In this document: positions 1 through 64,000 of the stretch, piece by piece
How the letters are laid out: the number at the start of each line of letters is the position of its first letter
Position numbering within the stretch: position 1 is the first letter of the stretch
Origin: Rufibacter tibetensis
Lineage (GTDB): Bacteria; Bacteroidota; Bacteroidia; Cytophagales; Hymenobacteraceae
Assembly: GCF_001310085.1 (NCBI RefSeq)
Contig: NZ_CP012643.1
Location: 310,001-374,000 of the forward strand
DNA length: 64,000 nt
Direction: 5' to 3'
Program-made: the position numbers and the translations under genes
The notes under the pieces: model-generated
Database searches by the model: none
Told to the model about the DNA's origin: nothing
The model's input: the letters and a program-made list of their open reading frames with translations, nothing else

Positions 1-626
1 TCCTCGTCGTTCAGGAAAATACCCCTGAATTTCACCGAAGGCGGTCCCTGCACCAGTGTGCCCGCTGACACGAAGAGTTCTTTTTGCGGCGTTGGAGCCA
101 CGTCTGCCCACCAGTACCAGGGCGAGACGCCCATCCGCTTTGATACCTCGAAAACCCCGAACGCGGTTCCCCGGGGATCGCTGCCGGCGATCACCAAGGC
201 TTGGCTTACGTTCCCGAAGGGTTTCTCCACCACGGCAATGGTGTAGCTTTCCCACTTGCCGTTGATGCCGGCGTTGTTCAGTTTCCCGCTCGCCGCCAGC
301 TGGTCAACCAGCGCGGACTGCCCGATGGTGCCGATGAGGACCGGCATCCCGGAGAGCTGTTTTTGGTCCCCTTCCCTGATTTCGGGCCTGAAACCCGTTA
401 CCCTTTCCACATCGTCCCTGAAGGCCTCGGCCGCGATCCGCACTACCTCCGCATCTTTTTCGTCAACGAAAACCGGGGCCGCCTTGCCCGCCTGCACCAA
501 AGGGTAAGCCCCGGGTGAACTTTGGTTAGAAATGCTGATGGAGGTACCCTGGCTGTTTTGCGCCTGTAGTTGAAAACCCGTTAAAATGGTGAGAAGAATA
601 GAAACAAAAGCAATGTGTCTTATCAT
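1..626 (-). CDS. GH115 family alpha-glucuronidase, N-terminal part (cut by window edge)
   Basis: The reading frame opens at an ATG at 624-626 and runs off the left edge, giving 208 codons with no stop. The first ~22 residues form a Sec signal peptide (MIRHIAFVSILLTILTGFQLQAQ). The body shows a domain with VFVDEKDAEVVRIAAEAFRD and later GVSPWYWWADVAP and KFRGIFLNDED, which I recognise as hallmarks of the N-terminal region of GH115. GH115 enzymes are large (about 800-1000 residues) and remove (4-O-methyl)glucuronic acid from xylan or arabinogalactan side chains; here the likely site of action is the periplasm or outer surface. It is divergent from the operon starting near 869. The family call is from motif recognition; the substrate is inference. 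The catalytic region lies outside the window. Confidence 0.82.
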   Translation of the reverse strand, partial: MIRHIAFVSILLTILTGFQLQAQNSQGTSISISNQSSPGAYPLVQAGKAAPVFVDEKDAEVVRIAAEAFRDDVERVTGFRPEIREGDQKQLSGMPVLIGTIGQSALVDQLAASGKLNNAGINGKWESYTIAVVEKPFGNVSQALVIAGSDPRGTAFGVFEVSKRMGVSPWYWWADVAPTPQKELFVSAGTLVQGPPSVKFRGIFLNDE

Positions 627-728
627 ACAGGTAGCTGAGGTAGAAAGCGCATTCCGGAGGCGTCAGAGCTCTTCACAAGAGTACTTACCGGCAGTGAAAT
701 GCAATAACACAAAGCAGTTTCATTATCC

Positions 729-745
729 TATCCTGCACTTACCTG
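729..745 (-). promoter_or_regulatory. Weak copy of the PUL direct-repeat motif upstream of GH115
   Basis: TATCCTGCACTTACCTG matches the 10-bp-spaced direct repeat seen before six other PUL units and lies 102 nt before the GH115 start, in the same orientation relative to the gene. Unlike those six it has no TAnnTTTR element at the 20-nt offset (the position reads GTTATTGC in gene sense), so it may be a weaker or differently used site. Confidence 0.35.
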
Positions 746-779
746 TCCTTAAACGCCCATAGTTTAACCCACCCTTTTA

Positions 780-824
780 CAGGATAGCACAGGATAGAAA
801 GTCTACCATATGTGGCTACTTTTA
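780..824 (+). promoter_or_regulatory. PUL regulon promoter for the 869-6561 operon
   Basis: Two CAGGATA half-sites one helical turn apart (780-786 and 790-796) are followed by exactly 20 nt and then TACTTTTA (817-824), a TAnnTTTR -7 element. The same layout is found at 15026-15070, 24654-24698, 28529-28573, 33690-33734 and 42524-42568. Transcription would start near 831. Confidence 0.72.
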
Positions 825-868
825 AAAATGTAAGGTTGAATAAAGACACCTCCAAAAACCCTCAGACA

Positions 869-1936
869 TTGACACCAGAAAAATCTAAAAGCTCCAACCC
901 ATTCTTAAGAATTGCTACCACCGGTACTCTGGGCAGCTGCCTGTTCTTATTTCTGTTGTCCTTGAACGCTTGTGTGCAAAAAAGCGTACTCCGCCAACCG
1001 GTAGCCAAACCCTTGTACGCCGACCCTGTTTTTGATGGAGCCGCTGACCCGGTGGTGATCTACCATAAAAAAGAGAAGAAATGGTTGATGTTTTACACCA
1101 ACCGTAGGGCCACCGATGAGAAAGCCGAAGGCCTTACTTGGGTTCACGGCACCCGCATTGGTATTGCTGAATCTAAAGACGGCGGTGCTACCTGGGACTA
1201 CCGTGACACGGCTAGTATCAACTACAGACCAGATGCTGGTTACACGCACTGGGCCCCAGAAGTGATAGAACATGAGGGCGTGTACCACATGTACCTTACC
1301 TATGTACCCGGCACCTTTACCGACTGGAACCACCCGCGCCACATCGTACACTTAACCAGCAAAAATTTGTTCAACTGGGATTACCAGTCTACCCTACCTT
1401 TGGTCACAAACAAGGTTATAGATGCCAACGTGTACCGCCTGCCAGATGGTACCTGGCGCCTTTGGTACAACAATGAGCGGGATGGCAAATCCATTTACTA
1501 CGCCGATAGTAAAGATCTGTATCACTGGCAGGACAAAGGCAAAGCGGTTCAGGCCCGGGGCGAAGGACCTAAGGTGTTCCGGTGGAAAGACCAATATTGG
1601 ATGATCATAGACGCCTGGAAAGGCCTCCAGGTATTCTCTTCTAATGATTTACTTACCTGGAAACTTCAGGAAGAACGGCTGCTGGAAGAACCCGGCAAAG
1701 GAACCGATGACCAGGCCATTGGCGGCCACCCCGATGTGGTAGTGAACGGTGACAAAGCGTACCTCTTTTACTTTACGCACCCGGGTAGAGCCAAAGCCAA
1801 TCCGGCGCCAGCTACTTCTGTGGCGGCGAAAAGAAGCGTGATTCAGCTGGTTGAACTTGAGTACCAGAACGGCAAACTCACCTGTGACCGGGACAAGCCA
1901 ACTTACATTAACCTGAAGCCCGGCAAAAAACCATAA
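869..1936 (+). CDS. GH43-like five-bladed beta-propeller glycosidase, lipoprotein
   Basis: The sequence has the repeated blade pattern of five-bladed beta-propeller glycosidases (GH43/GH117 type): an early acidic motif DGAADPVVIY that would hold the catalytic base Asp, then HWAPEV, VIDANVYRLPDGTWRLWY and GGHPDVVV blades. A lipoprotein signal ends at LNAC (Cys35 from the start used here), so the enzyme should be membrane-anchored, outside the cytoplasm. The start is unclear: the longest frame begins with GTG at 812, but that lies upstream of the predicted -7 element (817-824), so I use the in-frame TTG at 869; no in-frame ATG precedes the signal. First gene of an operon with a GH28 and a DUF6298-like protein. 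Exact GH family and sugar specificity are not readable from motifs; an arabinofuranosidase or related side-chain role is a guess. Confidence 0.7.
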   Translation: MTPEKSKSSNPFLRIATTGTLGSCLFLFLLSLNACVQKSVLRQPVAKPLYADPVFDGAADPVVIYHKKEKKWLMFYTNRRATDEKAEGLTWVHGTRIGIAESKDGGATWDYRDTASINYRPDAGYTHWAPEVIEHEGVYHMYLTYVPGTFTDWNHPRHIVHLTSKNLFNWDYQSTLPLVTNKVIDANVYRLPDGTWRLWYNNERDGKSIYYADSKDLYHWQDKGKAVQARGEGPKVFRWKDQYWMIIDAWKGLQVFSSNDLLTWKLQEERLLEEPGKGTDDQAIGGHPDVVVNGDKAYLFYFTHPGRAKANPAPATSVAAKRSVIQLVELEYQNGKLTCDRDKPTYINLKPGKKP

Positions 1937-1984
1937 ACATACTTCATCTGCTCCTTAGCACACTCCCTCTACCCTATTCCTATA

Positions 1985-3427
1985 ATGAAGAACACACCCG
2001 TTTTATCCTTCTTTGCTTTAAGTATTCTCTTTTTATCTCTTGTAAGATGCAAGGTAGAGACACCTGTAACAGGTAACTCTGCCCTTGCCTGGGTGAAAGA
2101 AGTAGGCGCTAAGAAAATACCCCGCAAGAAGAAAGAGTTTGACGTCACTGCATACGGTGCCCTCAACGACGGCAAAACGCTTAACACCAAAGCCATTCAG
2201 GCCGCGATTGACGCCTGCTCTTCTGTTGGTGGTGGCATTGTCACGTTCAAACCAGGTAATTATCTAACCGGATCAATTTACCTGAAGAAAGGCGTGCACC
2301 TGCGCATTGATGAAGGCGTGCAGATTTTAGGAAGTCAGAACCTGGAAGATTACCCGGAGATGGATACCCGGGTGGCGGGCATTGAGATGAAATGGCCTTC
2401 TGCTTTAATTAATGTACTGGACCAGGAAGAAGTCGCCATTTCAGGCAAAGGCGTAGTACATGCGCAGGGCAAACCTTTTTGGGACCTGTACTGGAACATG
2501 CGCAAAGAGTATGAACCTAAAAAGCTGCGCTGGATTGTAGACTATGACGCTAAACGGCCTCGTACGCTCCTGGTCTCCAGGTCCTCCAATGTCACCATTG
2601 AAAACATCACCCTCAAACAGGCAGGCTTCTGGACCATCCATATTCTTTACTCTGACCATGTGACCGTTGACGGAGTCGTGATCCAGAACAACATTGACGG
2701 ACACGGCCCCAGCACCGACGGCATCGATATAGACTCCTCTTCTTACGTGCTGGTGCAGAACAGCGACATTGACTGCAACGACGATAACTTTTGCCTCAAA
2801 TCTGGTCGGGATTGGGACGGGTTGCGAGTGAACCGCCCTACCGAATATGTGGTGATTCGGAACTGCATTTCCAGAGCAGGAGGTGGCTTGATTACCTTCG
2901 GCAGCGAGACTTCCGGTGGCATCCGGCACGTACTGGCGCATGACCTGAAAGCGAAAGGAACCGGCGTGGGCCTGCGGTTTAAGTCAGCTACTACCAGAGG
3001 CGGTACCGTAGAAGACATTTACCTGCAGAACATTGAGATGGACGGCGTGGGCACTGCCATTGAAGTTTCCATGAACTGGAATCCAAGCTATAGCTACTCC
3101 ACCCTGCCCGCAGGATATTCTTACGAGACCATACCTGACCACTGGAAAACCATGCTCCGGAAAGTGGAACCGGAAGAACGCGGCATTCCTACGTTCCGAG
3201 ATGTGACTATTTCTAATATCACGGCTACTAATGCTAAGAAAGCCCTTTCTGCGGCTGGTATTGAAAAATCTTCTGTTCAGGGCTTTGTGCTGAAAAACAT
3301 TAAAATAGAAGCTGCCACCGCCGGAGAAATCTCTTATGCCAGTAACTGGACATTTAAGAACGTGAGCCTCCAGACCAAAGACAACAGCAACCTAAAAGTG
3401 CAAAACAGCACGAACGTCACTCCATAA
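1985..3427 (+). CDS. Divergent GH28 family glycoside hydrolase, lipoprotein
   Basis: A right-handed beta-helix GH28 protein of 480 residues starting at ATG 1985, 48 nt after the previous gene. The N-terminus carries the 'FDVTAYGALNDGKTLNTKAIQ' type opening of pectinases after a lipoprotein signal (LVRC, Cys22). Active-site motifs are altered from canonical polygalacturonases: STDGID (243-248) in place of NTDG, CNDDNFCLKSG with the Asp pair at 266-267 retained, GGGLITFGSE where GHG is usual, and RFKS for RIK. Retention of the Asp pair argues for an active hydrolase; loss of the His suggests a specificity other than homogalacturonan, for instance RG-I or a side chain. Compare the canonical paralogue at 36203-37657. 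Family assignment is strong, substrate is inference. Confidence 0.85.
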   Translation: MKNTPVLSFFALSILFLSLVRCKVETPVTGNSALAWVKEVGAKKIPRKKKEFDVTAYGALNDGKTLNTKAIQAAIDACSSVGGGIVTFKPGNYLTGSIYLKKGVHLRIDEGVQILGSQNLEDYPEMDTRVAGIEMKWPSALINVLDQEEVAISGKGVVHAQGKPFWDLYWNMRKEYEPKKLRWIVDYDAKRPRTLLVSRSSNVTIENITLKQAGFWTIHILYSDHVTVDGVVIQNNIDGHGPSTDGIDIDSSSYVLVQNSDIDCNDDNFCLKSGRDWDGLRVNRPTEYVVIRNCISRAGGGLITFGSETSGGIRHVLAHDLKAKGTGVGLRFKSATTRGGTVEDIYLQNIEMDGVGTAIEVSMNWNPSYSYSTLPAGYSYETIPDHWKTMLRKVEPEERGIPTFRDVTISNITATNAKKALSAAGIEKSSVQGFVLKNIKIEAATAGEISYASNWTFKNVSLQTKDNSNLKVQNSTNVTP

Positions 3428-3446
3428 AACTAATTGATCAATACCT

Positions 3447-3498
3447 AGTCCTCCGTTTCAAACCTGCTTTCGTGAAACCAAGTTTGAAACGGAGGACT
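3447..3498. repeat. Perfect 17-bp inverted repeat between the GH28 and DUF6298-like genes
   Basis: AGTCCTCCGTTTCAAAC (3447-3463) and its exact complement (3482-3498) enclose an 18-nt loop. No T-run follows on either strand, so it is not a classic terminator. It could stabilise the upstream mRNA or attenuate the next gene. Confidence 0.7.
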
Positions 3499-3537
3499 GG
3501 TGCAAATGAAAGTTTTGTAGCAAGCCCCTACCCTGTT

Positions 3538-6500
3538 ATGATTTCACTCTTACCTACCAGCCTCCAACCCACACGGCTATTACAGTCAATACTGCTTTTT
3601 TCTTTGGCAACGCTCCTACTTTCGGGGTTGCTGTCACCTTTAGTACAGGCCCAAACCAAAGCGGGACCCGGAATACTTCCCATTGACTTTTCACACGCGG
3701 GTTACGGCGGAGGTGGTATTTCCATCCCTGCAGTGCCGGCAGTTTTGACGGTACGCCCCACTGGCCAGGATGACACCCGGTTATTACAGGCCGCGTTAGA
3801 CCAGGTGGCAAAGTTGCCGCTGCAAGACAATGGGTTTAGAGGTGCGTTACAACTGGCTGAAGGAAGGTTTCTGGTCTCTGGTCAGCTTCGCCTGAACGCC
3901 GATGGTGTGGTGCTCAGGGGAAGCGGAAACCAGAAAACCATTCTGGTAGCCACCGGCAAAGATAGACGCAGTCTGGTTGTGGCTGGTAAGGAGCAACTAC
4001 CTACAGTTGGCACCACCATAAAGATTACCGATACTGTTGTTACGGTAGGAAGCCGCACCTTTACTTTGGAAAACCTGGAAGGGTTGCGCAGTGGAAACCA
4101 AATTGTAATTACCCGTCCCAGCACCAAAGAGTGGATCTCTGCTTTGGGTATGGATACCTTGAAAGGAGTGTTTCCTGATCTGCGCTTCCACTGGCCTGCC
4201 GGTTCCCGGAACCTGGTGTGGGACCGCACCATCACGTCTGTTGAAGTGGCAAAAAAGCAGATCACCGTTGATGCTCCCATCACTACTGCTCTGGAACAAC
4301 AATACGGAGGAGGCACTGTAGCGAAAGTAACCGCAGAAGAACCGCTCCAGCACATAGGCATTGAAAACCTAATCCTTGAAAGCGAGTTTGCCAAAAACAA
4401 CCCGAAAGACGAGGAGCATGCCTGGTATGCCATCAGCTTAGACCAAGTGCGGGATGCCTGGGTGCAAGGCATTACAGCACGGCATTTTGTTTCTTCTGCA
4501 GTTAAAGTAGGCCCACGGGGTCGTAGGATAACAGTAGCAAACTGCCGGAACGAACAACCTGTTTCAGAAGTTGGTGGTTACCGCAGGCACAGCTTTTTAG
4601 TAGAGGGCCAGCAGGTATTGGTGCAGCATTGCACGGCTGAGGCAGGAATCAATGATTTCGCCATAGGCTTTACGGCTGCCGGACCTAACGTATTTCTCCA
4701 CTGCACCTCCACCAATGCCTTAGGCCCGAGCGGCTCTTATGAGAGTTGGGCTTCTGGCGTATTGTATGAAAACGTGCAGGTAAACGGCGCTGGCCTGAGG
4801 CTCACCTACGACCCGGAACGGGCACAAGCCGGCGGTTGGACCGCGGCCAATTCTGTCATCTGGAATTGCACCGCGAAGGAGATTGTAGCCAAAGGGCCTG
4901 CTACTGCACCAGTGGTGGCCATCACCTCTCGGGAGCCGCTCTATGCCAACCAGCTTTCTATAAGGCTAGGTAAACAAGCCTTGGCCGCGATCAGAAAAGA
5001 AACACCTGAAAGCTCTCAGGTAAGTGCATTTTCTCTAAATGAATTCACAACCAAAGACCTCTCCCCCACAACAGCAGAACAGAAACAAGCCCATTCTCCC
5101 CTCCAAATCATCAACGGCCGGTTTGTGATTGGAGACAAAGCGCTTTGGGGAGGGATGGTGAATGATGCTTGGTGGCTGGGGCAAACCTCACCCGCCAATG
5201 CGCTGGACGCAGGAATTAGCATTACCCGGTATGTGCCGGGCCGGGTTGGTCCAGGCCTGACAGAAGATTTACCAGCCTTGGCTACTCGCGTAGCTTCGCA
5301 AGGCACTCCTTTTTACCAAAGCGGACCTGCCATTTGGTATGACCGCCGCCGCGATGACCATTCTATTGTAGAACGCCCCACCAGTTATGTATGGGCGGCC
5401 TTCTACGAACTCCCCTGGGCTCGTAGCGGACAAGGCAAAGCATGGGATGGACTAAGCAAGTATGATGTGAGCACGTACAACCCCTGGTACTTTGACCGTA
5501 CCCGGGAGTTTGCCCGCCTAAGTGACCAAAACGGAATTGTGCTGTACCATCACCTGTACAACAACCACAACTTGCTTGAGACTGCTTCGCACTGGATAGA
5601 TTTTCCCTGGCGCCCGGCTAATAACATCAATGAGACAAACCTACCTGACCCGATAGAACCCAAAACCAAGGTGCACGTAGCCAATCAGTTCTATGACGCT
5701 ACTAATCAAAAGCTTCGGGAATTGCACCGAGCCTACATCTTTCATGTGCTGGACCAATTGGGGAGCTTTGACAACATCATTTTTGGGTTAAGCTTTCAGT
5801 ACTCCGGTCCATTTGAGTTTCAGAAATTCTTTCAGCAAACGGTAGCGGAGTGGGAGCAAAAAAACAACCGCAAAGTGCGCCTGGTACTGGATACCAGCAA
5901 GAATGTAACTGATGCCGTACTCTCCGATCCGGAACTGGCCAAACAGGTCGCGGTTGTAGACATGCGCTACTGGCATTATCTCCCGGATGGCACCTTGTGG
6001 GCCCCGGAAGGCGGAAAGAACTTAGCTTTCCGGGAAATGCACCCCAAGGAGTTCGGAGACCCTACCACCCCAGAGCAGTTGTACCGCCAAGTGCGGGAAT
6101 ACCACGCCAAGTACCCCGACAAGGCAATTGTCGCCTGGCATAGCGGTGCTGGTCCTGTCCCTGCCTTGATGGGCGGAGGCGCTCAGGTTATCATGCGCAA
6201 CCCTACGGCCGGGCACGGACAAGGCCGAACCGTGGATTCTCATCCGCTGGATGCCTTTGTACAGGAGCACTTAGCAGAGAAACTCATGCACATGCAACCT
6301 CAGGACGGCTTGTTGGCCCAAAGTACCCAAAACTGGGCTTTGACAGATGAGGAAAGGAACACACTCCTTCTTTCTTCCCTTTCAGGGCAGGAAATAACCT
6401 TTTCTCAGAAGCTGCCCAAAAAGACCTACACAGGTCTTTGGTTTGATCCTTCTACCGGAAAAAGCCAATCTGCGGAACTTCCAAGTAAGTTTAAAAAGGG

Positions 6501-6561
6501 TACAACTTTGCAAAAACCCACTTCAGCTCACTGGCTCCTGTTGCTGAAGACAGGCAAGTAA
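3538..6561 (+). CDS. Large secreted beta-helix protein, DUF6298-like
   Basis: A ~1007-residue exported protein. The longest frame begins with GTG at 3472, but that codon sits inside a perfect hairpin, and the ATG at 3538 gives a clean Sec signal peptide ending SPLVQAQ, so I use 3538. The first half (to about residue 470) is a pectate-lyase-like right-handed beta-helix (TGQDDTRLLQAALDQ, GVVLRGSGNQKT, repeated short turns). The second half starts near LQIINGRFVIGDKALWGG and contains many Trp/His/Asp motifs (GPAIWYDRRRDDHS, LYHHLYNNHNLLE, GLSFQYSGPFEF, IVAWHSGAGPVPA) that look like a TIM-barrel-type catalytic or sugar-binding domain. It resembles Bacteroidota proteins named DUF6298; that name is from memory. 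Third gene of the operon; activity unknown, a pectin side-chain enzyme is plausible. Confidence 0.65.
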   Translation: MISLLPTSLQPTRLLQSILLFSLATLLLSGLLSPLVQAQTKAGPGILPIDFSHAGYGGGGISIPAVPAVLTVRPTGQDDTRLLQAALDQVAKLPLQDNGFRGALQLAEGRFLVSGQLRLNADGVVLRGSGNQKTILVATGKDRRSLVVAGKEQLPTVGTTIKITDTVVTVGSRTFTLENLEGLRSGNQIVITRPSTKEWISALGMDTLKGVFPDLRFHWPAGSRNLVWDRTITSVEVAKKQITVDAPITTALEQQYGGGTVAKVTAEEPLQHIGIENLILESEFAKNNPKDEEHAWYAISLDQVRDAWVQGITARHFVSSAVKVGPRGRRITVANCRNEQPVSEVGGYRRHSFLVEGQQVLVQHCTAEAGINDFAIGFTAAGPNVFLHCTSTNALGPSGSYESWASGVLYENVQVNGAGLRLTYDPERAQAGGWTAANSVIWNCTAKEIVAKGPATAPVVAITSREPLYANQLSIRLGKQALAAIRKETPESSQVSAFSLNEFTTKDLSPTTAEQKQAHSPLQIINGRFVIGDKALWGGMVNDAWWLGQTSPANALDAGISITRYVPGRVGPGLTEDLPALATRVASQGTPFYQSGPAIWYDRRRDDHSIVERPTSYVWAAFYELPWARSGQGKAWDGLSKYDVSTYNPWYFDRTREFARLSDQNGIVLYHHLYNNHNLLETASHWIDFPWRPANNINETNLPDPIEPKTKVHVANQFYDATNQKLRELHRAYIFHVLDQLGSFDNIIFGLSFQYSGPFEFQKFFQQTVAEWEQKNNRKVRLVLDTSKNVTDAVLSDPELAKQVAVVDMRYWHYLPDGTLWAPEGGKNLAFREMHPKEFGDPTTPEQLYRQVREYHAKYPDKAIVAWHSGAGPVPALMGGGAQVIMRNPTAGHGQGRTVDSHPLDAFVQEHLAEKLMHMQPQDGLLAQSTQNWALTDEERNTLLLSSLSGQEITFSQKLPKKTYTGLWFDPSTGKSQSAELPSKFKKGTTLQKPTSAHWLLLLKTGK

Positions 6562-6638
6562 ATCTTGCAGATTAAAATTAAAGCTGGTTAAGAATCTCCT
6601 AACTCCATTTTCACCTATAAAACAGTCTCAATAAGCGA

Positions 6639-6800
6639 ATTCTCCCCTTGAGGGGAGATAAAGAGGGGTGTTTACAAAGGAGAGCGAACATTGCTGACTA
6701 TTTCAAGGAGGGAAACATGTTGCTGAATTAGATAGCCTGGTCAGAAATGCTTAGACCAGCAGGTGTAAACACCCCTCTATGCTCCCCTCGAGGGGAGAAT
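6639..6800. repeat. MITE-like element with ~37-bp terminal inverted repeats
   Basis: The 330-nt gap between the converging DUF6298-like and PL11 genes holds ATTCTCCCCTTGAGGGGAGA...GAGGGGTGTTTACA (6639-6676), repeated inverted at 6764-6800 with few mismatches. Each arm contains its own small palindrome (CTCCCCTtGAGGGGAG), and an internal hairpin CTGGTC/GACCAG lies at 6737-6759. No coding capacity. The structure suggests a non-autonomous mobile repeat that may also end transcription from both sides. Confidence 0.6.
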
Positions 6801-6891
6801 CCGTGGTATAAAGTAGCTATCATGTTTCTGAGGAATGTATGTTTATTACCTTTTTTTAAAATTCAAAGATGCCCTAGTGGCTTGCCTTCCC

Positions 6892-8859
6892 TTAACGTGA
6901 CCGCTTGACTTTAGCTGAAGCTGGTTTAGCGGTTGTAACCAGGATAATAGCGGGAGTTGGCGGAGGGGTCATTCCCTCGCCTACATAAAAACTGGTGTGC
7001 GGCGGCTGGTTGTATCCCACGTTCTGCCAGGCTACTGCGGTTCGGTACTGCGTGTCATGCATGAAGGTGTAGAACCGGTGGGTGGTGGGCACGGTGGTGG
7101 TGAAAATCAGCAGTTCCTGGTTGTTGCTGTTACGGTATATCACTTCTTCTCGCCAGTCGCCTAAAATATCGGCACTCAGCGCTGGGGTAGATTTAGTGCC
7201 ATTATTGCTTACAGCCCCGTATTGGTTACCAGAGAAGATTCTGTCAAGCTTGCTGTTGGTGTAGTCCCATTTCTCAATGGAGGTCCCGTTTAGGAGTTCG
7301 CGCTGTAGATCTCCGTCCCACCAACTCCCGAAGTTCATGCTTCGGGGCCTTACCGGTGAAATCTCAACTCCTTTAGCGTTGTACAACCCTCCTCCGGCTC
7401 CCCAAGCTTCATAGCCTTTGTGCCTGGGGTCAATATCAGCGGTCATGGCCCGGCCGATGTCTCCAGTAGTGGGGACGCCCCAAAGCTTTTCACCGGTGGT
7501 GGCATCTCGCATCCAGAGCCCATTGCCTTGGTACTGACGCTGGGATTCATGTGCGGTCCAGGATTCCAGGCCCGGACGATCTGGATCCAAATCACTCACG
7601 TGCAGGGCATCACCGTGTCCCAAGCCAGTACTGTAGAGGCCGGTTCCGTCATCATTGATGACCATAGACCCGAAAAAGACTTCATCTTTGCCGTCACCGT
7701 CTACATCATTGATGCTGAGGTTGTGGTTCCCCATTCCAGCATAGGCTTTGTTGCCAGGCGCATCTGAATCAAAGAGCCAGCGTTGGGTTAGCTTCCCGTT
7801 CCGCCAGTCCCAAGCCACCAGCACGGACCGGGTATAATAGCCACGAGTCATAAGGAGGCTGGGGCGCTGCCCATCAAAGTATCCCACTCCTGCCAGGAAA
7901 CGATCTACGCGGTTGCCATACCCATCGCCCCAGCTGGCTACGTTTCCGCGGGCAGGCAAGTAGTCAACCGTTGCCATGCTAGCCCCGGTCTGGCCATTGA
8001 ACACCGTCAGGAACTCCGGTCCGCTCAAAATGTAGCCGCTTTGATTCCGGTGATCAACTGAGGCATTGCCAATCACTTTACCCGTTCCATCCACAGTACC
8101 ATCGGCAGTTTTGCAGGCTACTTCGGCTTTGCCATCACTGTCCAGATCGTACACTATGAACTGGGTGTAATGGGCGCCGGCCCGGATGTTCTTGCCCATA
8201 TTTATCCGCCACAATTGGGTGCCATTCATCTTATAAGCATCCAGGTAGACGTTGCCGGTGTAGCCTCGATGCGAGTTATCCTTAGCATTAGAGGGATCCC
8301 ACTTCACCACAACTTCGTATTCTCCATCGCCATCCAAGTCTCCCACGCTGCAATCATTGGGGATGTAGGTGTAATTGACACCATCTGGGGTAGTGCCTCC
8401 GGTTGGTTGCTGCAAGGGCAGGCGCTTGAAAGGCTCTGTCCAGACTGTAGCAGGAGCAGAAGGTGTCTGTTCCTTCCCGCCAATGATGGGCCGAACGGTA
8501 TACGTTTCATTAGTACTTGTCTCGTCCGTTAGATTAGTGGCTCCTGTAATAGGAGAAGCATTGAGTTTCTTCTTTCCCCGGTACACGTTGAAAGCAATGT
8601 TTTGAGGATCGGTTCCCAGTATGCGCCAACTCACGAACACCTGGTTGCTGTTGGTCCGTACCGCCACAACCCCGCGCCCCAGGTTCTCCATATGTCGTTG
8701 CGCAAACCCGGTAGTAAATACAAAAATCATTAAAAGGAACATGCCTACTCCTTTAGACAAGCCCCCTTTAAGATTTACATAATTAAGGAGAATTAGCCCT
8801 CCTTGCATCTTCCTGCTTTTGGAAGGTTGATTAGAAATTACTTGTAAGCATTGATTCAT
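6892..8859 (-). CDS. Rhamnogalacturonan lyase, PL11 family
   Basis: Strong match to the PL11 eight-bladed propeller lyases (YesW/YesX type) that cleave the alpha-1,4 bond between rhamnose and galacturonate in the RG-I backbone by beta-elimination. Visible motifs: RHMENLGRGVVAVR and VFVSWRILGTDP at the N-terminal beta-domain, then calcium-binding repeats DLDGDGEYEVVVKWDPSN, DLDSDGKAEVACKTADGT, DVDGDGKDEVFFGS and the C-terminal ILGDWREEVIYR. Length (655) is typical once the signal is removed. The ATG at 8859 gives a long hydrophilic leader; the ATG at 8808 places a signal ending TTGFAQ within about 37 residues and is likelier. Its upstream gap has two hairpins and no PUL promoter motif, so its regulation may differ from that of the other units. 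Confidence 0.93.
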   Translation of the reverse strand: MNQCLQVISNQPSKSRKMQGGLILLNYVNLKGGLSKGVGMFLLMIFVFTTGFAQRHMENLGRGVVAVRTNSNQVFVSWRILGTDPQNIAFNVYRGKKKLNASPITGATNLTDETSTNETYTVRPIIGGKEQTPSAPATVWTEPFKRLPLQQPTGGTTPDGVNYTYIPNDCSVGDLDGDGEYEVVVKWDPSNAKDNSHRGYTGNVYLDAYKMNGTQLWRINMGKNIRAGAHYTQFIVYDLDSDGKAEVACKTADGTVDGTGKVIGNASVDHRNQSGYILSGPEFLTVFNGQTGASMATVDYLPARGNVASWGDGYGNRVDRFLAGVGYFDGQRPSLLMTRGYYTRSVLVAWDWRNGKLTQRWLFDSDAPGNKAYAGMGNHNLSINDVDGDGKDEVFFGSMVINDDGTGLYSTGLGHGDALHVSDLDPDRPGLESWTAHESQRQYQGNGLWMRDATTGEKLWGVPTTGDIGRAMTADIDPRHKGYEAWGAGGGLYNAKGVEISPVRPRSMNFGSWWDGDLQRELLNGTSIEKWDYTNSKLDRIFSGNQYGAVSNNGTKSTPALSADILGDWREEVIYRNSNNQELLIFTTTVPTTHRFYTFMHDTQYRTAVAWQNVGYNQPPHTSFYVGEGMTPPPTPAIILVTTAKPASAKVKRSR

Positions 8860-8914
8860 ACAGGTGGGGGCTAAGAGTAAACAATCTAAATGGACTAAAA
8901 CCTGGTTGACTTTT

Positions 8915-8950
8915 GTTTTTGATCTGTTTTACAATAAACAGATCAAAAAC
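8915..8950. terminator. 15-bp hairpin between GH2 and PL11
   Basis: GTTTTTGATCTGTTT (8915-8929) pairs perfectly with 8936-8950 around a 6-nt loop. The stem is T-rich on both strands, so it can act in either direction. It is the second hairpin after the GH2 gene. Confidence 0.55.
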
Positions 8951-9059
8951 TAACCAAGCCTTCAACAGGAGCAAATGCCTTCTTAATGAAAAAGCAGTAC
9001 CAGATAGGCTGCAGAAAAATCTCACATCCACTCAGGTACTCTGCACCAGGAGAAAAATA

Positions 9060-9090
9060 AACCCTGACAGGTGCCGTACTTGCCAGGGTT
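9060..9090 (-). terminator. Terminator of the GH106-GH2 operon
   Basis: AACCCTG (9060-9066) pairs with CAGGGTT (9084-9090), with further pairs inside the loop. Reading leftward the stem is followed by TATTTTTC. It lies just after the GH2 stop codon. Confidence 0.65.
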
Positions 9091-9113
9091 CATAATAATT
9101 AAGAATTATTTAT

Positions 9114-12032
9114 TTAGAATAACTCGTTCACCACCGGCCTGTCAAACTGCTGGGAGTTTCCGTCCGTTTTAGGCAAACCGAAGTAGAAATACAGCGTGCG
9201 CTTGATCGGGCCGGAGACCTTGTTCATCTCGCCCGCAGGACCCAAGTTCCTGGTGTTGGCGCTGATGTTCAAAGCCAGCTTGGTGCCCAGCGGCGGGATG
9301 TTGTCTAGGAAAGACACGTTCCCGATGGGCAACTCCGGGTGCGGTTTCACGCCGGACAGGCCATAGAAGTCAAAGCGGCGCACGAACAGGCCTTCCTGCG
9401 GCGAGGCCACGATGAACTTGCCTTCCACGGTGTTGAACTCCATCCAGGTGATATCTGAGAAGTAGCCCTTGAACTCAGGGTACTGCCATGGGGCGCTTCC
9501 GGTATGTGTGTCGTTGTAGAAATTCTCCCAAACGCCGTGCTCCATTCCCTGCGGGCGGTTCTTCCATACCCGGTAAGGGCCCTTGCCCAGCCACTTGGCC
9601 CCGATGATGAAGTTCTCGGGGTAAGTAAAGCTGATGCCGGTGAACGGGTAATCCCCGTTCAGGCTGTACTCGTAGTCCAGGCTCACCCACCCGTTGCCGT
9701 GCATCTTCCATCTGGCGTATTTCAGGTCCCCGGTGTAGTTCACCTCCACCACGTGTCCGTCGCCGTCCTTGTAGTGCTTCACGGTGGCCACCTTGGCTTT
9801 CCCGGAAACCATCACCGGCCCGTCGCCGAAAGTCAGGTTCTTGGCGGTGGTGTTGATGACCTCGGTCAGGTTGCCGTTCTTCTTGCTCAGCTTGATCCCG
9901 ATCTCGCCGCCTTTCAGCAGGATGGTGGAATCAGTCTCGGTCACCTCTACTTTCCAGTCAGCTAGGGCGCTCTTTTTCTGGCTCGCGGAGTCTGCCTTGC
10001 TGGCGGCCTGGGCTTGTTCCTTGGTCAGCAGCACCAAACCGCTTAGCAGCTTGTCCGGGGTTTTGACGTTCCAGGTCCAGGTGTAGAGCAGTTCCTTGTG
10101 CGGGTCGTAGGCCGAGAGCATCAGCACGTCATATTCTTTCCAGTCGGCGGGCAGGTTCAGCTTCAGGTTGCCTTTGGCCGTGGGGGCAATGGACGGGCCG
10201 GCCCCGGTGCCTTTCTTGCGGGTCACCGCACCGGCAAAGGTATCGCCGGGCTTGCGGTAATCGGCCAGTTCCCACTGGAACGTGCACTGGTTCAGGTTAG
10301 TGAAATGGTACCGGTTTTCCACCGGGATGGTGCCTTCAAACGCGGCGGGCAGTTTATCCATCTTGATGTGCACCGGCGAGTAGATCTCCTTGATGGCGAA
10401 GAAGCTGCCTTCTTTCTCCCGGTGCGGGCCAACCAGACCGTCCGGGGCGTTCACCTTGTTCACGTCGATGATGTTGTTCAGGTCCGTGCGCACGATTCCC
10501 TCATCGGCCAGGTCCCACAGGAAGCCGCCGGCACCCAGTTTGCTGTTCCAGTGCAGCTCCCAGAAATCAGCCAGCGAGGTTCCGCCGCCACCGTCGTCCT
10601 GGGCGTGCAGGAACTCGGTGGGCATGTAGATGTTCGGTCCCTCCAGCAGGTTTTTGGTGCTGTAGTAATCCTCGTAGTGGTTGCAGTCTATGCCGTTGAA
10701 CGCATTGCCGGGGCGGTGGTGCGCGTGGATCACCGGTCGGTTGGAGTGGTCATACTTGGCATAGTCATCCACCAGTTCTTTGTTGTGGCCGCCCTCGTTC
10801 CCGTTGCTCCAGAAGATGATGGACGGGTGGTTGGCGTCTCTGATCACCATCTCTTTCACCAACGGCGCACCGGCTTTGGTGCTGTAGGCTTTCTGCCAGC
10901 CGGCCAACTCGTCCAGCACGTAAAGGCCCAGGGAGTCGCAGATCTGCAGGAAGCTTTTGTCTGGTGGGTAGTGCGAGCAACGGACGGCGTTCATGTTCAT
11001 CTCCTTCATCAGCTTCACGTCCATCAGGTCAATGTCGCGGCTCACGGAGCGGCCCGTCTCCGGCCACCACACGTGGCGGTTCACGCCTTTCATCTTGATC
11101 TTGGTGCCGTTGAGGTAGATGCCGTCGCCCTGCCGGATCTCGATAGTGCGGAACCCGAACTTCTCCTGCGTCTGGTACAGGTTCTTCCTGCCGGACTTGA
11201 TAAAGGTCCTGACGGTATAGAGGTTGGGCGTCTCGGCCGTCCACTGCAAAGGGCTGTTCACCTTGGTTTTGATGTTCACCAGCGTGTCTCTGGAAACAGA
11301 GGCGCGGCCAGTACCTACCACTTTTCCGGCGGCGTCCACCACCTCAGCCACCACTTCATGGCCCGCCTGCGGGTTCACCAGGTGCACGTTCATGGAGAAT
11401 GCGCCGTCTGCCTTGGCATCAATGGCGGTGTAGGCCACGTGCTCGGTTGGGTACGCCTCCAGGTACACCGGGCGGAAGATGCCCCCGAAGATCCAGTAAT
11501 CGGCCAGGCGCTCAGCGTTGTTCACTGACGGATCCGCCGACATTTTGCTCACAGTTACTTCCAGCAGATTGTCCTTTCCGTACCCCACCTTGTCTTTGAT
11601 GTTGTACCTGAACTTGTAGAACGCTCCCTGATGGATAGGTCCGGCGGACTTCCCGTTGATCTTCACCTCGGTGTCGGTCATGGAGCCTTCAAAGACGATG
11701 TACACGTCTTTGCCTTTCCAATTCTTAGGCACTTTGAATTTGTGCTTGTACATGCCTTTCTCATCGGCGAAGCGAAAGTTCTTGCCGTAGGTTACGTAGT
11801 CGCGGCCGTAGTTATAGGACCCGAAGCCCTGCTGCTCCCAGTGCGAGGGCACCTGGATGGTGGTCCACTTACCGCTTTGCCGTCCGCCGGTCACCATAAA
11901 GTCCCAGGCGACGGTGTTCTTGTTATCTGTGCCTGACAGGTATTTGACTTGCCGGGTCTCGGGGCCTTTTGCGTAGGCCTCGGCCACACCCAGCAACAGG
12001 AAACTAAGGAGTAAGATTCTTTTGATAAGCAT
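9114..12032 (-). CDS. GH2 family glycoside hydrolase, beta-galactosidase-like
   Basis: 972 residues with a signal peptide (LLLLSFLLLGVAEAYA). Domain order follows beta-galactosidases: N-terminal jelly-roll (QVPSHWEQQGFGSYNYG), immunoglobulin-like domain, TIM barrel with GVNRHVWWPETGR, WSNGNEGGHN (Glu as acid/base) and MPTEFLHAQDD (candidate nucleophile Glu), then a C-terminal beta-galactosidase small-chain-like domain. GH2 members in RG-I loci commonly take beta-1,4-galactan side chains or unsaturated/uronic beta-linkages; which applies here cannot be told. The gene follows GH106 by 7 nt and is co-transcribed with it. Its third codon positions are strikingly G/C-rich compared with neighbours, which creates a long antisense open frame and suggests a separate origin. 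Confidence 0.88.
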   Translation of the reverse strand: MLIKRILLLSFLLLGVAEAYAKGPETRQVKYLSGTDNKNTVAWDFMVTGGRQSGKWTTIQVPSHWEQQGFGSYNYGRDYVTYGKNFRFADEKGMYKHKFKVPKNWKGKDVYIVFEGSMTDTEVKINGKSAGPIHQGAFYKFRYNIKDKVGYGKDNLLEVTVSKMSADPSVNNAERLADYWIFGGIFRPVYLEAYPTEHVAYTAIDAKADGAFSMNVHLVNPQAGHEVVAEVVDAAGKVVGTGRASVSRDTLVNIKTKVNSPLQWTAETPNLYTVRTFIKSGRKNLYQTQEKFGFRTIEIRQGDGIYLNGTKIKMKGVNRHVWWPETGRSVSRDIDLMDVKLMKEMNMNAVRCSHYPPDKSFLQICDSLGLYVLDELAGWQKAYSTKAGAPLVKEMVIRDANHPSIIFWSNGNEGGHNKELVDDYAKYDHSNRPVIHAHHRPGNAFNGIDCNHYEDYYSTKNLLEGPNIYMPTEFLHAQDDGGGGTSLADFWELHWNSKLGAGGFLWDLADEGIVRTDLNNIIDVNKVNAPDGLVGPHREKEGSFFAIKEIYSPVHIKMDKLPAAFEGTIPVENRYHFTNLNQCTFQWELADYRKPGDTFAGAVTRKKGTGAGPSIAPTAKGNLKLNLPADWKEYDVLMLSAYDPHKELLYTWTWNVKTPDKLLSGLVLLTKEQAQAASKADSASQKKSALADWKVEVTETDSTILLKGGEIGIKLSKKNGNLTEVINTTAKNLTFGDGPVMVSGKAKVATVKHYKDGDGHVVEVNYTGDLKYARWKMHGNGWVSLDYEYSLNGDYPFTGISFTYPENFIIGAKWLGKGPYRVWKNRPQGMEHGVWENFYNDTHTGSAPWQYPEFKGYFSDITWMEFNTVEGKFIVASPQEGLFVRRFDFYGLSGVKPHPELPIGNVSFLDNIPPLGTKLALNISANTRNLGPAGEMNKVSGPIKRTLYFYFGLPKTDGNSQQFDRPVVNELF

Positions 12033-12039
12033 GTGCTAT

Positions 12040-14940
12040 TTATTGAGATGATGTAGGTTTGAGTTTGTTGATGCTTTCTTTAGAGATAGCTTTTACTGGA
12101 GTAAACGTTACGGGGCCTATTAAGCCAGACTCTTTTGGTTGCCACTTAGCCGCCGTAAACACCCCGTCTTTGCCGCGGTTCTCTGACCGGCGGGCAGACA
12201 TGTTAATGTTGTAGAACTTCTGCCACGTAAGGTCATTGCGGTCCATGTACGCCACGCGGTTTGCCATGGCATTAGAAACGTAGACCTCCAACACATTCTT
12301 CCTTTTTAGTTGTTCATCAGGAATTGTCACTTGGTACACAGGTCCTATAAGGGTATCTACCGCCACGCCATTCAGCATGACCCTGGCACTTTCCTCTACT
12401 TTGCCCAAATCTAGCACCCAAGCTTTGGCTTTGCCCTTCGGCTTAGTGAAAGTAACGGTATATTTTGCCGTACCCGAAAAGTTTTTCACATCCTCCCCTC
12501 CCAACTCAGTCCAAGACTTCAGGGAGGTAGTTTTGGTTGCGGCTGGAAGTTTAGGGCCTCCTTCGGTGAAGCTGATCGCCCAGACACCTTTTACTTCCTG
12601 GGCGCTGCCAGATGGTTTGTAGTACGTGTAAAGGGCTCCGGTGGCAGGTGCGTTCGAAGTTTCCAGAATCACGGACTCGCCGGGCGCTAACTGCACGTAC
12701 ACTTCGGGCTCTCCGGTAGCAGACTTCCGTACCTCGGCGTACCCTGCTTTTCCGGTCATGGGGTTAAACAGCGCCACGGCCTGGGCATTTTCCTGCACAG
12801 GAAGCCAATCTGTAAATGTTTTATCACCTGAGTTGGCCACGAAATAGTAGTTGCCTTTGTCATGCTGCCGACGCACATACTGCAGCCCCTTGTCAACCAT
12901 GCGCTCCCGGTTAATGCCCGCGTAGGCTAAAGTTTGATCAAGGTCATTGCCCATGATGAAAGCGCCTTTCCCAACATTGGCTTTCTTGATTCCTTCCTTG
13001 TCGGTGTTTGCAAAAGTGAGCTGATCGATTAGCTTTTGATATTTTTCTTGTCGGTCTTTTAGATCATCTAACCCAGGTACACTCCCAGGTAGATTCTTGT
13101 ACACCACTATAGTAGCACCGTCTTTCGCTAGTTGAACTAATTTCTCAAAAGTCTCCAGCGGCATGAGGCGGGCATCTGGGATGACAACTGTTTTGTAAGC
13201 AATACCTCCGGTTTGCAGCTTGTTTCCCTCTTCTATGACATTCCGTAGCTGACGGTCAGAAATAAAGTCATAGCTGTAGCCTTTCTTCAACATGGCTTCG
13301 GCACTAGCTTCAAAACCTGTTCCTTTAAAGCCATGGCTCACCCCATCAAAGTGCTGGAGCAAGGAATTACCAGATTTAGAAAAGGAATCATAAATAGGCA
13401 GGTATAGAAGCACGTCATTGTCTGGCTTGCCCGCCTGCAGGAACGATTGGCAACGCGCCATGTATGTGTTCAAGGCCGAAAAATCGGTCCAAAAGGTGTT
13501 GTTTGGATTGAAGTGCACGGCCGCATAAAACAACCACCCCGGCCAGGCGGCCGCTTGCGGCGAGTAGTTGGTGCCATGGTAAAAGGTGTGGTTTACCCCT
13601 CCCAACAAGAACAAATCCATGGCTTTCTTCACATCACCAAGAGAGGACAGGAAGTGCTCGTTCTCCCAGGTAGCCGACTCAGAGGAAATCAGTTTTTTGC
13701 CCGTAACATTCGCCGCCGAAGAAGCGAACTTGATTCTCTGGATATCCGTGCCTTCTATCTCGGGTATGTCTGTGGCGGCATACAGGTCTAAGATGTTGGC
13801 GGGTGAACCGTGTGCCTGGTTCCGGATAAGGGCACCTTTCTTTTTGGCCCAGTCGTGCCATTTTTCGGTGTAGTTTTCCAGAATCAGGTCAGAAATGGTC
13901 TCGCGGTAGTCGCACAAGACGCGTTGATTCGTTTGTTCGGTACTTTTCCCAAACAAGGCCGGAAGGAACTCCCGAAGATCGTAACCCCGCCGTTTTTTAA
14001 ATTCGTCAAACAGTTGAGGCGTCCAATTGGCTTCTCCCTGCGCATCGTCTACTTCATAGGAATCATTGAAGAAGGCCCGCAATGATTTGAGGTCTTGTCC
14101 GGCAAAAGCTTTGTCAAAATAAGCCAGGTAATTTTCATTGGCTTGTTTTGAGAAGTGGTCTATTACATCTCCCTCGCCACCAGGACCGGCCCGCTCCACC
14201 ATCTTGCCGTGCCAGCCCTGGAACACCGCATACAGGTTCCAGTTTCCGGACGGCGCTTTCCAGTTGAGTTTGCCGTTCTTATCTACTTTGTTTGTCAGGT
14301 TCAAGGCGCCCCCTTCCTCAGAATAGGCCATCAAAACCTGCAGCGGAAGCGGCTTGGGAAATCTTACCTGGTCAAAGGCGTGTAGCTGGAGATTTGGGTT
14401 CAGGGTAATGGGTTCCTGCAGTTTGGCAATCTCTATCTTTTCACCCACGGTACGCACCAAGGGCTCCTGTATTAACTGCACGGGCTCCCGCAGGCTTTCG
14501 CCTCCTTTTAGTGAATAGGTTTTATGGGCCACATACTTACAGGCATCTTCCAAGCTTACCCACGGTCCGCCAAATGGCCAGCCTGAGGCCTGCGCCATGT
14601 CTACGCCCATTCCCAAACGGGTACCTTCTTTCAGGGTATGCGTCAGCATCTCCATCCATTTGGGCGAAAGGAAATTGATAAACTGATCCTCGGATCCTTT
14701 GGCGCCATAAATGGGGGTGATTTCCACTCCGCCTAAGCCCGCCTTGCGGTACTGCTCCATGAGGGCCGTAAGATCTTTTTGGTTCACGGCACTCCCCATC
14801 CACCACCAGCGCGTCCAGGGCTTGGTTTCCTGCGTGATGGCAGGCCACTTTGGCGGCTCGTTTCCCTGAGCAGAGGCCGTAAAGCAGCCTACTGTCAGCA
14901 TAAAGCTTAGAGCACCAATATGTCTTTTGATTTTCATCAT
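12040..14940 (-). CDS. Alpha-L-rhamnosidase, GH106 family (copy 1)
   Basis: 966 residues with a Sec signal peptide (ending FTASAQG). The start of the mature protein, KPWTRWWWMGSAVNQKDLT, and the following GVEITPIYGAKGSED, FLSPKWMEML and GVDMAQASGWPFGGPWV are hallmark GH106 sequences; C-terminal jelly-roll motifs (KAWVLDLGKVEESARVMLNG) and NRVAYMDR follow. GH106 enzymes release L-rhamnose from RG-I or RG-II by inversion. First gene of an operon with GH2; driven by the regulon promoter at 15026-15070. The paralogue at 18872-21733 has the same length and layout but a different sequence, which implies distinct linkages or a distinct position in the degradation order. Confidence 0.93.
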   Translation of the reverse strand: MMKIKRHIGALSFMLTVGCFTASAQGNEPPKWPAITQETKPWTRWWWMGSAVNQKDLTALMEQYRKAGLGGVEITPIYGAKGSEDQFINFLSPKWMEMLTHTLKEGTRLGMGVDMAQASGWPFGGPWVSLEDACKYVAHKTYSLKGGESLREPVQLIQEPLVRTVGEKIEIAKLQEPITLNPNLQLHAFDQVRFPKPLPLQVLMAYSEEGGALNLTNKVDKNGKLNWKAPSGNWNLYAVFQGWHGKMVERAGPGGEGDVIDHFSKQANENYLAYFDKAFAGQDLKSLRAFFNDSYEVDDAQGEANWTPQLFDEFKKRRGYDLREFLPALFGKSTEQTNQRVLCDYRETISDLILENYTEKWHDWAKKKGALIRNQAHGSPANILDLYAATDIPEIEGTDIQRIKFASSAANVTGKKLISSESATWENEHFLSSLGDVKKAMDLFLLGGVNHTFYHGTNYSPQAAAWPGWLFYAAVHFNPNNTFWTDFSALNTYMARCQSFLQAGKPDNDVLLYLPIYDSFSKSGNSLLQHFDGVSHGFKGTGFEASAEAMLKKGYSYDFISDRQLRNVIEEGNKLQTGGIAYKTVVIPDARLMPLETFEKLVQLAKDGATIVVYKNLPGSVPGLDDLKDRQEKYQKLIDQLTFANTDKEGIKKANVGKGAFIMGNDLDQTLAYAGINRERMVDKGLQYVRRQHDKGNYYFVANSGDKTFTDWLPVQENAQAVALFNPMTGKAGYAEVRKSATGEPEVYVQLAPGESVILETSNAPATGALYTYYKPSGSAQEVKGVWAISFTEGGPKLPAATKTTSLKSWTELGGEDVKNFSGTAKYTVTFTKPKGKAKAWVLDLGKVEESARVMLNGVAVDTLIGPVYQVTIPDEQLKRKNVLEVYVSNAMANRVAYMDRNDLTWQKFYNINMSARRSENRGKDGVFTAAKWQPKESGLIGPVTFTPVKAISKESINKLKPTSSQ

Positions 14941-15025
14941 AATTACAATATTAGCCTTCAGGGGTGTAGTAAAAATGGCGTATGCTTCCGCAAAGCACCT
15001 TGAGTAAACTCCTTAAGCTTTTGCC

Positions 15026-15070
15026 TAAAGCTATTGGCTGGTTCTGGCAAATGCATCCTGTTCTGTCCGG
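15026..15070 (-). promoter_or_regulatory. PUL regulon promoter for GH106-GH2
   Basis: On the + strand: TAAAGCTA (15026-15033; TAGCTTTA in gene sense, a -7 element), 20 nt, then CATCCTGTTCTGTCCGG (15054-15070). The promoter lies 86-130 nt before the GH106 start. Confidence 0.72.
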
Positions 15071-15107
15071 TCCTGCCAGGTTTTCTAAAAACCACCCCAT
15101 AAACAGA

Positions 15108-15143
15108 AAAGGGAAACAGGAGCTTGATTTCCTGTTTCCCTTT
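15108..15143 (-). terminator. Terminator after the DUF6250-like gene
   Basis: AAAGGGAAACAGG (15108-15120) pairs perfectly with CCTGTTTCCCTTT (15131-15143). Reading leftward the stem ends in a T-rich tract (CCCTTTTCTGTTTAT). Confidence 0.75.
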
Positions 15144-15168
15144 CGGATGAAACTTATAGTAAGAAAGC

Positions 15169-15912
15169 TTACTTTATCCGATACACTCTAAAGTCATCTG
15201 CTTCCTGCCTGGACTGGACGGTTCTGAACCCGAAGTAACCTTCTCTCAAAGGTTCTGGGTCCTGAAAGGAGAAGTACTCTTCATTATCTACATAGAACTT
15301 TGTAACGCCATCGCGCACCACTATCCTGATGGAGTACTCTTTATTTGGCTCCAGTAGGTGGGCTTTGTCGGTGAGGTCTGTGTAGAGGACCCGCTCTCCG
15401 TTTCCGGTGTATTTTCTGAAACGGGTGGTGGAATTGGTATTCCCCCCGAAGCCAACGTAATACAGCAGCAACGAGTCATATTCACTGAACACGCCAGACC
15501 GGGTGAATAGATTGTTATTCCTGGGATCAGTAGCCATCCAGAATTGATTCAGGTCAGAGAGACGGTCGTTTTTGCCAGAACCTATTAATACCTTTCGGGT
15601 GTATTCAATCAAGATATCTCCAGAAAGCTTTTGGTTGAACCAAATGGTGGCACCTCCGTCTACATCCATCAGCAACTTACCATCCTGTATGGTCACAGTT
15701 GAACCTGCCGTAGTTGGAGCCTCTACGATCCAGTTCTTCAGATCAGTATCAAATTTATCTTCATACAGGAGTTCTCCTTTTTCATACAAGGCCTTTTCCT
15801 TTGTTTCGGCAGCGTCCGCATTCTGAGACAAGTTCCCGTTTCGGGTGCATCCTACTGAAAAGACGAGCAAACACATTGTTGCAATAAGCCCTATCCATTT
15901 CATTACTTTCAT
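15169..15912 (-). CDS. Lipoprotein with concanavalin-like domain (DUF6250-like)
   Basis: The open frame reaches 16110 and would overlap the PL26-like gene, but the ATG at 15912 gives a lipoprotein signal (MKVMKWIGLIATM..VFSVGC) and 247 residues, so I use it. The mature part is one beta-sandwich domain: LLYEDKFDTDLKNWIVE, a central YTRKVLIGSGKNDRLSDLNQFWMATDP, and C-terminal EYSIRIVVRDGVTKFYVDNEEYFSFQDPEPL-type strands ending FGFRTVQSRQEADDFRVY. This is the LamG/3-keto-disaccharide-hydrolase-like fold seen in proteins named DUF6250 that accompany RG lyases. It may bind or trim rhamnogalacturonan oligosaccharides; no activity can be assigned. It follows the PL26-like gene by about 100 nt and ends in a terminator. 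Confidence 0.7.
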   Translation of the reverse strand: MKVMKWIGLIATMCLLVFSVGCTRNGNLSQNADAAETKEKALYEKGELLYEDKFDTDLKNWIVEAPTTAGSTVTIQDGKLLMDVDGGATIWFNQKLSGDILIEYTRKVLIGSGKNDRLSDLNQFWMATDPRNNNLFTRSGVFSEYDSLLLYYVGFGGNTNSTTRFRKYTGNGERVLYTDLTDKAHLLEPNKEYSIRIVVRDGVTKFYVDNEEYFSFQDPEPLREGYFGFRTVQSRQEADDFRVYRIK

Positions 15913-16013
15913 ATAGTATTTAGCCAGGCAGACGGAGGAATCAGATACTACCTCCCTATAACGATTGACTACCCTCATATTCATTTTAAGATGCTGTACA
16001 GGCAAAGCGCTTC

Positions 16014-18716
16014 TTATTTCTTTGGTTTGTCTGCGGAGTTCCACAATTCGTTTTGGGCTGGTATTTGATCCCCTACTAATTCCAATAACTGAATGGCATT
16101 TAAGCACCATTGTGCGATGTTGTTAGTGGAGACGCCGGGCACTTCTTCCAGTGGTTTCACCGCCTGCACCCCATTAATCAGCTTTGGATCAAATTGCTCA
16201 GCAGTTCTCGGGTGTAAGAACTCGGCCCAGGCACGTTTGGCCAGTTCCGGGTTCTGTTTCATTTTGGAGGCGTAGGCAGGCAATCGGGCAAAGTGTGGAC
16301 CGGGAGAACCAAGGGTGGCGCGTTTGCCCAAGGCTTTTTCTATGGTTTCTTCCGAAGCCCCATATAGTTCGCTGTACTGGAGCCAGAGTCTGTTCCAGGT
16401 TTTGTCCTGCAGAAGGTCCGTTAGCTCAAAAGCTACTTCAGGACCACCCATGAGTACAGTTAAATGCGCAGAACCAATGGCGTCATTGCTGAGCATGTGC
16501 ATTTTCTGTGTGGCAGGATCATACCCAAAAGCCCCTTGGTTGCCGGAAAAGAATCCATAGGGCATTTTGGCGAAGCTATTCACCCCAGCCATGATCTTGT
16601 CGCGCCAACGTTTGTCGCCGGTGCGCTCCCATTCGGTCATCCAATTGCCCACCAACGCCAGCCAATCTGGCCCGATGCGGGAGTGCGTGGGGTATTGGCT
16701 TTTGGGTAGAATCAGGCGAAGCGGGTCTACTTCCACCAAGGCTTTGTCGGCGGTTTGCGCTACTTCTCGCATCATGTCACCGGTACGTTCGTCAGTGGTG
16801 AGATAGTAATAGAACCGGCGGTAAGGCGCCTGGCTTTCGCGCACTTCTTTGGAGCCATCGCCCCAGTGCCGCACGTTGTGGCGAGAACCTAAGCCGGCCA
16901 TTCTCCCGATGTGGTAGACATCCACCTCGCTCGTGTGCCGGGTCATGGCTTCGGCCATTTTGAAGATATCGGCGCGGCCGGTACGCAGGAAACTGTACCA
17001 CAACCACATGTCCGGGGCAAGTTCGGTGTTGGCCCAGGCAAAGCCACCTATGTCATAGCGCCAGGTATGCCGCACCGGATCATAGGCGTGCATGACATCG
17101 CCGTAGTTCCAGAAGCCGTACCAGTTGCGCTGGTCTATTTCTTTTTGGTAGAAAGTAATGGCTTTGTCCAGTTGCTCCTCTATCCAACGCTTACCGGAAG
17201 TGGAACGGTCTGGCAAACTCCACACCCCGAAGGTGTTCACCGAATGCAGGTATTCTGGCGTAGTTACCAGCAAAGGCGTTTGGCTGCTGATGTTTGCCAG
17301 GCTGCTCAACTCTTCATTGGACGGTACATTCGCGCTGGCAAAAAGGGTCAGCTCACTGGTGCGGGCAATTCCGTATGGCGTGCTGAATCCTTCCTGCACG
17401 TCTTCATAGGTAGCCTCCAGGCCGTGGGCGAGGGTGTCATAGTGCCGCATGTCCATGGCCTCGGCGTACGGCGACCAAAGCCAGACTTTCAATTCCGCCA
17501 TACTTTTTGCCGCATACCGCACTTCCAACGCAGCTGGGTACGACTGCCAGAAATCTTTCAACCCAATGGCTAAGCCGCCTTGTACATCCCCAACAAAGGC
17601 CAACCCGGTAGCTCTTTTCCCGGCAATGGCATCTAACCAAGTGCTTTTCGTATTGGTCCTCTTCTGAATATTGAAGCCATCGGCGTTGTTCTGCATCAGT
17701 TTGTAGTCGTTCCAGATAGGGAAATCCTGGATAAGCTTCTGTTCGGGCGCGGCAAACTCCTCCTGGTTTGCAATGCGTTTGCCGGCCACCTGGTCTGCAA
17801 ACACATTTTTCCCTTGATAGTTCACCGGACGTCTGCCCACCAGCGGTTTCACCGGCTCGGCCCAAATGCCAGGTCCTTCCCCTGAGAAGCGCACATGCCG
17901 GTTGTGCATCTGCTCCCGCATGGGCACCGAGAAAACCACCGCCAATCCTTTGATAAAGTCCTGCTGATCGTTGCCGTCATAGATGAGGGTGTTCACGATG
18001 CGCACCGCGTTTGAACCCGCATAGAAGTACAAACGGGTACTGAACGGAAGCCACGTGCGTTGCCCTTTTTCCGCCTGCAGTTTTCCTTCTACCCGCACCA
18101 CCGCCCTTACGGGTCCGGTTTGCTCTACGGTGACTTTCTCTACTTTGCTCAAATACCGGTCTTTGGTAGGCGATTCGTGCGCTTCTCTATCGGGGCCATT
18201 CTGCAGCACACATTCTAACCGGCCCCGGCTTCCTACCATTCGGCCTTCGGTAACTAAGGAGTCCAGCAGAAAACTGCCGTTTTTAGGCACAACACATTGA
18301 AGGTTTCCGGTATGGATGCGGATGCTTTTGCCCGTTTCTTTCAACTGAAGTTTCTCTTGCTCTCTGGGGGCTTGTGCCTTACCCAGATTTAGTTTCAAGC
18401 CATTGTTTTCTGGTCCGGCCACCGTGGCAAAACCAGTCCACTTCAGAGAGCCATCAGGCCAATACGCCATGGACCAGGCCTGTAAGGGAAGTACCTTTCC
18501 GGCAGCATTCGTCAGGTAAAACTGCTGTCCCTTCTTCACTGTTCCCTTAGGCCAGGGCACGCCCCAACTTACCCCGGTAGCCCCATGAATGGTTTGGTTA
18601 TGCAGCCACTTCAGGTCTACTGGTTGCGCCTTTCCTTTTTGGGCCAAACCTGGAAAAACAACGCCAAAACAAAAGCTGAAACAAAGGAGCAGGAAGTGGA
18701 TACGTGACTTTTCCAT
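16014..18716 (-). CDS. Exo-rhamnogalacturonan lyase-like protein, PL26 family
   Basis: 900 residues after ATG 18716 with a Sec signal (FGVVFPGLAQ). The central (alpha/alpha)-barrel part has NWYGFWNYGDVMHAYDPVRHTW, YDIGGFAWANTELAPDMWLW and RTGRADIFKMAEAMTRHTSEVD, which match my memory of the PL26 / PcRGLX three-domain exo-RG lyases; the N-terminal beta-domain opens with TGVSWGVPWPKGTV and PLQAWSMAYWPDGSLKW. PL26 removes unsaturated disaccharides from RG-I ends, complementing the PL11 endolyase. The gene lies between a terminator (18825-18858) and the DUF6250-like gene. I found no copy of the PUL promoter motif in its 155-nt upstream gap, so it may depend on readthrough or a different promoter. 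Family call is good; exo mode is inference. Confidence 0.78.
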   Translation of the reverse strand: MEKSRIHFLLLCFSFCFGVVFPGLAQKGKAQPVDLKWLHNQTIHGATGVSWGVPWPKGTVKKGQQFYLTNAAGKVLPLQAWSMAYWPDGSLKWTGFATVAGPENNGLKLNLGKAQAPREQEKLQLKETGKSIRIHTGNLQCVVPKNGSFLLDSLVTEGRMVGSRGRLECVLQNGPDREAHESPTKDRYLSKVEKVTVEQTGPVRAVVRVEGKLQAEKGQRTWLPFSTRLYFYAGSNAVRIVNTLIYDGNDQQDFIKGLAVVFSVPMREQMHNRHVRFSGEGPGIWAEPVKPLVGRRPVNYQGKNVFADQVAGKRIANQEEFAAPEQKLIQDFPIWNDYKLMQNNADGFNIQKRTNTKSTWLDAIAGKRATGLAFVGDVQGGLAIGLKDFWQSYPAALEVRYAAKSMAELKVWLWSPYAEAMDMRHYDTLAHGLEATYEDVQEGFSTPYGIARTSELTLFASANVPSNEELSSLANISSQTPLLVTTPEYLHSVNTFGVWSLPDRSTSGKRWIEEQLDKAITFYQKEIDQRNWYGFWNYGDVMHAYDPVRHTWRYDIGGFAWANTELAPDMWLWYSFLRTGRADIFKMAEAMTRHTSEVDVYHIGRMAGLGSRHNVRHWGDGSKEVRESQAPYRRFYYYLTTDERTGDMMREVAQTADKALVEVDPLRLILPKSQYPTHSRIGPDWLALVGNWMTEWERTGDKRWRDKIMAGVNSFAKMPYGFFSGNQGAFGYDPATQKMHMLSNDAIGSAHLTVLMGGPEVAFELTDLLQDKTWNRLWLQYSELYGASEETIEKALGKRATLGSPGPHFARLPAYASKMKQNPELAKRAWAEFLHPRTAEQFDPKLINGVQAVKPLEEVPGVSTNNIAQWCLNAIQLLELVGDQIPAQNELWNSADKPKK

Positions 18717-18824
18717 GGGGACTAGCTTTAAATTGTGGCAGACGGCATTCGTGATCTTTATTCAGAAGTAACCTCACACGTTGGTGGCAAGGCAAAAAAC
18801 TTCCATCGGTAGAGAAGTAAAAAG

Positions 18825-18858
18825 TTTCGGGCCTGCTTTTGTAAAAACAGGCCCGAAA
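18825..18858 (-). terminator. Terminator after GH106 copy 2
   Basis: TTTCGGGCCTG (18825-18835) pairs with CAGGCCCGAAA (18848-18858), with T4/A4 pairing inside. Reading leftward the stem is followed by CTTTTTAC. It separates the sulfatase-to-GH106 operon from the PL26-like gene. Confidence 0.78.
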
Positions 18859-18871
18859 TAAAATGCTTTTT

Positions 18872-21733
18872 TTATAGAGAACTGGAGACGTTCTTAGCGG
18901 TAGTGCTATATGGAGTTAAGGTCACCGGCCCGATCAACCCAGAGGGCATTGGTTTCCAAACCGATGCGTCAAAAGGCTTGTAGTCGATGTTCACGAAGTT
19001 GATCTCGTGGTAATTACGCCATTGTATTTTCTGCTGGTCCATGTTCCGGATGCGGTTGGCCATCAGGTTGGCAACCTCCACTTTTAGGGTGTTTTTACCA
19101 GGTTTCAAGTACTGCCCTACTCTTGTCTGGAAAGGGATCCCATAAAGCGTACCTACCTCCTGACCATTAATCCAAACCTTGGCGCTTTCGCTTACTTTCC
19201 CCAAATCCAGCACATATTCATCTGCTTTTTTAGAAGGTACGTCAAAGGTGATGGTGTACTCTCCGGTGCCGGAAAAAGCTTCGGCTTTTTTGTCTGCCAG
19301 TTCGGTCCAGGATTTCAGTTGAGTGAGTTTCTGAGCAATTGGCAGATCAGGACCGCCCTGGGTGAAGGCAAGGTTCCAGGTGCCTTTTACTTCCAGCGGC
19401 GTACCGGCATTGTCCAGGTATTGCCATGCCAACACTTCAGGCGTTTGGTTTGTGGTTGCCTTCAGGATAAGCGCTTCCCCGGATTTCATCTGCACCCGCA
19501 CATTGGTTTTGCCATTGGTAACGGAAGAGGCAGCCAGTCCGGCATTGCCGTTTTGCGGATCCATCAGGACGACCGACTGGGCAGCAAGGTTCAACGGAAT
19601 GGTGGTGTCAATGGTTTTAGGCGTGTGGTTCACCAGGAAGTAGTACTTACCAGTGCCGATGTTCCGGCGGGTAAATTTCAGCCCGGTATCGGTGAGTGAT
19701 TCGCGCTCAATGTTTTTGAAGGCAAGGGCCTTCTGGATGTCTGCAGAAAGAAGGATTTCACCGCTGCCGGCTTTCATTTGCTTGATGCCATTTGCGGCAT
19801 CAGTGAAGGTGAGCGACTGCGTGAGTTGTTTCAGTTTCTGTCTTCTGCCGTTCAGGTCGTGTAAGCCGGGCACATCTGCCGGCAATTGCTCCATGATCAC
19901 GGTAGCGCCCTGGTTGGCCAATTGAATGGCTTTTTCGAAGGTAGGCACGGCCATGTACTTGCTCTGGGGCAGCACCAACACTTTGTGCGCCGGAGCAGCC
20001 GAGGCGGTCATGATCTGGCCGTTGCTCACGCTGGATGCCTGCAGCATCTGGTCTGAGACAAAGTCAAGCGAGTAGCCCGCGTCCATCAGTTTCTTTGACT
20101 GCTTGTAGAACTGCGTTGGGTGCAGCCACTCGTCAATGTCGTGCACTTTGATCATCATTTCCATGCCTTCGGGTTTGCTCCATACGTCATGGATAGGCCA
20201 GTACACTAGCAGTTCATTGTCTGCCGTGCCCGACTGCAACACCGATTGCACGCGGGTGATGTATTGGTTAAAGCCGTTGAACTGCGGCCACAAGCTGTTG
20301 GCCGGGGTCATGTTCAAAGAAGCGTAAAACAGCCAACCTGGCCAAGCGACTTCTTCTGGCGAGTAGGTCACGCCGTGGTAAAACACATGGTTCACCCCAG
20401 ACAGGAAAACCTGCTCCACCTCGGGCTTCATTTGGGAATAAGACGTCTTGAAATGCTCCCCTAACCAAGTAAAAGTCTCACTGGACACCAGGTTTTTACC
20501 CGTTACGTGCGCCGCCGAAGAAGCAAACTTCAGCATGATAGGATCTGGGTCTACGTTGCGCACATCAGCACTGTCGCGGCGCAGGCCCGGGATGGGGAAA
20601 TAACTGGACCCGAAGGTTTCACACTCTGGTATATCCACGGCAGCGTACAAGTCCAACAGGTTGCCCGGTGAGCCGTGCGATTGGTTTTTGGTGAGGCTGT
20701 TGTGTTTGTGCGCCCAAGCGTTCCAGGGCTGATAGAAGTTCTCATAGAGCATTTCGCCCATGGTCTCGCGGTAATCAGATTTTACCCGGGCTACGGTCTC
20801 TGAGTGCTCTTTGCTTACCAGTTCCCGCAGGTAAGGCCGCAAATCATACCCTCGCCGCTTTTGGAAGGCCTCAAAAAAGCCCGCCGACCAATCTGCGCCG
20901 TACACTTCATAGCTATCGTTGTAAAATGCTCTTACGCCATGATTGCTGCCGTTGAAGGCTTGGGTAAAAGGAAGCAGATAAGCCTCTGTGGCCTCTTTAG
21001 ACAAGTGATCTAAGGTGTAGCCTACGCCACCGGGTGCCGCTCTTTTCACCATCTGGCGCGTCTTTCCATTAAATGCCGCATAAATCTCCCAGGTACCGGC
21101 CGGGGCTTTCCAGTTCAGCTTGCCATCGGCGGTAGTCTTGTCGGTTAGGTTCAGGATGGCGCCTTTAGGGCCATAGGCTATGACGGCCTGCAACACTGCT
21201 CCTACTTCCTTTTGTTTGGGGTCTTTTATCTCCAGCGTTTCGGTGAGGGTCTGGCCACCGTTTAGGGTGTACTTTTGCATAATCAGCCGCGAAGCCGCAT
21301 ACTCCGGTTTCACCTGCGGACCACCGAAAGGCCAGCCTGTTCCCTGCGTCAGGTCTACGCCCATGTTCAGACTGCCTGCTTTCTTCACGGTGAAATCCAG
21401 CATGCCCATCCATTTGGGAGACAGGAAATCTATGTACTTGCTTTCGTGTTCTTTGGCCCCGTAAATGGGCGCAATCTCCACACCCCCTATTCCAGCTTTC
21501 GCGTATTCGTCCAGTAGCCGGTTAATATTCTTTTCATCTACGGCGTTGCCCATCCACCACCAGCGGGTCCAGGGGCGGTTTTCTTTTTTCACCTCGGGCC
21601 ACAGGGCACTGCTTTGGGTCTGTTTTTCAGAAACTGCGCTGGAAACGGAATTGGAAGCTTGGGGCTGTCGGCAATTGGCCAGAATGGAGCCACACAGCAC
21701 AAGCGAGGCAAGGAATTTAAATTTATGCGTCAT
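18872..21733 (-). CDS. Alpha-L-rhamnosidase, GH106 family (copy 2), lipoprotein
   Basis: The longest frame starts with TTG at 21772; the ATG at 21733 gives a proper lipoprotein signal (MTHKFKFLASLVLCGSILANC), leaving 953 residues. GH106 motifs: RPWTRWWWMGNAVDEKNINR, GVEIAPIYGAKEHES, FLSPKWMGML, GVDLTQGTGWPFGGPQV, HVFYHGVTYSPEEVAWPGW and the C-terminal jelly-roll EYVLDLGKVSESAKVWINGQ. Being lipid-anchored, unlike copy 1 with its Sec signal, it probably acts in a different place or order on RG-I oligosaccharides. Last gene of an operon with sulfatase, formylglycine-generating enzyme and L-rhamnose mutarotase, so its product, L-rhamnose, links the whole operon. Confidence 0.93.
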   Translation of the reverse strand: MTHKFKFLASLVLCGSILANCRQPQASNSVSSAVSEKQTQSSALWPEVKKENRPWTRWWWMGNAVDEKNINRLLDEYAKAGIGGVEIAPIYGAKEHESKYIDFLSPKWMGMLDFTVKKAGSLNMGVDLTQGTGWPFGGPQVKPEYAASRLIMQKYTLNGGQTLTETLEIKDPKQKEVGAVLQAVIAYGPKGAILNLTDKTTADGKLNWKAPAGTWEIYAAFNGKTRQMVKRAAPGGVGYTLDHLSKEATEAYLLPFTQAFNGSNHGVRAFYNDSYEVYGADWSAGFFEAFQKRRGYDLRPYLRELVSKEHSETVARVKSDYRETMGEMLYENFYQPWNAWAHKHNSLTKNQSHGSPGNLLDLYAAVDIPECETFGSSYFPIPGLRRDSADVRNVDPDPIMLKFASSAAHVTGKNLVSSETFTWLGEHFKTSYSQMKPEVEQVFLSGVNHVFYHGVTYSPEEVAWPGWLFYASLNMTPANSLWPQFNGFNQYITRVQSVLQSGTADNELLVYWPIHDVWSKPEGMEMMIKVHDIDEWLHPTQFYKQSKKLMDAGYSLDFVSDQMLQASSVSNGQIMTASAAPAHKVLVLPQSKYMAVPTFEKAIQLANQGATVIMEQLPADVPGLHDLNGRRQKLKQLTQSLTFTDAANGIKQMKAGSGEILLSADIQKALAFKNIERESLTDTGLKFTRRNIGTGKYYFLVNHTPKTIDTTIPLNLAAQSVVLMDPQNGNAGLAASSVTNGKTNVRVQMKSGEALILKATTNQTPEVLAWQYLDNAGTPLEVKGTWNLAFTQGGPDLPIAQKLTQLKSWTELADKKAEAFSGTGEYTITFDVPSKKADEYVLDLGKVSESAKVWINGQEVGTLYGIPFQTRVGQYLKPGKNTLKVEVANLMANRIRNMDQQKIQWRNYHEINFVNIDYKPFDASVWKPMPSGLIGPVTLTPYSTTAKNVSSSL

Positions 21734-21801
21734 GAAGAAAAATCTGGGTGAGTTGGGAAAAGGGTGCGTCAATCAAGCTGCTAGTTTACTCTAGGTGGAG
21801 G

Positions 21802-22113
21802 TTACGCCATGTAGAACACCTCTTTTAGAGGAACCGAGACGGGTGAATTGTCGGGGTTGGTTTCCATGATGTCGGCCATGTAAGCCCACCACTTCTGCAC
21901 AATCTCAGTAGTGCCTAAATCCTGGGAAGAAGCGCCCTGCTGTTTCTGCACGGCAAACAAGGTGTTGGTTTCTGCATCCAGAAAAATGGAATAGTCGCTT
22001 ACGCCAGCTTCTTTCAATAACTGCGAGAGCTCCGGCCAGATGGCATCATGGCGCTTTTGATATTCGGCTTCGCAACCAGGTTTTAGTTTCATTTTAAAAG
22101 CAAATCGCTGCAT
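21802..22113 (-). CDS. rhaM: L-rhamnose mutarotase
   Basis: Interconverts alpha- and beta-L-rhamnopyranose in the cytoplasm so that rhamnose isomerase receives its substrate. From the ATG at 22113 the product has 103 residues, the family size, and the catalytic His of [12 protein letters not shown] falls at position 22, as in the E. coli enzyme; [28 protein letters not shown] is the conserved C-terminus. A longer frame begins at 22143 but adds an unconserved leader. It is the only clearly cytoplasmic enzyme of the PUL and sits 68 nt before GH106 copy 2, tying rhamnose release to its catabolism. No rhaA, rhaB or rhaD is present in the window. Confidence 0.93.
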
Positions 22114-22152
22114 ATCTTTATCTGTTCTTTCTATTGATTTCAAGTTCAGGAA

Positions 22153-22977
22153 TTAGATGGACTTGGCGCACCTAAAACCGGTATGGAAGAGCGCGGTCTC
22201 GCGGGAAGAGGACGTACGCCCATTGATCTGGTAGTTGTGGCAAAACGTGGAATCGCACATGAACGAACCGCCTTTCAGAAGCATCACGTCGGGCATCTGC
22301 GGTTGCCCCTCCTCCATGAAAGCCTCCGATGTCCATTGCCACACGTTCCCGCCCATATCCGTCAGGCCGTGCCCCGTTTTCCCGAAGATTCCCACCGGAG
22401 CGGTATAGGGATAACCATCCTCTCCGGTGTTGTTTCCCGGGAAGCTCCCCTGCCACACGTTGGATTTGAACTGGTTATTTTCTACCAGCTTGTTTCCCCA
22501 GCTGTAGCGGGTGTTGTTTTTGCCGTTGCTGCGGGCTGCGTACTCCCACTCATACTCGGTGGGCAGGCGTTTGCCGGCCCATTTGCAGTACGCCACGGCG
22601 TCATTCCAGCTCACCTGCGTTACGGGGTGGTTGTCCTCAGCTTTGGCGGTTCCTTTGCCTAAAGGATACTCCCAATTCGCGCCGGCTACCAAGGTCCAGG
22701 TCTTTTTCTCCGGATCAAAAACCCCGGCATCCCCGAACTTCTCTGCGTCTGTTTTATAGCCGGTTTTCTGAATAAAGGTCCTAAACTCGGCTACAGTTAC
22801 CGGATGCTGGTCCAGCAGAAATCCTTCTAGTTCTACCTCCTGCTGGTCCTCTCCTACTGTTCTCAGGAAAGACCCTTCCGGAATGTACTGCATGCCAGCG
22901 GGCACGTGTTCCGGTGCCTGCTCTTTGCAAGCAGCCATGACCATTAGAAACCCGATGAGAAGGAGAAATTGCTTCAT
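22153..22977 (-). CDS. Formylglycine-generating enzyme (sulfatase activator), lipoprotein
   Basis: 274 residues of the FGE-sulfatase/SUMF1 family. Unlike the many inactive homologues, it keeps the active cysteine pair in GGSFMCDSTFCHNYQINGR (Cys241 and Cys246), which binds copper and oxidises the sulfatase cysteine to formylglycine. Other family motifs: HPVTVAEFRTFIQKTGY, HPVTQVSWNDAVAYCKWAGKRLPTEYEWEYA, DMGGNVWQWTSE and HTGFRCA. The N-terminus is a lipoprotein signal (MVMAAC, Cys17), so the enzyme works outside the cytoplasm, probably on the periplasmic face of a membrane. Its start overlaps the sulfatase stop by 4 nt (ATGA), pointing to translational coupling with its likely only client. 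Confidence 0.9.
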   Translation of the reverse strand: MKQFLLLIGFLMVMAACKEQAPEHVPAGMQYIPEGSFLRTVGEDQQEVELEGFLLDQHPVTVAEFRTFIQKTGYKTDAEKFGDAGVFDPEKKTWTLVAGANWEYPLGKGTAKAEDNHPVTQVSWNDAVAYCKWAGKRLPTEYEWEYAARSNGKNNTRYSWGNKLVENNQFKSNVWQGSFPGNNTGEDGYPYTAPVGIFGKTGHGLTDMGGNVWQWTSEAFMEEGQPQMPDVMLLKGGSFMCDSTFCHNYQINGRTSSSRETALFHTGFRCAKSI

Positions 22978-24587
22978 TTGCTTTTTTTCTGCTTATCATA
23001 CTCCAACAACTGCGCAAACGGCACCACATTGGCGCGTGTAGCCCAGGCGTTGTAAAGGGCTTCCATTTCCTGCACCTTTTTCGGATTCTGAGCACTAAGG
23101 TCGTTTAACTCTGACCTGTCTGTTTTAATGTTGTAGAGCGCCCACTTATTCTCCGGGAACATAGACACTAGCTTCCAGTCGCCCTGCCGCACGGCGCGGT
23201 TGCCTTCGTGCTCAAAGAAGATGGCGTCGTGCCCCTGCCATTTCTGCCCTTTAAACAAAGGCGCCAGGCTGATGCCTTCCATGGGTTTGATGGTTTTCCC
23301 CTGATAGGTTTTAGGATAAGCCACTCCGGCTAAATCCAGCGTAGTGGCCATCAAATCAATGATGTGGGCCGGCTGATGGTTGATGCTGCCGGGCTTGATA
23401 GTATTGGGAAAATAGGCGATAAACGGCGTGGAAATGCCGCCTTCGTGCTCCCAGCGCTTGAACTTCCGGAAAGGCGTGTTGCTCAGGTTGGCCCCTTCGT
23501 ACTCGTATGCCGTGAAAGAAGCAGGATCACTGGCCGGCATCTTACTGGCGGCCAGAATTTCAGGCGTGAAGGCTGGACCGTCAATGTCTTCGTAACTGCC
23601 GCCGTTATCTGACAGGAACATGATGATGGTATTTTTGTCTTCACCGGTTTCTTTCAGTTTCTGGCGCAGGCGTCCTATGTTCTGGTCCATTCTGTCTACC
23701 ATGGCCGCGTACACTGCCATTTTCTCCTCCCATATTTTCCTTTCCGCAGCAGGCACAGATTCCCAGGCGGGCACTTCTTCGTCTCTGGGGGATAGCTTGG
23801 CCGTCTGGGGCAGAATGCCCAAGGCCTTCATGCGTTTGAACCGCTCCTCGCGCAGCACATCCCAGCCTTTGCTGTACTTACCGCGGTATTTGGCAATGTC
23901 TGTTTCCAGGGCGTGTAGCGGCCAATGCGGGGCGGTATAGGCCAGGTACAGAAAGAAAGGCTTGGCTTTTTCTTTGCGCTCGTCTATGAATTTTAAAGCA
24001 AAATCGGTGTAGGCGTTGGTGGCGTAGAAGTCTTTGCCGGGCGTGTAAGCCGCATCGTCCAGACCGTAGGTGAGCTTCTGATTGGGCCGGTAAGGTCGGT
24101 TCCCGAAGTAGCTATTGGCCCCGTCCAGCAACCCGAAGTACCGGTCAAAGCCCTGCTTTACCGGCCAGTGTTCTTTGCGGTCGTTCAGGTGCCACTTGCC
24201 GGTCATCAGGGTGTTGTAACCGCCTTCTTTCAGGGCTTCGGCAATGGTCACGCACTCCTCGTTCAGCATGCCGCGGTAAGACGGGTGCTCGCGCTCGTTC
24301 ACCATGTGTCCCACGCCGGCCTGGTGCGGATAAACGCCCGTGAGCAAAGAAGCCCGGGTGGGGCAGCACCGGGAGGCGTTGTAGAACTGCGTCATTTTAA
24401 GGCCGCCTTTGGCCAGGGCATCTAACTGCGGCGTCTGGATCTCAGACCCAAAGCTACCCAGGTCAGAATAGCCCATGTCATCGGCTAAGATGATGATGAT
24501 GTTGGGCTGCACCTTTTGCGGCGCCAGCCCTAGCAAAAAACCTGAAGCAAGCACCAGGGAAAGGCTAAGGAAACGTTGCTTGATCAT
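22974..24587 (-). CDS. Sulfatase (type I, formylglycine-dependent)
   Basis: 537 residues from the ATG at 24587 (a longer frame from 24620 has a poor leader). Signal peptide ends near LLGLAPQ. Type I sulfatase features: metal-binding ILADDMGYSDLGSFGSE (Asp36, Asp37), the activation motif CCPTRAS with Cys74 as the residue to become formylglycine (C-x-P-x-R), TGKWHL, and FLSDNGGSYEDIDG. It is exported and matured by the adjacent lipoprotein FGE, with which it overlaps. Its place in front of rhaM and a rhamnosidase suggests a sulfated rhamnose- or uronate-containing glycan, such as an algal or unusual pectic side chain; the sulfatase subfamily and substrate cannot be read from motifs alone. Confidence 0.9.
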   Translation of the reverse strand: MIKQRFLSLSLVLASGFLLGLAPQKVQPNIIIILADDMGYSDLGSFGSEIQTPQLDALAKGGLKMTQFYNASRCCPTRASLLTGVYPHQAGVGHMVNEREHPSYRGMLNEECVTIAEALKEGGYNTLMTGKWHLNDRKEHWPVKQGFDRYFGLLDGANSYFGNRPYRPNQKLTYGLDDAAYTPGKDFYATNAYTDFALKFIDERKEKAKPFFLYLAYTAPHWPLHALETDIAKYRGKYSKGWDVLREERFKRMKALGILPQTAKLSPRDEEVPAWESVPAAERKIWEEKMAVYAAMVDRMDQNIGRLRQKLKETGEDKNTIIMFLSDNGGSYEDIDGPAFTPEILAASKMPASDPASFTAYEYEGANLSNTPFRKFKRWEHEGGISTPFIAYFPNTIKPGSINHQPAHIIDLMATTLDLAGVAYPKTYQGKTIKPMEGISLAPLFKGQKWQGHDAIFFEHEGNRAVRQGDWKLVSMFPENKWALYNIKTDRSELNDLSAQNPKKVQEMEALYNAWATRANVVPFAQLLEYDKQKKSK

Positions 24588-24653
24588 AAGAGGAAGCCTT
24601 GGGTTTAAAACAGAAAACACCTACCGGATGAGCTTTTAAAGTTTCATCCATGC

Positions 24654-24698
24654 TAAATATAGCAAAGCCCTTCCGGCTGATTATCCTGCTGTAACCTG
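24654..24698 (-). promoter_or_regulatory. PUL regulon promoter for the sulfatase-FGE-rhaM-GH106 operon
   Basis: On the + strand: TAAATATA (24654-24661; TATATTTA in gene sense), 20 nt, then TATCCTGCTGTAACCTG (24682-24698). It ends 67 nt before the sulfatase start. Confidence 0.72.
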
Positions 24699-24730
24699 CT
24701 TGTGTAAGGCTTCCTCCTACTGATTAGCAG

Positions 24731-27700
24731 CTATTTTCTTACCAGGGTCACGCCCATGAGGCCAATCACTACGTCGTTTGCCAGGGTTTTCACTTCCAAA
24801 GACTTCAGCTTTTTGCTTGGGTCTAACGGAAGATCCAGCACGGTAGCAGCGCCACCAGGGATATAGCTGTTGTAAGCAAAGCCTTTGATGTCTGAATAGT
24901 TGAAGTTCTGGATCACGTCACCGGTTTTCAGGTGGACCCTGATGGGCTTTGGTTTATTTACCGTGAATGAGTACTCGTTGATGTAGTAGTCCTGCTCAAT
25001 GGGCCACCAGGTTTCCGGGTTCCGGAGCGTCAGTTTTTCCTGCGAGTTGTCTGCATAGGTCACCACCACCTCTCCATTATCAAAGCGCGACTGCATGGGG
25101 TTGGTGGAGCCGGCCATTAGCAGGTAGGCATGTGAGGCGCTTCCAGTCAGGGGCACGGTGGCGGCATCTGGGTAATTGTCCCACTGACTGGTAAAGAGGA
25201 TGTTCTTGCTATTTCCCGGACCAGCTGTCTTAAACTGCAATCCGTTTGCTAAATGGAAAACGCCGTTTTCTCCGGCTTTGGCACGCAAGCCCGCGTCATC
25301 TATTTCTGCCGTCACCAATGGATAGCACCAGTTCCCGATGCCTTGCTTCGGTAGCTGCAGAGTAGCCGTAGCAGGCCGAGGCGAAAGGTACTCGTTCCGG
25401 AAGATCTGCGTGACTCTATCGTTGAAATGCGGAGTTAAGTCTACTACCTCTAACTTCTGCTTAGCAATTGACATAGACACTTCCCAATTCGTAAGTTCGC
25501 CCGTAGCAATGACTTTCCCCTTCGCTTCCATGCGCACCAGATTGGTGCCGGGTTGTAACTGCCCCACGGGAATTATTACCGGGGTGGAAGAGCCAAATGG
25601 AGCGACTGCCAATTTCTGTTTCTGAGTGAAATTGCCGGTGGAGATGGTAACTTCTTCACTGAACTCCGAGGCGGTGTTGTTCTGTAAAACCAACTGATTT
25701 TTGGCCGCTCCCGGTTTATGGATAACTACTAAATTAAAAGGCTCCCACACTTCAAAATCAATGGGTTGCCACCAGGTTAGCTGCCCCTGCTTGGCAAGCA
25801 CAAAGAAGGAATGGTGCCCTACCTCGCCGGCGACGCTCGCCTCTACCCGGTTGCCTTTAGGAGTAGAGCTTGCCAGAATCTGCTGCGGATCTCTGACTTC
25901 CAGGACCTGGGCTTTTCCTGCGTCCACCAAGAACCCTGCACCATTGGCCGCAACTGCAGCATGCTTCATTTCAGCTGGTTTGTCTCCTGCCCAGGTAATG
26001 CTTACTTCATATTTGTTGGCCAATGCTGGAAGAATCTCAATCTGCGGTTTTCCAACGTTTTCCAGAAAACTGGTCCAATTCACAGGCTTTCCATTCACCA
26101 ATACGGAAGCGACCCTGTCTTTCAAGGCGGCAGCTCTGAACTTTAGCTTTAACGGTTTCCCGAAGCGCGGCTCAATGGTATAGGTTTCCTTGTCTCCCTC
26201 TCTTTTAAAGGCATAAACCACATCAGGCGTTTCTATACTGGCGTGGTTCCAGTCTGCCGGTAAACCGGGACGCACCGTCAGTTCACCAGCCAACATATCG
26301 GGCAGAATCCCGAACATTCCTTCTACAACTGCTCTGGAGCTAATTCCAATGCCATCGGCAAAGTCGCGGTACAGTTCTCCCCGGTAATGGTCGTAGTGCG
26401 ACAACTGTTGAAAATTACCCGGACTGGAGCCCATGTACATGCTTTCTATGAGCACACTCCGCATCAGTTTGTTGGCCTCTTCTGTACGACCTGCCTGCCA
26501 ATACGCCAAAGCCGTATGCGCTACCTCTGCCAGTGCCACGTTATTCACCGACCACGTGTAAGGCATCCAATTGGAAGTGGTTAAGGTCACCAGCTCCTCT
26601 TTGGGCAAGTCTGAGTTCTTGATGGGAATGTGCGAAATTTGTGTGTCTACGTAGCGCAGCATTTGGTACGCCTGGAACGGGTCTGGCACTTCCGAGTCAA
26701 GGGTGTGGTACACGGTCCAGAGTCCGGCAGAAGTATGCAGCTTTTGCAATCCCAACAGGTCTTTGTATTCAGCGTACCAGCCTTGCTTTGGCATCCACAT
26801 GGTGGCCCCAATGGCCTTCTTTATCTTCTCTGCTTCTTGTTTATAAGGTTCAGAGTTCTTGCCCAGAAGGGCAGCTAACCTGGCTACGGTTTTGTTGGAA
26901 AAGTAATGGTACGCCGAGGAATGGGTGACGCCCCCGCCGCTGTATTGAACGGCATCGCTGGCCCAGAAACTGGCATAAGCATCATACAAACCATCATTAT
27001 CAGCGTCGAAATTCCGCTTCTCCCACGCCAAGTGTCGTTCAATGATGGGCCAGGCTTCCTGAATATAGGTCTTGTCACCCGTCCACAGAAAATGCCGAAG
27101 CATCTCATCAATGAACACCATGTTCATGTCATAGTGATGGGCCACCTTTTTAGGAGTGGGATTGCGGGAAATGTACCCGTTGGTGTACAAAGAAATTCCT
27201 ATTTCTTCTTTCTGCCTGGCCAGGTTTCTGGAGGAGTCTGGTACCACAGGTCCGCTGGCTGGCTCTGTCACCTGTGCTTCACTGTACCCCTTGAAATGGG
27301 TACGTGCTCTATCGTGCCAGCCCAGGGCATCGGCCACATAGGTTCCGCGCCAACCATTAAGCGGCATGCGCCAGGCTATGGCTCCGTGCATGTAACTTTT
27401 ACCATCCCAGATGGCATCAGCGGCAATACTCAAGGCTCCGCCTAAGGTATTCAGATAGGGGTCAGGGGTTACAATTTTCACCTGCCCCGCTATCTTCTGC
27501 CGCTGCTCATCTGCTTTCTGAAAAACCTTTGGCAATTCCTGGTAGGTCTTTGCTTTTGCGCTCAAGTGATTCTGCAGCCCAAAGTACACCTTCTGCTTTC
27601 CCTGAATTTTCTGTCTGCCTACCACCACTGGTAAGTCTGAGGCGTTGGATTGCAACAATGCTTTGGGAGAGCTTTGCTGATGGGCATCGCCTATCTTGAG

Positions 27701-28444
27701 CACAGAACCCGGAGCAACTACCCCAAAAATCTGTGAGCCTTTCTCCTGCACCTTCTGTTTAGAAGTGTCACCTCTCAGTTTACCGGTTTCAAAACCCAGG
27801 AGAAAGGAATTGCTTTTTATTTCGAATACATTTCCCTTGCAATGGTCTGGGTGCAGGTAAAATCCTTCTTCCGGGTCGGCGCCAATGTCTCCATCCCGGG
27901 ACGGTTTATGACCACTTGCTCCGCCGTAGACCCAGATGAGTTCAAAGGGCTGATCAGTTGTTGACTCCAGAGACATCACCAACCCATCCTCGGCCGCCAT
28001 GGCCAGTACCTGCAGGTTCAACTGCCCCTCTCCTAACAACGGATCTTTGATTTCGTACCGCATAGTACCCGGACTGTAGATGGCCTTAATACGCGCTGCA
28101 TCGGTGAGCCATTTGTTTCCCGCGTCTGTTGCGATTCCTAGTTTCAGGTTACCGCCTTTGCCAGGCATGTACATTAAGAACTCCGGCAAGTCTCCTGTTT
28201 CTACTCGGAACGCTGTTCCGGTTCCATACAAAGCTCGGTTAAAGCGCTTCGTACCATTGATGATGCAGAAATCTGTTCCTTCAGGCTTATAGCGGAGCGG
28301 ACGCTCTTGGTTCAGTTTATCCGGTGCGGAGATTTCAGCTACATTTTGCTTAGGGGCGGTATTGGTTGGCGCCATAGAAACATTCTGTGACTGGCAGGCG
28401 ACCAGCACCATCAGAGCAAATGCACCAATTCGTTTATCAAGCAT
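24731..28444 (-). CDS. Large six-hairpin glycosidase-like lipoprotein (DUF4450-like)
   Basis: 1237 residues from ATG 28444 (the TTG at 28453 is less likely), with a lipobox LVAC (Cys17). The N-terminal ~300 residues (RYKPEGTDFCIINGTKRFNRALYGTGTAFRVETGDLPEF) resemble the DUF4450 domain of Bacteroidota PUL proteins. The centre (about 330-760) is an (alpha/alpha)6 barrel: AADAIWDGKSYMHGAIAWRMPLNGWRGTYVADALGWHDRA, MVFIDEMLRHFLWTGDKTYI, DADNDGLYDAYASFWASDAV, followed by C-terminal beta-sandwich domains. The architecture is that of GH78-like or related inverting enzymes. A role on RG-I side chains is likely, but no CAZy family can be assigned from the sequence by eye. It forms its own unit with the promoter at 28529-28573. 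Confidence 0.65.
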   Translation of the reverse strand: MLDKRIGAFALMVLVACQSQNVSMAPTNTAPKQNVAEISAPDKLNQERPLRYKPEGTDFCIINGTKRFNRALYGTGTAFRVETGDLPEFLMYMPGKGGNLKLGIATDAGNKWLTDAARIKAIYSPGTMRYEIKDPLLGEGQLNLQVLAMAAEDGLVMSLESTTDQPFELIWVYGGASGHKPSRDGDIGADPEEGFYLHPDHCKGNVFEIKSNSFLLGFETGKLRGDTSKQKVQEKGSQIFGVVAPGSVLKIGDAHQQSSPKALLQSNASDLPVVVGRQKIQGKQKVYFGLQNHLSAKAKTYQELPKVFQKADEQRQKIAGQVKIVTPDPYLNTLGGALSIAADAIWDGKSYMHGAIAWRMPLNGWRGTYVADALGWHDRARTHFKGYSEAQVTEPASGPVVPDSSRNLARQKEEIGISLYTNGYISRNPTPKKVAHHYDMNMVFIDEMLRHFLWTGDKTYIQEAWPIIERHLAWEKRNFDADNDGLYDAYASFWASDAVQYSGGGVTHSSAYHYFSNKTVARLAALLGKNSEPYKQEAEKIKKAIGATMWMPKQGWYAEYKDLLGLQKLHTSAGLWTVYHTLDSEVPDPFQAYQMLRYVDTQISHIPIKNSDLPKEELVTLTTSNWMPYTWSVNNVALAEVAHTALAYWQAGRTEEANKLMRSVLIESMYMGSSPGNFQQLSHYDHYRGELYRDFADGIGISSRAVVEGMFGILPDMLAGELTVRPGLPADWNHASIETPDVVYAFKREGDKETYTIEPRFGKPLKLKFRAAALKDRVASVLVNGKPVNWTSFLENVGKPQIEILPALANKYEVSITWAGDKPAEMKHAAVAANGAGFLVDAGKAQVLEVRDPQQILASSTPKGNRVEASVAGEVGHHSFFVLAKQGQLTWWQPIDFEVWEPFNLVVIHKPGAAKNQLVLQNNTASEFSEEVTISTGNFTQKQKLAVAPFGSSTPVIIPVGQLQPGTNLVRMEAKGKVIATGELTNWEVSMSIAKQKLEVVDLTPHFNDRVTQIFRNEYLSPRPATATLQLPKQGIGNWCYPLVTAEIDDAGLRAKAGENGVFHLANGLQFKTAGPGNSKNILFTSQWDNYPDAATVPLTGSASHAYLLMAGSTNPMQSRFDNGEVVVTYADNSQEKLTLRNPETWWPIEQDYYINEYSFTVNKPKPIRVHLKTGDVIQNFNYSDIKGFAYNSYIPGGAATVLDLPLDPSKKLKSLEVKTLANDVVIGLMGVTLVRK

Positions 28445-28528
28445 AGGTTTCAATTTTGTTCTTACAAAGGGCTGAGGTCACCTGCAGCGTACTTACCCCC
28501 CAGCGACACCATTTAACCTGCAACCTAT

Positions 28529-28573
28529 CAAAGCTATAAGACCTGCTTGGAGTTACTATCCTGTTATGTCCGG
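28529..28573 (-). promoter_or_regulatory. PUL regulon promoter for the DUF4450-like gene
   Basis: On the + strand: CAAAGCTA (28529-28536; TAGCTTTG in gene sense, a perfect TAnnTTTG), 20 nt, then TATCCTGTTATGTCCGG (28557-28573). Confidence 0.75.
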
Positions 28574-28660
28574 TACAGGTGTTTTATGACCATATTTTGG
28601 GAAAGCGGGTCAAAACGAAAACTTAAGGCAAAAAGGAGTATGTAGCTAAGCCTCGGTCTT

Positions 28661-28706
28661 CTTAAAACAAAGGAGCGCACCAGTTGGTGCGCTCCTTTGT
28701 TTTAAG
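28661..28706. terminator. Terminator of the susCD operon
   Basis: A perfect 21-bp stem (28661-28681 with 28686-28706) around the loop AGTT; CTTAAAACAAAGG on one side and CCTTTGTTTTAAG on the other supply U-tracts in both directions. Confidence 0.88.
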
Positions 28707-28736
28707 ATTAACTTCGGAAAGTAAACTCACTTCTAA

Positions 28737-30239
28737 TTAATAACCAGGATTTTGCTCGTACAAACCTTCCCTTACGGTTAATTGCGTAAATGGAATTGGA
28801 TAGATAACAAAGTTAGGGTTGATGCTTTCAGCCATACGATTCAGCTCGTCCTCCTTGGGCAACCAGGTATTCATCACCTCTATTACTCTGCCAAAGCGCA
28901 CCAGATCATGCCACCGATGTCCTTCACCTGCAAACTCCAATCTTCTTTCTTCTAAGAGCATATTTAATGTTACACCTGTAATTGGCTGCAACCCTGCTCT
29001 AGCTCTTACTCTGTTCACTATTACATCAACGTCCTGCTGACTTCCTCCTGATCCACTTTTTAAAATAGCTTCGGCTTTCATGAGTAGTACATCTGTATAT
29101 CTGATCACCGGAAAGTTAATAGGCCAGTCAGTACGGTCAAGGCCAGGATCTCTCTCATCCAAAAACTTCCTGTAAAATGATCTGGTTTCTATGTTGCCAT
29201 TAACATCTCTGAAGCCACTTTGGATGGTAAAAGCTTTCCGCACATCACCGGGTTTATAAGCAGTCAGTAAATCAGTAGATATCTCCCTCATCTCCACGCC
29301 AGACTGCCCAGATGGGATACCAGGGATGGCATTAAAGTAGGCAGGAGGTCCCATGTAGCCAGGCAAAGTAGTTCCAAGGCCTAATCCACCTTTTCTAAAT
29401 TGAATATCAAAAACGATATCTGGGTTGTTCTCATTTGTATAAGAAAAGATACTGGCGTAATTACTTACCCAGGAGAACGGACCATTGTTAATTATATCAT
29501 TCAACAAAGTGAGCGCCTGCGAATATTCATTCACGTTTAAACCAGGTCCTTTTATACCATAGGTAGGTCCTGAGCGAGTTAAATGAACACGAGCCATTAA
29601 AGCTTTAGCAGCCCAGTTGGTAGCTCTCCCTCTGTCGGCAGCACTATAGGTGCCAGGCAAAAGTGTGATTGCTTTATTCAGGTCAGCCATGATCAAGGCA
29701 TACACCTCTTCCACAGAACTTCTGGGTATGTTTAGTGCTTCAGCAGGACTCACAACGGTTTGGTACAAAGGCACTCCTCCGAACCATCTTACTAAATCAA
29801 AATAGTAAAATGCTCTCAGGAATCTGGCTTCACCTTCTAACCTATTTCTTAAGGGCTCTTCAGGAACAGCAGCAGCATTGATTCTATCCAATACTGTGTT
29901 TGCCCTCATGATTCCATTGAAATTGTTGTTCCAAGCCTCCGCTACTAGTGTATTATTTTCCAGTGTAGTTGCAAAGTCATTCACAGGGTCCCACTCTCTT
30001 ACCCCGGTAGAGGAAGAACCATACACATTATCTGACCTCGTTTCAGAAAGGTCAAAAGTACGGTCTGGATAACGACGTAATTGAGCATAGATACCATTTA
30101 CTGCCTGCTGAAAGTCAGCAGCGTTTCGGTAGAAGTTCGCCGAACTAGCATCTGATAGTGGTGCTTGCTCCAACTTGTCTTCACAAGAAAGCAGGCCTGC
30201 CACCAACATAAAACTTATATATAAAGAAATCTTTTTCAT
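28737..30239 (-). CDS. susD: SusD/RagB family outer-membrane glycan-binding lipoprotein
   Basis: 500 residues from ATG 30239 (the open frame begins 3 nt earlier with GTG). Lipobox LLSC with Cys19. SusD hallmarks: EQAPLSDASSANFYRNAADFQQAVNGIYAQL at the mature N-terminus, NRLEGEARFLRAFYYFDLVRWFGGVPL, RATNWAAKALMARVHL, VIRYTDVLLMKAEAIL, and the C-terminal LLEERRLEFAGEGHRWHDLVRFGR. SusD proteins cap the SusC porin on the outer face and capture oligosaccharides. It follows susC by 24 nt and ends in a strong terminator. From the gene context its ligand is probably an RG-I oligosaccharide. Confidence 0.95.
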   Translation of the reverse strand: MKKISLYISFMLVAGLLSCEDKLEQAPLSDASSANFYRNAADFQQAVNGIYAQLRRYPDRTFDLSETRSDNVYGSSSTGVREWDPVNDFATTLENNTLVAEAWNNNFNGIMRANTVLDRINAAAVPEEPLRNRLEGEARFLRAFYYFDLVRWFGGVPLYQTVVSPAEALNIPRSSVEEVYALIMADLNKAITLLPGTYSAADRGRATNWAAKALMARVHLTRSGPTYGIKGPGLNVNEYSQALTLLNDIINNGPFSWVSNYASIFSYTNENNPDIVFDIQFRKGGLGLGTTLPGYMGPPAYFNAIPGIPSGQSGVEMREISTDLLTAYKPGDVRKAFTIQSGFRDVNGNIETRSFYRKFLDERDPGLDRTDWPINFPVIRYTDVLLMKAEAILKSGSGGSQQDVDVIVNRVRARAGLQPITGVTLNMLLEERRLEFAGEGHRWHDLVRFGRVIEVMNTWLPKEDELNRMAESINPNFVIYPIPFTQLTVREGLYEQNPGY

Positions 30240-30263
30240 CACAATTGTATTTTAAGCTAGCAA

Positions 30264-33200
30264 TTAGAACGAAACGTTCAACCCCATGGTCACAGATTTG
30301 GATAGTGGGAAAGCACCATAGTCATCGCCTCCTGTATTCACTGCTTCTGGATTGAATCCACCTTCATACTTATCTTTTCCGAACCAGTTTTCAGCACTTA
30401 CATACAGACGGGCACCTTGTATCAACTTCTTGTTAGTGATCAATCTACCCAAATCATATCCTAAGGTGATGTTTCTCACTCTCCAGTAGTCAGAAGAATA
30501 TAACCATGCGGTACTTTTCAGGAAGCCAAAGCTGGAATTGGCTTTTCCGCGCTCTCCTGCCCCAGGATTTTCAGGAGATCTCCACCGGTCACGGTTCAAG
30601 CCAAGCTGATTCTCTACTAAGCCCATTCCTGGTCTGTCTATGGCCCTACCAAAAAGTGAATATATTTCTCCACCCCATTGACCTTGAAGCAGTACTCTCA
30701 AGTCAAAGCCTTTGAAAGCGAAAGTATTGGTGAAGCCCCAGGTATAATCTGGGTTTGGTTTACCCACAACCACTCTGTCATCAGCTGTGATTACTCCATT
30801 TTTGTCAGCATCTACATATCTAGGATCACCAACGGTTTGTCTCCCATAAAGTGGTACTTTGTTGTCAATATCGGCTTGGGTTAGGATACCATCCTGCTGA
30901 ACAACATAAATGCTCCACAATGGTAACCCTACTTGCAGAATTCTATGAGGAGTATCAAAGTCGCCACCCTGAATAGGTGTATTGTTTGGACCTAATTGCC
31001 TTACTTCGTTTTTATTGTGGCTTAGGTTCAGGTTAGTTGTCCAAGAAAGTGGACCTTCCAAATTGCGTGTTGTCAACTCCAACTCCCATCCTTTGTTCAA
31101 TACTTCCCCAATGTTGGTAAGGGCAGTTCCAAATCCGGTGGCGGTAGGCACCGGTATATTAAGCAGCAGGTTAGAATTTACCTTGGTGTAGTAGTCAAAA
31201 GAAGTAAAAATACGGTTTTGGAACAGACCCATATCCAAGCCTATGTCAATGGTACTTGATTCTTCCCACCCTAAGTTAGGATTGGGAGCATTTGCAGGCA
31301 CCTGACCCGTAGCTATGTTACCACCGAAAGTATAATTGGAAAAATCAAGCAAGGCTATATGGCCATAGTTACCAATGGTATTGTTTCCTGAGATTCCCCA
31401 GCTACCTCTGAATTTTAAATCATTGATTACCGGTACATTATCAAAGAAGGCTTCTTCAGAAACTCTCCAGCCTACTGAGGCCGAAGGGAAGGTGCCCCAT
31501 TTTGTATCAGAACCAAATCTTGAAGAACCGTCACGACGAACAGTAAAACCAAACAGATAACGATCTGCAAAGTTGTATTGTAACCTACCAAAGTAAGAAA
31601 GCATAGTGTGCATGCTCTCTGACGTGAATGTACTTCCTACATTGATATTGTTAGCAGCATTTAGGGTAGTAATGTCATCTGTTCCAAACCCACCGGCACT
31701 TCTAATTTGATAGTTATTGAAATTACCCATATTATAAGAGAGACCCGCAAGTGCAGATACATTATGCTTTTCAGCAAATACTCTGTCATAAGATAAAGTA
31801 TTTTCATTCACGAAAGTTTGTCTGCGGTACCCGTTGAACGTTCCTGAAGCTAGTCTGTTTCCACGCTGTCCACTCACAAAAGAAGGTGTGAAGCTTTTAT
31901 TTGTTACATCTGCATGATCCAAGTTTATAGTGCTTCTAAACCTTAGATTTTTTAGAATACTGTACTCTCCAAACAAAGTAACCAAGGTTCTGAACGTCTT
32001 AGCTTCACCTATTGAATTCTCTACTACCCGTACAGGGCTATTAGGCGATACACCCCAAGTATAGGGCAAGAAATTACCAGTGTTCACATCTAATCCTACA
32101 GTATCTTCCTGTACAGGAGTAAACCCAACGGCTCTATGCAATGCCTGGTCTTTTCCTTCAACACCAGGGTCTGTAGCAATGGAGTATGATGGATTGAGGT
32201 TAACGCCAAATTTGAGTTTATCACTGGCCGTAACTTCTACATTTGCTCTACCTGAATACCTCTTATAACCAACTCCTATTGCAACACCTTCCTGATTTAG
32301 ATAATCTCCGGAAACAAAATACTTCACGGCATCTGTTCCACCCGATGCTGACAACTGATGGTTCTGCACAATTCCTTTTCTGAACATTTCATCCTGCCAG
32401 TCTATTATCTTCAAACCCGGATAACCTGGTTGTAACCAACGCTCATCTAACATCAAGCTGTTACTGAAACGTCCTAATATGGCTCTTCTTTGGGCTGTAG
32501 TCTGATTTGCTGTTCTACCGGCCCCGGAGTTTACCCAGTTAAAGTTGATCATCTCCACGGCTCTCTCAATCCACTCTTCCCCACTAAGCACATCTAACTT
32601 TTTAGCGGTCTCATTCCAACCTGCGTAGGTATTGTAATTGATTTTGGGTTTGCCTGATTTACCTTTTTTAGTGGTGATGATCACAACACCGTTGGCACCC
32701 CGTGAACCGTAAATTGCAGCTGCGGAAGCATCCTTCAGTACTTGTATGGACTCTATGTCATTCGGGTTGATGTTATCAAGTGGATTTCCCTGGGAGAAGC
32801 CTCCGGCTGAGTTTTGCGTTGATACATCCAAAGGGAAACCGTCAATCACATACAAAGGCTCATTGCCCGCAGTAATTGACCCAGATCCCCTAACCTGGAT
32901 GCTGAATCCTTTTCCAGGCAAACCACTTGTTTGCTGTACTCGTACCCCTGCCATTTGCCCCACTAATGCCTGGTCTACTCTGGCAATTGGGCGTTCTTCT
33001 ATTGCTTTGGCATCAAGTGTCGCAATAGCACCCGTTATATCTGCTCTTTTCTGAGTGCCATATCCAACTACTACCACCTCTTCCAGTGCTTTGGTATCAT
33101 CAGACAAGACGACATTGATGGTACCAGGACCGGTAAATGCTTTTTCCTGCGTGGTATAACCTATATAGGAGAAAATCAATACCCCTGATGCTTCTGGAAC

Positions 33201-33467
33201 AGATAAAGTAAAACTACCATCTACTCCAGTTGAAGAAGCAGTGGTTGATCCTTTTAATAAAACAGTTACCCCTGGCAAAGGCTCACCTGTCTTAGAAGTA
33301 ACTTTTCCAGATACAGTCCATTGTAAAATGGAATTTGTATTTGCATAAGGATGAGAGAAAACCTCATATGGAAGAGCAGTTCCCGCCATACTCAAAGGCA
33401 CAAATGCTAAACAATACTTTAGCTTCCACAGCCTCCGATTGTTCTTAATTGGTGAAATTCCAGACAT
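30264..33467 (-). CDS. susC: SusC/RagA family TonB-dependent outer-membrane transporter
   Basis: 1067 residues. After a long leader the mature protein begins with a carboxypeptidase-regulatory-like domain (VSGKVTSKTGEPLPGVTVLLKG, residues ~50-130), then the TonB box region EEVVVVGYGTQKRADITGAI, the plug (GQMAGVRVQQTSGLPG, PLYVIDGFPLD, IQVLKDASAAAIYGSRGANGVVIITTKKG) and the 22-strand barrel ending in KSVTMGLNVSF. It imports oligosaccharides in a TonB-dependent way with the SusD downstream. Promoter at 33690-33734 predicts an unusually long leader of about 215 nt. Base composition is more A/T-rich than in the GH2 and GH115 genes. Confidence 0.96.
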   Translation of the reverse strand: MSGISPIKNNRRLWKLKYCLAFVPLSMAGTALPYEVFSHPYANTNSILQWTVSGKVTSKTGEPLPGVTVLLKGSTTASSTGVDGSFTLSVPEASGVLIFSYIGYTTQEKAFTGPGTINVVLSDDTKALEEVVVVGYGTQKRADITGAIATLDAKAIEERPIARVDQALVGQMAGVRVQQTSGLPGKGFSIQVRGSGSITAGNEPLYVIDGFPLDVSTQNSAGGFSQGNPLDNINPNDIESIQVLKDASAAAIYGSRGANGVVIITTKKGKSGKPKINYNTYAGWNETAKKLDVLSGEEWIERAVEMINFNWVNSGAGRTANQTTAQRRAILGRFSNSLMLDERWLQPGYPGLKIIDWQDEMFRKGIVQNHQLSASGGTDAVKYFVSGDYLNQEGVAIGVGYKRYSGRANVEVTASDKLKFGVNLNPSYSIATDPGVEGKDQALHRAVGFTPVQEDTVGLDVNTGNFLPYTWGVSPNSPVRVVENSIGEAKTFRTLVTLFGEYSILKNLRFRSTINLDHADVTNKSFTPSFVSGQRGNRLASGTFNGYRRQTFVNENTLSYDRVFAEKHNVSALAGLSYNMGNFNNYQIRSAGGFGTDDITTLNAANNINVGSTFTSESMHTMLSYFGRLQYNFADRYLFGFTVRRDGSSRFGSDTKWGTFPSASVGWRVSEEAFFDNVPVINDLKFRGSWGISGNNTIGNYGHIALLDFSNYTFGGNIATGQVPANAPNPNLGWEESSTIDIGLDMGLFQNRIFTSFDYYTKVNSNLLLNIPVPTATGFGTALTNIGEVLNKGWELELTTRNLEGPLSWTTNLNLSHNKNEVRQLGPNNTPIQGGDFDTPHRILQVGLPLWSIYVVQQDGILTQADIDNKVPLYGRQTVGDPRYVDADKNGVITADDRVVVGKPNPDYTWGFTNTFAFKGFDLRVLLQGQWGGEIYSLFGRAIDRPGMGLVENQLGLNRDRWRSPENPGAGERGKANSSFGFLKSTAWLYSSDYWRVRNITLGYDLGRLITNKKLIQGARLYVSAENWFGKDKYEGGFNPEAVNTGGDDYGAFPLSKSVTMGLNVSF

Positions 33468-33689
33468 ATCAAAACTACTTTTAAATATAAAACAAGTACA
33501 ACCCTGCTGTTACTCTGTTAGGCTACAGGATAGTATGATTTTCTACAAAACATCCTACATTATTAGGAACTCTACTTAGAAGAAAGTTATAGATTTCGTT
33601 TCTAAGTCATAAAGGGCGAGGCGTTATGGGAAAGACCAGTGTTAGGCTAATACTATTATTAACATATCTGTTTTTTCATAAGCCTTTTT

Positions 33690-33734
33690 CAAATTTAGAA
33701 CCATACTTTATTCTTTCTATCCTGCTGTATCCTG
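33690..33734 (-). promoter_or_regulatory. PUL regulon promoter for susCD
   Basis: On the + strand: CAAATTTA (33690-33697; TAAATTTG in gene sense, a perfect TAnnTTTG), 20 nt, then TATCCTGCTGTATCCTG (33718-33734), the cleanest direct repeat of the set. It lies in the 447-nt gap 33468-33914, which otherwise holds only the hairpin at 33807-33849 and the susC leader. Confidence 0.78.
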
Positions 33735-33806
33735 CCATTTCAAACCAATTTTCACCTACTTTCTCTATAACAGCACACCTGTTTTGCAATCTTGATTTAA
33801 GCCAAA

Positions 33807-33849
33807 CGCCATCCAAAACGCTTTTATATGAAAAGCATTTTGGATGGCG
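33807..33849 (-). terminator. Hairpin after the GntR-type regulator gene
   Basis: CGCCATCCAAAACGCTTTT (33807-33825) pairs with 33831-33849 with one mismatch and a 5-nt loop. No long U-run follows, so termination is likely but not certain. It insulates susCD from the regulator gene. Confidence 0.55.
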
Positions 33850-33914
33850 CAGTAAAATTCACCAACCAACCAGTGGGCACCCCTACATCAGAAGCAAAGT
33901 TTATATTTTACTCC

Positions 33915-34931
33915 TTAAAGGGAATTTCTACGAACAAGCATAAAAGGGTTATGAATTTTTTCTATTTGCTTGTTCTTAATCATGTACCCGGCGGTTTCAC
34001 CCATTAACTCATGATTGGTAGATACCACTGTAATACCATTATCCAGTATCTTCTTAAGGGGTGTGTCATTGTAGGAGATCAGGCCTATTTCCTTGCCTAA
34101 TACCATGCCCTTTGCTCGTGTTTCTGTGATGAGGTTTGCCAAGTCTGATTCCTCTAAAACCAGATAAGCCGTTCCGGCAGTAAGCGGCTCTTGGTGAATG
34201 CATCCTATGACAGAATGCTCCAAAGACATTTCCCTGCAGAATTGACGGAAACCTTTTACTATTTCTATAGGGTAAGAAATCTCTCTTGGGTAGACCAATA
34301 CAAACTTGCGGTATTTGCTTAACAGGTCTTCTCCAGAATGAAGCGCTTTCCTTATGTCGCGTTCGAAGTCCTGGTAAACAGCACCACAGCTTCCTGTGTA
34401 GGTATCTATATTCTTGTCTAAAAGAATAAGTTTATCTTCTGGTATTTTATTTAAAGCTTGGGTAAATGAATCCACATTGGTAGCAATATGAGGCATCACC
34501 ACATAATAGTCGTATTTGCCAATATTCTCCTGGATTAAACCACTGCAAATTTTACCATCATAATGGTGTATGTGCAAATCCACCACTGCATCTTCGCCTA
34601 ATACCTTAAGAATAGAGTAATAGATGGCCTTCTTGTAAGCACTTAACTTATTAAAAAGCAGTAAAACCCGTACTTTATTTGTGCTTAACCCGCTACTGAT
34701 GTAACAGCCCTTCCCTTTAACTGAGCTAATGATTCCTTTCTTCCGTAATACCCGATAAGCTTTTTCAATGGTATCCCTCGAAAGGTAATACATCTCACTG
34801 GTTTCGTTTATTGACGGAACACGTTCACCACATTTCAGTATTCCGGCCTCAATATCTTCAATAACTGCATTGACCACCTGTAAGTATTTAGGAACGGCGG
34901 ATGTAGAATCAATTCTGTCGAGGAGTTCCAT
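33915..34931 (-). CDS. GntR-type transcriptional regulator with LacI-like sensor domain
   Basis: 338 residues. The N-terminal ~75 residues are a GntR winged helix (VPKYLQVVNAVIEDIEAG.., RVPSINETSEMYYLSRDTIEKAYRVLRKKGIISSVKGKGCYI). From about residue 85 follows a periplasmic-binding-protein-like sugar sensor (KVRVLLLFNKLSAYKKAIYYSIL, YDYYVVMPHI, KLILLDKN, GKEIGLISYNDTPLKKIL, TTVVS-type strand, MGETAGYM). Such GntR/LacI chimeras control sugar catabolism in Bacteroidota (for example FucR and RhaR-type regulators). No hybrid two-component sensor or AraC regulator is present in the window, so this is the best candidate for the local PUL regulator, with a mono- or disaccharide as effector. Whether it binds the direct-repeat motif is unproven: GntR sites are usually palindromic. 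Confidence 0.85.
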   Translation of the reverse strand: MELLDRIDSTSAVPKYLQVVNAVIEDIEAGILKCGERVPSINETSEMYYLSRDTIEKAYRVLRKKGIISSVKGKGCYISSGLSTNKVRVLLLFNKLSAYKKAIYYSILKVLGEDAVVDLHIHHYDGKICSGLIQENIGKYDYYVVMPHIATNVDSFTQALNKIPEDKLILLDKNIDTYTGSCGAVYQDFERDIRKALHSGEDLLSKYRKFVLVYPREISYPIEIVKGFRQFCREMSLEHSVIGCIHQEPLTAGTAYLVLEESDLANLITETRAKGMVLGKEIGLISYNDTPLKKILDNGITVVSTNHELMGETAGYMIKNKQIEKIHNPFMLVRRNSL

Positions 34932-35796
34932 GAGATTATTTTAAATAGGGGGTAATTATTTAAACAACTTGTTAAAAGCACTTCTAATAGAATCAACCTC
35001 CCGAGGTATCTCTGAACTTGAAATTCTGATTCACCCAAAGAGTTTTTCCTGCTACTACCTGTTACCTACTTCCAAAGATGGTTAACTCTATCAAAGCGCA
35101 TATGTGCAATCGATAGCACACATCATTAAGAAAGATCCTTTTCAAACCACTACTTTTCGTAGCAAGCAGTTCTTTAGAGATTAGTTAACCTTTTGTCTTA
35201 CCATTGAAATTTAATTAAAATTTCTAGATAAACATATGTTTAAAATATTAATTCTTTAAAAAAAATTATTTTGACCGTTTTCACCATCCTTCAACATACA
35301 ATAAAAACCCTCCATTTAACCATTATTGCCTGTTATCAGAATATCAAATTGCATCCACTTTGGTCAGGTGTAATTGAAAATTTTGAAATTGTTTATTTTA
35401 GAAAGTAGACAGAAGAACCTAAAGCAGATGAAGAAGCAGGATAGTTCAATTGTGCAAACTGTTGCACAACAGCTTCAATTTCCCTAAAGAACAGCTACCT
35501 CTAGGCCTCCTGTATTGTAGGTATTTTCAAAAGAACGGCTATAAAAAGAAGAGAAGAAGATAGTGAGTGTGTACGGTAAAGAAGCATTACTCAAACCGCT
35601 GCAAGGTAAAAGGTTGTACTTTCAGCCCATTATTTAGAAAACAAACCCGAAACGATAGAATAGCCCCAATAATTCTGGTAAGGTTTGTTACTAGCTTAAC
35701 TAAGTCAAATTGAAGATGCTTCTCATGCCTTAGTTATAGCTTTGCCCCCAGTAGCAAAGCTTTAATCAACTTAATGCTTTTGCCTATACCCGAAAG

Positions 35797-35852
35797 TAGA
35801 CATGGCTTTCTAAGGTTGGCAAATGTACCACCGAATGAGAAAGCCATGTCTA
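35797..35852. repeat. 15-bp inverted repeat in the spacer
   Basis: TAGACATGGCTTTCT at 35797-35811 and its complement at 35838-35852 enclose 26 nt. It may be an old terminator left from a lost gene. Confidence 0.55.
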
Positions 35853-35962
35853 TATTGTCTATTTTAGAATCCCTTACCAAGAAACTTAGATAAACGTCTC
35901 TTCAGCGAAGAATTCTATTGAGAAAACACGAACTCAAATGGCCTTCAATAAAAAATTACGAG

Positions 35963-36142
35963 TTAGACCCGAAAAGCACTTTCGTCAGCAGCAATGGGAA
36001 TGGTGGTACTCCCTCCTGAATCAATAGAAATAACTTTAGTGATATTGTAGTTGCCATCTTTATACTTTTCGCTCAAGCCATCATCTTCAAACAACCCGTA
36101 AGCAGCAAAAAGAGTCACCTGGTGTTTGGATGCAGGAGCATT
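35963..36142 (-). pseudogene. C-terminal fragment of a glycosidase-like gene
   Basis: Reading leftward from 36142 to a TAA at 35963-35965 gives NAPASKHQVTLFAAYG, LFEDDGLSEKYKDGNYNITK and a tail ending in ADESAFRV. The EDDGxSxxYxxGxY pattern resembles the C-terminal beta-sandwich of GH31-type glycosidases. There is no start codon, and a stop (TGA, 36143-36145) precedes it at the hairpin. Part of it (36107-36128) forms one arm of the adjacent terminator. I read it as the remnant of a deleted PUL enzyme; the family is a loose guess. Confidence 0.5.
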
Positions 36143-36165
36143 TCAAACACCAGGTGACTCTTTTT
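36107..36165 (-). terminator. Terminator of the 42459-36203 operon
   Basis: A perfect 22-bp stem (36107-36128 with 36144-36165, AAAAAGAGTCACCTGGTGTTTG and its complement) around a 15-nt loop, 38 nt after the GH28 stop. Leftward transcription ends in CTTTTT. Confidence 0.85.
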
Positions 36166-36202
36166 GTATAGAAAATTGCAAGAAGATTGATACTCTTGAT
36201 TC

Positions 36203-37657
36203 TTACTGTCCTTTGTTGGCTGCCGTCACATTTTGTGAGTTGTAGCCTTTGCCGTTGATCTTGGTGTTCACCAATTTCATGCCTTTCACGTGGTCTATGT
36301 TGAGGGGCTCATCTACTCCATTGATAACACAGTTAATCAATCTTAGATTCTCCACCGGCGACTCTTCATAGGCTTTCACCATCACGGCATACTTGCCGCC
36401 GTTTTCCACGTACAGGTTCTCCACTAGCACGTTCCGGATGGCGGGCATGTGGTTGCCAGGCTCCTCATAGAACATGTTGCATTTCACCGCCGCTTCTTTG
36501 TAAGTACCTACCTTCACATCTTTCATGAACACGTTCTCAATGATCCCTCCTCGTTGCGAGCTAGTCTTGATGCGCAGCACCCGGTCCAGATTAGGGCTGT
36601 CCATGGTGCAGTTGATGGCGTAGATGTTGCGAGCGCCGCCTGAGATTTCACTGCCTATAACCACGCCGCCGTGGCCTTCTTTCATTTCGCAGCCTTCAAT
36701 GATGATGTTTTCTGAAGGTTTGCCTATTCTTCGGCCGTCTTCGTTACGGCCTGATTTGATGGCAATGCAGTCATCTCCAGTGTCAAAGTAGCAGTCTTTG
36801 ATGAGCACGTTCTTGCAAGATTCTGGATCGCAGCCGTCGTTGTTGGGGCCAAGCGTTACTATTTTCACATTGTCAATGGTCACGTTCTCGCACAATACCG
36901 GGTGCAGGTTCCACATGGGGGAGTTGATGAGTTTCACCCCGCTAATGAGCACGTTCTTGCACTTGTAAGGCTGCACGAACTGGGGCCGCAACCGGTGGCC
37001 GGGACCGTAGATGCGCTTGGTGGCGTCCAGTTCCTGATGATTTTGCTGGTGTAATAAGGCTCGGTCTGGCGTCTGTTTGGGCGTGCCTTCTTTCCAACCG
37101 TATTTCTTCGCCCCGCACCACGGCCACCAGTTCTCCATATCAGAGTTGCCGTCAAGCGTGCCGTTACCAGTGATGGCAATGTTCTCCTGCTCGTAAGCAT
37201 AGATGAACGGGGAGTAGTTCATGAGTTCCATGCCTTCCCAACGGGTAAACACCACGGGCAGGTAATCAAGGGTATCACGGCTGAAGAGGATGGTGGCGTT
37301 ATCCTGCAGGTGCAGGTTTACGTTGCTTTTGAGGTGAATGGCACCGGTCAGGAAAGTACCTGTAGGCACAATCACCCGTCCTCCGCCGCTTTTGTTGCAG
37401 GCTTCAATGGCTTTCTTGAAAGCTTCGGTGCTCTTTACTTTTCCACCTTCGACCGCGCCATAATTGGTGATCAGGAAATCACGGTTCGGGAAGGTAGGGG
37501 CTTTAATCTGCTTTCTCAGTTTTTCCATTTCCTTCCAAGGGTCTTGTTCGGCTTCTTTTTGCACGGTTTTACTGGCGCAGCTTTGTACCAATACCCCAAA
37601 AGCAAACAGAACGAAGAGGAAAGAAAGAGCTTTGTATTTTCTGAACATATGATGCAT
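36203..37657 (-). CDS. Polygalacturonase, GH28 family, lipoprotein
   Basis: 484 residues with a lipoprotein signal (GVLVQSC). All four canonical GH28 motifs are present: NNDGCDPES, DTGDDCIAIKSG, EGHGGVVIGSE and RVLRIKTSSQRGG. The large insert with WWPWCGAKKYGWKEGTPKQTPDR and GHRLRPQFVQPY is typical of exo-acting bacterial members that trim galacturonate from chain ends. It follows GH105 by 10 nt as the last gene of the operon that starts at 42459. It contrasts with the divergent GH28 at 1985-3427. Likely role: releasing galacturonate from homogalacturonan or RG oligosaccharides in the periplasm. Confidence 0.93.
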   Translation of the reverse strand: MHHMFRKYKALSFLFVLFAFGVLVQSCASKTVQKEAEQDPWKEMEKLRKQIKAPTFPNRDFLITNYGAVEGGKVKSTEAFKKAIEACNKSGGGRVIVPTGTFLTGAIHLKSNVNLHLQDNATILFSRDTLDYLPVVFTRWEGMELMNYSPFIYAYEQENIAITGNGTLDGNSDMENWWPWCGAKKYGWKEGTPKQTPDRALLHQQNHQELDATKRIYGPGHRLRPQFVQPYKCKNVLISGVKLINSPMWNLHPVLCENVTIDNVKIVTLGPNNDGCDPESCKNVLIKDCYFDTGDDCIAIKSGRNEDGRRIGKPSENIIIEGCEMKEGHGGVVIGSEISGGARNIYAINCTMDSPNLDRVLRIKTSSQRGGIIENVFMKDVKVGTYKEAAVKCNMFYEEPGNHMPAIRNVLVENLYVENGGKYAVMVKAYEESPVENLRLINCVINGVDEPLNIDHVKGMKLVNTKINGKGYNSQNVTAANKGQ

Positions 37658-37667
37658 GGTGGTTTAA

Positions 37668-38876
37668 TTACTTGTTTAATTCCAAACTTGCCAGGATAAA
37701 AGGACCGGTTCCTTTAGGGTCGTCTGTTCTGATTTTTTCTTTCACGTAATAGTCATAAGAGCCATCACGGTCGGCACTCAGGCCCGCCACCGCGCACACC
37801 TGGGTCAGGTTCACTTCGCCGTCTGGTTTCACCTGAATGAGGTGGTTCACCAAGCCTTGGTGCCCTTTTTCGGCTACTTTCCTGAAACTCTTGTCTAAAT
37901 AGCCTTTGTTAGCGCCTTTGGCTAAAGCATACACAAACATGCTGGAGGCCGAGGCTTCCATGTAGTTGTCTTTCCGCTTGCCTTGGTCTACTACTTGGTA
38001 CCAAAGTCCTTTTTCTGCATCCTGGTACTTTTGCAGAGCTGGTGCCAGGCGTTGCAGAATGCCTACTATGTCTTTGCGTTTAGGATGCTCCTGCGGAAAG
38101 TAGTCCAGCACATCTACCGAAGCCATAGCGTACCAGCCAATGGCCCGTCCCCAGAAATTAGGTGAGGTGCCCGTTTGTTTGTTAGCCCATGGCTGTAATT
38201 TGCTTTCGTCCCAGCCATGATACAACAGTCCCGTTTTAGGGTCACGCGTGTGCTGCTCCAGTAAAATCAACTGGTTCGCTACTATGTCAAAAGCCTGGTT
38301 GTCGTTGAAAGTATTGCCATACTGGGCCAGAAACGGTGCGCTCATGTACGCGCCGTCCAACCACATTTGCCACGGGTAACGCAGTTTGTGCCAGTAGCCG
38401 CCTTCAGTGGTGCGGGGCTGCCACTGCAACTGGTTCCGCAGAGTAACAATCGCTTTCTTATACTTTTCGTTTTTGGTCTGCTCGTACAGATTGAAAAGAA
38501 TCTTCCCCGAATTCATCATGTCTAAGTTGAAGGTATATACATCATAGGTTTTGATGTTGCCTTCTCCATCAATCATCAGGTCTGCATAAGCTTTGATGTA
38601 CTCCAGGTAATGCTGATGCTGCTTCGGGTTCTGTCGCCAGATCTTCTCCATAGAGAGTAGCACCAAGCCCTGCGGATAACTCCAGACGGGCTTCTGTGAA
38701 AACTCAATCATCCACGGCTCCGGGTTGTTTTTCTTAATGGATAGCGCCATCCGCTCAGACCACTTTAGAGAAGCTGGAATTTTGTCTGACGGTGGTGTGC
38801 TGGCGCTTGTAGTTAGCATCAGCGCTAGCAAAAGCCCCAGCAGACTTTGTTTCCGCATCCTCTTAAAACGCAGCAT
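37668..38876 (-). CDS. Unsaturated rhamnogalacturonyl hydrolase, GH105 family
   Basis: Removes the 4,5-unsaturated uronate left at the non-reducing end by RG lyases, so it acts directly after the PL11 and PL26-like enzymes. The (alpha/alpha)6 barrel shows SYPQGLVLLSMEKIW, YPWQMWLDGAYMSAPFLAQY (catalytic Asp in WLDG), LLYHGWDES, NFWGRAIGWYAMASVDVLDYFP and DNYMEASASSMFVYALAKG, all family hallmarks. The frame is open from a GTG at 38927; ATG 38876 (or 38858) gives a signal peptide ending around LMLTTSAS and about 402 residues. Middle of the leftward operon, 81 nt after the six-hairpin gene and 10 nt before GH28. Confidence 0.93.
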   Translation of the reverse strand: MLRFKRMRKQSLLGLLLALMLTTSASTPPSDKIPASLKWSERMALSIKKNNPEPWMIEFSQKPVWSYPQGLVLLSMEKIWRQNPKQHQHYLEYIKAYADLMIDGEGNIKTYDVYTFNLDMMNSGKILFNLYEQTKNEKYKKAIVTLRNQLQWQPRTTEGGYWHKLRYPWQMWLDGAYMSAPFLAQYGNTFNDNQAFDIVANQLILLEQHTRDPKTGLLYHGWDESKLQPWANKQTGTSPNFWGRAIGWYAMASVDVLDYFPQEHPKRKDIVGILQRLAPALQKYQDAEKGLWYQVVDQGKRKDNYMEASASSMFVYALAKGANKGYLDKSFRKVAEKGHQGLVNHLIQVKPDGEVNLTQVCAVAGLSADRDGSYDYYVKEKIRTDDPKGTGPFILASLELNK

Positions 38877-38957
38877 CAATGAATACCTCACTATTTTAAT
38901 TAGATCTAGGTTCTGTTTTACTTTCACTCAACTGGCTTTATAGAAATGAGCAATCTA

Positions 38958-41165
38958 TTAAGGCATTTTATGCAAGCCTTCCCATCTTACTTTCCACTTT
39001 CCGTTATTAGGGAAGCCTGGCGTTGGTCGGTTAGGTGCTCCGTCCCAGCCGGCGGCCATCATAGCCACTGCGGTGAGTAGCCCACCATTGCCCGGCAGGT
39101 AAATGCGCAGGCGCTCGTCCTGGTAATTATGACCATTAGGCAAATAGGTATTCTTCTGCGCATCCATGAACAAGGCATCAACCGCTTTCTCAGGCGAATT
39201 AAGGCGGGCAGCACTCATGGCCATGAGGGGGTAATCCCACCCCCAGGTTGTATTCCACTGCCACTTCTTCAGAATCTCATTGTAAGTATTCAGCATAATG
39301 GTGGTGTCAACCTTATTGCTGAGAGGCAGGTAACCATAAGCGCCCACCACCACCGGGTGATCGCGACGGTAGAAATCATTGGTGTAGGCTTGCGGATGGG
39401 TAGCACTTGGCAGATACAAACCTTCTTTGATCGCCAAAGGCGCTAGTTTGTCAATCACGTCCTGCCACTTTTTGTCGGCTGGTAGCCCCATGCGCTTGCG
39501 CCATTCCTGTGCCGTAGTTAAACCATAATACCAGTAAGCCAGCTCAAACGGAGGATCATTGGTTTCTTTGGCGGGGAACAGTTCCTGTGCCGGAATGATG
39601 GGCGAGGCTAAATGGTACTTCTTATCTTTCTCGCTGTAGGTAGGAAAAGAAGCCATGAACTTAGCTGTTTCAAACACCAGGTTCTGGTACTTCTCCAGCG
39701 TTTCTTTGGTAGGGTTCTGACGGTACACCAGCTCTGCAAAATAGATAATGTGCGGCTGCTGCCAGACCAGATAAGGCCCCACGCTAGACGGGCTTTCGTT
39801 CCCGTTCGGGTCGGTCATTTTTTGCCATCTTACCCCATCATACCCCTGCCACTTGGCCGTGGCCCTTGCTTTATCAATTACTTTGGTATACCAAGGCAAG
39901 CTTTTCTCCAATAGGTCCAGTCGGTTCCAAAGGGCAAAGTGGACGCCATGCCACCAGTGCATCTCAAGGTGGGGCTTGCCGTACCAGCTGTTAAAAGTTA
40001 ACCCAGTCTCCTGCGGAGGCAAATCTCCTGTGCATTGAATCTTGGTCAGGTACTGTGACAAAATCACACGGCGTTCCAATTCTTTGGCCCGAGGATCAGT
40101 AGAACCGGAGAAATCAATCACGCCGCCTTCCGTCCAGAACTTTTTCCACTCCTCTTCGCTGCTGGCCTGCGTTTCCTTAAAAGCAGGAACATCCATAACT
40201 TGGCGCTGCGTGAACAATACACTGAACTCCAAACTTCCTTCTTTAGACGAAGGCGTAAGTTCAAACTGATGTTTCTGCTTTTCGGTAAATTGGCCTTCTT
40301 CCCTCCACTGTACGCTGGTGTAGTAAACAGTAGAGTCTAATTTGCGCGTTAGTTGTACTTGGTTGGCGTTCGCTTCTGAACGGGCCAGGGTGGTAGAATG
40401 CTTGTTTTGGTTTTCCCAATCATACCCGGGGCACACGTGACAGGTGGCACCGTATGGAAACTTCAAAGATACTTTCAGCCTGCCTTTGGTGATCAAGGGC
40501 GAAGTGACCTTGGCAGAAATACCGTCTTGCTCCTGGTGTCCATACAACTCTACGGTTACCGGAACTCCTTCCACTACATACTTGCTTTCTATTTTGCCTG
40601 TCCAAAGATCCAGCTTTTGCTGTATCTGCTGTAGGTCTTGCACCTGTACTTGTTCGCCATTTTCTTTTAGCAAAACCAACCCTACTATGCCCAAATGCAG
40701 ACGGTGCGGGTTTGTCCGTAGCCAATTCATGGCATCTACTTTGCGGCCAGTACCTTTGTGCTGCACTGGAAACGGAATTACTTTCCCATTGGCGGCGGTA
40801 TCATAGCGGGCAACATCTTGTATGGTGTAGTTTTGGTCCGTAGGAATCACATGCCAGCCCCACTGCGACTGTGTGCCCAACGAAACTCCCCTGTCATAAT
40901 ACTCAGGAAAGCTCTGCAAACCCGACACATCTACAGTATAGGCGAAATCACCATTCCCCACTGAGAGCGAAGCCAAGGTATCTGGACTGGTAAGCACCAC
41001 ATTGTGCCGAGTGACCAATGCCTTGCGATTAATTTTACCAGAACCGCTGCTGGCACTGGTGGTAGTATCCGAGGCGCTACAACTGAAAAGGCAAGCTATA
41101 ACTGCTGCTATAAAGGTTTGAGTTGTGGCGTTAGCCCACATGGCCTTAGGTAAGAATAAATTCAT
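38958..41165 (-). CDS. Six-hairpin glycosidase-like lipoprotein (GH65/GH95-like fold), unassigned
   Basis: 735 residues with a lipoprotein signal (IACLFSC, about Cys29). The N-terminal ~300 residues form a beta-sandwich (SVGNGDFAYTVDVSGLQSFPEYYDRG), followed by an (alpha/alpha)6 barrel with PPQETGLTFNSWYGKPHLEMHWWHGVHFALWNR, SSVGPYLVWQQPHIIYFAELVYR, PPFELAYWYYGL and WNTTWGWDYPLMAMSAARL. The layout and the HLEMHWWH motif recall GH65-clan proteins and relatives; no exact family can be given. It sits between a Tat-exported propeller protein and GH105 in a pectin operon, which suggests action on an RG oligosaccharide end. Start ATG 41165 is supported by the signal. Confidence 0.68.
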   Translation of the reverse strand: MNLFLPKAMWANATTQTFIAAVIACLFSCSASDTTTSASSGSGKINRKALVTRHNVVLTSPDTLASLSVGNGDFAYTVDVSGLQSFPEYYDRGVSLGTQSQWGWHVIPTDQNYTIQDVARYDTAANGKVIPFPVQHKGTGRKVDAMNWLRTNPHRLHLGIVGLVLLKENGEQVQVQDLQQIQQKLDLWTGKIESKYVVEGVPVTVELYGHQEQDGISAKVTSPLITKGRLKVSLKFPYGATCHVCPGYDWENQNKHSTTLARSEANANQVQLTRKLDSTVYYTSVQWREEGQFTEKQKHQFELTPSSKEGSLEFSVLFTQRQVMDVPAFKETQASSEEEWKKFWTEGGVIDFSGSTDPRAKELERRVILSQYLTKIQCTGDLPPQETGLTFNSWYGKPHLEMHWWHGVHFALWNRLDLLEKSLPWYTKVIDKARATAKWQGYDGVRWQKMTDPNGNESPSSVGPYLVWQQPHIIYFAELVYRQNPTKETLEKYQNLVFETAKFMASFPTYSEKDKKYHLASPIIPAQELFPAKETNDPPFELAYWYYGLTTAQEWRKRMGLPADKKWQDVIDKLAPLAIKEGLYLPSATHPQAYTNDFYRRDHPVVVGAYGYLPLSNKVDTTIMLNTYNEILKKWQWNTTWGWDYPLMAMSAARLNSPEKAVDALFMDAQKNTYLPNGHNYQDERLRIYLPGNGGLLTAVAMMAAGWDGAPNRPTPGFPNNGKWKVRWEGLHKMP

Positions 41166-41346
41166 TTATTGCTATTTACTTTCGGTAACCAGTTGTATTT
41201 GATGCTTTGTGCGAACTACATTCTCCTTTGCTCAACAAATTTCCTCTATCTGCTAGCTTTTTCAGAAAAGAGGTCACAATCAAAAAAAAAAGGTATAGAT
41301 GCTTAAATCCTGGGGTTAGCAGCTGTTAAACAAAGAGGCTGGCTAT

Positions 41347-42459
41347 TTAGCTTCTCCCCTTAAGCGGGGCACTTACTGGATTGATCTGGAAAACGAAAGG
41401 ACTTGACGTCATGTATTTTCCACCTTGCGAGGCCACAAACAAGTGAGTAGGACGGCCATTCTGAAACAGGAGTTGTGGTCTCTCAAACCTGCCGTATTTA
41501 GATAAATGCTTTGGAGCTGGTGGCTGGCTGAAATAATGATCTGTATTGTAATAAGCAACTTTTGGCTCACCCCAGTTGATACCGTTCTTAGATTCTACAT
41601 ACAATCCGTACTGGTGGTTGAAAATGCCCATGTCGCGCATCAGCATTTTATACTTGCCCCCTTCGTACCACACGTGCCCGTCTTCAGCTTGTATGTTGTT
41701 TCCGCGGGAAGAGTAATCAAGAATAGGATTGCCCTTGTACCGCTTATAAGGCCCCTCTAAAGCGTTTGAAATGGCTAATCCGTACTTGCGGTTGCCCCTT
41801 ATCTTAGGATCTGTGTAGTTCTCGTATTCATGGGTATTCCACGACTTGTAATAGAGCCAATACTTGCCGCTGGAATGCTCGAGAAAAGCTGGGTTGGTGG
41901 TGCAATGATCATCCCAGGCACCGGTTTTCCCCGCCTCCAACAATGGTTTATCGGGTCTTTTCCAAGGGCCATATAGTGAGTCAGCGGTTGCCAGGCCTAT
42001 ACGTTTGGTATCAGTCTTCCCATTGGAGTTGCCCATGTAAAACAAGCAATATCTACCATCTACAAACTTAATGTGCGGATTATGGCAAGTGGTGCCGTCC
42101 CAAAAGCCCTCTCCCCGTGGCGCAAGCACTGTGGATACCAATTCAAAGGCAGAATCAGGAGTATTGGCAACGGCATGGGCTATCTCTGATCGGTTTATCC
42201 AGCCCCCCATTCCTTTGTCAGCTTTCCACCTGGAATAAAACACATGCACTTTGCCGTCTGGTCCAACTATTGGGCTGGTACCCCACACGTAGTACCCTTC
42301 TGTTTCCAAGATCCTTCCAACTGGCTTCAACCTCTTACTAAATTCTGAGGCGGTCTCTTTTTCTGCTGAATACGGGATTCCTGCCTGTACTAACTGGCCT
42401 ACGGTAGAAAACAACAGTGGCGAAATAGTACTTAGTCTTAAGAAGTTGCGTCTATCCAT
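41347..42459 (-). CDS. Five-bladed beta-propeller glycosidase-like protein with Tat signal
   Basis: 370 residues. The N-terminus MDRRNFLRLSTISPLLF matches the twin-arginine motif (RRxFL), so it is probably exported folded through Tat, unlike the Sec or lipoprotein signals of its neighbours. The body has propeller blades of the GH43/GH32/GH117 type: YYVWGTSPIVGPDGKVHVFYSRW, FWDGTTCHNPHIKFVDGRYCLFYMG, WDDHCTTNPAFLEHSSGKYWLYYKSW, EDGHVWYEGGKYKMLMRDM and FERPQLLFQNGRPTHLFVA. No clear family or substrate. First gene of the operon ending with GH28 at 36203; the promoter is at 42524-42568, and the next gene follows after 181 nt. Confidence 0.7.
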   Translation of the reverse strand: MDRRNFLRLSTISPLLFSTVGQLVQAGIPYSAEKETASEFSKRLKPVGRILETEGYYVWGTSPIVGPDGKVHVFYSRWKADKGMGGWINRSEIAHAVANTPDSAFELVSTVLAPRGEGFWDGTTCHNPHIKFVDGRYCLFYMGNSNGKTDTKRIGLATADSLYGPWKRPDKPLLEAGKTGAWDDHCTTNPAFLEHSSGKYWLYYKSWNTHEYENYTDPKIRGNRKYGLAISNALEGPYKRYKGNPILDYSSRGNNIQAEDGHVWYEGGKYKMLMRDMGIFNHQYGLYVESKNGINWGEPKVAYYNTDHYFSQPPAPKHLSKYGRFERPQLLFQNGRPTHLFVASQGGKYMTSSPFVFQINPVSAPLKGRS

Positions 42460-42523
42460 GGAATTTCAGAATATATGCTTGATGGGTAGTAATCAAGGCT
42501 GTACCGCTAGGATGATTCAAGAT

Positions 42524-42568
42524 TAAAACTACTGGGTAGTATCTTTTAAACTATCCTGTAGTGTCCGG
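42524..42568 (-). promoter_or_regulatory. PUL regulon promoter for the 42459-36203 operon
   Basis: On the + strand: TAAAACTA (42524-42531; TAGTTTTA in gene sense), 20 nt, then TATCCTGTAGTGTCCGG (42552-42568). It ends 65 nt before the ATG. Confidence 0.72.
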
Positions 42569-42697
42569 CACCAAATGGAATAAAGATTATTTACCCTTAC
42601 TATCCAATGCAAAGCAACCTGTTTATTGATCTTTATCTATTTCTAGCAGGTACAATGCTTTAAAATAAAACCTGTAATGGTGAGGTCCAGAAAAAAG

Positions 42698-42729
42698 AAT
42701 GGTGCCTATTTCTGAAAACAGGCACCATT
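42698..42729 (-). terminator. Terminator of the T9SS surface-protein gene
   Basis: AATGGTGCCT (42698-42707) pairs with AGGCACCATT (42720-42729); leftward the stem is followed by CTTTTTTC. Confidence 0.82.
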
Positions 42730-42756
42730 TTAAAGATTATTGCAAACTGAATAGGT

Positions 42757-45504
42757 TTATCTTACTATCTCCACCCAGCCTTTGAATGTTCTTACATCAG
42801 GTTTCAAGCCGTAGAACTCTACTTCTACGTGGTAGAAATAAGTGGCTTCTGAAAGAGCTTTACCGTTGTCATCCACTCCTCGCCAATTCAAGGCTGGGTC
42901 ACCGCTGCCTTCAAAGACCTTATTACCCCAACGGTTATATACTTTAAGGGTAGCTTTTCTTATAAAGGTAGCTCCTTGTTTAGGGGTGAAGACATCGTTT
43001 TTGTTGTCACCGTTTGGCGTGAAGATGTTAGGTAGTGAGAAAACAATGCAATTGTCTTTACAAACCACATTGCTTTGCTCCCCTTCTACGCCTGAGAAAT
43101 CAGTGGCCGTCACTACATAACAACCGGCATAGGAAAGCAGGTCTCGGTGCAGGTATTCGTAAATAGCTTGACCGGTATTGTCTACCGTGGCTATTTTCAC
43201 CATCTCCCCTTCTTCTGTTTCCCGGAAGTACAAAGTAAAGTAGTCAATTGCCCTTGGGTCACAGCCGGGCGGCAAACTCCATCGCAATCTATTGGTGAAC
43301 GGAGGTCCATCCGGCACGAAGTTCTCATCGCACACGATTGGGTCAATCTCCAGAATCGGGATACAAAGCCTGGTGAGGCAAATCTCCTGACTATTGTTTA
43401 TGATAGGATCAGGCAGGAAAGGGTTGTTAAAGGTTCCCCTGGTCTGCACATAGGCACAATATTGCTTCCCTGGTACCAGAGGGATTACTTTGCTGTAGGT
43501 TCCGGAGGTGGCGGTTGCCTGCACACTATCATAGCGCACAAAGTTCCGGTTGCCTACAGAATCAAGAAAGATCACGTGGTAAAGCGGACGGGCAGCCGTG
43601 CTGGCGTTATTCCAGGGCACATTATACGTCCAGTTTAACTCCATGGTAGTACCGTTGGCCCTGCCCCTCAGCCGCACACTGGAAGCTGAAGATGAATCTA
43701 CCAGAATAGTGGGAGACCCAGTGTTACCAGATTGATAGAATTCTATCCGGTACGTGTAAGAAGTGTCCTGGGTATTAAGATTGTTATCTGTGAATACCGT
43801 ATCGTTGATACCTGTGAAGGTATACCCGGCAACCGGAGCAAAAGCGGCAGTTGCACCACGACCTTGTCCTAAGGCTCGCAATAAACGGTAAGAATAAGGT
43901 GCCGTGAACTGCGCCAGAACTGCTGGTCTTGGCTTGCTCCATTCTACCCGTATTTTGCCGGTAGTGGTACTGGTTTCAGTCACACTTACTTTGGTAAGGG
44001 AAATAGACTCAAGCGTAGCACAAACCTCATTGGAGGCTATACTGCTACCACCTTTTGGCTGCGGGTAATCAGCATAGATCCGGTAGCAATAGGTTTTGTT
44101 CCGCTCCAGGCCCTGCCCATTGTTATTATCCAGAAAGGTAGTAACACCGGCACTCACTTGCCCCACCAAGGTATATCCGGCTCTGGCTGGGATGCCCGTT
44201 TCACAAGGACCGGGCACAAAGTTGGATTGCCCTTCGCGCCGGTAGATGTACATGACGGAGGCATTGGGACAGACGTAGTTATTCCAGGTAAGCCTGATAC
44301 TGCTACTGGACTGCGGTACCGCGCTCACCAAAACAGGCGGCGGCCCCACAACCGTAATTCGCCAGGGCTGCAAGTCAACTAAACTTATCCTGCCACTTGG
44401 GGGCCTGTCTGCGGCCCTGAAGACAACCTGGTAGGGTGTTTTCTGCACATCGGTACAACTGGTTTGCCAGTTAAATAGGTGTGTGGTGTCAGTAAGTCTG
44501 GGGAAGGTAGCCGGCGGCAACATACTTCCTACGGCGGTAATTTCTACAGGGTCCCGGTCCGGATCTGTAGCCTTTATGGTTACCCTCAGCAGCGTACCAG
44601 CCACAATACACGTGTCTTTAGGAATCGTTAGTACTGGAGGACGGTTAGGGTCTTCGCGCACAAAAATCTGCATGTCTCTTATTACCTGGCCAATCAAGCG
44701 GCCATTGCGCCACTCCTCCACCACAAACGCTATATTAAATTCCCCCAGCACTCCTGGGGTGTTCCAGGTTAACTGGCCCGTATTGCGGTCTAGCGTCAAA
44801 CCTACTGGCCTATTATTCAACCTATCTTCTCTACCTAGAAAGTTCTCTAATCCTCTGTAGCCTGGAGCAGTTCTACCAGTGGGGTTACCACAGGCATCAT
44901 TGGCATTGAAAACTCTTGGTTCCAGCATTTTGTAAGAAAGGCTGTCACCATCAGGGTCATACCCTCCCGGGTTGTGGATGTAAATCTGATTTCGAACGGC
45001 TACGTCTACAGGATCATATTGCAAAACAGGTGATCTGTTAATGCCCAGGAAAGGATCCACGGTGAGAGTACTCTGCAGGAAGAAAGTCTGCTGTACGGAA
45101 GAAGAGATATTGACTACCCCGCCATTCCGGTTTTCCCCCACAAAGGTCACGGTAAAAGTGCCTGGCCCCGAGTAGATGTGCTCAAACCGGTAGATATTCA
45201 GGAAGGTCCCATTCTGGTTTCCGCCAATGATCGTTCTGGATTCTCTAGGTACGCGCTGGCTGGTGCAGTCTCCAAAATAAAGCGTAGCCTCCAGATCTTC
45301 AAACGGCGGTGGCGCCACACTATAGGTTTCTAAGGTGAAGAAAAACCGAAGAGGGTTTCTTCCAGCGGTTGTATCACTCTTGATGTAGATGTTTCCTGCC
45401 CGCAAGTGAGTTGCCTGCGCATCTTGCAAAGAGACAAATGAAAAAAGAAACAGCCCACTCAACAAAAACAGTAAGGCTCTCACTTTCTGTAAAATTAGAG
45501 GCAT
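42757..45504 (-). CDS. T9SS-secreted surface protein with type B sorting domain
   Basis: 915 residues from ATG 45504 (a TTG at 45525 is an alternative). A signal peptide ends near LQDAQATH. The N-terminal part has PKD/cadherin-like modules (TFTVTFVGENRNGG, NPGGYDPDGDSLSYKM, VTIKATDPDRDPVEITAVG), then several fibronectin III-like repeats (YTLVGQVSAGVTTFLDNNNGQG, YTFTGINDTVFTDNNLNTQDTSYTYR). The last ~85 residues, from LPNIFTPNGDNKNDVF through YNRWGNKVFEG to TFKGWVEIVR, are the gliding-motility-associated C-terminal (CHU_C, type B) sorting signal, so the protein leaves through the type IX system and is attached to or shed from the surface. Probably an adhesin; unrelated to the PUL in function as far as can be seen. 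Confidence 0.88.
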   Translation of the reverse strand: MPLILQKVRALLFLLSGLFLFSFVSLQDAQATHLRAGNIYIKSDTTAGRNPLRFFFTLETYSVAPPPFEDLEATLYFGDCTSQRVPRESRTIIGGNQNGTFLNIYRFEHIYSGPGTFTVTFVGENRNGGVVNISSSVQQTFFLQSTLTVDPFLGINRSPVLQYDPVDVAVRNQIYIHNPGGYDPDGDSLSYKMLEPRVFNANDACGNPTGRTAPGYRGLENFLGREDRLNNRPVGLTLDRNTGQLTWNTPGVLGEFNIAFVVEEWRNGRLIGQVIRDMQIFVREDPNRPPVLTIPKDTCIVAGTLLRVTIKATDPDRDPVEITAVGSMLPPATFPRLTDTTHLFNWQTSCTDVQKTPYQVVFRAADRPPSGRISLVDLQPWRITVVGPPPVLVSAVPQSSSSIRLTWNNYVCPNASVMYIYRREGQSNFVPGPCETGIPARAGYTLVGQVSAGVTTFLDNNNGQGLERNKTYCYRIYADYPQPKGGSSIASNEVCATLESISLTKVSVTETSTTTGKIRVEWSKPRPAVLAQFTAPYSYRLLRALGQGRGATAAFAPVAGYTFTGINDTVFTDNNLNTQDTSYTYRIEFYQSGNTGSPTILVDSSSASSVRLRGRANGTTMELNWTYNVPWNNASTAARPLYHVIFLDSVGNRNFVRYDSVQATATSGTYSKVIPLVPGKQYCAYVQTRGTFNNPFLPDPIINNSQEICLTRLCIPILEIDPIVCDENFVPDGPPFTNRLRWSLPPGCDPRAIDYFTLYFRETEEGEMVKIATVDNTGQAIYEYLHRDLLSYAGCYVVTATDFSGVEGEQSNVVCKDNCIVFSLPNIFTPNGDNKNDVFTPKQGATFIRKATLKVYNRWGNKVFEGSGDPALNWRGVDDNGKALSEATYFYHVEVEFYGLKPDVRTFKGWVEIVR

Positions 45505-45769
45505 ATAGTAGCGTTTTGCATGCAAAAATAAAGATAGAAGATTCTAGAGATAGCCCATGGAGTATTCTAACAATTCTGTTGTACCATGGTTATTTTCATA
45601 TAGATTCAGGGATATAACGAATAACCCTGCACACTGTTGTAATTTACGAATCATTTGGTGTTTTAAAGCTACTTTTCAGGAAACTGCTCAAAATCAGGAA
45701 GTCATCTGTGGAGAAAGGACACTTGGTAGAAATTAATTTAGAATCAATCAAAATTGATACTTCAATTGC

Positions 45770-45796
45770 TTGACAAGGCCGCGGCATGTACCTTTG
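45770..45796 (+). promoter_or_regulatory. Promoter of sdhCAB
   Basis: TTG (45770-45772), 16 nt, TACCTTTG (45789-45796, a perfect TAnnTTTG), 54 nt before the sdhC start. This is the common Bacteroidota promoter; it has no direct-repeat motif. The 346-nt gap 45505-45850 holds nothing else clear, apart from a possible -7 element CAAAAATA (45523-45530) for the leftward surface-protein gene. Confidence 0.65.
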
Positions 45797-45850
45797 AAAA
45801 GATTTAACCATTCCTTTACACACCTTATTTATCAACCTTAACACAACAAA

Positions 45851-46543
45851 ATGAGTTGGTTTTCTAAAACGTTTTCCAGTAGTATAGGCCGGAAATTGGT
45901 CGTGGCCGTGACTGGTTTGTTTCTCTGCTCTTTTTTGGTGGTCCACCTGGTAGGCAATCTTCAGCTGTTCAAAAGTGATGGAGGCGCGGCCTTCAATATT
46001 TACTCCCACTTTATGGCTACCAACCCTATCATCCGAACCATGGAGATTGTGCTGGTGCTGGGCTTTGTGTTTCACATCTACCAAAGCCTTTACCTAAACC
46101 GCAAGAACAACAGCGTAAGAAAGGTGCCTTACGCCTACAACCGTCCGCAAGACAACAGCAACTGGTCTTCCCGCAGCATGGGGCTTTTGGGCACCGTGAT
46201 TCTGTTGTTCCTGATTATTCACCTCTACAATTTCTTCTGGCGTGCCCGTTTTGGCGAGCCTAACATGATTGATATTGAAGGCACGGGCTATGATGATTTG
46301 TATTCTGTGGTAGTACAGTCATTCCACCTGTGGTGGTATGTGTTGATCTACGTGGTAGCACAGATAGCCTTAGGTCTGCATTTGTACCATGGCTTCTCCA
46401 GCGCATTCCACACTTTGGGGCTGAACCACAAAAAGTACACTCCTGCAATTCAGAAGTTTGGCGCATTCTTCTCCTTTATTGTGCCAGCCGGATTTGCAGC
46501 CATGCCCCTCTACTTTTTCATTAAAGACGTTATTTTGAGTTAA
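45851..46543 (+). CDS. sdhC: Succinate dehydrogenase, cytochrome b subunit
   Basis: 230 residues of the b558-type single-chain membrane anchor (complex II) used by Bacteroidota, with five hydrophobic segments: about 11-32 ([23 protein letters not shown]), 60-80 ([15 protein letters not shown]), 112-130 ([17 protein letters not shown]), 155-180 ([22 protein letters not shown]) and 205-228. His residues in [20 protein letters not shown] and LHLYHGF are candidate haem ligands. It passes electrons from the SdhB clusters to menaquinone. First gene of sdhCAB, 10 nt before sdhA. Confidence 0.93.
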
Positions 46544-46553
46544 GCATATCTGT

Positions 46554-48467
46554 ATGATTCTAGATTCAAAGATTCCCGAAGGGCCATTGGCCGAGAAATG
46601 GGACAAGCATAAATTCAATGTAAAGCTGGTAAACCCGGCTAACAAGCGTAAATACGATGTGATTGTGGTAGGAACCGGCCTGGCCGGAGCTTCTGCCGCT
46701 GCTACCTTAGCCGAGCTTGGCTACAATGTGAAGGCATTCTGCTATCAGGACAGCCCGCGTCGTGCCCACTCTATCGCTGCTCAGGGTGGTATCAACGCTG
46801 CTAAAAACTACCAGAATGACGGTGACAGTGTGTACCGTTTGTTCTATGATACTATCAAAGGTGGTGACTACCGCGCTCGTGAAGCCAACGTGTACCGTTT
46901 GGCTCAGGTAAGCGTGAACATCATTGACCAGTGCGTGGCGCAAGGGGTTCCTTTCGCCCGTGAGTACGGTGGATTGCTCGCAAACCGCTCCTTTGGGGGT
47001 GCGCAGGTAAGCCGGACATTCTACGCCCGGGGCCAAACCGGCCAGCAGCTGTTATTGGGTGCCTACTCTGCCTTGAACCGTCAGATTGCCTACGGTAAAG
47101 TGAAGATGTATCCACGTACTGAGATGCTGGACTTGGTAATGGTAGACGGCAAAGCCCGTGGTATTGTGACCCGTCACCTGATCACTGGTAAGATTGAATC
47201 TCACAGCGCTCATGCGGTGATTTTGGCCACTGGTGGTTATGGCAACGTGTTCTTCCTTTCTACCAATGCCATGGGATCTAACACCACAGCTATCTGGAGA
47301 GCCCACAAGAAAGGTGCTTTGTTTGCGAATCCTTGCTTTACCCAGATTCACCCAACCTGTATTCCAGTATCGGGTGGATATCAGTCTAAGCTGACGCTGA
47401 TGTCTGAGTCCCTTCGGAACGATGGTCGTGTTTGGGTACCTAAAGCGGTAGGAGATAACCGTCCTGCTGACCAAATTCCGGAAGACGAACGCGATTACTT
47501 CTTAGAGCGTAAATACCCTTCTTTTGGTAACCTGGTACCTCGTGACGTAGCTTCCCGTAACGCCAAATTGGCTTGTGACGAAGGACGTGGCGTAGGAACC
47601 ACCAAACTGGCCGTGTACCTTGACTTCGCAGATGCAATTAAACGCGACGGTCTAAATAGCATTAGCCAAAAATATGGTAACCTCTTTGAGATGTACGCCA
47701 AAATCACTGGTGAAAACCCGTATGAGCAGCCCATGCGAATTTACCCTGCGGTGCACTACACCATGGGTGGCCTTTGGGTAGATTACAATCTGATGACCAC
47801 CATTCCAGGTCTGTATGCGACTGGTGAGTGTAACTTCTCAGACCACGGCGCTAACCGCTTGGGTGCTTCTGCCCTGATGCAAGGTCTGGCCGATGGGTAC
47901 TTCGTGATTCCTTACACTATTGGTGATTACCTGGCACAGAACCCAACTACCAGAATTGAAACCACTCACCCGGCGTTCAAAGAGGCGGAAGCGAAAGTTC
48001 AGGCCGATGTGAACCGCTTGTTAAGCATCAACGGAACCAGAACGGTAGATGATTTCCACAAAGCCTTAGGTTTACTCATGTGGGATTACTGCGGCATGGC
48101 CCGTAACGCCGAAGGCCTTCAATACGCCAAACAGGAAATCAGAAAGTTAAAAGACGAGTTTTGGAGAGATGTGAAGATCTTGGGAGTCAACGAGGAACTT
48201 AACATCACCTTAGAGAAAGCCGGCCGTGTGGCTGACTTCATTGAACTAGGGGAACTGATGGTAGAAGACGCCTTGAACCGCAATGAGTCTTGTGGCGGTC
48301 ACTTCCGTGAGGAATACCAGACCCCAGAAAACGAAGCTCTTCGTGACGATGAAAACTACACTTACGTAGCTGCGTGGGAGTACACCGGGCCTAACCAAGA
48401 GCCGGTGCTGCACAAAGAAGAGCTGAAGTTTGAGAACGTGAAGTTGACGCAAAGAAGCTATAAGTAA
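46554..48467 (+). CDS. sdhA: Succinate dehydrogenase/fumarate reductase flavoprotein subunit
   Basis: 637 residues. Catalyses succinate oxidation to fumarate with covalently bound FAD. Visible: dinucleotide-binding [21 protein letters not shown] (~36-56), the FAD-histidine motif [27 protein letters not shown], the substrate-binding [46 protein letters not shown] and [25 protein letters not shown], and the C-terminal helical domain [15 protein letters not shown]. Length is normal for the Bacteroidota form. Cytoplasmic side of the membrane complex with SdhB and SdhC. Confidence 0.97.
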
Positions 48468-48471
48468 TGAA

Positions 48472-48574
48472 TAATTAAGAATTAGCCATCTGGAATGAGT
48501 AGCTGAAAAGATTTGTTTTCATAGAAAAGCACTTACTTCCTTTTGCCTGATTCAACATTCTTAATTCTTAATTA
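48472..48574. repeat. Inverted-repeat element between sdhA and sdhB
   Basis: TAATTAAGAATTA (48472-48484) and its complement (48562-48574) bracket 77 nt in the 114-nt gap between two genes that are normally tightly linked. The same 13-mer occurs once more at 9096-9108, beside the GH2 gene, which hints at a dispersed repeat family. Confidence 0.5.
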
Positions 48575-48581
48575 GAAAGAA

Positions 48582-49364
48582 ATGGCTGGTAATAATCCAA
48601 ACAGCAAACCAATGAACCTGACGCTGAAAGTTTGGAGACAAAAAAACTTTCAATCAGCTGGTAAGCTGGAAACATATCAAATAAAAGATATCTCCCCGGA
48701 AATGTCCTTCCTGGAGATGATGGACGTGCTGAATGAGGATTTGCTCCTGAAAGGCATTGATCCGGTTGCGTTTGACCATGACTGTCGTGAAGGTATCTGC
48801 GGAATGTGCAGCTTGTACATCAATGGTCGGGCTCACGGTCCTGAGCGTGGTACAACTACTTGTCAGTTGCATATGCGCAAGTTCTCTGACGGTGATACTA
48901 TTACTATTGAGCCTTGGAGAGCAGGTCCGTTCCCGGTATTAAAAGATCTTTGCACCGACCGTTCTGCCCTGGATAGAATTCAGCAGGCTGGTGGTTACAT
49001 CTCTGTGAACACAGGTGGTGTGCCAGACGCAAATGAAATTCCGATTCCTAAATCCATCGCTGATAAAGCGTTTGATGCGGCAACTTGTATTCAATGCGGG
49101 GCGTGTGTGGCGGCTTGTAAAAACGGTTCTGCCATGCTCTTTACTTCTGCTAAGGTATCTCAGTTGGCGTTACTGCCACAAGGTAAGGTAGAGCGTAAAA
49201 CACGCGTGGAGAACATGGTAGCTCAAATGGACAAAGAAGGCTTTGGTGCTTGTACCAACATTGGTTCTTGTGCGGCAGAGTGTCCGGTGGGCATCTCTTT
49301 GGAGAACATCGCCATGCTGAACCGTGAGTACATCAACGCCTCTTTTACCTCAGAGAACGTTTAA
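48582..49364 (+). CDS. sdhB: Succinate dehydrogenase iron-sulfur subunit
   Basis: 260 residues. N-terminal plant-type ferredoxin domain with the [2Fe-2S] motif [15 protein letters not shown] and a later Cys in TTCQLH; C-terminal domain with the [4Fe-4S] motif [15 protein letters not shown] and the [3Fe-4S] cysteines in [15 protein letters not shown]. It carries electrons from SdhA to SdhC. The gene is separated from sdhA by 114 nt holding an inverted-repeat element, and is followed by a terminator. Confidence 0.97.
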
Positions 49365-49383
49365 TTTATAGTGAGTTTTCATC

Positions 49384-49426
49384 AAAGGCGAAGCTTTTCA
49401 ATTGAGAAGCTTCGCCTTTTGTTTTT
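49384..49426 (+). terminator. Terminator of sdhCAB
   Basis: AAAGGCGAAGCTT (49384-49396) pairs with AAGCTTCGCCTTT (49407-49419), followed by TGTTTTT. It lies 20 nt after the sdhB stop. Confidence 0.88.
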
Positions 49427-49548
49427 ACCCTATTTTGACAAAAAAGTGTTAAAACAGAATGGTGCCCCCGAGAAAGCTTTTTAGCTGCAAGGAATATTTT
49501 ACAGTAAATTAGCACCTATACCCCATTCCCTAAGCTAACTACACCCTG

Positions 49549-50073
49549 ATGATCCTCATAATATCGGGCACTAACCGTCCTAATTCCATCACCCTCCAAA
49601 TTGCAAAGCTTTATCAGGAGCTGCTCTCTGCTAAGGGACAATCCTCAGAAATTCTTGACCTGCAGGACCTTCCCCTTGATTTTGCCTCCCCTACCCTTTA
49701 TGCAAGTGAGTTGTATTCTCAGGCTTTTCTAGATCTTAGAACACGAGTAGCAGAGGTTCAGAAAATAGTCTTTATAGTGCCTGAATATAATTGCTCCTAC
49801 CCGGGAGTGTTGAAAGCCTTCATAGATGGTTTGGAATACCCGGAGGCACTCCGGAGGAAGAAAGGAGCCTTGGTAGGGCTTTCAACGGGTAGTCAGGGCG
49901 GCAACATTGCGTTAAGTCACCTGACAGATGTTCTTCATTATTGCGGGCTGCATGTGTTAGCCCAGAAGCCACGGTTCCCCTACATCCACAAGCACTTACA
50001 GGAAGGCCAATTCACAAACCCCTTGTATAAGCAGCTTTTGGAGGAGCAAATCACGGAGTTTCTCCTGTTCTAA
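49549..50073 (+). CDS. NADPH-dependent FMN reductase family protein
   Basis: 174 residues of flavodoxin-like fold. The phosphate-binding loop ILIISGTNRPNSITLQIAKLYQEL (start) and PEYNCSYPGVLKAFIDGLEYP are family hallmarks; the later VGLSTGSQGGNIALSHLTDVLHYCGLHVL matches the FMN/NADPH-binding C-terminal part. Soluble, cytoplasmic; physiological substrate (flavin, quinone, azo dye or chromate-type oxidant) cannot be told. It is a single-gene unit convergent with ftsZ and shares its terminator. Confidence 0.88.
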   Translation: MILIISGTNRPNSITLQIAKLYQELLSAKGQSSEILDLQDLPLDFASPTLYASELYSQAFLDLRTRVAEVQKIVFIVPEYNCSYPGVLKAFIDGLEYPEALRRKKGALVGLSTGSQGGNIALSHLTDVLHYCGLHVLAQKPRFPYIHKHLQEGQFTNPLYKQLLEEQITEFLLF

Positions 50074-50095
50074 GATTCCAGCCTCAACGTAACAT

Positions 50096-50139
50096 AAAAA
50101 AGAAGCCCGAAAACGTTCTCGTTTTCGGGCTTCTTTTTT
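50096..50139. terminator. Bidirectional terminator between the FMN reductase gene and ftsZ
   Basis: A perfect 20-bp stem (50096-50115 with 50120-50139: AAAAAAGAAGCCCGAAAACG and its complement) with loop TTCT and U-runs on both sides. It ends the dcw cluster. Confidence 0.92.
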
Positions 50140-50155
50140 GAATAAGGGACTAAAA

Positions 50156-51664
50156 CTAGTCTACATTATCATGTAAGAAACGATTGTCTCCTAATAATTC
50201 ATTGTCATCATTCAGATTGAATCTTGATATCTTCTGCTCTGCAGACGGGGCTACATTCTCAAGCTGTACATTTCTGCGTAAATAAGCAGGGACTTCCAGT
50301 TTCTCTTTGATGGAGGCATCTGAATAAGCATCTGCACTCAATCTTCTGAGACGCTCACGGCGTTCGTCCATTCTGCTAGGTTGAGGGTCTCTGATCTCCT
50401 GAATTGGTTCAGGAATGACTACCTCTTCTTCATAGCCAGGAGAAACTAATCCGCTATCAGCATCTAGATCAAAAACGATCCGGTTTGTATTCTCTGCCAC
50501 TGGTGCTGGTTTACGAACCGGCTCATTGGCTACTAATTGTGTAGCTGAGGCTGGTGGCGTTACCGAATAAGTGGTAGACACTACGGGAGCAACTGGTTCA
50601 ATAACTTCTTCAGTTACTGCCTGAGGCGCAGTAGCTCCAATTGGTGCTGCTGCCTCAAAAGACTTTTTTGGTGCTGGAAGGCTTTCGATTTCACGGGCGA
50701 AACCAGTTGCAATTACCGTTACCCTTATGCTGGCACCCAAAGAAGAATCAATGCCATGACCAAAGATTACCTCAGAATCATCGCCGGCTTTCTCCTGGAT
50801 GTAGTCTGTGATCTCAGTCAATTCATCCATTTCCAACTCAGCCTGGTCACCAGACATAATAGAAAGAAGGATTTTCTGAGCACCATGGATGTCTGTATTG
50901 TTCAGCAATGGGGAGGAAAGAGATTCCTCAGCAGCACGCAGGGCACGATTCTCGCCTTCTGTAATAGCAGAACCCATTACCGCGGCGCCAGAGTCTTTCA
51001 TCACTGTTTTAACATCCTCAAAGTCCACGTTCACTTCAGAGGTCACGGTGATGATCTCAGCGATACTTTTGGCAGCAGTAGTTAGGACGTTATCTGCTTT
51101 GGCAAACGCAGCCCTGATAGGCAGGTTTCCAAACATTTCGCGCAGTTTATCATTCAAGATAACAAGAACAGTATCGCAGTTATCGCTGAGTTCCTTAATT
51201 CCGTTATCAGCGGCGGTACGTTTCTTACGTCCTTCAAAGGCAAAGGGAGCTGTAACAATACCAACTGTTAGGATATCCATCTCCTTTGCCACTTTGGCTA
51301 TGACTGGGGCAGCACCGGTTCCGGTACCTCCACCCATACCCGCCGTGATAAAGACCATTTTAGTATGGGCTCCCAGCAGTTCTCTTATCTCTTCTTTGCT
51401 TTCCAAGGCAGCCTGCTTGCCACGCTCCGGGTTGGCCCCTGCCCCCAGACCTTCGGTCAGGGTAGTTCCAATCTGGAGTTTGTTTGGCACACTGCTGCTT
51501 TTCAACGCCTGTTCATCGGTATTGCACACCACAAACTCCACGTCTTTGATGCCTTGGTTGAACATGTGGTTCACGGCATTGCTTCCTCCCCCGCCAACAC
51601 CAATTACCTTGATGATGGATTTGGAGTGTGATGGTACATCAAACTTATACGATGAAAAACTCAT
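50156..51664 (-). CDS. ftsZ: Cell division protein FtsZ
   Basis: 502 residues; the tubulin-like GTPase that forms the division ring. N-terminal GTP-binding VIGVGGGGSNAVNHM (~22-36), signature AGMGGGTGTGAAPVIA, and T7-loop region VNVDFEDVKTVMKDSG. The C-terminal part is a long, Pro/Val/Glu-rich linker, then the conserved tail peptide VPAYLRR, which binds FtsA. An extra ~40 residues follow the peptide (to FLHDNVD); longer tails of this kind are common in Bacteroidota. Last gene of the cluster, 23 nt after ftsA. Confidence 0.98.
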   Translation of the reverse strand: MSFSSYKFDVPSHSKSIIKVIGVGGGGSNAVNHMFNQGIKDVEFVVCNTDEQALKSSSVPNKLQIGTTLTEGLGAGANPERGKQAALESKEEIRELLGAHTKMVFITAGMGGGTGTGAAPVIAKVAKEMDILTVGIVTAPFAFEGRKKRTAADNGIKELSDNCDTVLVILNDKLREMFGNLPIRAAFAKADNVLTTAAKSIAEIITVTSEVNVDFEDVKTVMKDSGAAVMGSAITEGENRALRAAEESLSSPLLNNTDIHGAQKILLSIMSGDQAELEMDELTEITDYIQEKAGDDSEVIFGHGIDSSLGASIRVTVIATGFAREIESLPAPKKSFEAAAPIGATAPQAVTEEVIEPVAPVVSTTYSVTPPASATQLVANEPVRKPAPVAENTNRIVFDLDADSGLVSPGYEEEVVIPEPIQEIRDPQPSRMDERRERLRRLSADAYSDASIKEKLEVPAYLRRNVQLENVAPSAEQKISRFNLNDDNELLGDNRFLHDNVD

Positions 51665-51687
51665 GTTATCTCTCCTGAAATTACGCG

Positions 51688-53022
51688 TTAATAGTTCTGT
51701 TGCTTATCGTCAAAATCATCGATCAGCATGCCTTTGGTGCGTTCAAAGATCTTCTTGAAGAAGTCACTTCCGCCGCCACCGCTGGATTTCTGCACTGGTT
51801 TAACTTCATTTACCACCCGGTTCTCTGGGGTATTTGTCATTTCTGTATAGCGGTTTACACGCTCATCCAGTGCCTGGTAGCCAGCTAAAACCAAACCAAC
51901 GGTTGTCGCAAACATGGGGCTTTTAACAGAGTCTATTTTGCTTTTTCCCAAATGCTCATTCGGATAACCGATACGGGCATCAAGGCCTGTCAAATACTCT
52001 ACTAATTGCACCAAATTCTGCAGTTGTGCACCGCCTCCGGTAATCACAACGCCAGCCGCCAGTTGATTGGCATACCCGCTTCTAACAATTTCTGAGTAAA
52101 CGAGTTCAACAATTTCCTCCATTCTTGCTTCTATTATGAAAGCAAGGTTTTTCAAGGAGATTTCTTTAGGAGTTCTGTCACGCAGGCCTGGGATGGAAAC
52201 AATCTCATTATCAGAAGCTTCGTCTGCAATCGCTTTCCCAAACCGCACCTTCAGTTGCTCTGCCTGGTTCTGCATGACCATGCAGCCTTGCTTAATATCA
52301 GAAGTAATAATATTACCTCCAAAAGGAAGAACCGCTGTGTGACGGATGATATTGTCTTTGAAGATAGCCAGATCTGTCGTACCACCTCCAATGTCAATCA
52401 GGGCAACACCGGCTTCACGCTCTTCTTCGCTCAACACAGACATGCAAGATGCCAATGGCTCCAGTATAAGCTGGTCAATTTCAAGACCAGCACGGGTGAT
52501 GCACTTTGTGATATTGTTTACCGCATTTGACTGAGCCGTGATGATGTGGAAGTTGCCCTCCAGACGTACACCGGTCATACCTACCGGGTCCATGATCCCA
52601 TCTTCGTAGTCCACTTTGTAGTCCTGTGGCATTACGTGGATGATCTCACTTCCTGGTGGGGTCACCAAACGGTACATGTCATTGGTAAGACGGTTCACGT
52701 CTTCAACAGTAATCTCGCTGTCCAGAGACGTGCGGGTAATACTACCGTTGTGTTGCAGGCTTTTGATATGCTGCCCAGCAATCCCAACATTCACTACTTT
52801 GATGTCAATGCCAGATTGCTCTTCTGCCTGTCTAATTGCTTTCCGGATGGCTTCAACAGTTTTGTCTATGTTGCTCACCATGCCTCGCACTACCCCCTCA
52901 GATACTGCTTTGCCCAAGCCAAGGATCTCTAGCTTGCCATACTCATTCTTTCTACCTACCAGCGCGCAAATTTTGGTTGTTCCAATGTCTAAGCCTACAA
53001 CTATTTTGTCGTTCTGCGTCAT
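51688..53022 (-). CDS. ftsA: Cell division protein FtsA
   Basis: 444 residues; actin-like ATPase that tethers FtsZ to the membrane. Visible: phosphate-1 motif VVGLDIGTTKICALVG, the 1C domain region AVSEGVVRGMVSNIDKTVEAIRKA, phosphate-2 VALIDIGGGTTDLAIF, and adenosine motif GVVITGGGAQLQNL. The C-terminus ends in a probable amphipathic membrane-binding helix (SDFFKKIFERTKGMLIDDF). It lies 8 nt after ftsQ. Confidence 0.97.
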   Translation of the reverse strand: MTQNDKIVVGLDIGTTKICALVGRKNEYGKLEILGLGKAVSEGVVRGMVSNIDKTVEAIRKAIRQAEEQSGIDIKVVNVGIAGQHIKSLQHNGSITRTSLDSEITVEDVNRLTNDMYRLVTPPGSEIIHVMPQDYKVDYEDGIMDPVGMTGVRLEGNFHIITAQSNAVNNITKCITRAGLEIDQLILEPLASCMSVLSEEEREAGVALIDIGGGTTDLAIFKDNIIRHTAVLPFGGNIITSDIKQGCMVMQNQAEQLKVRFGKAIADEASDNEIVSIPGLRDRTPKEISLKNLAFIIEARMEEIVELVYSEIVRSGYANQLAAGVVITGGGAQLQNLVQLVEYLTGLDARIGYPNEHLGKSKIDSVKSPMFATTVGLVLAGYQALDERVNRYTEMTNTPENRVVNEVKPVQKSSGGGGSDFFKKIFERTKGMLIDDFDDKQQNY

Positions 53023-53030
53023 GTTGTTAT

Positions 53031-53792
53031 CTATTCACAAATAATCTGATCCCTGTATTCTACATTTAAGCGGCTGTACTTGTCCCAGCCCACTACTGGC
53101 ATTACTTCTTTGTAGAAGATAAAAAGCTTTTTAAACTTCTCCTCCACATGAACCGGTTTCCCAAATTCAATGTGCTGGTCTCCCACCTGCGTCAGGAAAC
53201 TTACCCTGCCCTTCTGGTCAATGTCCATGTGGGCCAACTGGGCGTTCCAAAACGGGTCTTTTTCTATAAACCGTAGCAGAGACAAATATGCGGTGCCCAC
53301 TGAGTCTTGAAAAAAAGAACCGGACTTGGGCGAAGTCACAATTGAGGATGTCACGGGGATGACATGGGCCGTGTACAGGGCAGACAAAGGCAGTTGGTTT
53401 CCTTCTTCGTCTAAATACACGTCCTTCTCAGTGCTCAGAAGCCGGGCTATAGGCCGGTTCTGTTGTATTGTAACATTTATATTCCCTTCCAGATCTCGAG
53501 AGACCTCAGCTTGCCTTACAAATTTATGCGATTTTATTCGCATTTCCAGCCGCTTTAAGTCAATCTCCTCTTTTTTCATTCCGGTGAGCGGCTGACGTCC
53601 GTTTCGGGTCAGCAGCGCCATTACTTCCGATTCACTAAGAAAGTAATTGTTATACTCATTATCAATTTTAATATTAACTTTTTTACATATTTTCTCTTCT
53701 TGTTTAGCCTTAGAAAAACCTGCCAAAAAAACAAATCCCCCCATGCAAAATACCGCAAATAGAAGCGCTTTGACCTTTCTATTCCAATACAT
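53031..53792 (-). CDS. ftsQ: Cell division protein FtsQ/DivIB
   Basis: 253 residues: short cytoplasmic end (MYWNRKVK), one membrane span (about 9-26, ALLFAVFCMGGFVFLAGF), then a periplasmic POTRA domain (KKVNIKIDNEYNNYFLSESEVMALL, residues ~38-110) and beta-domain. It links FtsL/FtsI to the divisome. Sequence is weakly conserved, so the call also rests on its place between murC and ftsA. Its start overlaps the murC end by 14 nt. Confidence 0.88.
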   Translation of the reverse strand: MYWNRKVKALLFAVFCMGGFVFLAGFSKAKQEEKICKKVNIKIDNEYNNYFLSESEVMALLTRNGRQPLTGMKKEEIDLKRLEMRIKSHKFVRQAEVSRDLEGNINVTIQQNRPIARLLSTEKDVYLDEEGNQLPLSALYTAHVIPVTSSIVTSPKSGSFFQDSVGTAYLSLLRFIEKDPFWNAQLAHMDIDQKGRVSFLTQVGDQHIEFGKPVHVEEKFKKLFIFYKEVMPVVGWDKYSRLNVEYRDQIICE

Positions 53793-55185
53793 GGTCCTTT
53801 TCCTCCAATATTTTTTTAATCTCTGGCACTAAGGTATCTATATCACCGGCACCTATAGTAGCCAACACTTTATAATCCAAATTTTTATTCAATAACTCCA
53901 GAGCTTCTTTCTTTGTCAAAAGAAGCTTGTCTGCGGTTAGTTTTTCAAACAGCAGAGCCGATGTTATACCGGGAATTGGCAATTCCCGTGCCGGATATAT
54001 TTCCAATAGCCATACCTCATCTGCGAGGCTCAGGCTTCGGGCAAATCCATCTAAAAAGTCGCGGGTGCGAGTAAATAAGTGCGGTTGAAAAATCACTCTC
54101 AGCCTCTGCTCCGGATACAGCGCCCTTACCGAATGAAGGAATGCTTCTATCTCTCTGGGATGGTGAGCATAATCATCTAAATATACTCTTTTTTCAGATG
54201 CATAAACCTTTTCGAACCGTCTTTTTACACCCGTGTATTCCGAAATTCCAGAACTGATTTTTTCAGTTGGAACCCCTAACAGAGAAACCGCCTGGGCAGC
54301 TGCCAAAGCGTTCTCCACGTTATGAAAACCGGGCACCTGCAAAGCAGTTGGAGGCAGCAGTAAGTTCCGCCCTTTGGCCGAAAATTCCATGGCTCCTTCG
54401 GCTATTTGCACGCCATCAGCGGCTAGTTCCTCATTCTCAAGCCCATACCTAATTACCGTTACAGAAGAATTTACTGCCTCCGCCAGGCTTAGATCTGCGG
54501 TATGGTTCAGCAGTAAATACCCGTTAGGTTTGATTTGTCGCACAAACTGCCGGAAAGACTCTATCAACGCTTCCTTTTCGCCATAAATATCCAAGTGATC
54601 AGGATCGGTGGAGGTGACAATGGCAATATCTGGGTGCAGCGTCAGGAACGAACGGTCGTACTCGTCAGCTTCCACCACGGCCAAAGCGCGCTCTTCCTCT
54701 TGGTGCGGCAACAACAGGTTTGAACCCAAATCGGTGGAAATGCCCCCTAAAAAGGCAGAAGTGGAAACTCCGGCGTGGTGTAACAAGTGGGCGACCATGC
54801 TGGAGGTAGTGGTTTTCCCGTGGGTACCGGCCACCGCCACCAAATATTGATCTTGAGTTAAAAGCCCCAGTACTTGTGAGCGTTTCATGATGGTGAAACC
54901 CTCCTCCACCAGATACTGCCGTTCTGTATGGTTTGCAGGCACCGCCGGTGTCAGAATCACTAACGTTTGGGCCTTGTTTTCTCTAAAAGGAGCCGGAATC
55001 AAATTCACGTCATCATCAAAGTGGATGACGGCTCCCTCCTCTTCCAATTTCCGGGTTAAAGGGGTTGGGGTCTTGTCATAACCGGCCACCGCGAATCCTT
55101 TGGCCAAAAACCAGCGGGCCAGGGCGCTCATGCCAATGCCCCCAATGCCAAGGAAATAGATATGGCGGAATTGGTGCAGGTTCAT
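53779..55185 (-). CDS. murC: UDP-N-acetylmuramate--L-alanine ligase MurC
   Basis: 468 residues. Adds L-Ala to UDP-MurNAc, the first step of stem-peptide assembly. N-terminal Rossmann motif FLGIGGIGMSALARWF (~11-26), ATP-binding AVAGTHGKTTTSSM (~118-130), VVEADEYDRSFL, and YLDDYAHHPREIEAF. Length and order of motifs are those of MurC. Overlaps murG by 4 nt upstream and ftsQ by 14 nt downstream. Confidence 0.97.
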   Translation of the reverse strand: MNLHQFRHIYFLGIGGIGMSALARWFLAKGFAVAGYDKTPTPLTRKLEEEGAVIHFDDDVNLIPAPFRENKAQTLVILTPAVPANHTERQYLVEEGFTIMKRSQVLGLLTQDQYLVAVAGTHGKTTTSSMVAHLLHHAGVSTSAFLGGISTDLGSNLLLPHQEEERALAVVEADEYDRSFLTLHPDIAIVTSTDPDHLDIYGEKEALIESFRQFVRQIKPNGYLLLNHTADLSLAEAVNSSVTVIRYGLENEELAADGVQIAEGAMEFSAKGRNLLLPPTALQVPGFHNVENALAAAQAVSLLGVPTEKISSGISEYTGVKRRFEKVYASEKRVYLDDYAHHPREIEAFLHSVRALYPEQRLRVIFQPHLFTRTRDFLDGFARSLSLADEVWLLEIYPARELPIPGITSALLFEKLTADKLLLTKKEALELLNKNLDYKVLATIGAGDIDTLVPEIKKILEEKDHVLE

Positions 55186-56288
55186 TTGACTAGCTTTAGA
55201 AGTTCCTGAACAATGGCCTCAGCTGCCTGTGGCTTTCCTAGTTGGGCAATGTTCTCCCGCAAGGTTTGCTGACGAGCCGGATTTTTGGCCAGATCAAAAG
55301 CAGTACCCCAAAGTCTTTCTGATGCCTCCACGTCTTTGACCAGCACGGCCGCATCTTTCTGCACCAAAGCCATTGCATTTTTGGTTTGATGATCCTCGGC
55401 TACGTTGGGGGAAGGCACCAGAATAGATGGTTTCTTCGCCAGGCACAGCTCTGAAATGGAAAGCGCCCCGGCCCTGGAAACCACCACATCGGCGGCAGCA
55501 TAGGCTAAATCCATCCGCTTGATAAAATCAGAGGCTTTGATCTGGTCTGCGGGATAACCTTTCACTGCTGCTTCAGCCGTTGGAAAAAACAGCTTGCCGG
55601 TTTGCCAGATAAGGTTGTACCCTGCTGCCTGAATTTTTTGCAGCGCCTGTTCGGTGCTTTGGTTTAGAGTGCGCGCACCTAAACTTCCGCCGATCACCAA
55701 AAAGGTCAACCGGTCAGGGTTCAGGCCGAAGAACTGCATGGCTTCGGTGCGTTTTCCTTCCAACTCAGTGATGTCACGGCGCACCGGGTTACCGGTGAGC
55801 ACGAGTTTGGCGCTGGGGAAATACTTGTACATACTGTCATAGGCCACGCAGACTTTGTCTACTTTGTTAGCCAACAGCTTATTGGTAATGCCCGCGTGGG
55901 AATTCTGCTCCTGGATAAGAGACGGAATCCCAAGCTTAGTGGCTGCGTACAGCAATGGCCCGCTGGCATAACCACCCACGCCCACCACAGCATCGGGCTT
56001 AAAATCTTTGATGATCTTGTACGATTTCCGAACGCTGGAAATCACCTTCAACGGAAACGACAAGTTGTCCATGGTCAGGCGGCGTTGCAACCCACTGATC
56101 CATAACCCAATAATTTTATACCCTGCCTCCGGCACCCGCGTCATCTCCATGCGGCCCATGGCGCCCACAAACAAAATTTCAGCAGACGGGTGAAGTCGCT
56201 TGATCTCGTTTGCAATAGCTACTGCCGGATAGATATGTCCACCCGTGCCCCCGCCGCTGATGATAAATCTATACTGTTTCTCAGGCAT
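55182..56288 (-). CDS. murG: Lipid II synthase MurG (GlcNAc transferase)
   Basis: 368 residues of GT28. Transfers GlcNAc to lipid I at the inner face of the membrane. N-terminal glycine-rich IISGGGTGGHIYPAVAIANEI, PDAVVGVGGYASGPLLYAA, C-terminal VIGGSLGARTLNQ and DVVVSRAGALSISELCLAKKPSILVPSP, the UDP-GlcNAc binding region. Overlaps ftsW by 8 nt and murC by 4 nt. Confidence 0.97.
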   Translation of the reverse strand: MPEKQYRFIISGGGTGGHIYPAVAIANEIKRLHPSAEILFVGAMGRMEMTRVPEAGYKIIGLWISGLQRRLTMDNLSFPLKVISSVRKSYKIIKDFKPDAVVGVGGYASGPLLYAATKLGIPSLIQEQNSHAGITNKLLANKVDKVCVAYDSMYKYFPSAKLVLTGNPVRRDITELEGKRTEAMQFFGLNPDRLTFLVIGGSLGARTLNQSTEQALQKIQAAGYNLIWQTGKLFFPTAEAAVKGYPADQIKASDFIKRMDLAYAAADVVVSRAGALSISELCLAKKPSILVPSPNVAEDHQTKNAMALVQKDAAVLVKDVEASERLWGTAFDLAKNPARQQTLRENIAQLGKPQAAEAIVQELLKLVK

Positions 56289-57447
56289 GCGTCAAAACAT
56301 TAGCAGGTTTGTTAGCCATGGGCGCAGAAGCAGTTTTCGCTTCGTGCTCGCTGCGGCTTACACTCAAAATAATCCCGATGGAAATACCGGTAAAGATCAG
56401 GGAGGTACCGCCCATACTCAGTAGCGGCAACGGCAGACCAGTAATAGGGCCTAAACCTACGGCTACGCCCATGTTAACCATGGCCTGGATGACCAAACTA
56501 AAACTGATGCCTGCTGAAAGTAATCCGCCGAAAGCTCCCAAACTGTTGGTCACCGCCATCATGCCCCGGTACAGGAAAGCCAGGTACAGAAACAGGATGA
56601 CAGCGCCTCCTACCATGCCGTATTCCTCAATGATGATCGCGTAGATAAAGTCGGAATAAGGGTGAGGCAACACGTTGCGCTGGTCTGAGTTTCCGGGGCC
56701 TTTTCCTAAAACCCCGCCCGTAGCAATGGCGATGTAGGACTGCTCCAATTGGAAAACCGTCTGCTCCTCGTCCATGAAGTTCTCAATCCGGCTGATCGCC
56801 GTCTGCATTCGTTGCCCCAAGGTCAAGGCAATGGTCCCGAACACCGCACCCACCACAATCATGGTCATGATAGGTTTCATTGGCACCCGCCCGATGAACA
56901 TCAATAGAATACAGGTCAAAAACAGAAGCAAACCGGTAGAGATATTACTCATCGCAATCAAACCGCATATGGTACCGCTCCACAAAAACAGCGGAATCAA
57001 CGTTTGCTTTGATTCAATGTTCATCTGGCGTTTACTCAGGATGCTGGCCAGATAAGAGATCAAGGCTAGTTTCGCCAAATCCGAAGGCTGGAACGTTTGG
57101 TTGATGATGGGAATGGTTAACCAACGGGAGGCTTCGTTGATATTTGAACCCTTCAGGTACGTGTAGATGAGCAACGGCACAGAGAAAATCAGGGCCAACA
57201 AGCTCAGTTTGGCGTAGTAGCGGTAATTGATTTTGTGCGCCAACCACACAAACGCCAACCCGATGAAGATCAAACTGGAGTGTTTGAACAGGTAGTACTC
57301 TGTGTTGCCGCCCATTTTTTTGTAGGCCAGGGTACCCGTGGCGGAATATACCACGGCTATACTGATAAGCCCGAAAGACAAGACGATTCCCCACAAAATA
57401 GGGTCGCCTTTTAAGTTGTCGCGAAGCCAGTTTTTGATAGGTGTCAT
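56281..57447 (-). CDS. ftsW: Peptidoglycan glycosyltransferase FtsW
   Basis: 388 residues with about ten membrane spans; SEDS-family polymerase that works with FtsI at the septum. Signature parts: GDPILWGIVLSFGLISIAVVYSATG at the first span, TFQPSDLAKLALISYLA, YIAIATGGVLGKGPGNSDQRNVLPHPYSDFIYAIIIEEYG and GLPLPLLSMGGTSLIFT. Ends coupled to murG and begins overlapping murD by 4 nt. Confidence 0.96.
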   Translation of the reverse strand: MTPIKNWLRDNLKGDPILWGIVLSFGLISIAVVYSATGTLAYKKMGGNTEYYLFKHSSLIFIGLAFVWLAHKINYRYYAKLSLLALIFSVPLLIYTYLKGSNINEASRWLTIPIINQTFQPSDLAKLALISYLASILSKRQMNIESKQTLIPLFLWSGTICGLIAMSNISTGLLLFLTCILLMFIGRVPMKPIMTMIVVGAVFGTIALTLGQRMQTAISRIENFMDEEQTVFQLEQSYIAIATGGVLGKGPGNSDQRNVLPHPYSDFIYAIIIEEYGMVGGAVILFLYLAFLYRGMMAVTNSLGAFGGLLSAGISFSLVIQAMVNMGVAVGLGPITGLPLPLLSMGGTSLIFTGISIGIILSVSRSEHEAKTASAPMANKPANVLTHA

Positions 57448-58793
57448 GCTAAAGTAGAATTAAGGGCAGCCACTGCCTCGGCAAAAGCACGGCCCCTGTG
57501 TTCGTAATTATTGAAAAGGTCAAAGCTGGCACAGGCCGGAGAAAGCAACACCACATCTCCTGCCTCGGCAAAGTCTTTGGACAGTTGCACAGCTTCCTGC
57601 ACGTCCTGTGTTTCTACCATTTTAAGGCCGGTTTGGGAAAAGAATTCAAAAAGCTTACTATTGTCTGCCCCAAGGCACACAATAGCTTTCACTTTCTCCT
57701 GCACCAACGGCAGCAGCGTAGAATAGTCGTTTCCTTTGTCTTTTCCGCCCACTACCCACACAATAGGCTCCTGAATTCCGTCTAGCGCGTACCAAACCGC
57801 TTCCACGTTGGTGGCTTTGGAATCATTGATGAACCGAATGCCGTCTACCTGGCCCACCGGCTGTAACCGGTGCTCGGCATTCTGAAAGGTTCCTAAAGCT
57901 TCTTCAATCTGATTAGGCGCAATCCCCACCAGCAGTGCAGCCCCAACGGCGGCCATGGTATTGTATTGGTTATGCTGCCCAATCAAAGGCGAATTGGAAG
58001 TATCTACTTTAGCGCTGATTTGGTTAAAAGAGGCTTGAACCGTCTGACCTTGGTATTGAATAGCCAATCCTTCTGCTTCTTTCAACCCGAAAGACACCAG
58101 CGTTCCTAACACCTCAAGGGCAGCGCGGTATTTCTGAATTTCAGCGTCATCCTGGTTGAAGAGGAAGTACTCGGCAGACGTCATGTTTTGCGCAATGCGG
58201 AACTTGGAAGCCGCGTACTTTTCCATCTGGTACTCGTAGCGGTCCAGGTGGTCTGGGGTAATGTTCAGCAGAATCCCAATATTGGCTTTGAAGCCGTACA
58301 TATTATCTAACTGGAAGCTGCTCAGTTCTACCACGTAGTAGTCATAGCAACCCTCCAGCACCTTTCCCGCCAGACTTTCGCCCACGTTTCCGGCCAATGC
58401 CACTTTTAAGCCTGCGCTTTTCAACAAGTGGTAAGTTAGCAACGTGGTGGTGGTTTTGCCGTTGGTGCCAGTGATGCAGACGAACTTGCCCGAGGCATAG
58501 CGCCCGGCAAACTCAATCTCTGAAATGATAGGAATGCTTCTTTCCACTGCGCCCTGAATTACAGGTGCCGTGTCTGGAATACCTGGGCTTTTGATGATTT
58601 CCACAGCCGCATAAATTTGCTCCAGCGTGTGCGTCCCCTCCTCAAAAGGGATCTGCGCCTGAGTTAGTTGCTGCTTGTACTTTTCTGTAATGGAACCCCG
58701 GTCTGAGACGAACACGTCAAAGCCCTTGGTTTGTGCCAACAAGGCTGCTCCTACGCCGCTCTCCCCTGCTCCTAGTATGGCTATTTTTTGCAT
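57444..58793 (-). CDS. murD: UDP-MurNAc-L-alanine--D-glutamate ligase MurD
   Basis: 449 residues. Adds D-Glu in stem-peptide synthesis. N-terminal AILGAGESGVGAALLAQTKGFDVFVSD, ATP-binding VCITGTNGKTTTTLL, VVELSSFQLDNMYGFKANIGILLNITPDHLDRY, NDSKATNVEAVWYAL and LLSPACASFDLFNNYEHRGRAF are diagnostic for MurD. It follows mraY after 60 nt, a small gap in an otherwise overlapping cluster. Confidence 0.97.
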   Translation of the reverse strand: MQKIAILGAGESGVGAALLAQTKGFDVFVSDRGSITEKYKQQLTQAQIPFEEGTHTLEQIYAAVEIIKSPGIPDTAPVIQGAVERSIPIISEIEFAGRYASGKFVCITGTNGKTTTTLLTYHLLKSAGLKVALAGNVGESLAGKVLEGCYDYYVVELSSFQLDNMYGFKANIGILLNITPDHLDRYEYQMEKYAASKFRIAQNMTSAEYFLFNQDDAEIQKYRAALEVLGTLVSFGLKEAEGLAIQYQGQTVQASFNQISAKVDTSNSPLIGQHNQYNTMAAVGAALLVGIAPNQIEEALGTFQNAEHRLQPVGQVDGIRFINDSKATNVEAVWYALDGIQEPIVWVVGGKDKGNDYSTLLPLVQEKVKAIVCLGADNSKLFEFFSQTGLKMVETQDVQEAVQLSKDFAEAGDVVLLSPACASFDLFNNYEHRGRAFAEAVAALNSTLA

Positions 58794-58853
58794 TCGTTTT
58801 TTTATTAAATCTTGTTTTGTGCTTGTTTTCTGAATAAGAACCTTAAAATAACC

Positions 58854-60071
58854 TTATCTCAACTTCAAGGTAACCAAAGTCAAAATGGCTAGCATGATGC
58901 CTACTGTCCAGAAGCGGGACACGATTTTGGACTCGTGGTAACCAAGCTTCTGATAGTGGTGGTGCAGCGGCGACATCTTGAAAATGCGTCGTCCCTCCCC
59001 ATATTTTCTTTTGGTGTATTTGAAGTAGCTCACCTGCAGCATCACTGAAAGGTTCTCCACCAGGAAGATGCCGCACAGGATTGGGATTAAAAGCTCTTTT
59101 CTCAAAATCAAAGCCAAAACAGCGATGATGCCGCCAATAGACAGAGAACCGGTATCACCCATGAACACCTGGGCCGGATAAGAGTTGTACCACAGGAAAC
59201 CCACGCAGGCCCCTACAAAGGCAGTACAGAAAATCACCAGCTCACCAGTGTTAGGAATGTACATGATGTCAAAGTAATCGGCGAAGACTGAGTTACCAGA
59301 TACCCAGGCAAAAACGGCCAGGGTGGTTCCAATGATGGCTGAAGTTCCTGCGGCCAAACCATCAATTCCGTCGGTAATGTTGGCGCCGTTAGACACGGCT
59401 GTAATGATGATGATTACCAATGGAATGTACAGGAAGCGGGCATAAGACCCCAGCAACGGGCTTGCAAAGCTGAAGAAATGATGATAGTCCAGCTCATTGT
59501 TTTTGGTGAAAGGCACGGTGGTAATCATTCTCCGGACATCCTGGAAGGAGCTGGAAAAATCAATGGCAGTTAGTCCTTTTGAAGTGATGTATTGGCGAAC
59601 CACCACATCTTCAGAGAAGAACAAAGTCAACCCCACAATCAAACCTAAGCCAATCTGGCCTAAAATCTTGAATTTTCCCGCTAACCCTTCTTTGTTCTTG
59701 CGGAATACTTTGATGTAGTCATCCAGAAACCCGATGGCACCCAACCAAACGGTAGAAACCAACATCAACAAAATATAAACGTTATCCAAACGGGCAAAAA
59801 GAAGCGTGGGTAACAGAATGGCTAACAGAATAATCAGACCACCCATGGTTGGCGTGCCTCTTTTCTCCAACTGCCCTTCCAGACCTAAATCACGGATAGT
59901 CTCTCCCACTTGCTTGCGATGTAGCAACCTAATGAGGCGTCCCCCGAAAATCATGGCTATCAAAAGTGACACCAGCGCAGCCAATCCGGCCCTGAACGAG
60001 ATGTAGCGCATCACGCCCGCCCCGTAGAAGTCAAATTGCCTGTCTAGAAAATCAAAAAGGTAATACAGCAT
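58854..60071 (-). CDS. mraY: Phospho-MurNAc-pentapeptide transferase MraY
   Basis: 405 residues, about ten membrane spans. Makes lipid I from UDP-MurNAc-pentapeptide and undecaprenyl phosphate. Signatures: [17 protein letters not shown], the aspartates of [64 protein letters not shown] and the histidine loop [24 protein letters not shown] ~45-residue insert around [16 protein letters not shown] makes it longer than the E. coli protein, as is usual in Bacteroidota. Confidence 0.97.
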
Positions 60072-60143
60072 CTTTTCTTATTTTCAAAAGAAGGAAGGTC
60101 TTGCCCGACTCCTTTGGTCATGTTCTGTTTATCTGTCTTGCTT

Positions 60144-61607
60144 TTATTTCTGAAGCAACGCGAACGATTCCTGCAGCACCTGCTTGTCATCAAACGGAGA
60201 GCGAACGCCTTTCACCTCCTGGTAAGTTTCGTGCCCTTTGCCCGCCACCAGAATGATATCATCGGCTTCGGCTAACAATACCGCGGTTTTGATGGCTTCC
60301 CTGCGGTCTACAACTGAAAGTGATTTCTTTAAATCCGTGGGTTTCACCCCGGCTTGCATCTGGTTTAGAATCTCTTGCGGATCTTCATCGCGTGGGTTAT
60401 CTGATGTTAAAATCACACGATCGCTCATTTTGGCAGCAATGTCAGCCATAACCGGACGCTTGGCGGCATCACGGTTACCGCCACATCCCACAATGGTGAT
60501 CACCTTCTGCTCTGGCTTCCGGATCTGCTGAATGGTTTGCAGCACGTTTTCTAAGGCATCTGGCGTATGGGCGTAATCTACAATGCCGGTGATTTGTCCG
60601 GCAGACACCACGTAGTCAAAGCGGCCAGCGGCCGAGGTCAGGTTAGACAAACTGGCCAGAACTTCCTGCTTGTCTTCACCCAGCAAAGTGGCAGCGCCGT
60701 ACACGGCCAGCAAATTATAAGCGTTGAAGGTGCCTATTAAGCGGAACCATACCTCTTGCCCTTCCAACTCTAGTTGTAAGCCTTGAATGGAGTTGTCCAG
60801 CAAACGGGCTTTGAAATCAGCTTCCTTGCGGAGGGCGTAAGTGTATTTGGTGGCTTTGGTATTCTGCAGCATCACCATGGCACGCTTGTCATCTGCGTTC
60901 ACCAAGGCGAAGGCTTTTTTGGTCAGATGATCAAAAAACAGCTTTTTGGCCCGAATGTACTCGTCAAAGGTGCCGTGGTAGTCCAGGTGATCGTGAGTGA
61001 TGTTAGTGAACACCGCTCCCGTGAACTGTACACCAGTTACGCGGTGCTGCACCAGGGCATGGGAACTCACTTCCATGAAGGCGTGGGTACAACCAGCTTT
61101 CACCATTTGTGCCAACAAGCTTTGCAGCGTAATTGCGTCTGGCGTAGTGTGAGACGCCGGAATTACCGTTTCGTTTATCTGGTTCTGCACCGTGGACAAC
61201 AATCCGGCATTGTAGCCAAGGTCACGGTAAAGTTTATGTAAAAGCGTGACGCAGGTGGTTTTGCCATTAGTACCGGTCACCCCTACCAATTTCAGTTTCT
61301 TTGATGGGTTTCCGTAGAACTCAGCCGCTATATGGCCCATCGCCTCGGCGGCATTTGGTACCTGTACAAAGGTCACGTGCTCCGGGGTGTTTTGAGGCAA
61401 TTCTTCGCAAAACACAGCTGAAACGCCCTGCTCTACCGCAGAGGCAATAAAGTCATGCCCATCACGGAGGGTGCCCCGGATAGCAAAGAAACCCACGCCC
61501 GGCCCTGCCTGACGAGAATCCATGGTTAACGCAGAAAGCTCGGGGTTAGTAGGCCCGAGCAATTGCGTTGGCTGGAGTACCTGCAGCAGGTTTTCTAGTT
61601 GCGCCAT
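60144..61607 (-). CDS. murE: UDP-MurNAc-tripeptide synthetase MurE (meso-DAP type)
   Basis: 487 residues. Adds the third stem residue. ATP-binding GVTGTNGKTTCVTLLHKLY (~110-128), MEVSSHALVQHRVTGV, THDHLDYHGTFDEYIRAK, VDYAHTPDALENVL and, decisively, TSDNPRDEDPQEI: DNPR is the motif of meso-diaminopimelate-specific enzymes, so the peptidoglycan is probably of the DAP type. Its start lies 62 nt inside the ftsI end; no alternative ATG fits before the conserved MDSRQAGPG segment. Confidence 0.97.
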   Translation of the reverse strand: MAQLENLLQVLQPTQLLGPTNPELSALTMDSRQAGPGVGFFAIRGTLRDGHDFIASAVEQGVSAVFCEELPQNTPEHVTFVQVPNAAEAMGHIAAEFYGNPSKKLKLVGVTGTNGKTTCVTLLHKLYRDLGYNAGLLSTVQNQINETVIPASHTTPDAITLQSLLAQMVKAGCTHAFMEVSSHALVQHRVTGVQFTGAVFTNITHDHLDYHGTFDEYIRAKKLFFDHLTKKAFALVNADDKRAMVMLQNTKATKYTYALRKEADFKARLLDNSIQGLQLELEGQEVWFRLIGTFNAYNLLAVYGAATLLGEDKQEVLASLSNLTSAAGRFDYVVSAGQITGIVDYAHTPDALENVLQTIQQIRKPEQKVITIVGCGGNRDAAKRPVMADIAAKMSDRVILTSDNPRDEDPQEILNQMQAGVKPTDLKKSLSVVDRREAIKTAVLLAEADDIILVAGKGHETYQEVKGVRSPFDDKQVLQESFALLQK

Positions 61608-63699
61608 GTTTAGTTAGTGTAATGGTAATGGTTGTTCCTTTGGTGACAGGTTGTCCCGGCGGAATGCTCTGGCTCTCTACCCGACCTAGTCCGATGGCCC
61701 GTACTTTGATGCCATGGTTTCCTAACAGGTAAAGAGCGTCTCTAAGGGTCATGTCGGTGACATCGGGCACCTGCCCCATCTTCACCGGTACTGGTTTCAA
61801 GGCTACGGATTGTTTTTGGGTGTCTACCCGCACCCAATCTTCCTCTGGGCTCAACGGGTGAGCGCTAATGCCAAGTTTGTTGCAAAGGATGGTCAACTCC
61901 TCCTGGTTTCCGGCGTGCAAAACTGGTATTTTCGGCTGCACTCCTGCTGGATGACGCACCATGGGGGCGTGAATGGCTAAATCCTGCGCGTAGGCCTTGT
62001 CGGCTAGTTCGCGGAATACCGGGGCAGCCACGTCACCACCATATTGTGCATTTTTCTGCGGGCTGTCAATGATGACAATACAGCTGTACTTAGGTCTGTC
62101 AGCGGGGAAGTACCCCACAAAGGAGGTAGAGTATTTACGGGTGTATTTTCCGTTGATTACTTTCCGGGCGGTTCCGGTTTTACCTGCTACTTTGTAGTCT
62201 TCGCTTTTCAGGTTTTTGGCCGTTCCGTTCTCCACTACGCCTTCCATCATGGCTTTCAACTGCGCTATAGTCTCATCTGAGCAGATCTTCGGGTTCAGGA
62301 CCTTAGTCTCATATGATTCCAGAATCTGATCGGCACGTTTGATGCTTTTCACGATCATGGGCTGCACTTTCACCCCGTTATTAGCCACGGCATTGTAAAA
62401 CGCCAGGGTCTGCAACGGAGAGATTTTCAGCTCATAGCCAATGGCCATAGTAGAAAGCGACGGACGGCTCCAGCTACGGTCTTTTGGTGATTTGATGTAA
62501 GGCACGGCCTCCCCGTTCATCTGGAACCCAAGGGGCTGGTGTAAGCCGAATTTGTGCAGGTAATCCACGTACTTCTGCGGATTGCTTTCAAAGGTCTGCT
62601 GAATCAGCTTGGCTACCCCGATATTGGATGATTTTTCAAAAACCTGCTGTAAACTGATCTTGCCGTTTCCGTGGGTGTCTGTTTTCACGGCTCCGCCAAT
62701 GCGCTCGGAACCGTTGCCAGTATCTACCGTGTCGGTGAGACTCATGTCAGTTTCTTCCAGCAGCGCCATCATAGAGGCCAGTTTAAAGGTAGAACCCGGC
62801 TCAGTACGACCCTGGTTACCCACTGCATAGTTGTAATCCTCAGTGTATACGCCTTCGCTCTGGCGACCCAAGTTGGCGATGGCTTTGATATGACCTGTAC
62901 CTACTTCCATCAAGATCACGCATCCGTGGGCAGCGTCATTGATGGTCAACGCACGGTTTAGAGCGTTCTCAGCAACGTCTTGCAGGTTAATGTCAATAGT
63001 AGTCTGGATGTCAAAGCCGGGCATTGGTTTTACTTCGGTTCCGTCATTGATAGGCTTGTTCCCGCCTGCCATACGCTCATAAAGGGCTTCGCCATCTTTG
63101 CCAGCCAGGTGGCGGTTAAAGGAGAACTCCAACCCGGCGCCGTTACGGTCTTCGTTGATAAACCCGATGGTGCGTTTCGCAAGCGAACCAAACGGCAGGA
63201 AGCGGCGGTCAAGTTTTTCAAAAATCACCCCGCCCCTGTTTTTACCAGCTCTGAAAATTGGCCATTTAGCCATCATCTTCTTGTCCTGGTAATTAATAAG
63301 GCGGCCATTCAAACGCACGTACTTGCGTTTGGCACTGCGTGCGTTTTTGATTTTTCGCTTGTAATACTCTGGAGAACGGTCCCCGTAAAAGCGGGAAAGG
63401 TGAATAGCGAGAGAGTCAATCCCCTTAGAGAAAACATCCTCAGGGGAAATGGTGGGGTCAAAGGCTACCCGGTAAAATGGCAAAGAGGTAGCCATGATGC
63501 GGTCATCATTGGAGTAGATATTTCCGCGGGTGGCGTATACTGGCTGGTAATGGAACCGCTTCTCATTGGCAATTTCGCGCCAACGGTCACCGTCTTTGAA
63601 CTGAATGTACCCTACTTTGTAAATAATCGCGAACGCGAAAAGACAGATCGCCAAAAAGGCCACCCGTACTCGCGTAACGATGGACCTCTTAATATTCAT
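61546..63699 (-). CDS. ftsI: Septal penicillin-binding protein FtsI (PBP3), with PASTA domain
   Basis: 717 residues. Short cytoplasmic end, one membrane span (~12-28), PBP dimerisation domain (YATRGNIYSNDDRIMATSLP..), then the transpeptidase domain with the serine motif STFK (Ser ~303), SSN (~357) and KTGTA (~520). The C-terminal region carries a PASTA domain (VPDVTDMTLRDALYLLGNHGIKVRAIG..IPPGQPVTKG), also found in Gram-positive PBPs and usual in Bacteroidota FtsI. It cross-links septal peptidoglycan with FtsW. The last ~20 residues are encoded in the overlap with murE; its start overlaps the ftsL end by 11 nt. Confidence 0.96.
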   Translation of the reverse strand: MNIKRSIVTRVRVAFLAICLFAFAIIYKVGYIQFKDGDRWREIANEKRFHYQPVYATRGNIYSNDDRIMATSLPFYRVAFDPTISPEDVFSKGIDSLAIHLSRFYGDRSPEYYKRKIKNARSAKRKYVRLNGRLINYQDKKMMAKWPIFRAGKNRGGVIFEKLDRRFLPFGSLAKRTIGFINEDRNGAGLEFSFNRHLAGKDGEALYERMAGGNKPINDGTEVKPMPGFDIQTTIDINLQDVAENALNRALTINDAAHGCVILMEVGTGHIKAIANLGRQSEGVYTEDYNYAVGNQGRTEPGSTFKLASMMALLEETDMSLTDTVDTGNGSERIGGAVKTDTHGNGKISLQQVFEKSSNIGVAKLIQQTFESNPQKYVDYLHKFGLHQPLGFQMNGEAVPYIKSPKDRSWSRPSLSTMAIGYELKISPLQTLAFYNAVANNGVKVQPMIVKSIKRADQILESYETKVLNPKICSDETIAQLKAMMEGVVENGTAKNLKSEDYKVAGKTGTARKVINGKYTRKYSTSFVGYFPADRPKYSCIVIIDSPQKNAQYGGDVAAPVFRELADKAYAQDLAIHAPMVRHPAGVQPKIPVLHAGNQEELTILCNKLGISAHPLSPEEDWVRVDTQKQSVALKPVPVKMGQVPDVTDMTLRDALYLLGNHGIKVRAIGLGRVESQSIPPGQPVTKGTTITITLTKHGATRKPAAGTPANAIARAY

Positions 63700-64000
63700 C
63701 TTTCTTCAGAACTACTTGAATGGGAGGGGTAGAACTTTCCATCAGGCCAAGCGGGGCCACGTTGCGGGCCACCTCAGACTGCTTACTCGCCTCCATGTAC
63801 TCAGACTTCAACGTGGTGTAGTCGGCGCGAAGATCTTCGGTCTCGACTTTGGTTTTGTCAATCCGGCGGAGGGTACGGTCTGCGTAGTGGGTGTTGCCAA
63901 TGTAGAACAAGGTCACGCCCATCAGGAAAAGCACCTTCGGCAAGTACCTAACCGGTAAGCCTTCGGCGAAGAACCAATCTACTTTGGTGTAGCGGTCCAG
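63689..64000 (-). CDS. ftsL: FtsL-like cell division protein, C-terminal part (cut by window edge)
   Basis: The frame is open from the right edge to a stop at 63689; a TTG at 63943 is only an internal codon, since the upstream residues LDRYTKVDWFFAEGLPVRYLP continue without a stop and match Bacteroidota FtsL-like proteins. It has one membrane span (KVLFLMGVTLFYIGNTHY), then a short coiled-coil (ADRTLRRIDKTKVETEDLRADYTTLKSEYMEASKQ), and the conserved end LGLMESSTPP. It would join FtsQ and FtsI in the divisome. The call rests on these traits and on its place before ftsI. Confidence 0.85.
   Translation of the reverse strand: MDRYTKVDWFFAEGLPVRYLPKVLFLMGVTLFYIGNTHYADRTLRRIDKTKVETEDLRADYTTLKSEYMEASKQSEVARNVAPLGLMESSTPPIQVVLKKDEY

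Follow-up and report, generated by a model that had tools for sequence, protein, structure and literature searches.

A predicted lipoprotein formylglycine-generating enzyme encoded with its putative sulfatase client in a rhamnogalacturonan-I locus of Rufibacter tibetensis

The stretch of Rufibacter tibetensis DNA analysed here (64,000 nucleotides, hereafter the window) contains a sulfatase gene whose end overlaps the start of a gene for a formylglycine-generating enzyme (FGE). All features located below lie on the minus strand (-). S1 (formylglycine) sulfatases were taken to be PF00884 matches carrying C/S-x-P-x-R, and the window protein (ORF 22974..24620) combines a PF00884 match of 220.6 bits with C-C-P-T-R (24354..24368), the first Cys of which is the predicted formylglycine precursor. 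This Cys is residue 85 of the long ORF and is directly preceded by a conserved Arg84. Translation probably starts at the ATG at 24587, as judged from the DNA and from orthologue N-termini, which share a MIKQR/MIRKR/MKKR-type stretch, and the N-terminus resembles a Sec-type signal (MIKQRFLSLSLVLASGFLLGLAP).

The FGE (22153..22977) is compact, with 274 aa, and matches PF03781 with 195.7 bits (cut-off 23.3). In phmmer comparisons it scores 199.5 bits with the Thermomonospora curvata FGE and 197 bits with the human enzyme, and its AlphaFold model (pLDDT 91) superposes on the solved human and T. curvata structures with a TM score of 0.82. Sequence and alignment place the catalytic pair, C241-D-S-T-F-C246 (22240..22257), after GGS. 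Profile, predicted fold and CxxxxC pair together identify a true FGE, with predicted Cu/O2 activity. Its N-terminus (MKQFLLLIGFLMVMAAC) is of SPII type, with an n-region, a hydrophobic stretch and the lipobox M-A-A-C ending at Cys17 (22927..22938), and comparable lipobox N-termini are present in the FGEs of genomes G032 and G096. The protein is therefore predicted to be a lipidated, membrane-located bacterial lipoprotein. The sulfatase stop and FGE start share the four nucleotides ATGA (22974..22977). The initial annotation, which had described a C-x-P-x-R sulfatase beginning at 24587, an active-type FGE with a lipobox and a 4-nt overlap between the two, is borne out in each of these features, the start codon remaining a probable one.

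Downstream of the FGE on the same strand, with listed intergenic distances of 9 and 29 nt, come genes for an L-rhamnose mutarotase, RhaM (21802..22143, with a probable start at ATG 22113 from the DNA; PF05336, 113.5 bits), and a GH106 alpha-L-rhamnosidase with a lipoprotein-like N-terminus (18872..21772; PF17132, 253.8 bits). The latter scores 1115.9 bits against the BT4145-type model NF049897, below the cut-off of 1300. A hairpin of 15 pairs with a T-rich tail lies 3' of the GH106 gene (18825..18858); it is a consensus match only and possibly marks the end of a transcription unit, terminator-like sites as a class showing no enrichment over shuffled sequences (17 versus 18.5). Upstream of the sulfatase are a DUF4450 protein (24731..28453; PF14614, 203.5 bits), whose gene adjoins the sulfatase in G032 and G096 as well, a SusD-like lipoprotein (28737..30242; PF14322/PF07980) and a SusC-like TonB-dependent transporter (30264..33467; PF00593/PF07715). 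Beyond GH106 are an exo-rhamnogalacturonan lyase-like (PcRGLX) protein (16014..18716; PF21346, 562.8 bits and PF21345, 440 bits), which we take to be PL26-type, and a rhamnogalacturonan lyase of family 11 (PL11; 6892..8859; PF21348, 831.1 bits). With SusC, SusD, PL11, the PL26-like protein, two GH106 enzymes, GH28, GH88/105 and GH2, the PUL is a rhamnogalacturonan-I locus.

The sulfatase, RhaM and GH106 genes are found together in 8 of 16 loci (the window and 15 orthologue loci, one of which, G028, is cut at a contig end), and the full sulfatase-FGE-RhaM-GH106 order in three, so that the arrangement is not due to chance. RhaM and GH106 had already been placed beside the pair in the initial annotation, and rightly so, while its further proposal of co-transcription under the PUL promoter stands in part: from SusC onwards the genes share a strand, but there is room for a promoter in the gap of 110-143 nt that precedes the sulfatase, and a common transcript may thus be suggested rather than assumed. 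Promoter scans gave numbers close to or below expectation, with two matches to the Bacteroidota pattern in the 64-kb window (1.6 expected) and 13 matches to sigma-70 (16.7 expected).

The genome encodes four PF03781 proteins, and the CxxxxC pair is found only in the window FGE, the others being GldK (468 bits, cut-off 350), GldJ (603, 383) and EgtB (558, 360). The genome has six further PF00884 matches, in which no C-x-P-x-R was found. Maturation by an anaerobic-type enzyme, anSME, can be discarded, since the best genomic match to TIGR03942 reaches 26.4 bits (cut-off 349.45) and none of 200 genomes of the host family has one above the cut-off, three having a match at E 1e-40 that falls below it. 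As the sole FGE found in the genome, with no known rival there, the window protein is probably the dedicated activator of the window sulfatase. Among the 200 family genomes, 61 have an FGE, 67 an S1 sulfatase and 59 both (Fisher p 3.6e-39, ignoring kinship). All 16 genomes with the sulfatase orthologue, that of the window included, encode an FGE with the cysteine pair; where the operon lacks one, it lies elsewhere or is a long form beside the sulfatase. In G032 the window-type FGE is the only FGE match and is accompanied in the genome by two further exported sulfatases, both with CSPSR.

Exported proteins with an FGE fold need not be catalysts. PorK, GldK and GldJ are exported FGE-fold lipoproteins of the same phylum, GldK and GldJ occurring in this very genome; PorK is described as lacking the catalytic cysteines and building the T9SS ring (PMC12421860), and bacterial OCTIN, an FGE domain with a signal sequence, as reaching the periplasm and forming oligomers, again with no catalytic cysteines (PMC5915273). 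The window FGE might likewise be an inactive scaffold, or serve another target, the sulfatase being matured by another system. That a further route may exist in the family is suggested by genomes having sulfatases with no FGE or anSME found: G021 and G110 (in part at the end of a contig), together with G056 (a truncated gene), encode exported C-type sulfatases, and in G038, G084, G090 and G112 a search at E 1e-15 gave only a signal-less, putatively cytosolic CAPTR sulfatase. Two of the best 70 phylum loci (L350, L367) have C-x-x-C in place of CxxxxC. Against this, the pair that PorK lacks is retained in the window FGE, in 65/65 family loci and in 68/70 phylum loci, neither set having been pre-selected for it (a second alignment, whose members were picked for having the pair, has no bearing on this), and the co-occurrence of FGE and sulfatase is strong. 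Scores of the window FGE also fall well short of the NCBIfam cut-offs for this group (GldK 83.9 versus 350, GldJ 19.7 versus 458) which, along with its cysteines, led us to reject an inactive PorK/GldJ-like lipoprotein. We consider it very unlikely overall that the window FGE does not mature the window sulfatase.

One further feature bears on that judgement. Of 146 pair-bearing FGEs, 136 have a Tyr immediately ahead of the second Cys; the window FGE has Phe245 there and falls in a tree clade without this near-invariant Tyr. With the usual residue replaced, activity of the clade is not certain, a point in favour of the scaffold. On the other hand, 16 of 18 Tyr-less loci (eight placed in the clade by the tree and ten picked by the motif only) have a sulfatase no more than about 1 kb from the FGE, 15 of them within 200 nt of the frame ends; in the remaining two (L299, L312) the FGE frame is present and no sulfatase is seen within the short flanks. 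The FGE literature passages searched contain no mention of a role for the Tyr, and no source was found there that makes it a defining feature of FGEs. Strict co-adaptation of Tyr-less FGEs with S1_4 sulfatases was considered and rejected: such FGEs are also found beside CTPSR sulfatases with 27-30% identity to that of the window, and in other loci the S1_4 orthologues depend on FGEs of the long form.

Export is the rule among the Bacteroidota FGEs examined, going by signals predicted with a rule of our own and visual reading rather than with SignalP. The host family has 63 catalytic FGEs that can be read (65 frames, two of them broken), and 59 of these are exported. A phylum draw of 395 genomes, from which 70 of 71 matches above 300 bits were taken (including the window and G016, and excluding G451, of 230 aa, and all weaker matches), gives a signal or anchor in 66 of 68 pair-bearing FGEs, 58 by rule and eight by eye, the latter (L301, L314, L315, L329, L339, L349, L357, L361) being drawn from ten rule-negatives. 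Among named loci, the best 80 of at least 563 confirmed pattern matches to a Bacteroidota alignment and hence not a random sample, exported FGEs account for 24/24 in Bacteroidota, 0/9 in Actinobacteria and 0/7 in Firmicutes; duplicates remain in L045 (the G061 contig) and L055 (the G404 contig). Exported FGEs occupy two separate blocks of the FGE tree.

Predicted topologies of FGE and nearest sulfatase (under 4 kb) tend to agree. After some calls had been altered by hand (L255 and L296 becoming exported, L082 and L100 not exported; L239 and L278, with broken frames, and L050, with an odd frame, dropped, all three having been scored as mismatches by the rule), 47 pairs are exported/exported, 14 not/not, two combine a non-exported FGE with an exported sulfatase and none shows the reverse. 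By rule alone the same four classes number 34, 4, 2 and 0 in the family (p 1.6e-4) and 12, 8, 3 and 2 in the named loci among the best 80 of at least 563 (p 0.005). The sulfatase calls of the phylum set, with 9 exported/exported, 4 + 2 mismatches and 2 not/not by rule, were left out, the mismatches having been traced to false signal calls or cut frames. Because FGE export switches only twice on the tree, the match is suggestive: the two independent contrasts give on average 1.6 in agreement and none opposed (sign test p 0.5).

The two readable mismatches, L069 (Actinobacteria) and L096 (where the sulfatase signal is Tat-like), pair signal-less FGEs with exported sulfatases, so that maturation in the cytoplasm before export is possible in principle. 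The window FGE could then modify the sulfatase as it is being made and be exported itself only afterwards, with the lipobox needed just for later disposal or anchoring. This is quite unlikely given that nearly all examined Bacteroidota FGEs are exported, in both blocks of the tree, and that the four signal-less family FGEs (L271, L292, L293, L294) each have a signal-less nearest sulfatase 0.2 to 4 kb away; for L271, in G130, this lies at 0.7 kb, and a second sulfatase, an exported one, is encoded on the opposite strand at 2.2 kb. Since both window proteins are predicted to leave the cytoplasm, the data suggest that activation takes place in the cell envelope rather than the cytosol. The idea of the initial annotation that the cysteine is oxidized outside the cytoplasm, on an exported client, is thus well supported by comparison, through the lone pair, the export of Bacteroidota FGEs, the export match and its two contrasts. 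As to the side of the envelope concerned, FGE lipoproteins have fewer acidic residues at +2..+6 than SusD proteins (0.74, n=50, versus 2.71, n=14; p 1e-8), the FGE count being automatic with a few cysteines mis-picked, and so are probably not surface-exposed. The residues past the lipobox Cys of the window FGE show no SusD-type acidic pattern and a surface-exposed enzyme was accordingly rejected.

The FGEs of Streptomyces coelicolor (2q17/6muj) and T. curvata (5nyy/6s07) share the fold of the window FGE (TM 0.80-0.82, ~37-41% identity), its CxxxxC copper-binding pair and the GGS...C loop. The window protein differs in its shorter loop before WxxVxGAxW, in the Phe mentioned above and in its lipobox, prokaryotic FGE being placed in the cytosol in a 2015 paper (PMC4505483). 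The eukaryotic ER enzyme (SUMF1, 1y1e), with the same fold and catalytic pair, likewise acts outside the cytosol; it is described as residing in the ER lumen by means of an N-terminal retention extension (PMC4505483), whereas the window FGE would be held in the bacterial envelope by a lipid anchor.

Among solved structures the closest relatives of the sulfatase are 7all (361 bits), which we take to be BT4683 of B. thetaiotaomicron, and P. aeruginosa AtsA (PAS, 1hdh; 344 bits), the next group reaching at most 193 bits. Judged by these structures alone the sulfatase is S1_4-like, 1hdh being assigned to S1_4 by a source and 7all, presumably, belonging there too. Every orthologue in our alignment has Arg84, and only the split gene L142 lacks Glu344; we assume the two residues to be the Arg and Glu positions that contact galactose O2 in BT4683. 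AtsA lacks them in the alignment, in contrast to the window sulfatase, in which the Arg and Glu of a 3S-galactose site appear to be conserved. SulfAtlas places AtsA in S1_4 (PMC5066984). The characterised carbohydrate S1_4 sulfatase that was found removes 3-O-sulfate from galactose, and the same source describes BT4683 as acting on colonic mucin and names the sugar-site residues of the galactose sulfatase only as Glu and Arg (PMC10154612).

S1_4 affinity and the two residues make sulfated side-chain galactose at least as likely a substrate as sulfated rhamnose, and the residues fit better with 3-O-sulfated galactose, as a prediction of activity. A sulfated rhamnose-rich glycan had been proposed at the outset. 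That the locus degrades rhamnogalacturonan upholds part of this and, together with the linkage to RhaM and GH106 in half of the loci, would agree with a target of sulfated rhamnose, in an ulvan-like or unusual pectic glycan, and not galactose. The S1_4 affinity and the presumed BT4683-type site tell against it, as do GH2 genes in 5 of 15 orthologue loci (within the fetched stretch) and 11 kb away in the window; sulfated rhamnose is accordingly a possible but doubtful target. The accompanying argument from unsulfated pectin is insecure as well, since land-plant glycans cannot be assumed never to carry sulfate: growth on wine AGP is described as requiring a sulfatase (PMC8406133).

Our preferred interpretation, to which we give a probability of about 0.72, is that the FGE is active, exported, lipid-anchored and periplasm-facing, and matures the Sec-exported window sulfatase, whose removal of sulfate aids breakdown of a rhamnogalacturonan-like glycan. 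The sulfatase would be synthesised with an unmodified Cys, pass through Sec unfolded and meet the anchored FGE at the periplasmic face of the inner membrane where, before or during folding, the FGE, with copper and O2, would convert the first Cys of C-C-P-T-R to formylglycine. The mature enzyme would strip sulfate, most likely 3-O-sulfate from galactose and otherwise from rhamnose, letting GH106 and the PUL lyases degrade the glycan, and RhaM would take up processing of released rhamnose.

More broadly, we lean towards the view that sulfatase maturation in FGE-bearing Bacteroidota is wholly periplasmic, by an anchored FGE that would be the counterpart of the ER system, with the compact Tyr-less clade as a dedicated version that is passed on with its client sulfatase in an overlapping gene pair and has an altered O2/copper site. 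An FGE this compact, paired with a single client and the sole FGE found in its genome, would be a clean model, and could perhaps serve for aldehyde tagging in places other than the cytosol. If most of the phylum does mature its sulfatases in the periplasm, the site and timing of Cys-type maturation in Bacteroidota become directly testable, the copper supply of FGE would be a periplasmic matter, and activation of Bacteroidota sulfatases by a cytosolic FGE, as described for a Pedobacter sulfatase without its signal (PMC8746622), would be an artificial arrangement.

The S1 sulfatase (22974-24620) and formylglycine-generating enzyme (FGE; 22153-22977) lie in a minus-strand row of genes running from SusC (30264-33467) and SusD (28737-30242) through a DUF4450 protein (24731-28453) to L-rhamnose mutarotase (RhaM; 21802-22143) and a GH106 rhamnosidase (18872-21772), followed on that strand by a hairpin of 15 pairs with a T-rich tail (18858-18825); terminator-like hairpin sites as a class showed no enrichment in a window scan. 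The 4-nt overlap given in the initial annotation is plain in the DNA, where a single ATGA ends the sulfatase frame and opens that of the FGE. Since PL11, PL26-like, second GH106, GH2 (9114-12032), GH28 and GH88/105 genes surround this gene row, the locus is a rhamnogalacturonan-I polysaccharide utilisation locus. As listed, the DUF6250 (15169-16110) and PL26-like (16014-18716) ORFs have the same orientation and share 97 nt, and the true DUF6250 start is probably later.

By sequence and predicted structure the window protein is a true FGE. It scores 195.7 bits against the PF03781 profile and 197-200 bits against human and T. curvata FGE, its AlphaFold model (pLDDT 91) has TM 0.80-0.82 to solved FGEs, and it reaches none of the NCBIfam cut-offs for GldK, GldJ, EgtB or SenA. 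The catalytic CxxxxC pair is present as C241/C246, in keeping with the active type first proposed, and the N-terminus, MKQFLLLIGFLMVMAACKEQ, reads as a lipoprotein signal, bearing out the reported lipobox. Among loci not selected beforehand for the pair, it occurs in the best frame of 65/65 from Hymenobacteraceae and 68/70 from the Bacteroidota draw, the remaining two having C-x-x-C where it is expected. In these two, the high-scoring Bacteroidota homologues L350 (GGSFQCEEC) and L367 (GGSFICNEC), the replacement is possibly a shortened active-site loop or a loss of activity. Several relatives also have an FGE-fold protein of about 270 residues with a signal-like N-terminus and FCGAG rather than CxxxxC (L190, L192, L199).

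The genome (5.4 Mb, three contigs, completeness 100) appears to hold one activator and one client. A profile search finds four PF03781 proteins, the other three being GldK, GldJ and EgtB by NCBIfam, all lacking CxxxxC; only the window sulfatase among seven PF00884 matches has C-x-P-x-R. The best match to an anaerobic sulfatase-maturating enzyme (anSME) scores 26 bits, where the cut-off is 349, and in silico the genome has no second known formylglycine route.

The sulfatase/FGE pair is real and conserved. Sulfatase orthologues (66-91% identity) occur in 15 more genomes, and sulfatase-RhaM-GH106 is retained in 8 of the 16 loci (window, G032, G057, G114, G013, G096, G116, G024; the G028 locus ends at a contig edge). 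The compact FGE stands between sulfatase and RhaM only in the window, G032 and G096, whose genomes have one FGE match apiece; the remaining genomes have an FGE at another locus or a long-form FGE adjoining the sulfatase (G016, G079, G180). The DUF4450 gene adjoins the sulfatase in the same three loci of the 16. As G032 encodes two extra exported sulfatases with CSPSR but yields a single FGE match, its compact FGE may also act on clients in trans.

Across 200 Hymenobacteraceae genomes (FGE at E 1e-25, S1 sulfatases at E 1e-15), 61 have an FGE and 67 a sulfatase: 59 have both, two FGE alone, eight sulfatase alone and 131 neither. In both FGE-only genomes a PF00884 match adjoins the FGE, with C-x-P-x-R confirmed in G122 only. 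Among the eight with a sulfatase alone, four hold just a signal-less CAPTR sulfatase (at E 1e-15), G021 one exported sulfatase, G110 several, three exported ones being at a contig end, G056 a truncated gene and G100 one split over two frames. None of the eight has a CxxxxC FGE, whether in the search with the window FGE as query (E 1e-25) or among the PF03781 loci read, which took in part of the weaker matches, and no anSME exceeds its cut-off in any of the 200. Signal-less CAPTR[AS]MLLS sulfatases recur in the family (L143-L152, from G084, G090, G112 and others; L173, G038), and the four genomes with neither FGE nor anSME found hint, from their sequences, at another maturation route.

Export was called by a hydrophobic-window rule and reading by eye. 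Of 65 family FGE frames two are broken, and a signal or anchor is present on 59 of the 63 that can be read. In the draw of 395 Bacteroidota genomes, 70 of 71 matches above 300 bits were read; of the 68 with the cysteine pair, 58 pass the rule, eight more clearly bear a signal by eye and two, both from G320, do not. Among the best 80 of 563 confirmed pattern matches from several phyla, the rule calls exported 24/24 Bacteroidota, 7/8 Planctomycetota, 6/18 Proteobacteria (two false by eye), 0/9 Actinobacteria, 0/7 Firmicutes and 0/2 Spirochaetota. One paper places prokaryotic FGE in the cytosol (PMC4505483), and a literature search mostly outside subscription journals found no exported catalytic FGE described. 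The exported FGE-fold proteins PorK and OCTIN are on record, but lack the catalytic cysteines of the window FGE.

Export of FGE and nearest sulfatase (<4 kb) also tends to match. After manual reclassification or dropping of single loci, 63 pairs comprise 47 with both exported, 14 with neither, two with a signal-less FGE and exported sulfatase, and none of the reverse (Fisher 3e-12); the rule alone gives, in that order, 34, 4, 2 and 0 for family pairs (p 1.6e-4) and 12, 8, 3 and 2 for pairs from the best 80 of 563 (p 0.005). The four signal-less family FGEs (G001, G104, G122, G130) have a signal-less sulfatase nearest, at 0.2 to 4 kb. Export state switches just twice on the FGE tree, which leaves two independent contrasts, with a mean of 1.6 in agreement and none in opposition (p 0.5 by sign test), so that the match is suggestive rather than independent proof. 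In the exception L096 the sulfatase carries RRKILLG, a Tat-like signal; this would be consistent with maturation in the cytoplasm and later export of the folded protein.

In Bacteroidota, acidic residues just after the lipobox cysteine mark surface lipoproteins. At +2 to +6 their mean is 0.74 in 50 family and 0.81 in 42 phylum lipobox FGEs versus 2.71 in 14 SusD proteins (p 1e-8; counted automatically, with a few cysteines mis-picked), and the window FGE reads CKEQAPE. Such scarcity makes a periplasmic face the more likely.

In a quick tree of 146 rows, the window FGE and those of G032, G096, G128, G151, G189, G091, G198 and L055 make up a clade with SH-aLRT support of 99, whose members carry Phe, Trp or Val where 136/146 FGEs have Tyr; L116 independently lacks the Tyr. 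Tyr-less FGEs make up 11/68 of the phylum draw, window counted. Excluding the window, a sulfatase is close by in 16 of 18 Tyr-less loci (17 contigs), in 15 of them within 200 nt of the frame ends, 10 of these 15 having frame overlap; for comparison, 25 of 65 family loci (seven Tyr-less) have a same-strand sulfatase within 300 nt, or 37 by a looser count.

Signal-less FGEs of several phyla bear a sulfatase-like N-terminal CC-x-P-x-R or CC-x-x-x-R (CCTPAR, CCAPRR, CCGPTR; L051, L054, L058, L066, L080, L081, L123 and others), suggestive of an internal mimic of the substrate or of a site for copper; a loose pattern finds it in 18/35 non-exported and 8/45 exported FGEs among the best 80 of 563. Long exported Bacteroidota FGEs (L045, L255, L296 and others) have CHDGMPSRF, CSGSLPAR or CSSGMPAR soon after the lipobox, reminiscent of the client motif. 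The compact window FGE has none there.

The solved sulfatases nearest to the window one are 7all (361 bits), which we take to be BT4683 with Arg72 and Glu335, and P. aeruginosa AtsA (1hdh, 344 bits); the next scores 193 bits. Arg and Glu at 7all positions 72 and 335 align with Arg84 and Glu344 of the window sulfatase. All orthologues share the Arg and all but the split gene L142 the Glu, whereas AtsA (printed alignment), like the cytosolic CAPTR sulfatases, lacks both in those columns. GH2 genes lie within the fetched stretch at 5/15 orthologue loci, as in the window. AtsA (PMC5066984) and BT4683 (PMC10154612) are S1_4, the latter stripping 3-O-sulfate off galactose by means of a Glu and an Arg that contact O2, and a sulfated land-plant AGP is reported (PMC8406133). 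The main rival, action on sulfated rhamnose, draws on the rhamnogalacturonan-I setting, which lends some weight to the sulfated rhamnose-rich glycan of the initial annotation. S1_4 affinity, Arg84/Glu344 and the GH2 genes tip the balance towards galactose as the sulfated sugar, borne by the side chains of a rhamnogalacturonan or an AGP-like glycan.

The pair is thus most likely, on sequence grounds, an FGE sited in the envelope and a client of its own. The proposed extracytoplasmic maturation gains from export signals on nearly all Bacteroidota FGEs examined and from the suggestive match in sulfatase export; compartment and activity of both enzymes are predictions. FGE and S1 sulfatase are already known as kinds; the novelty lies in an exported FGE lineage that dominates in the phylum and in the clade without the Tyr.
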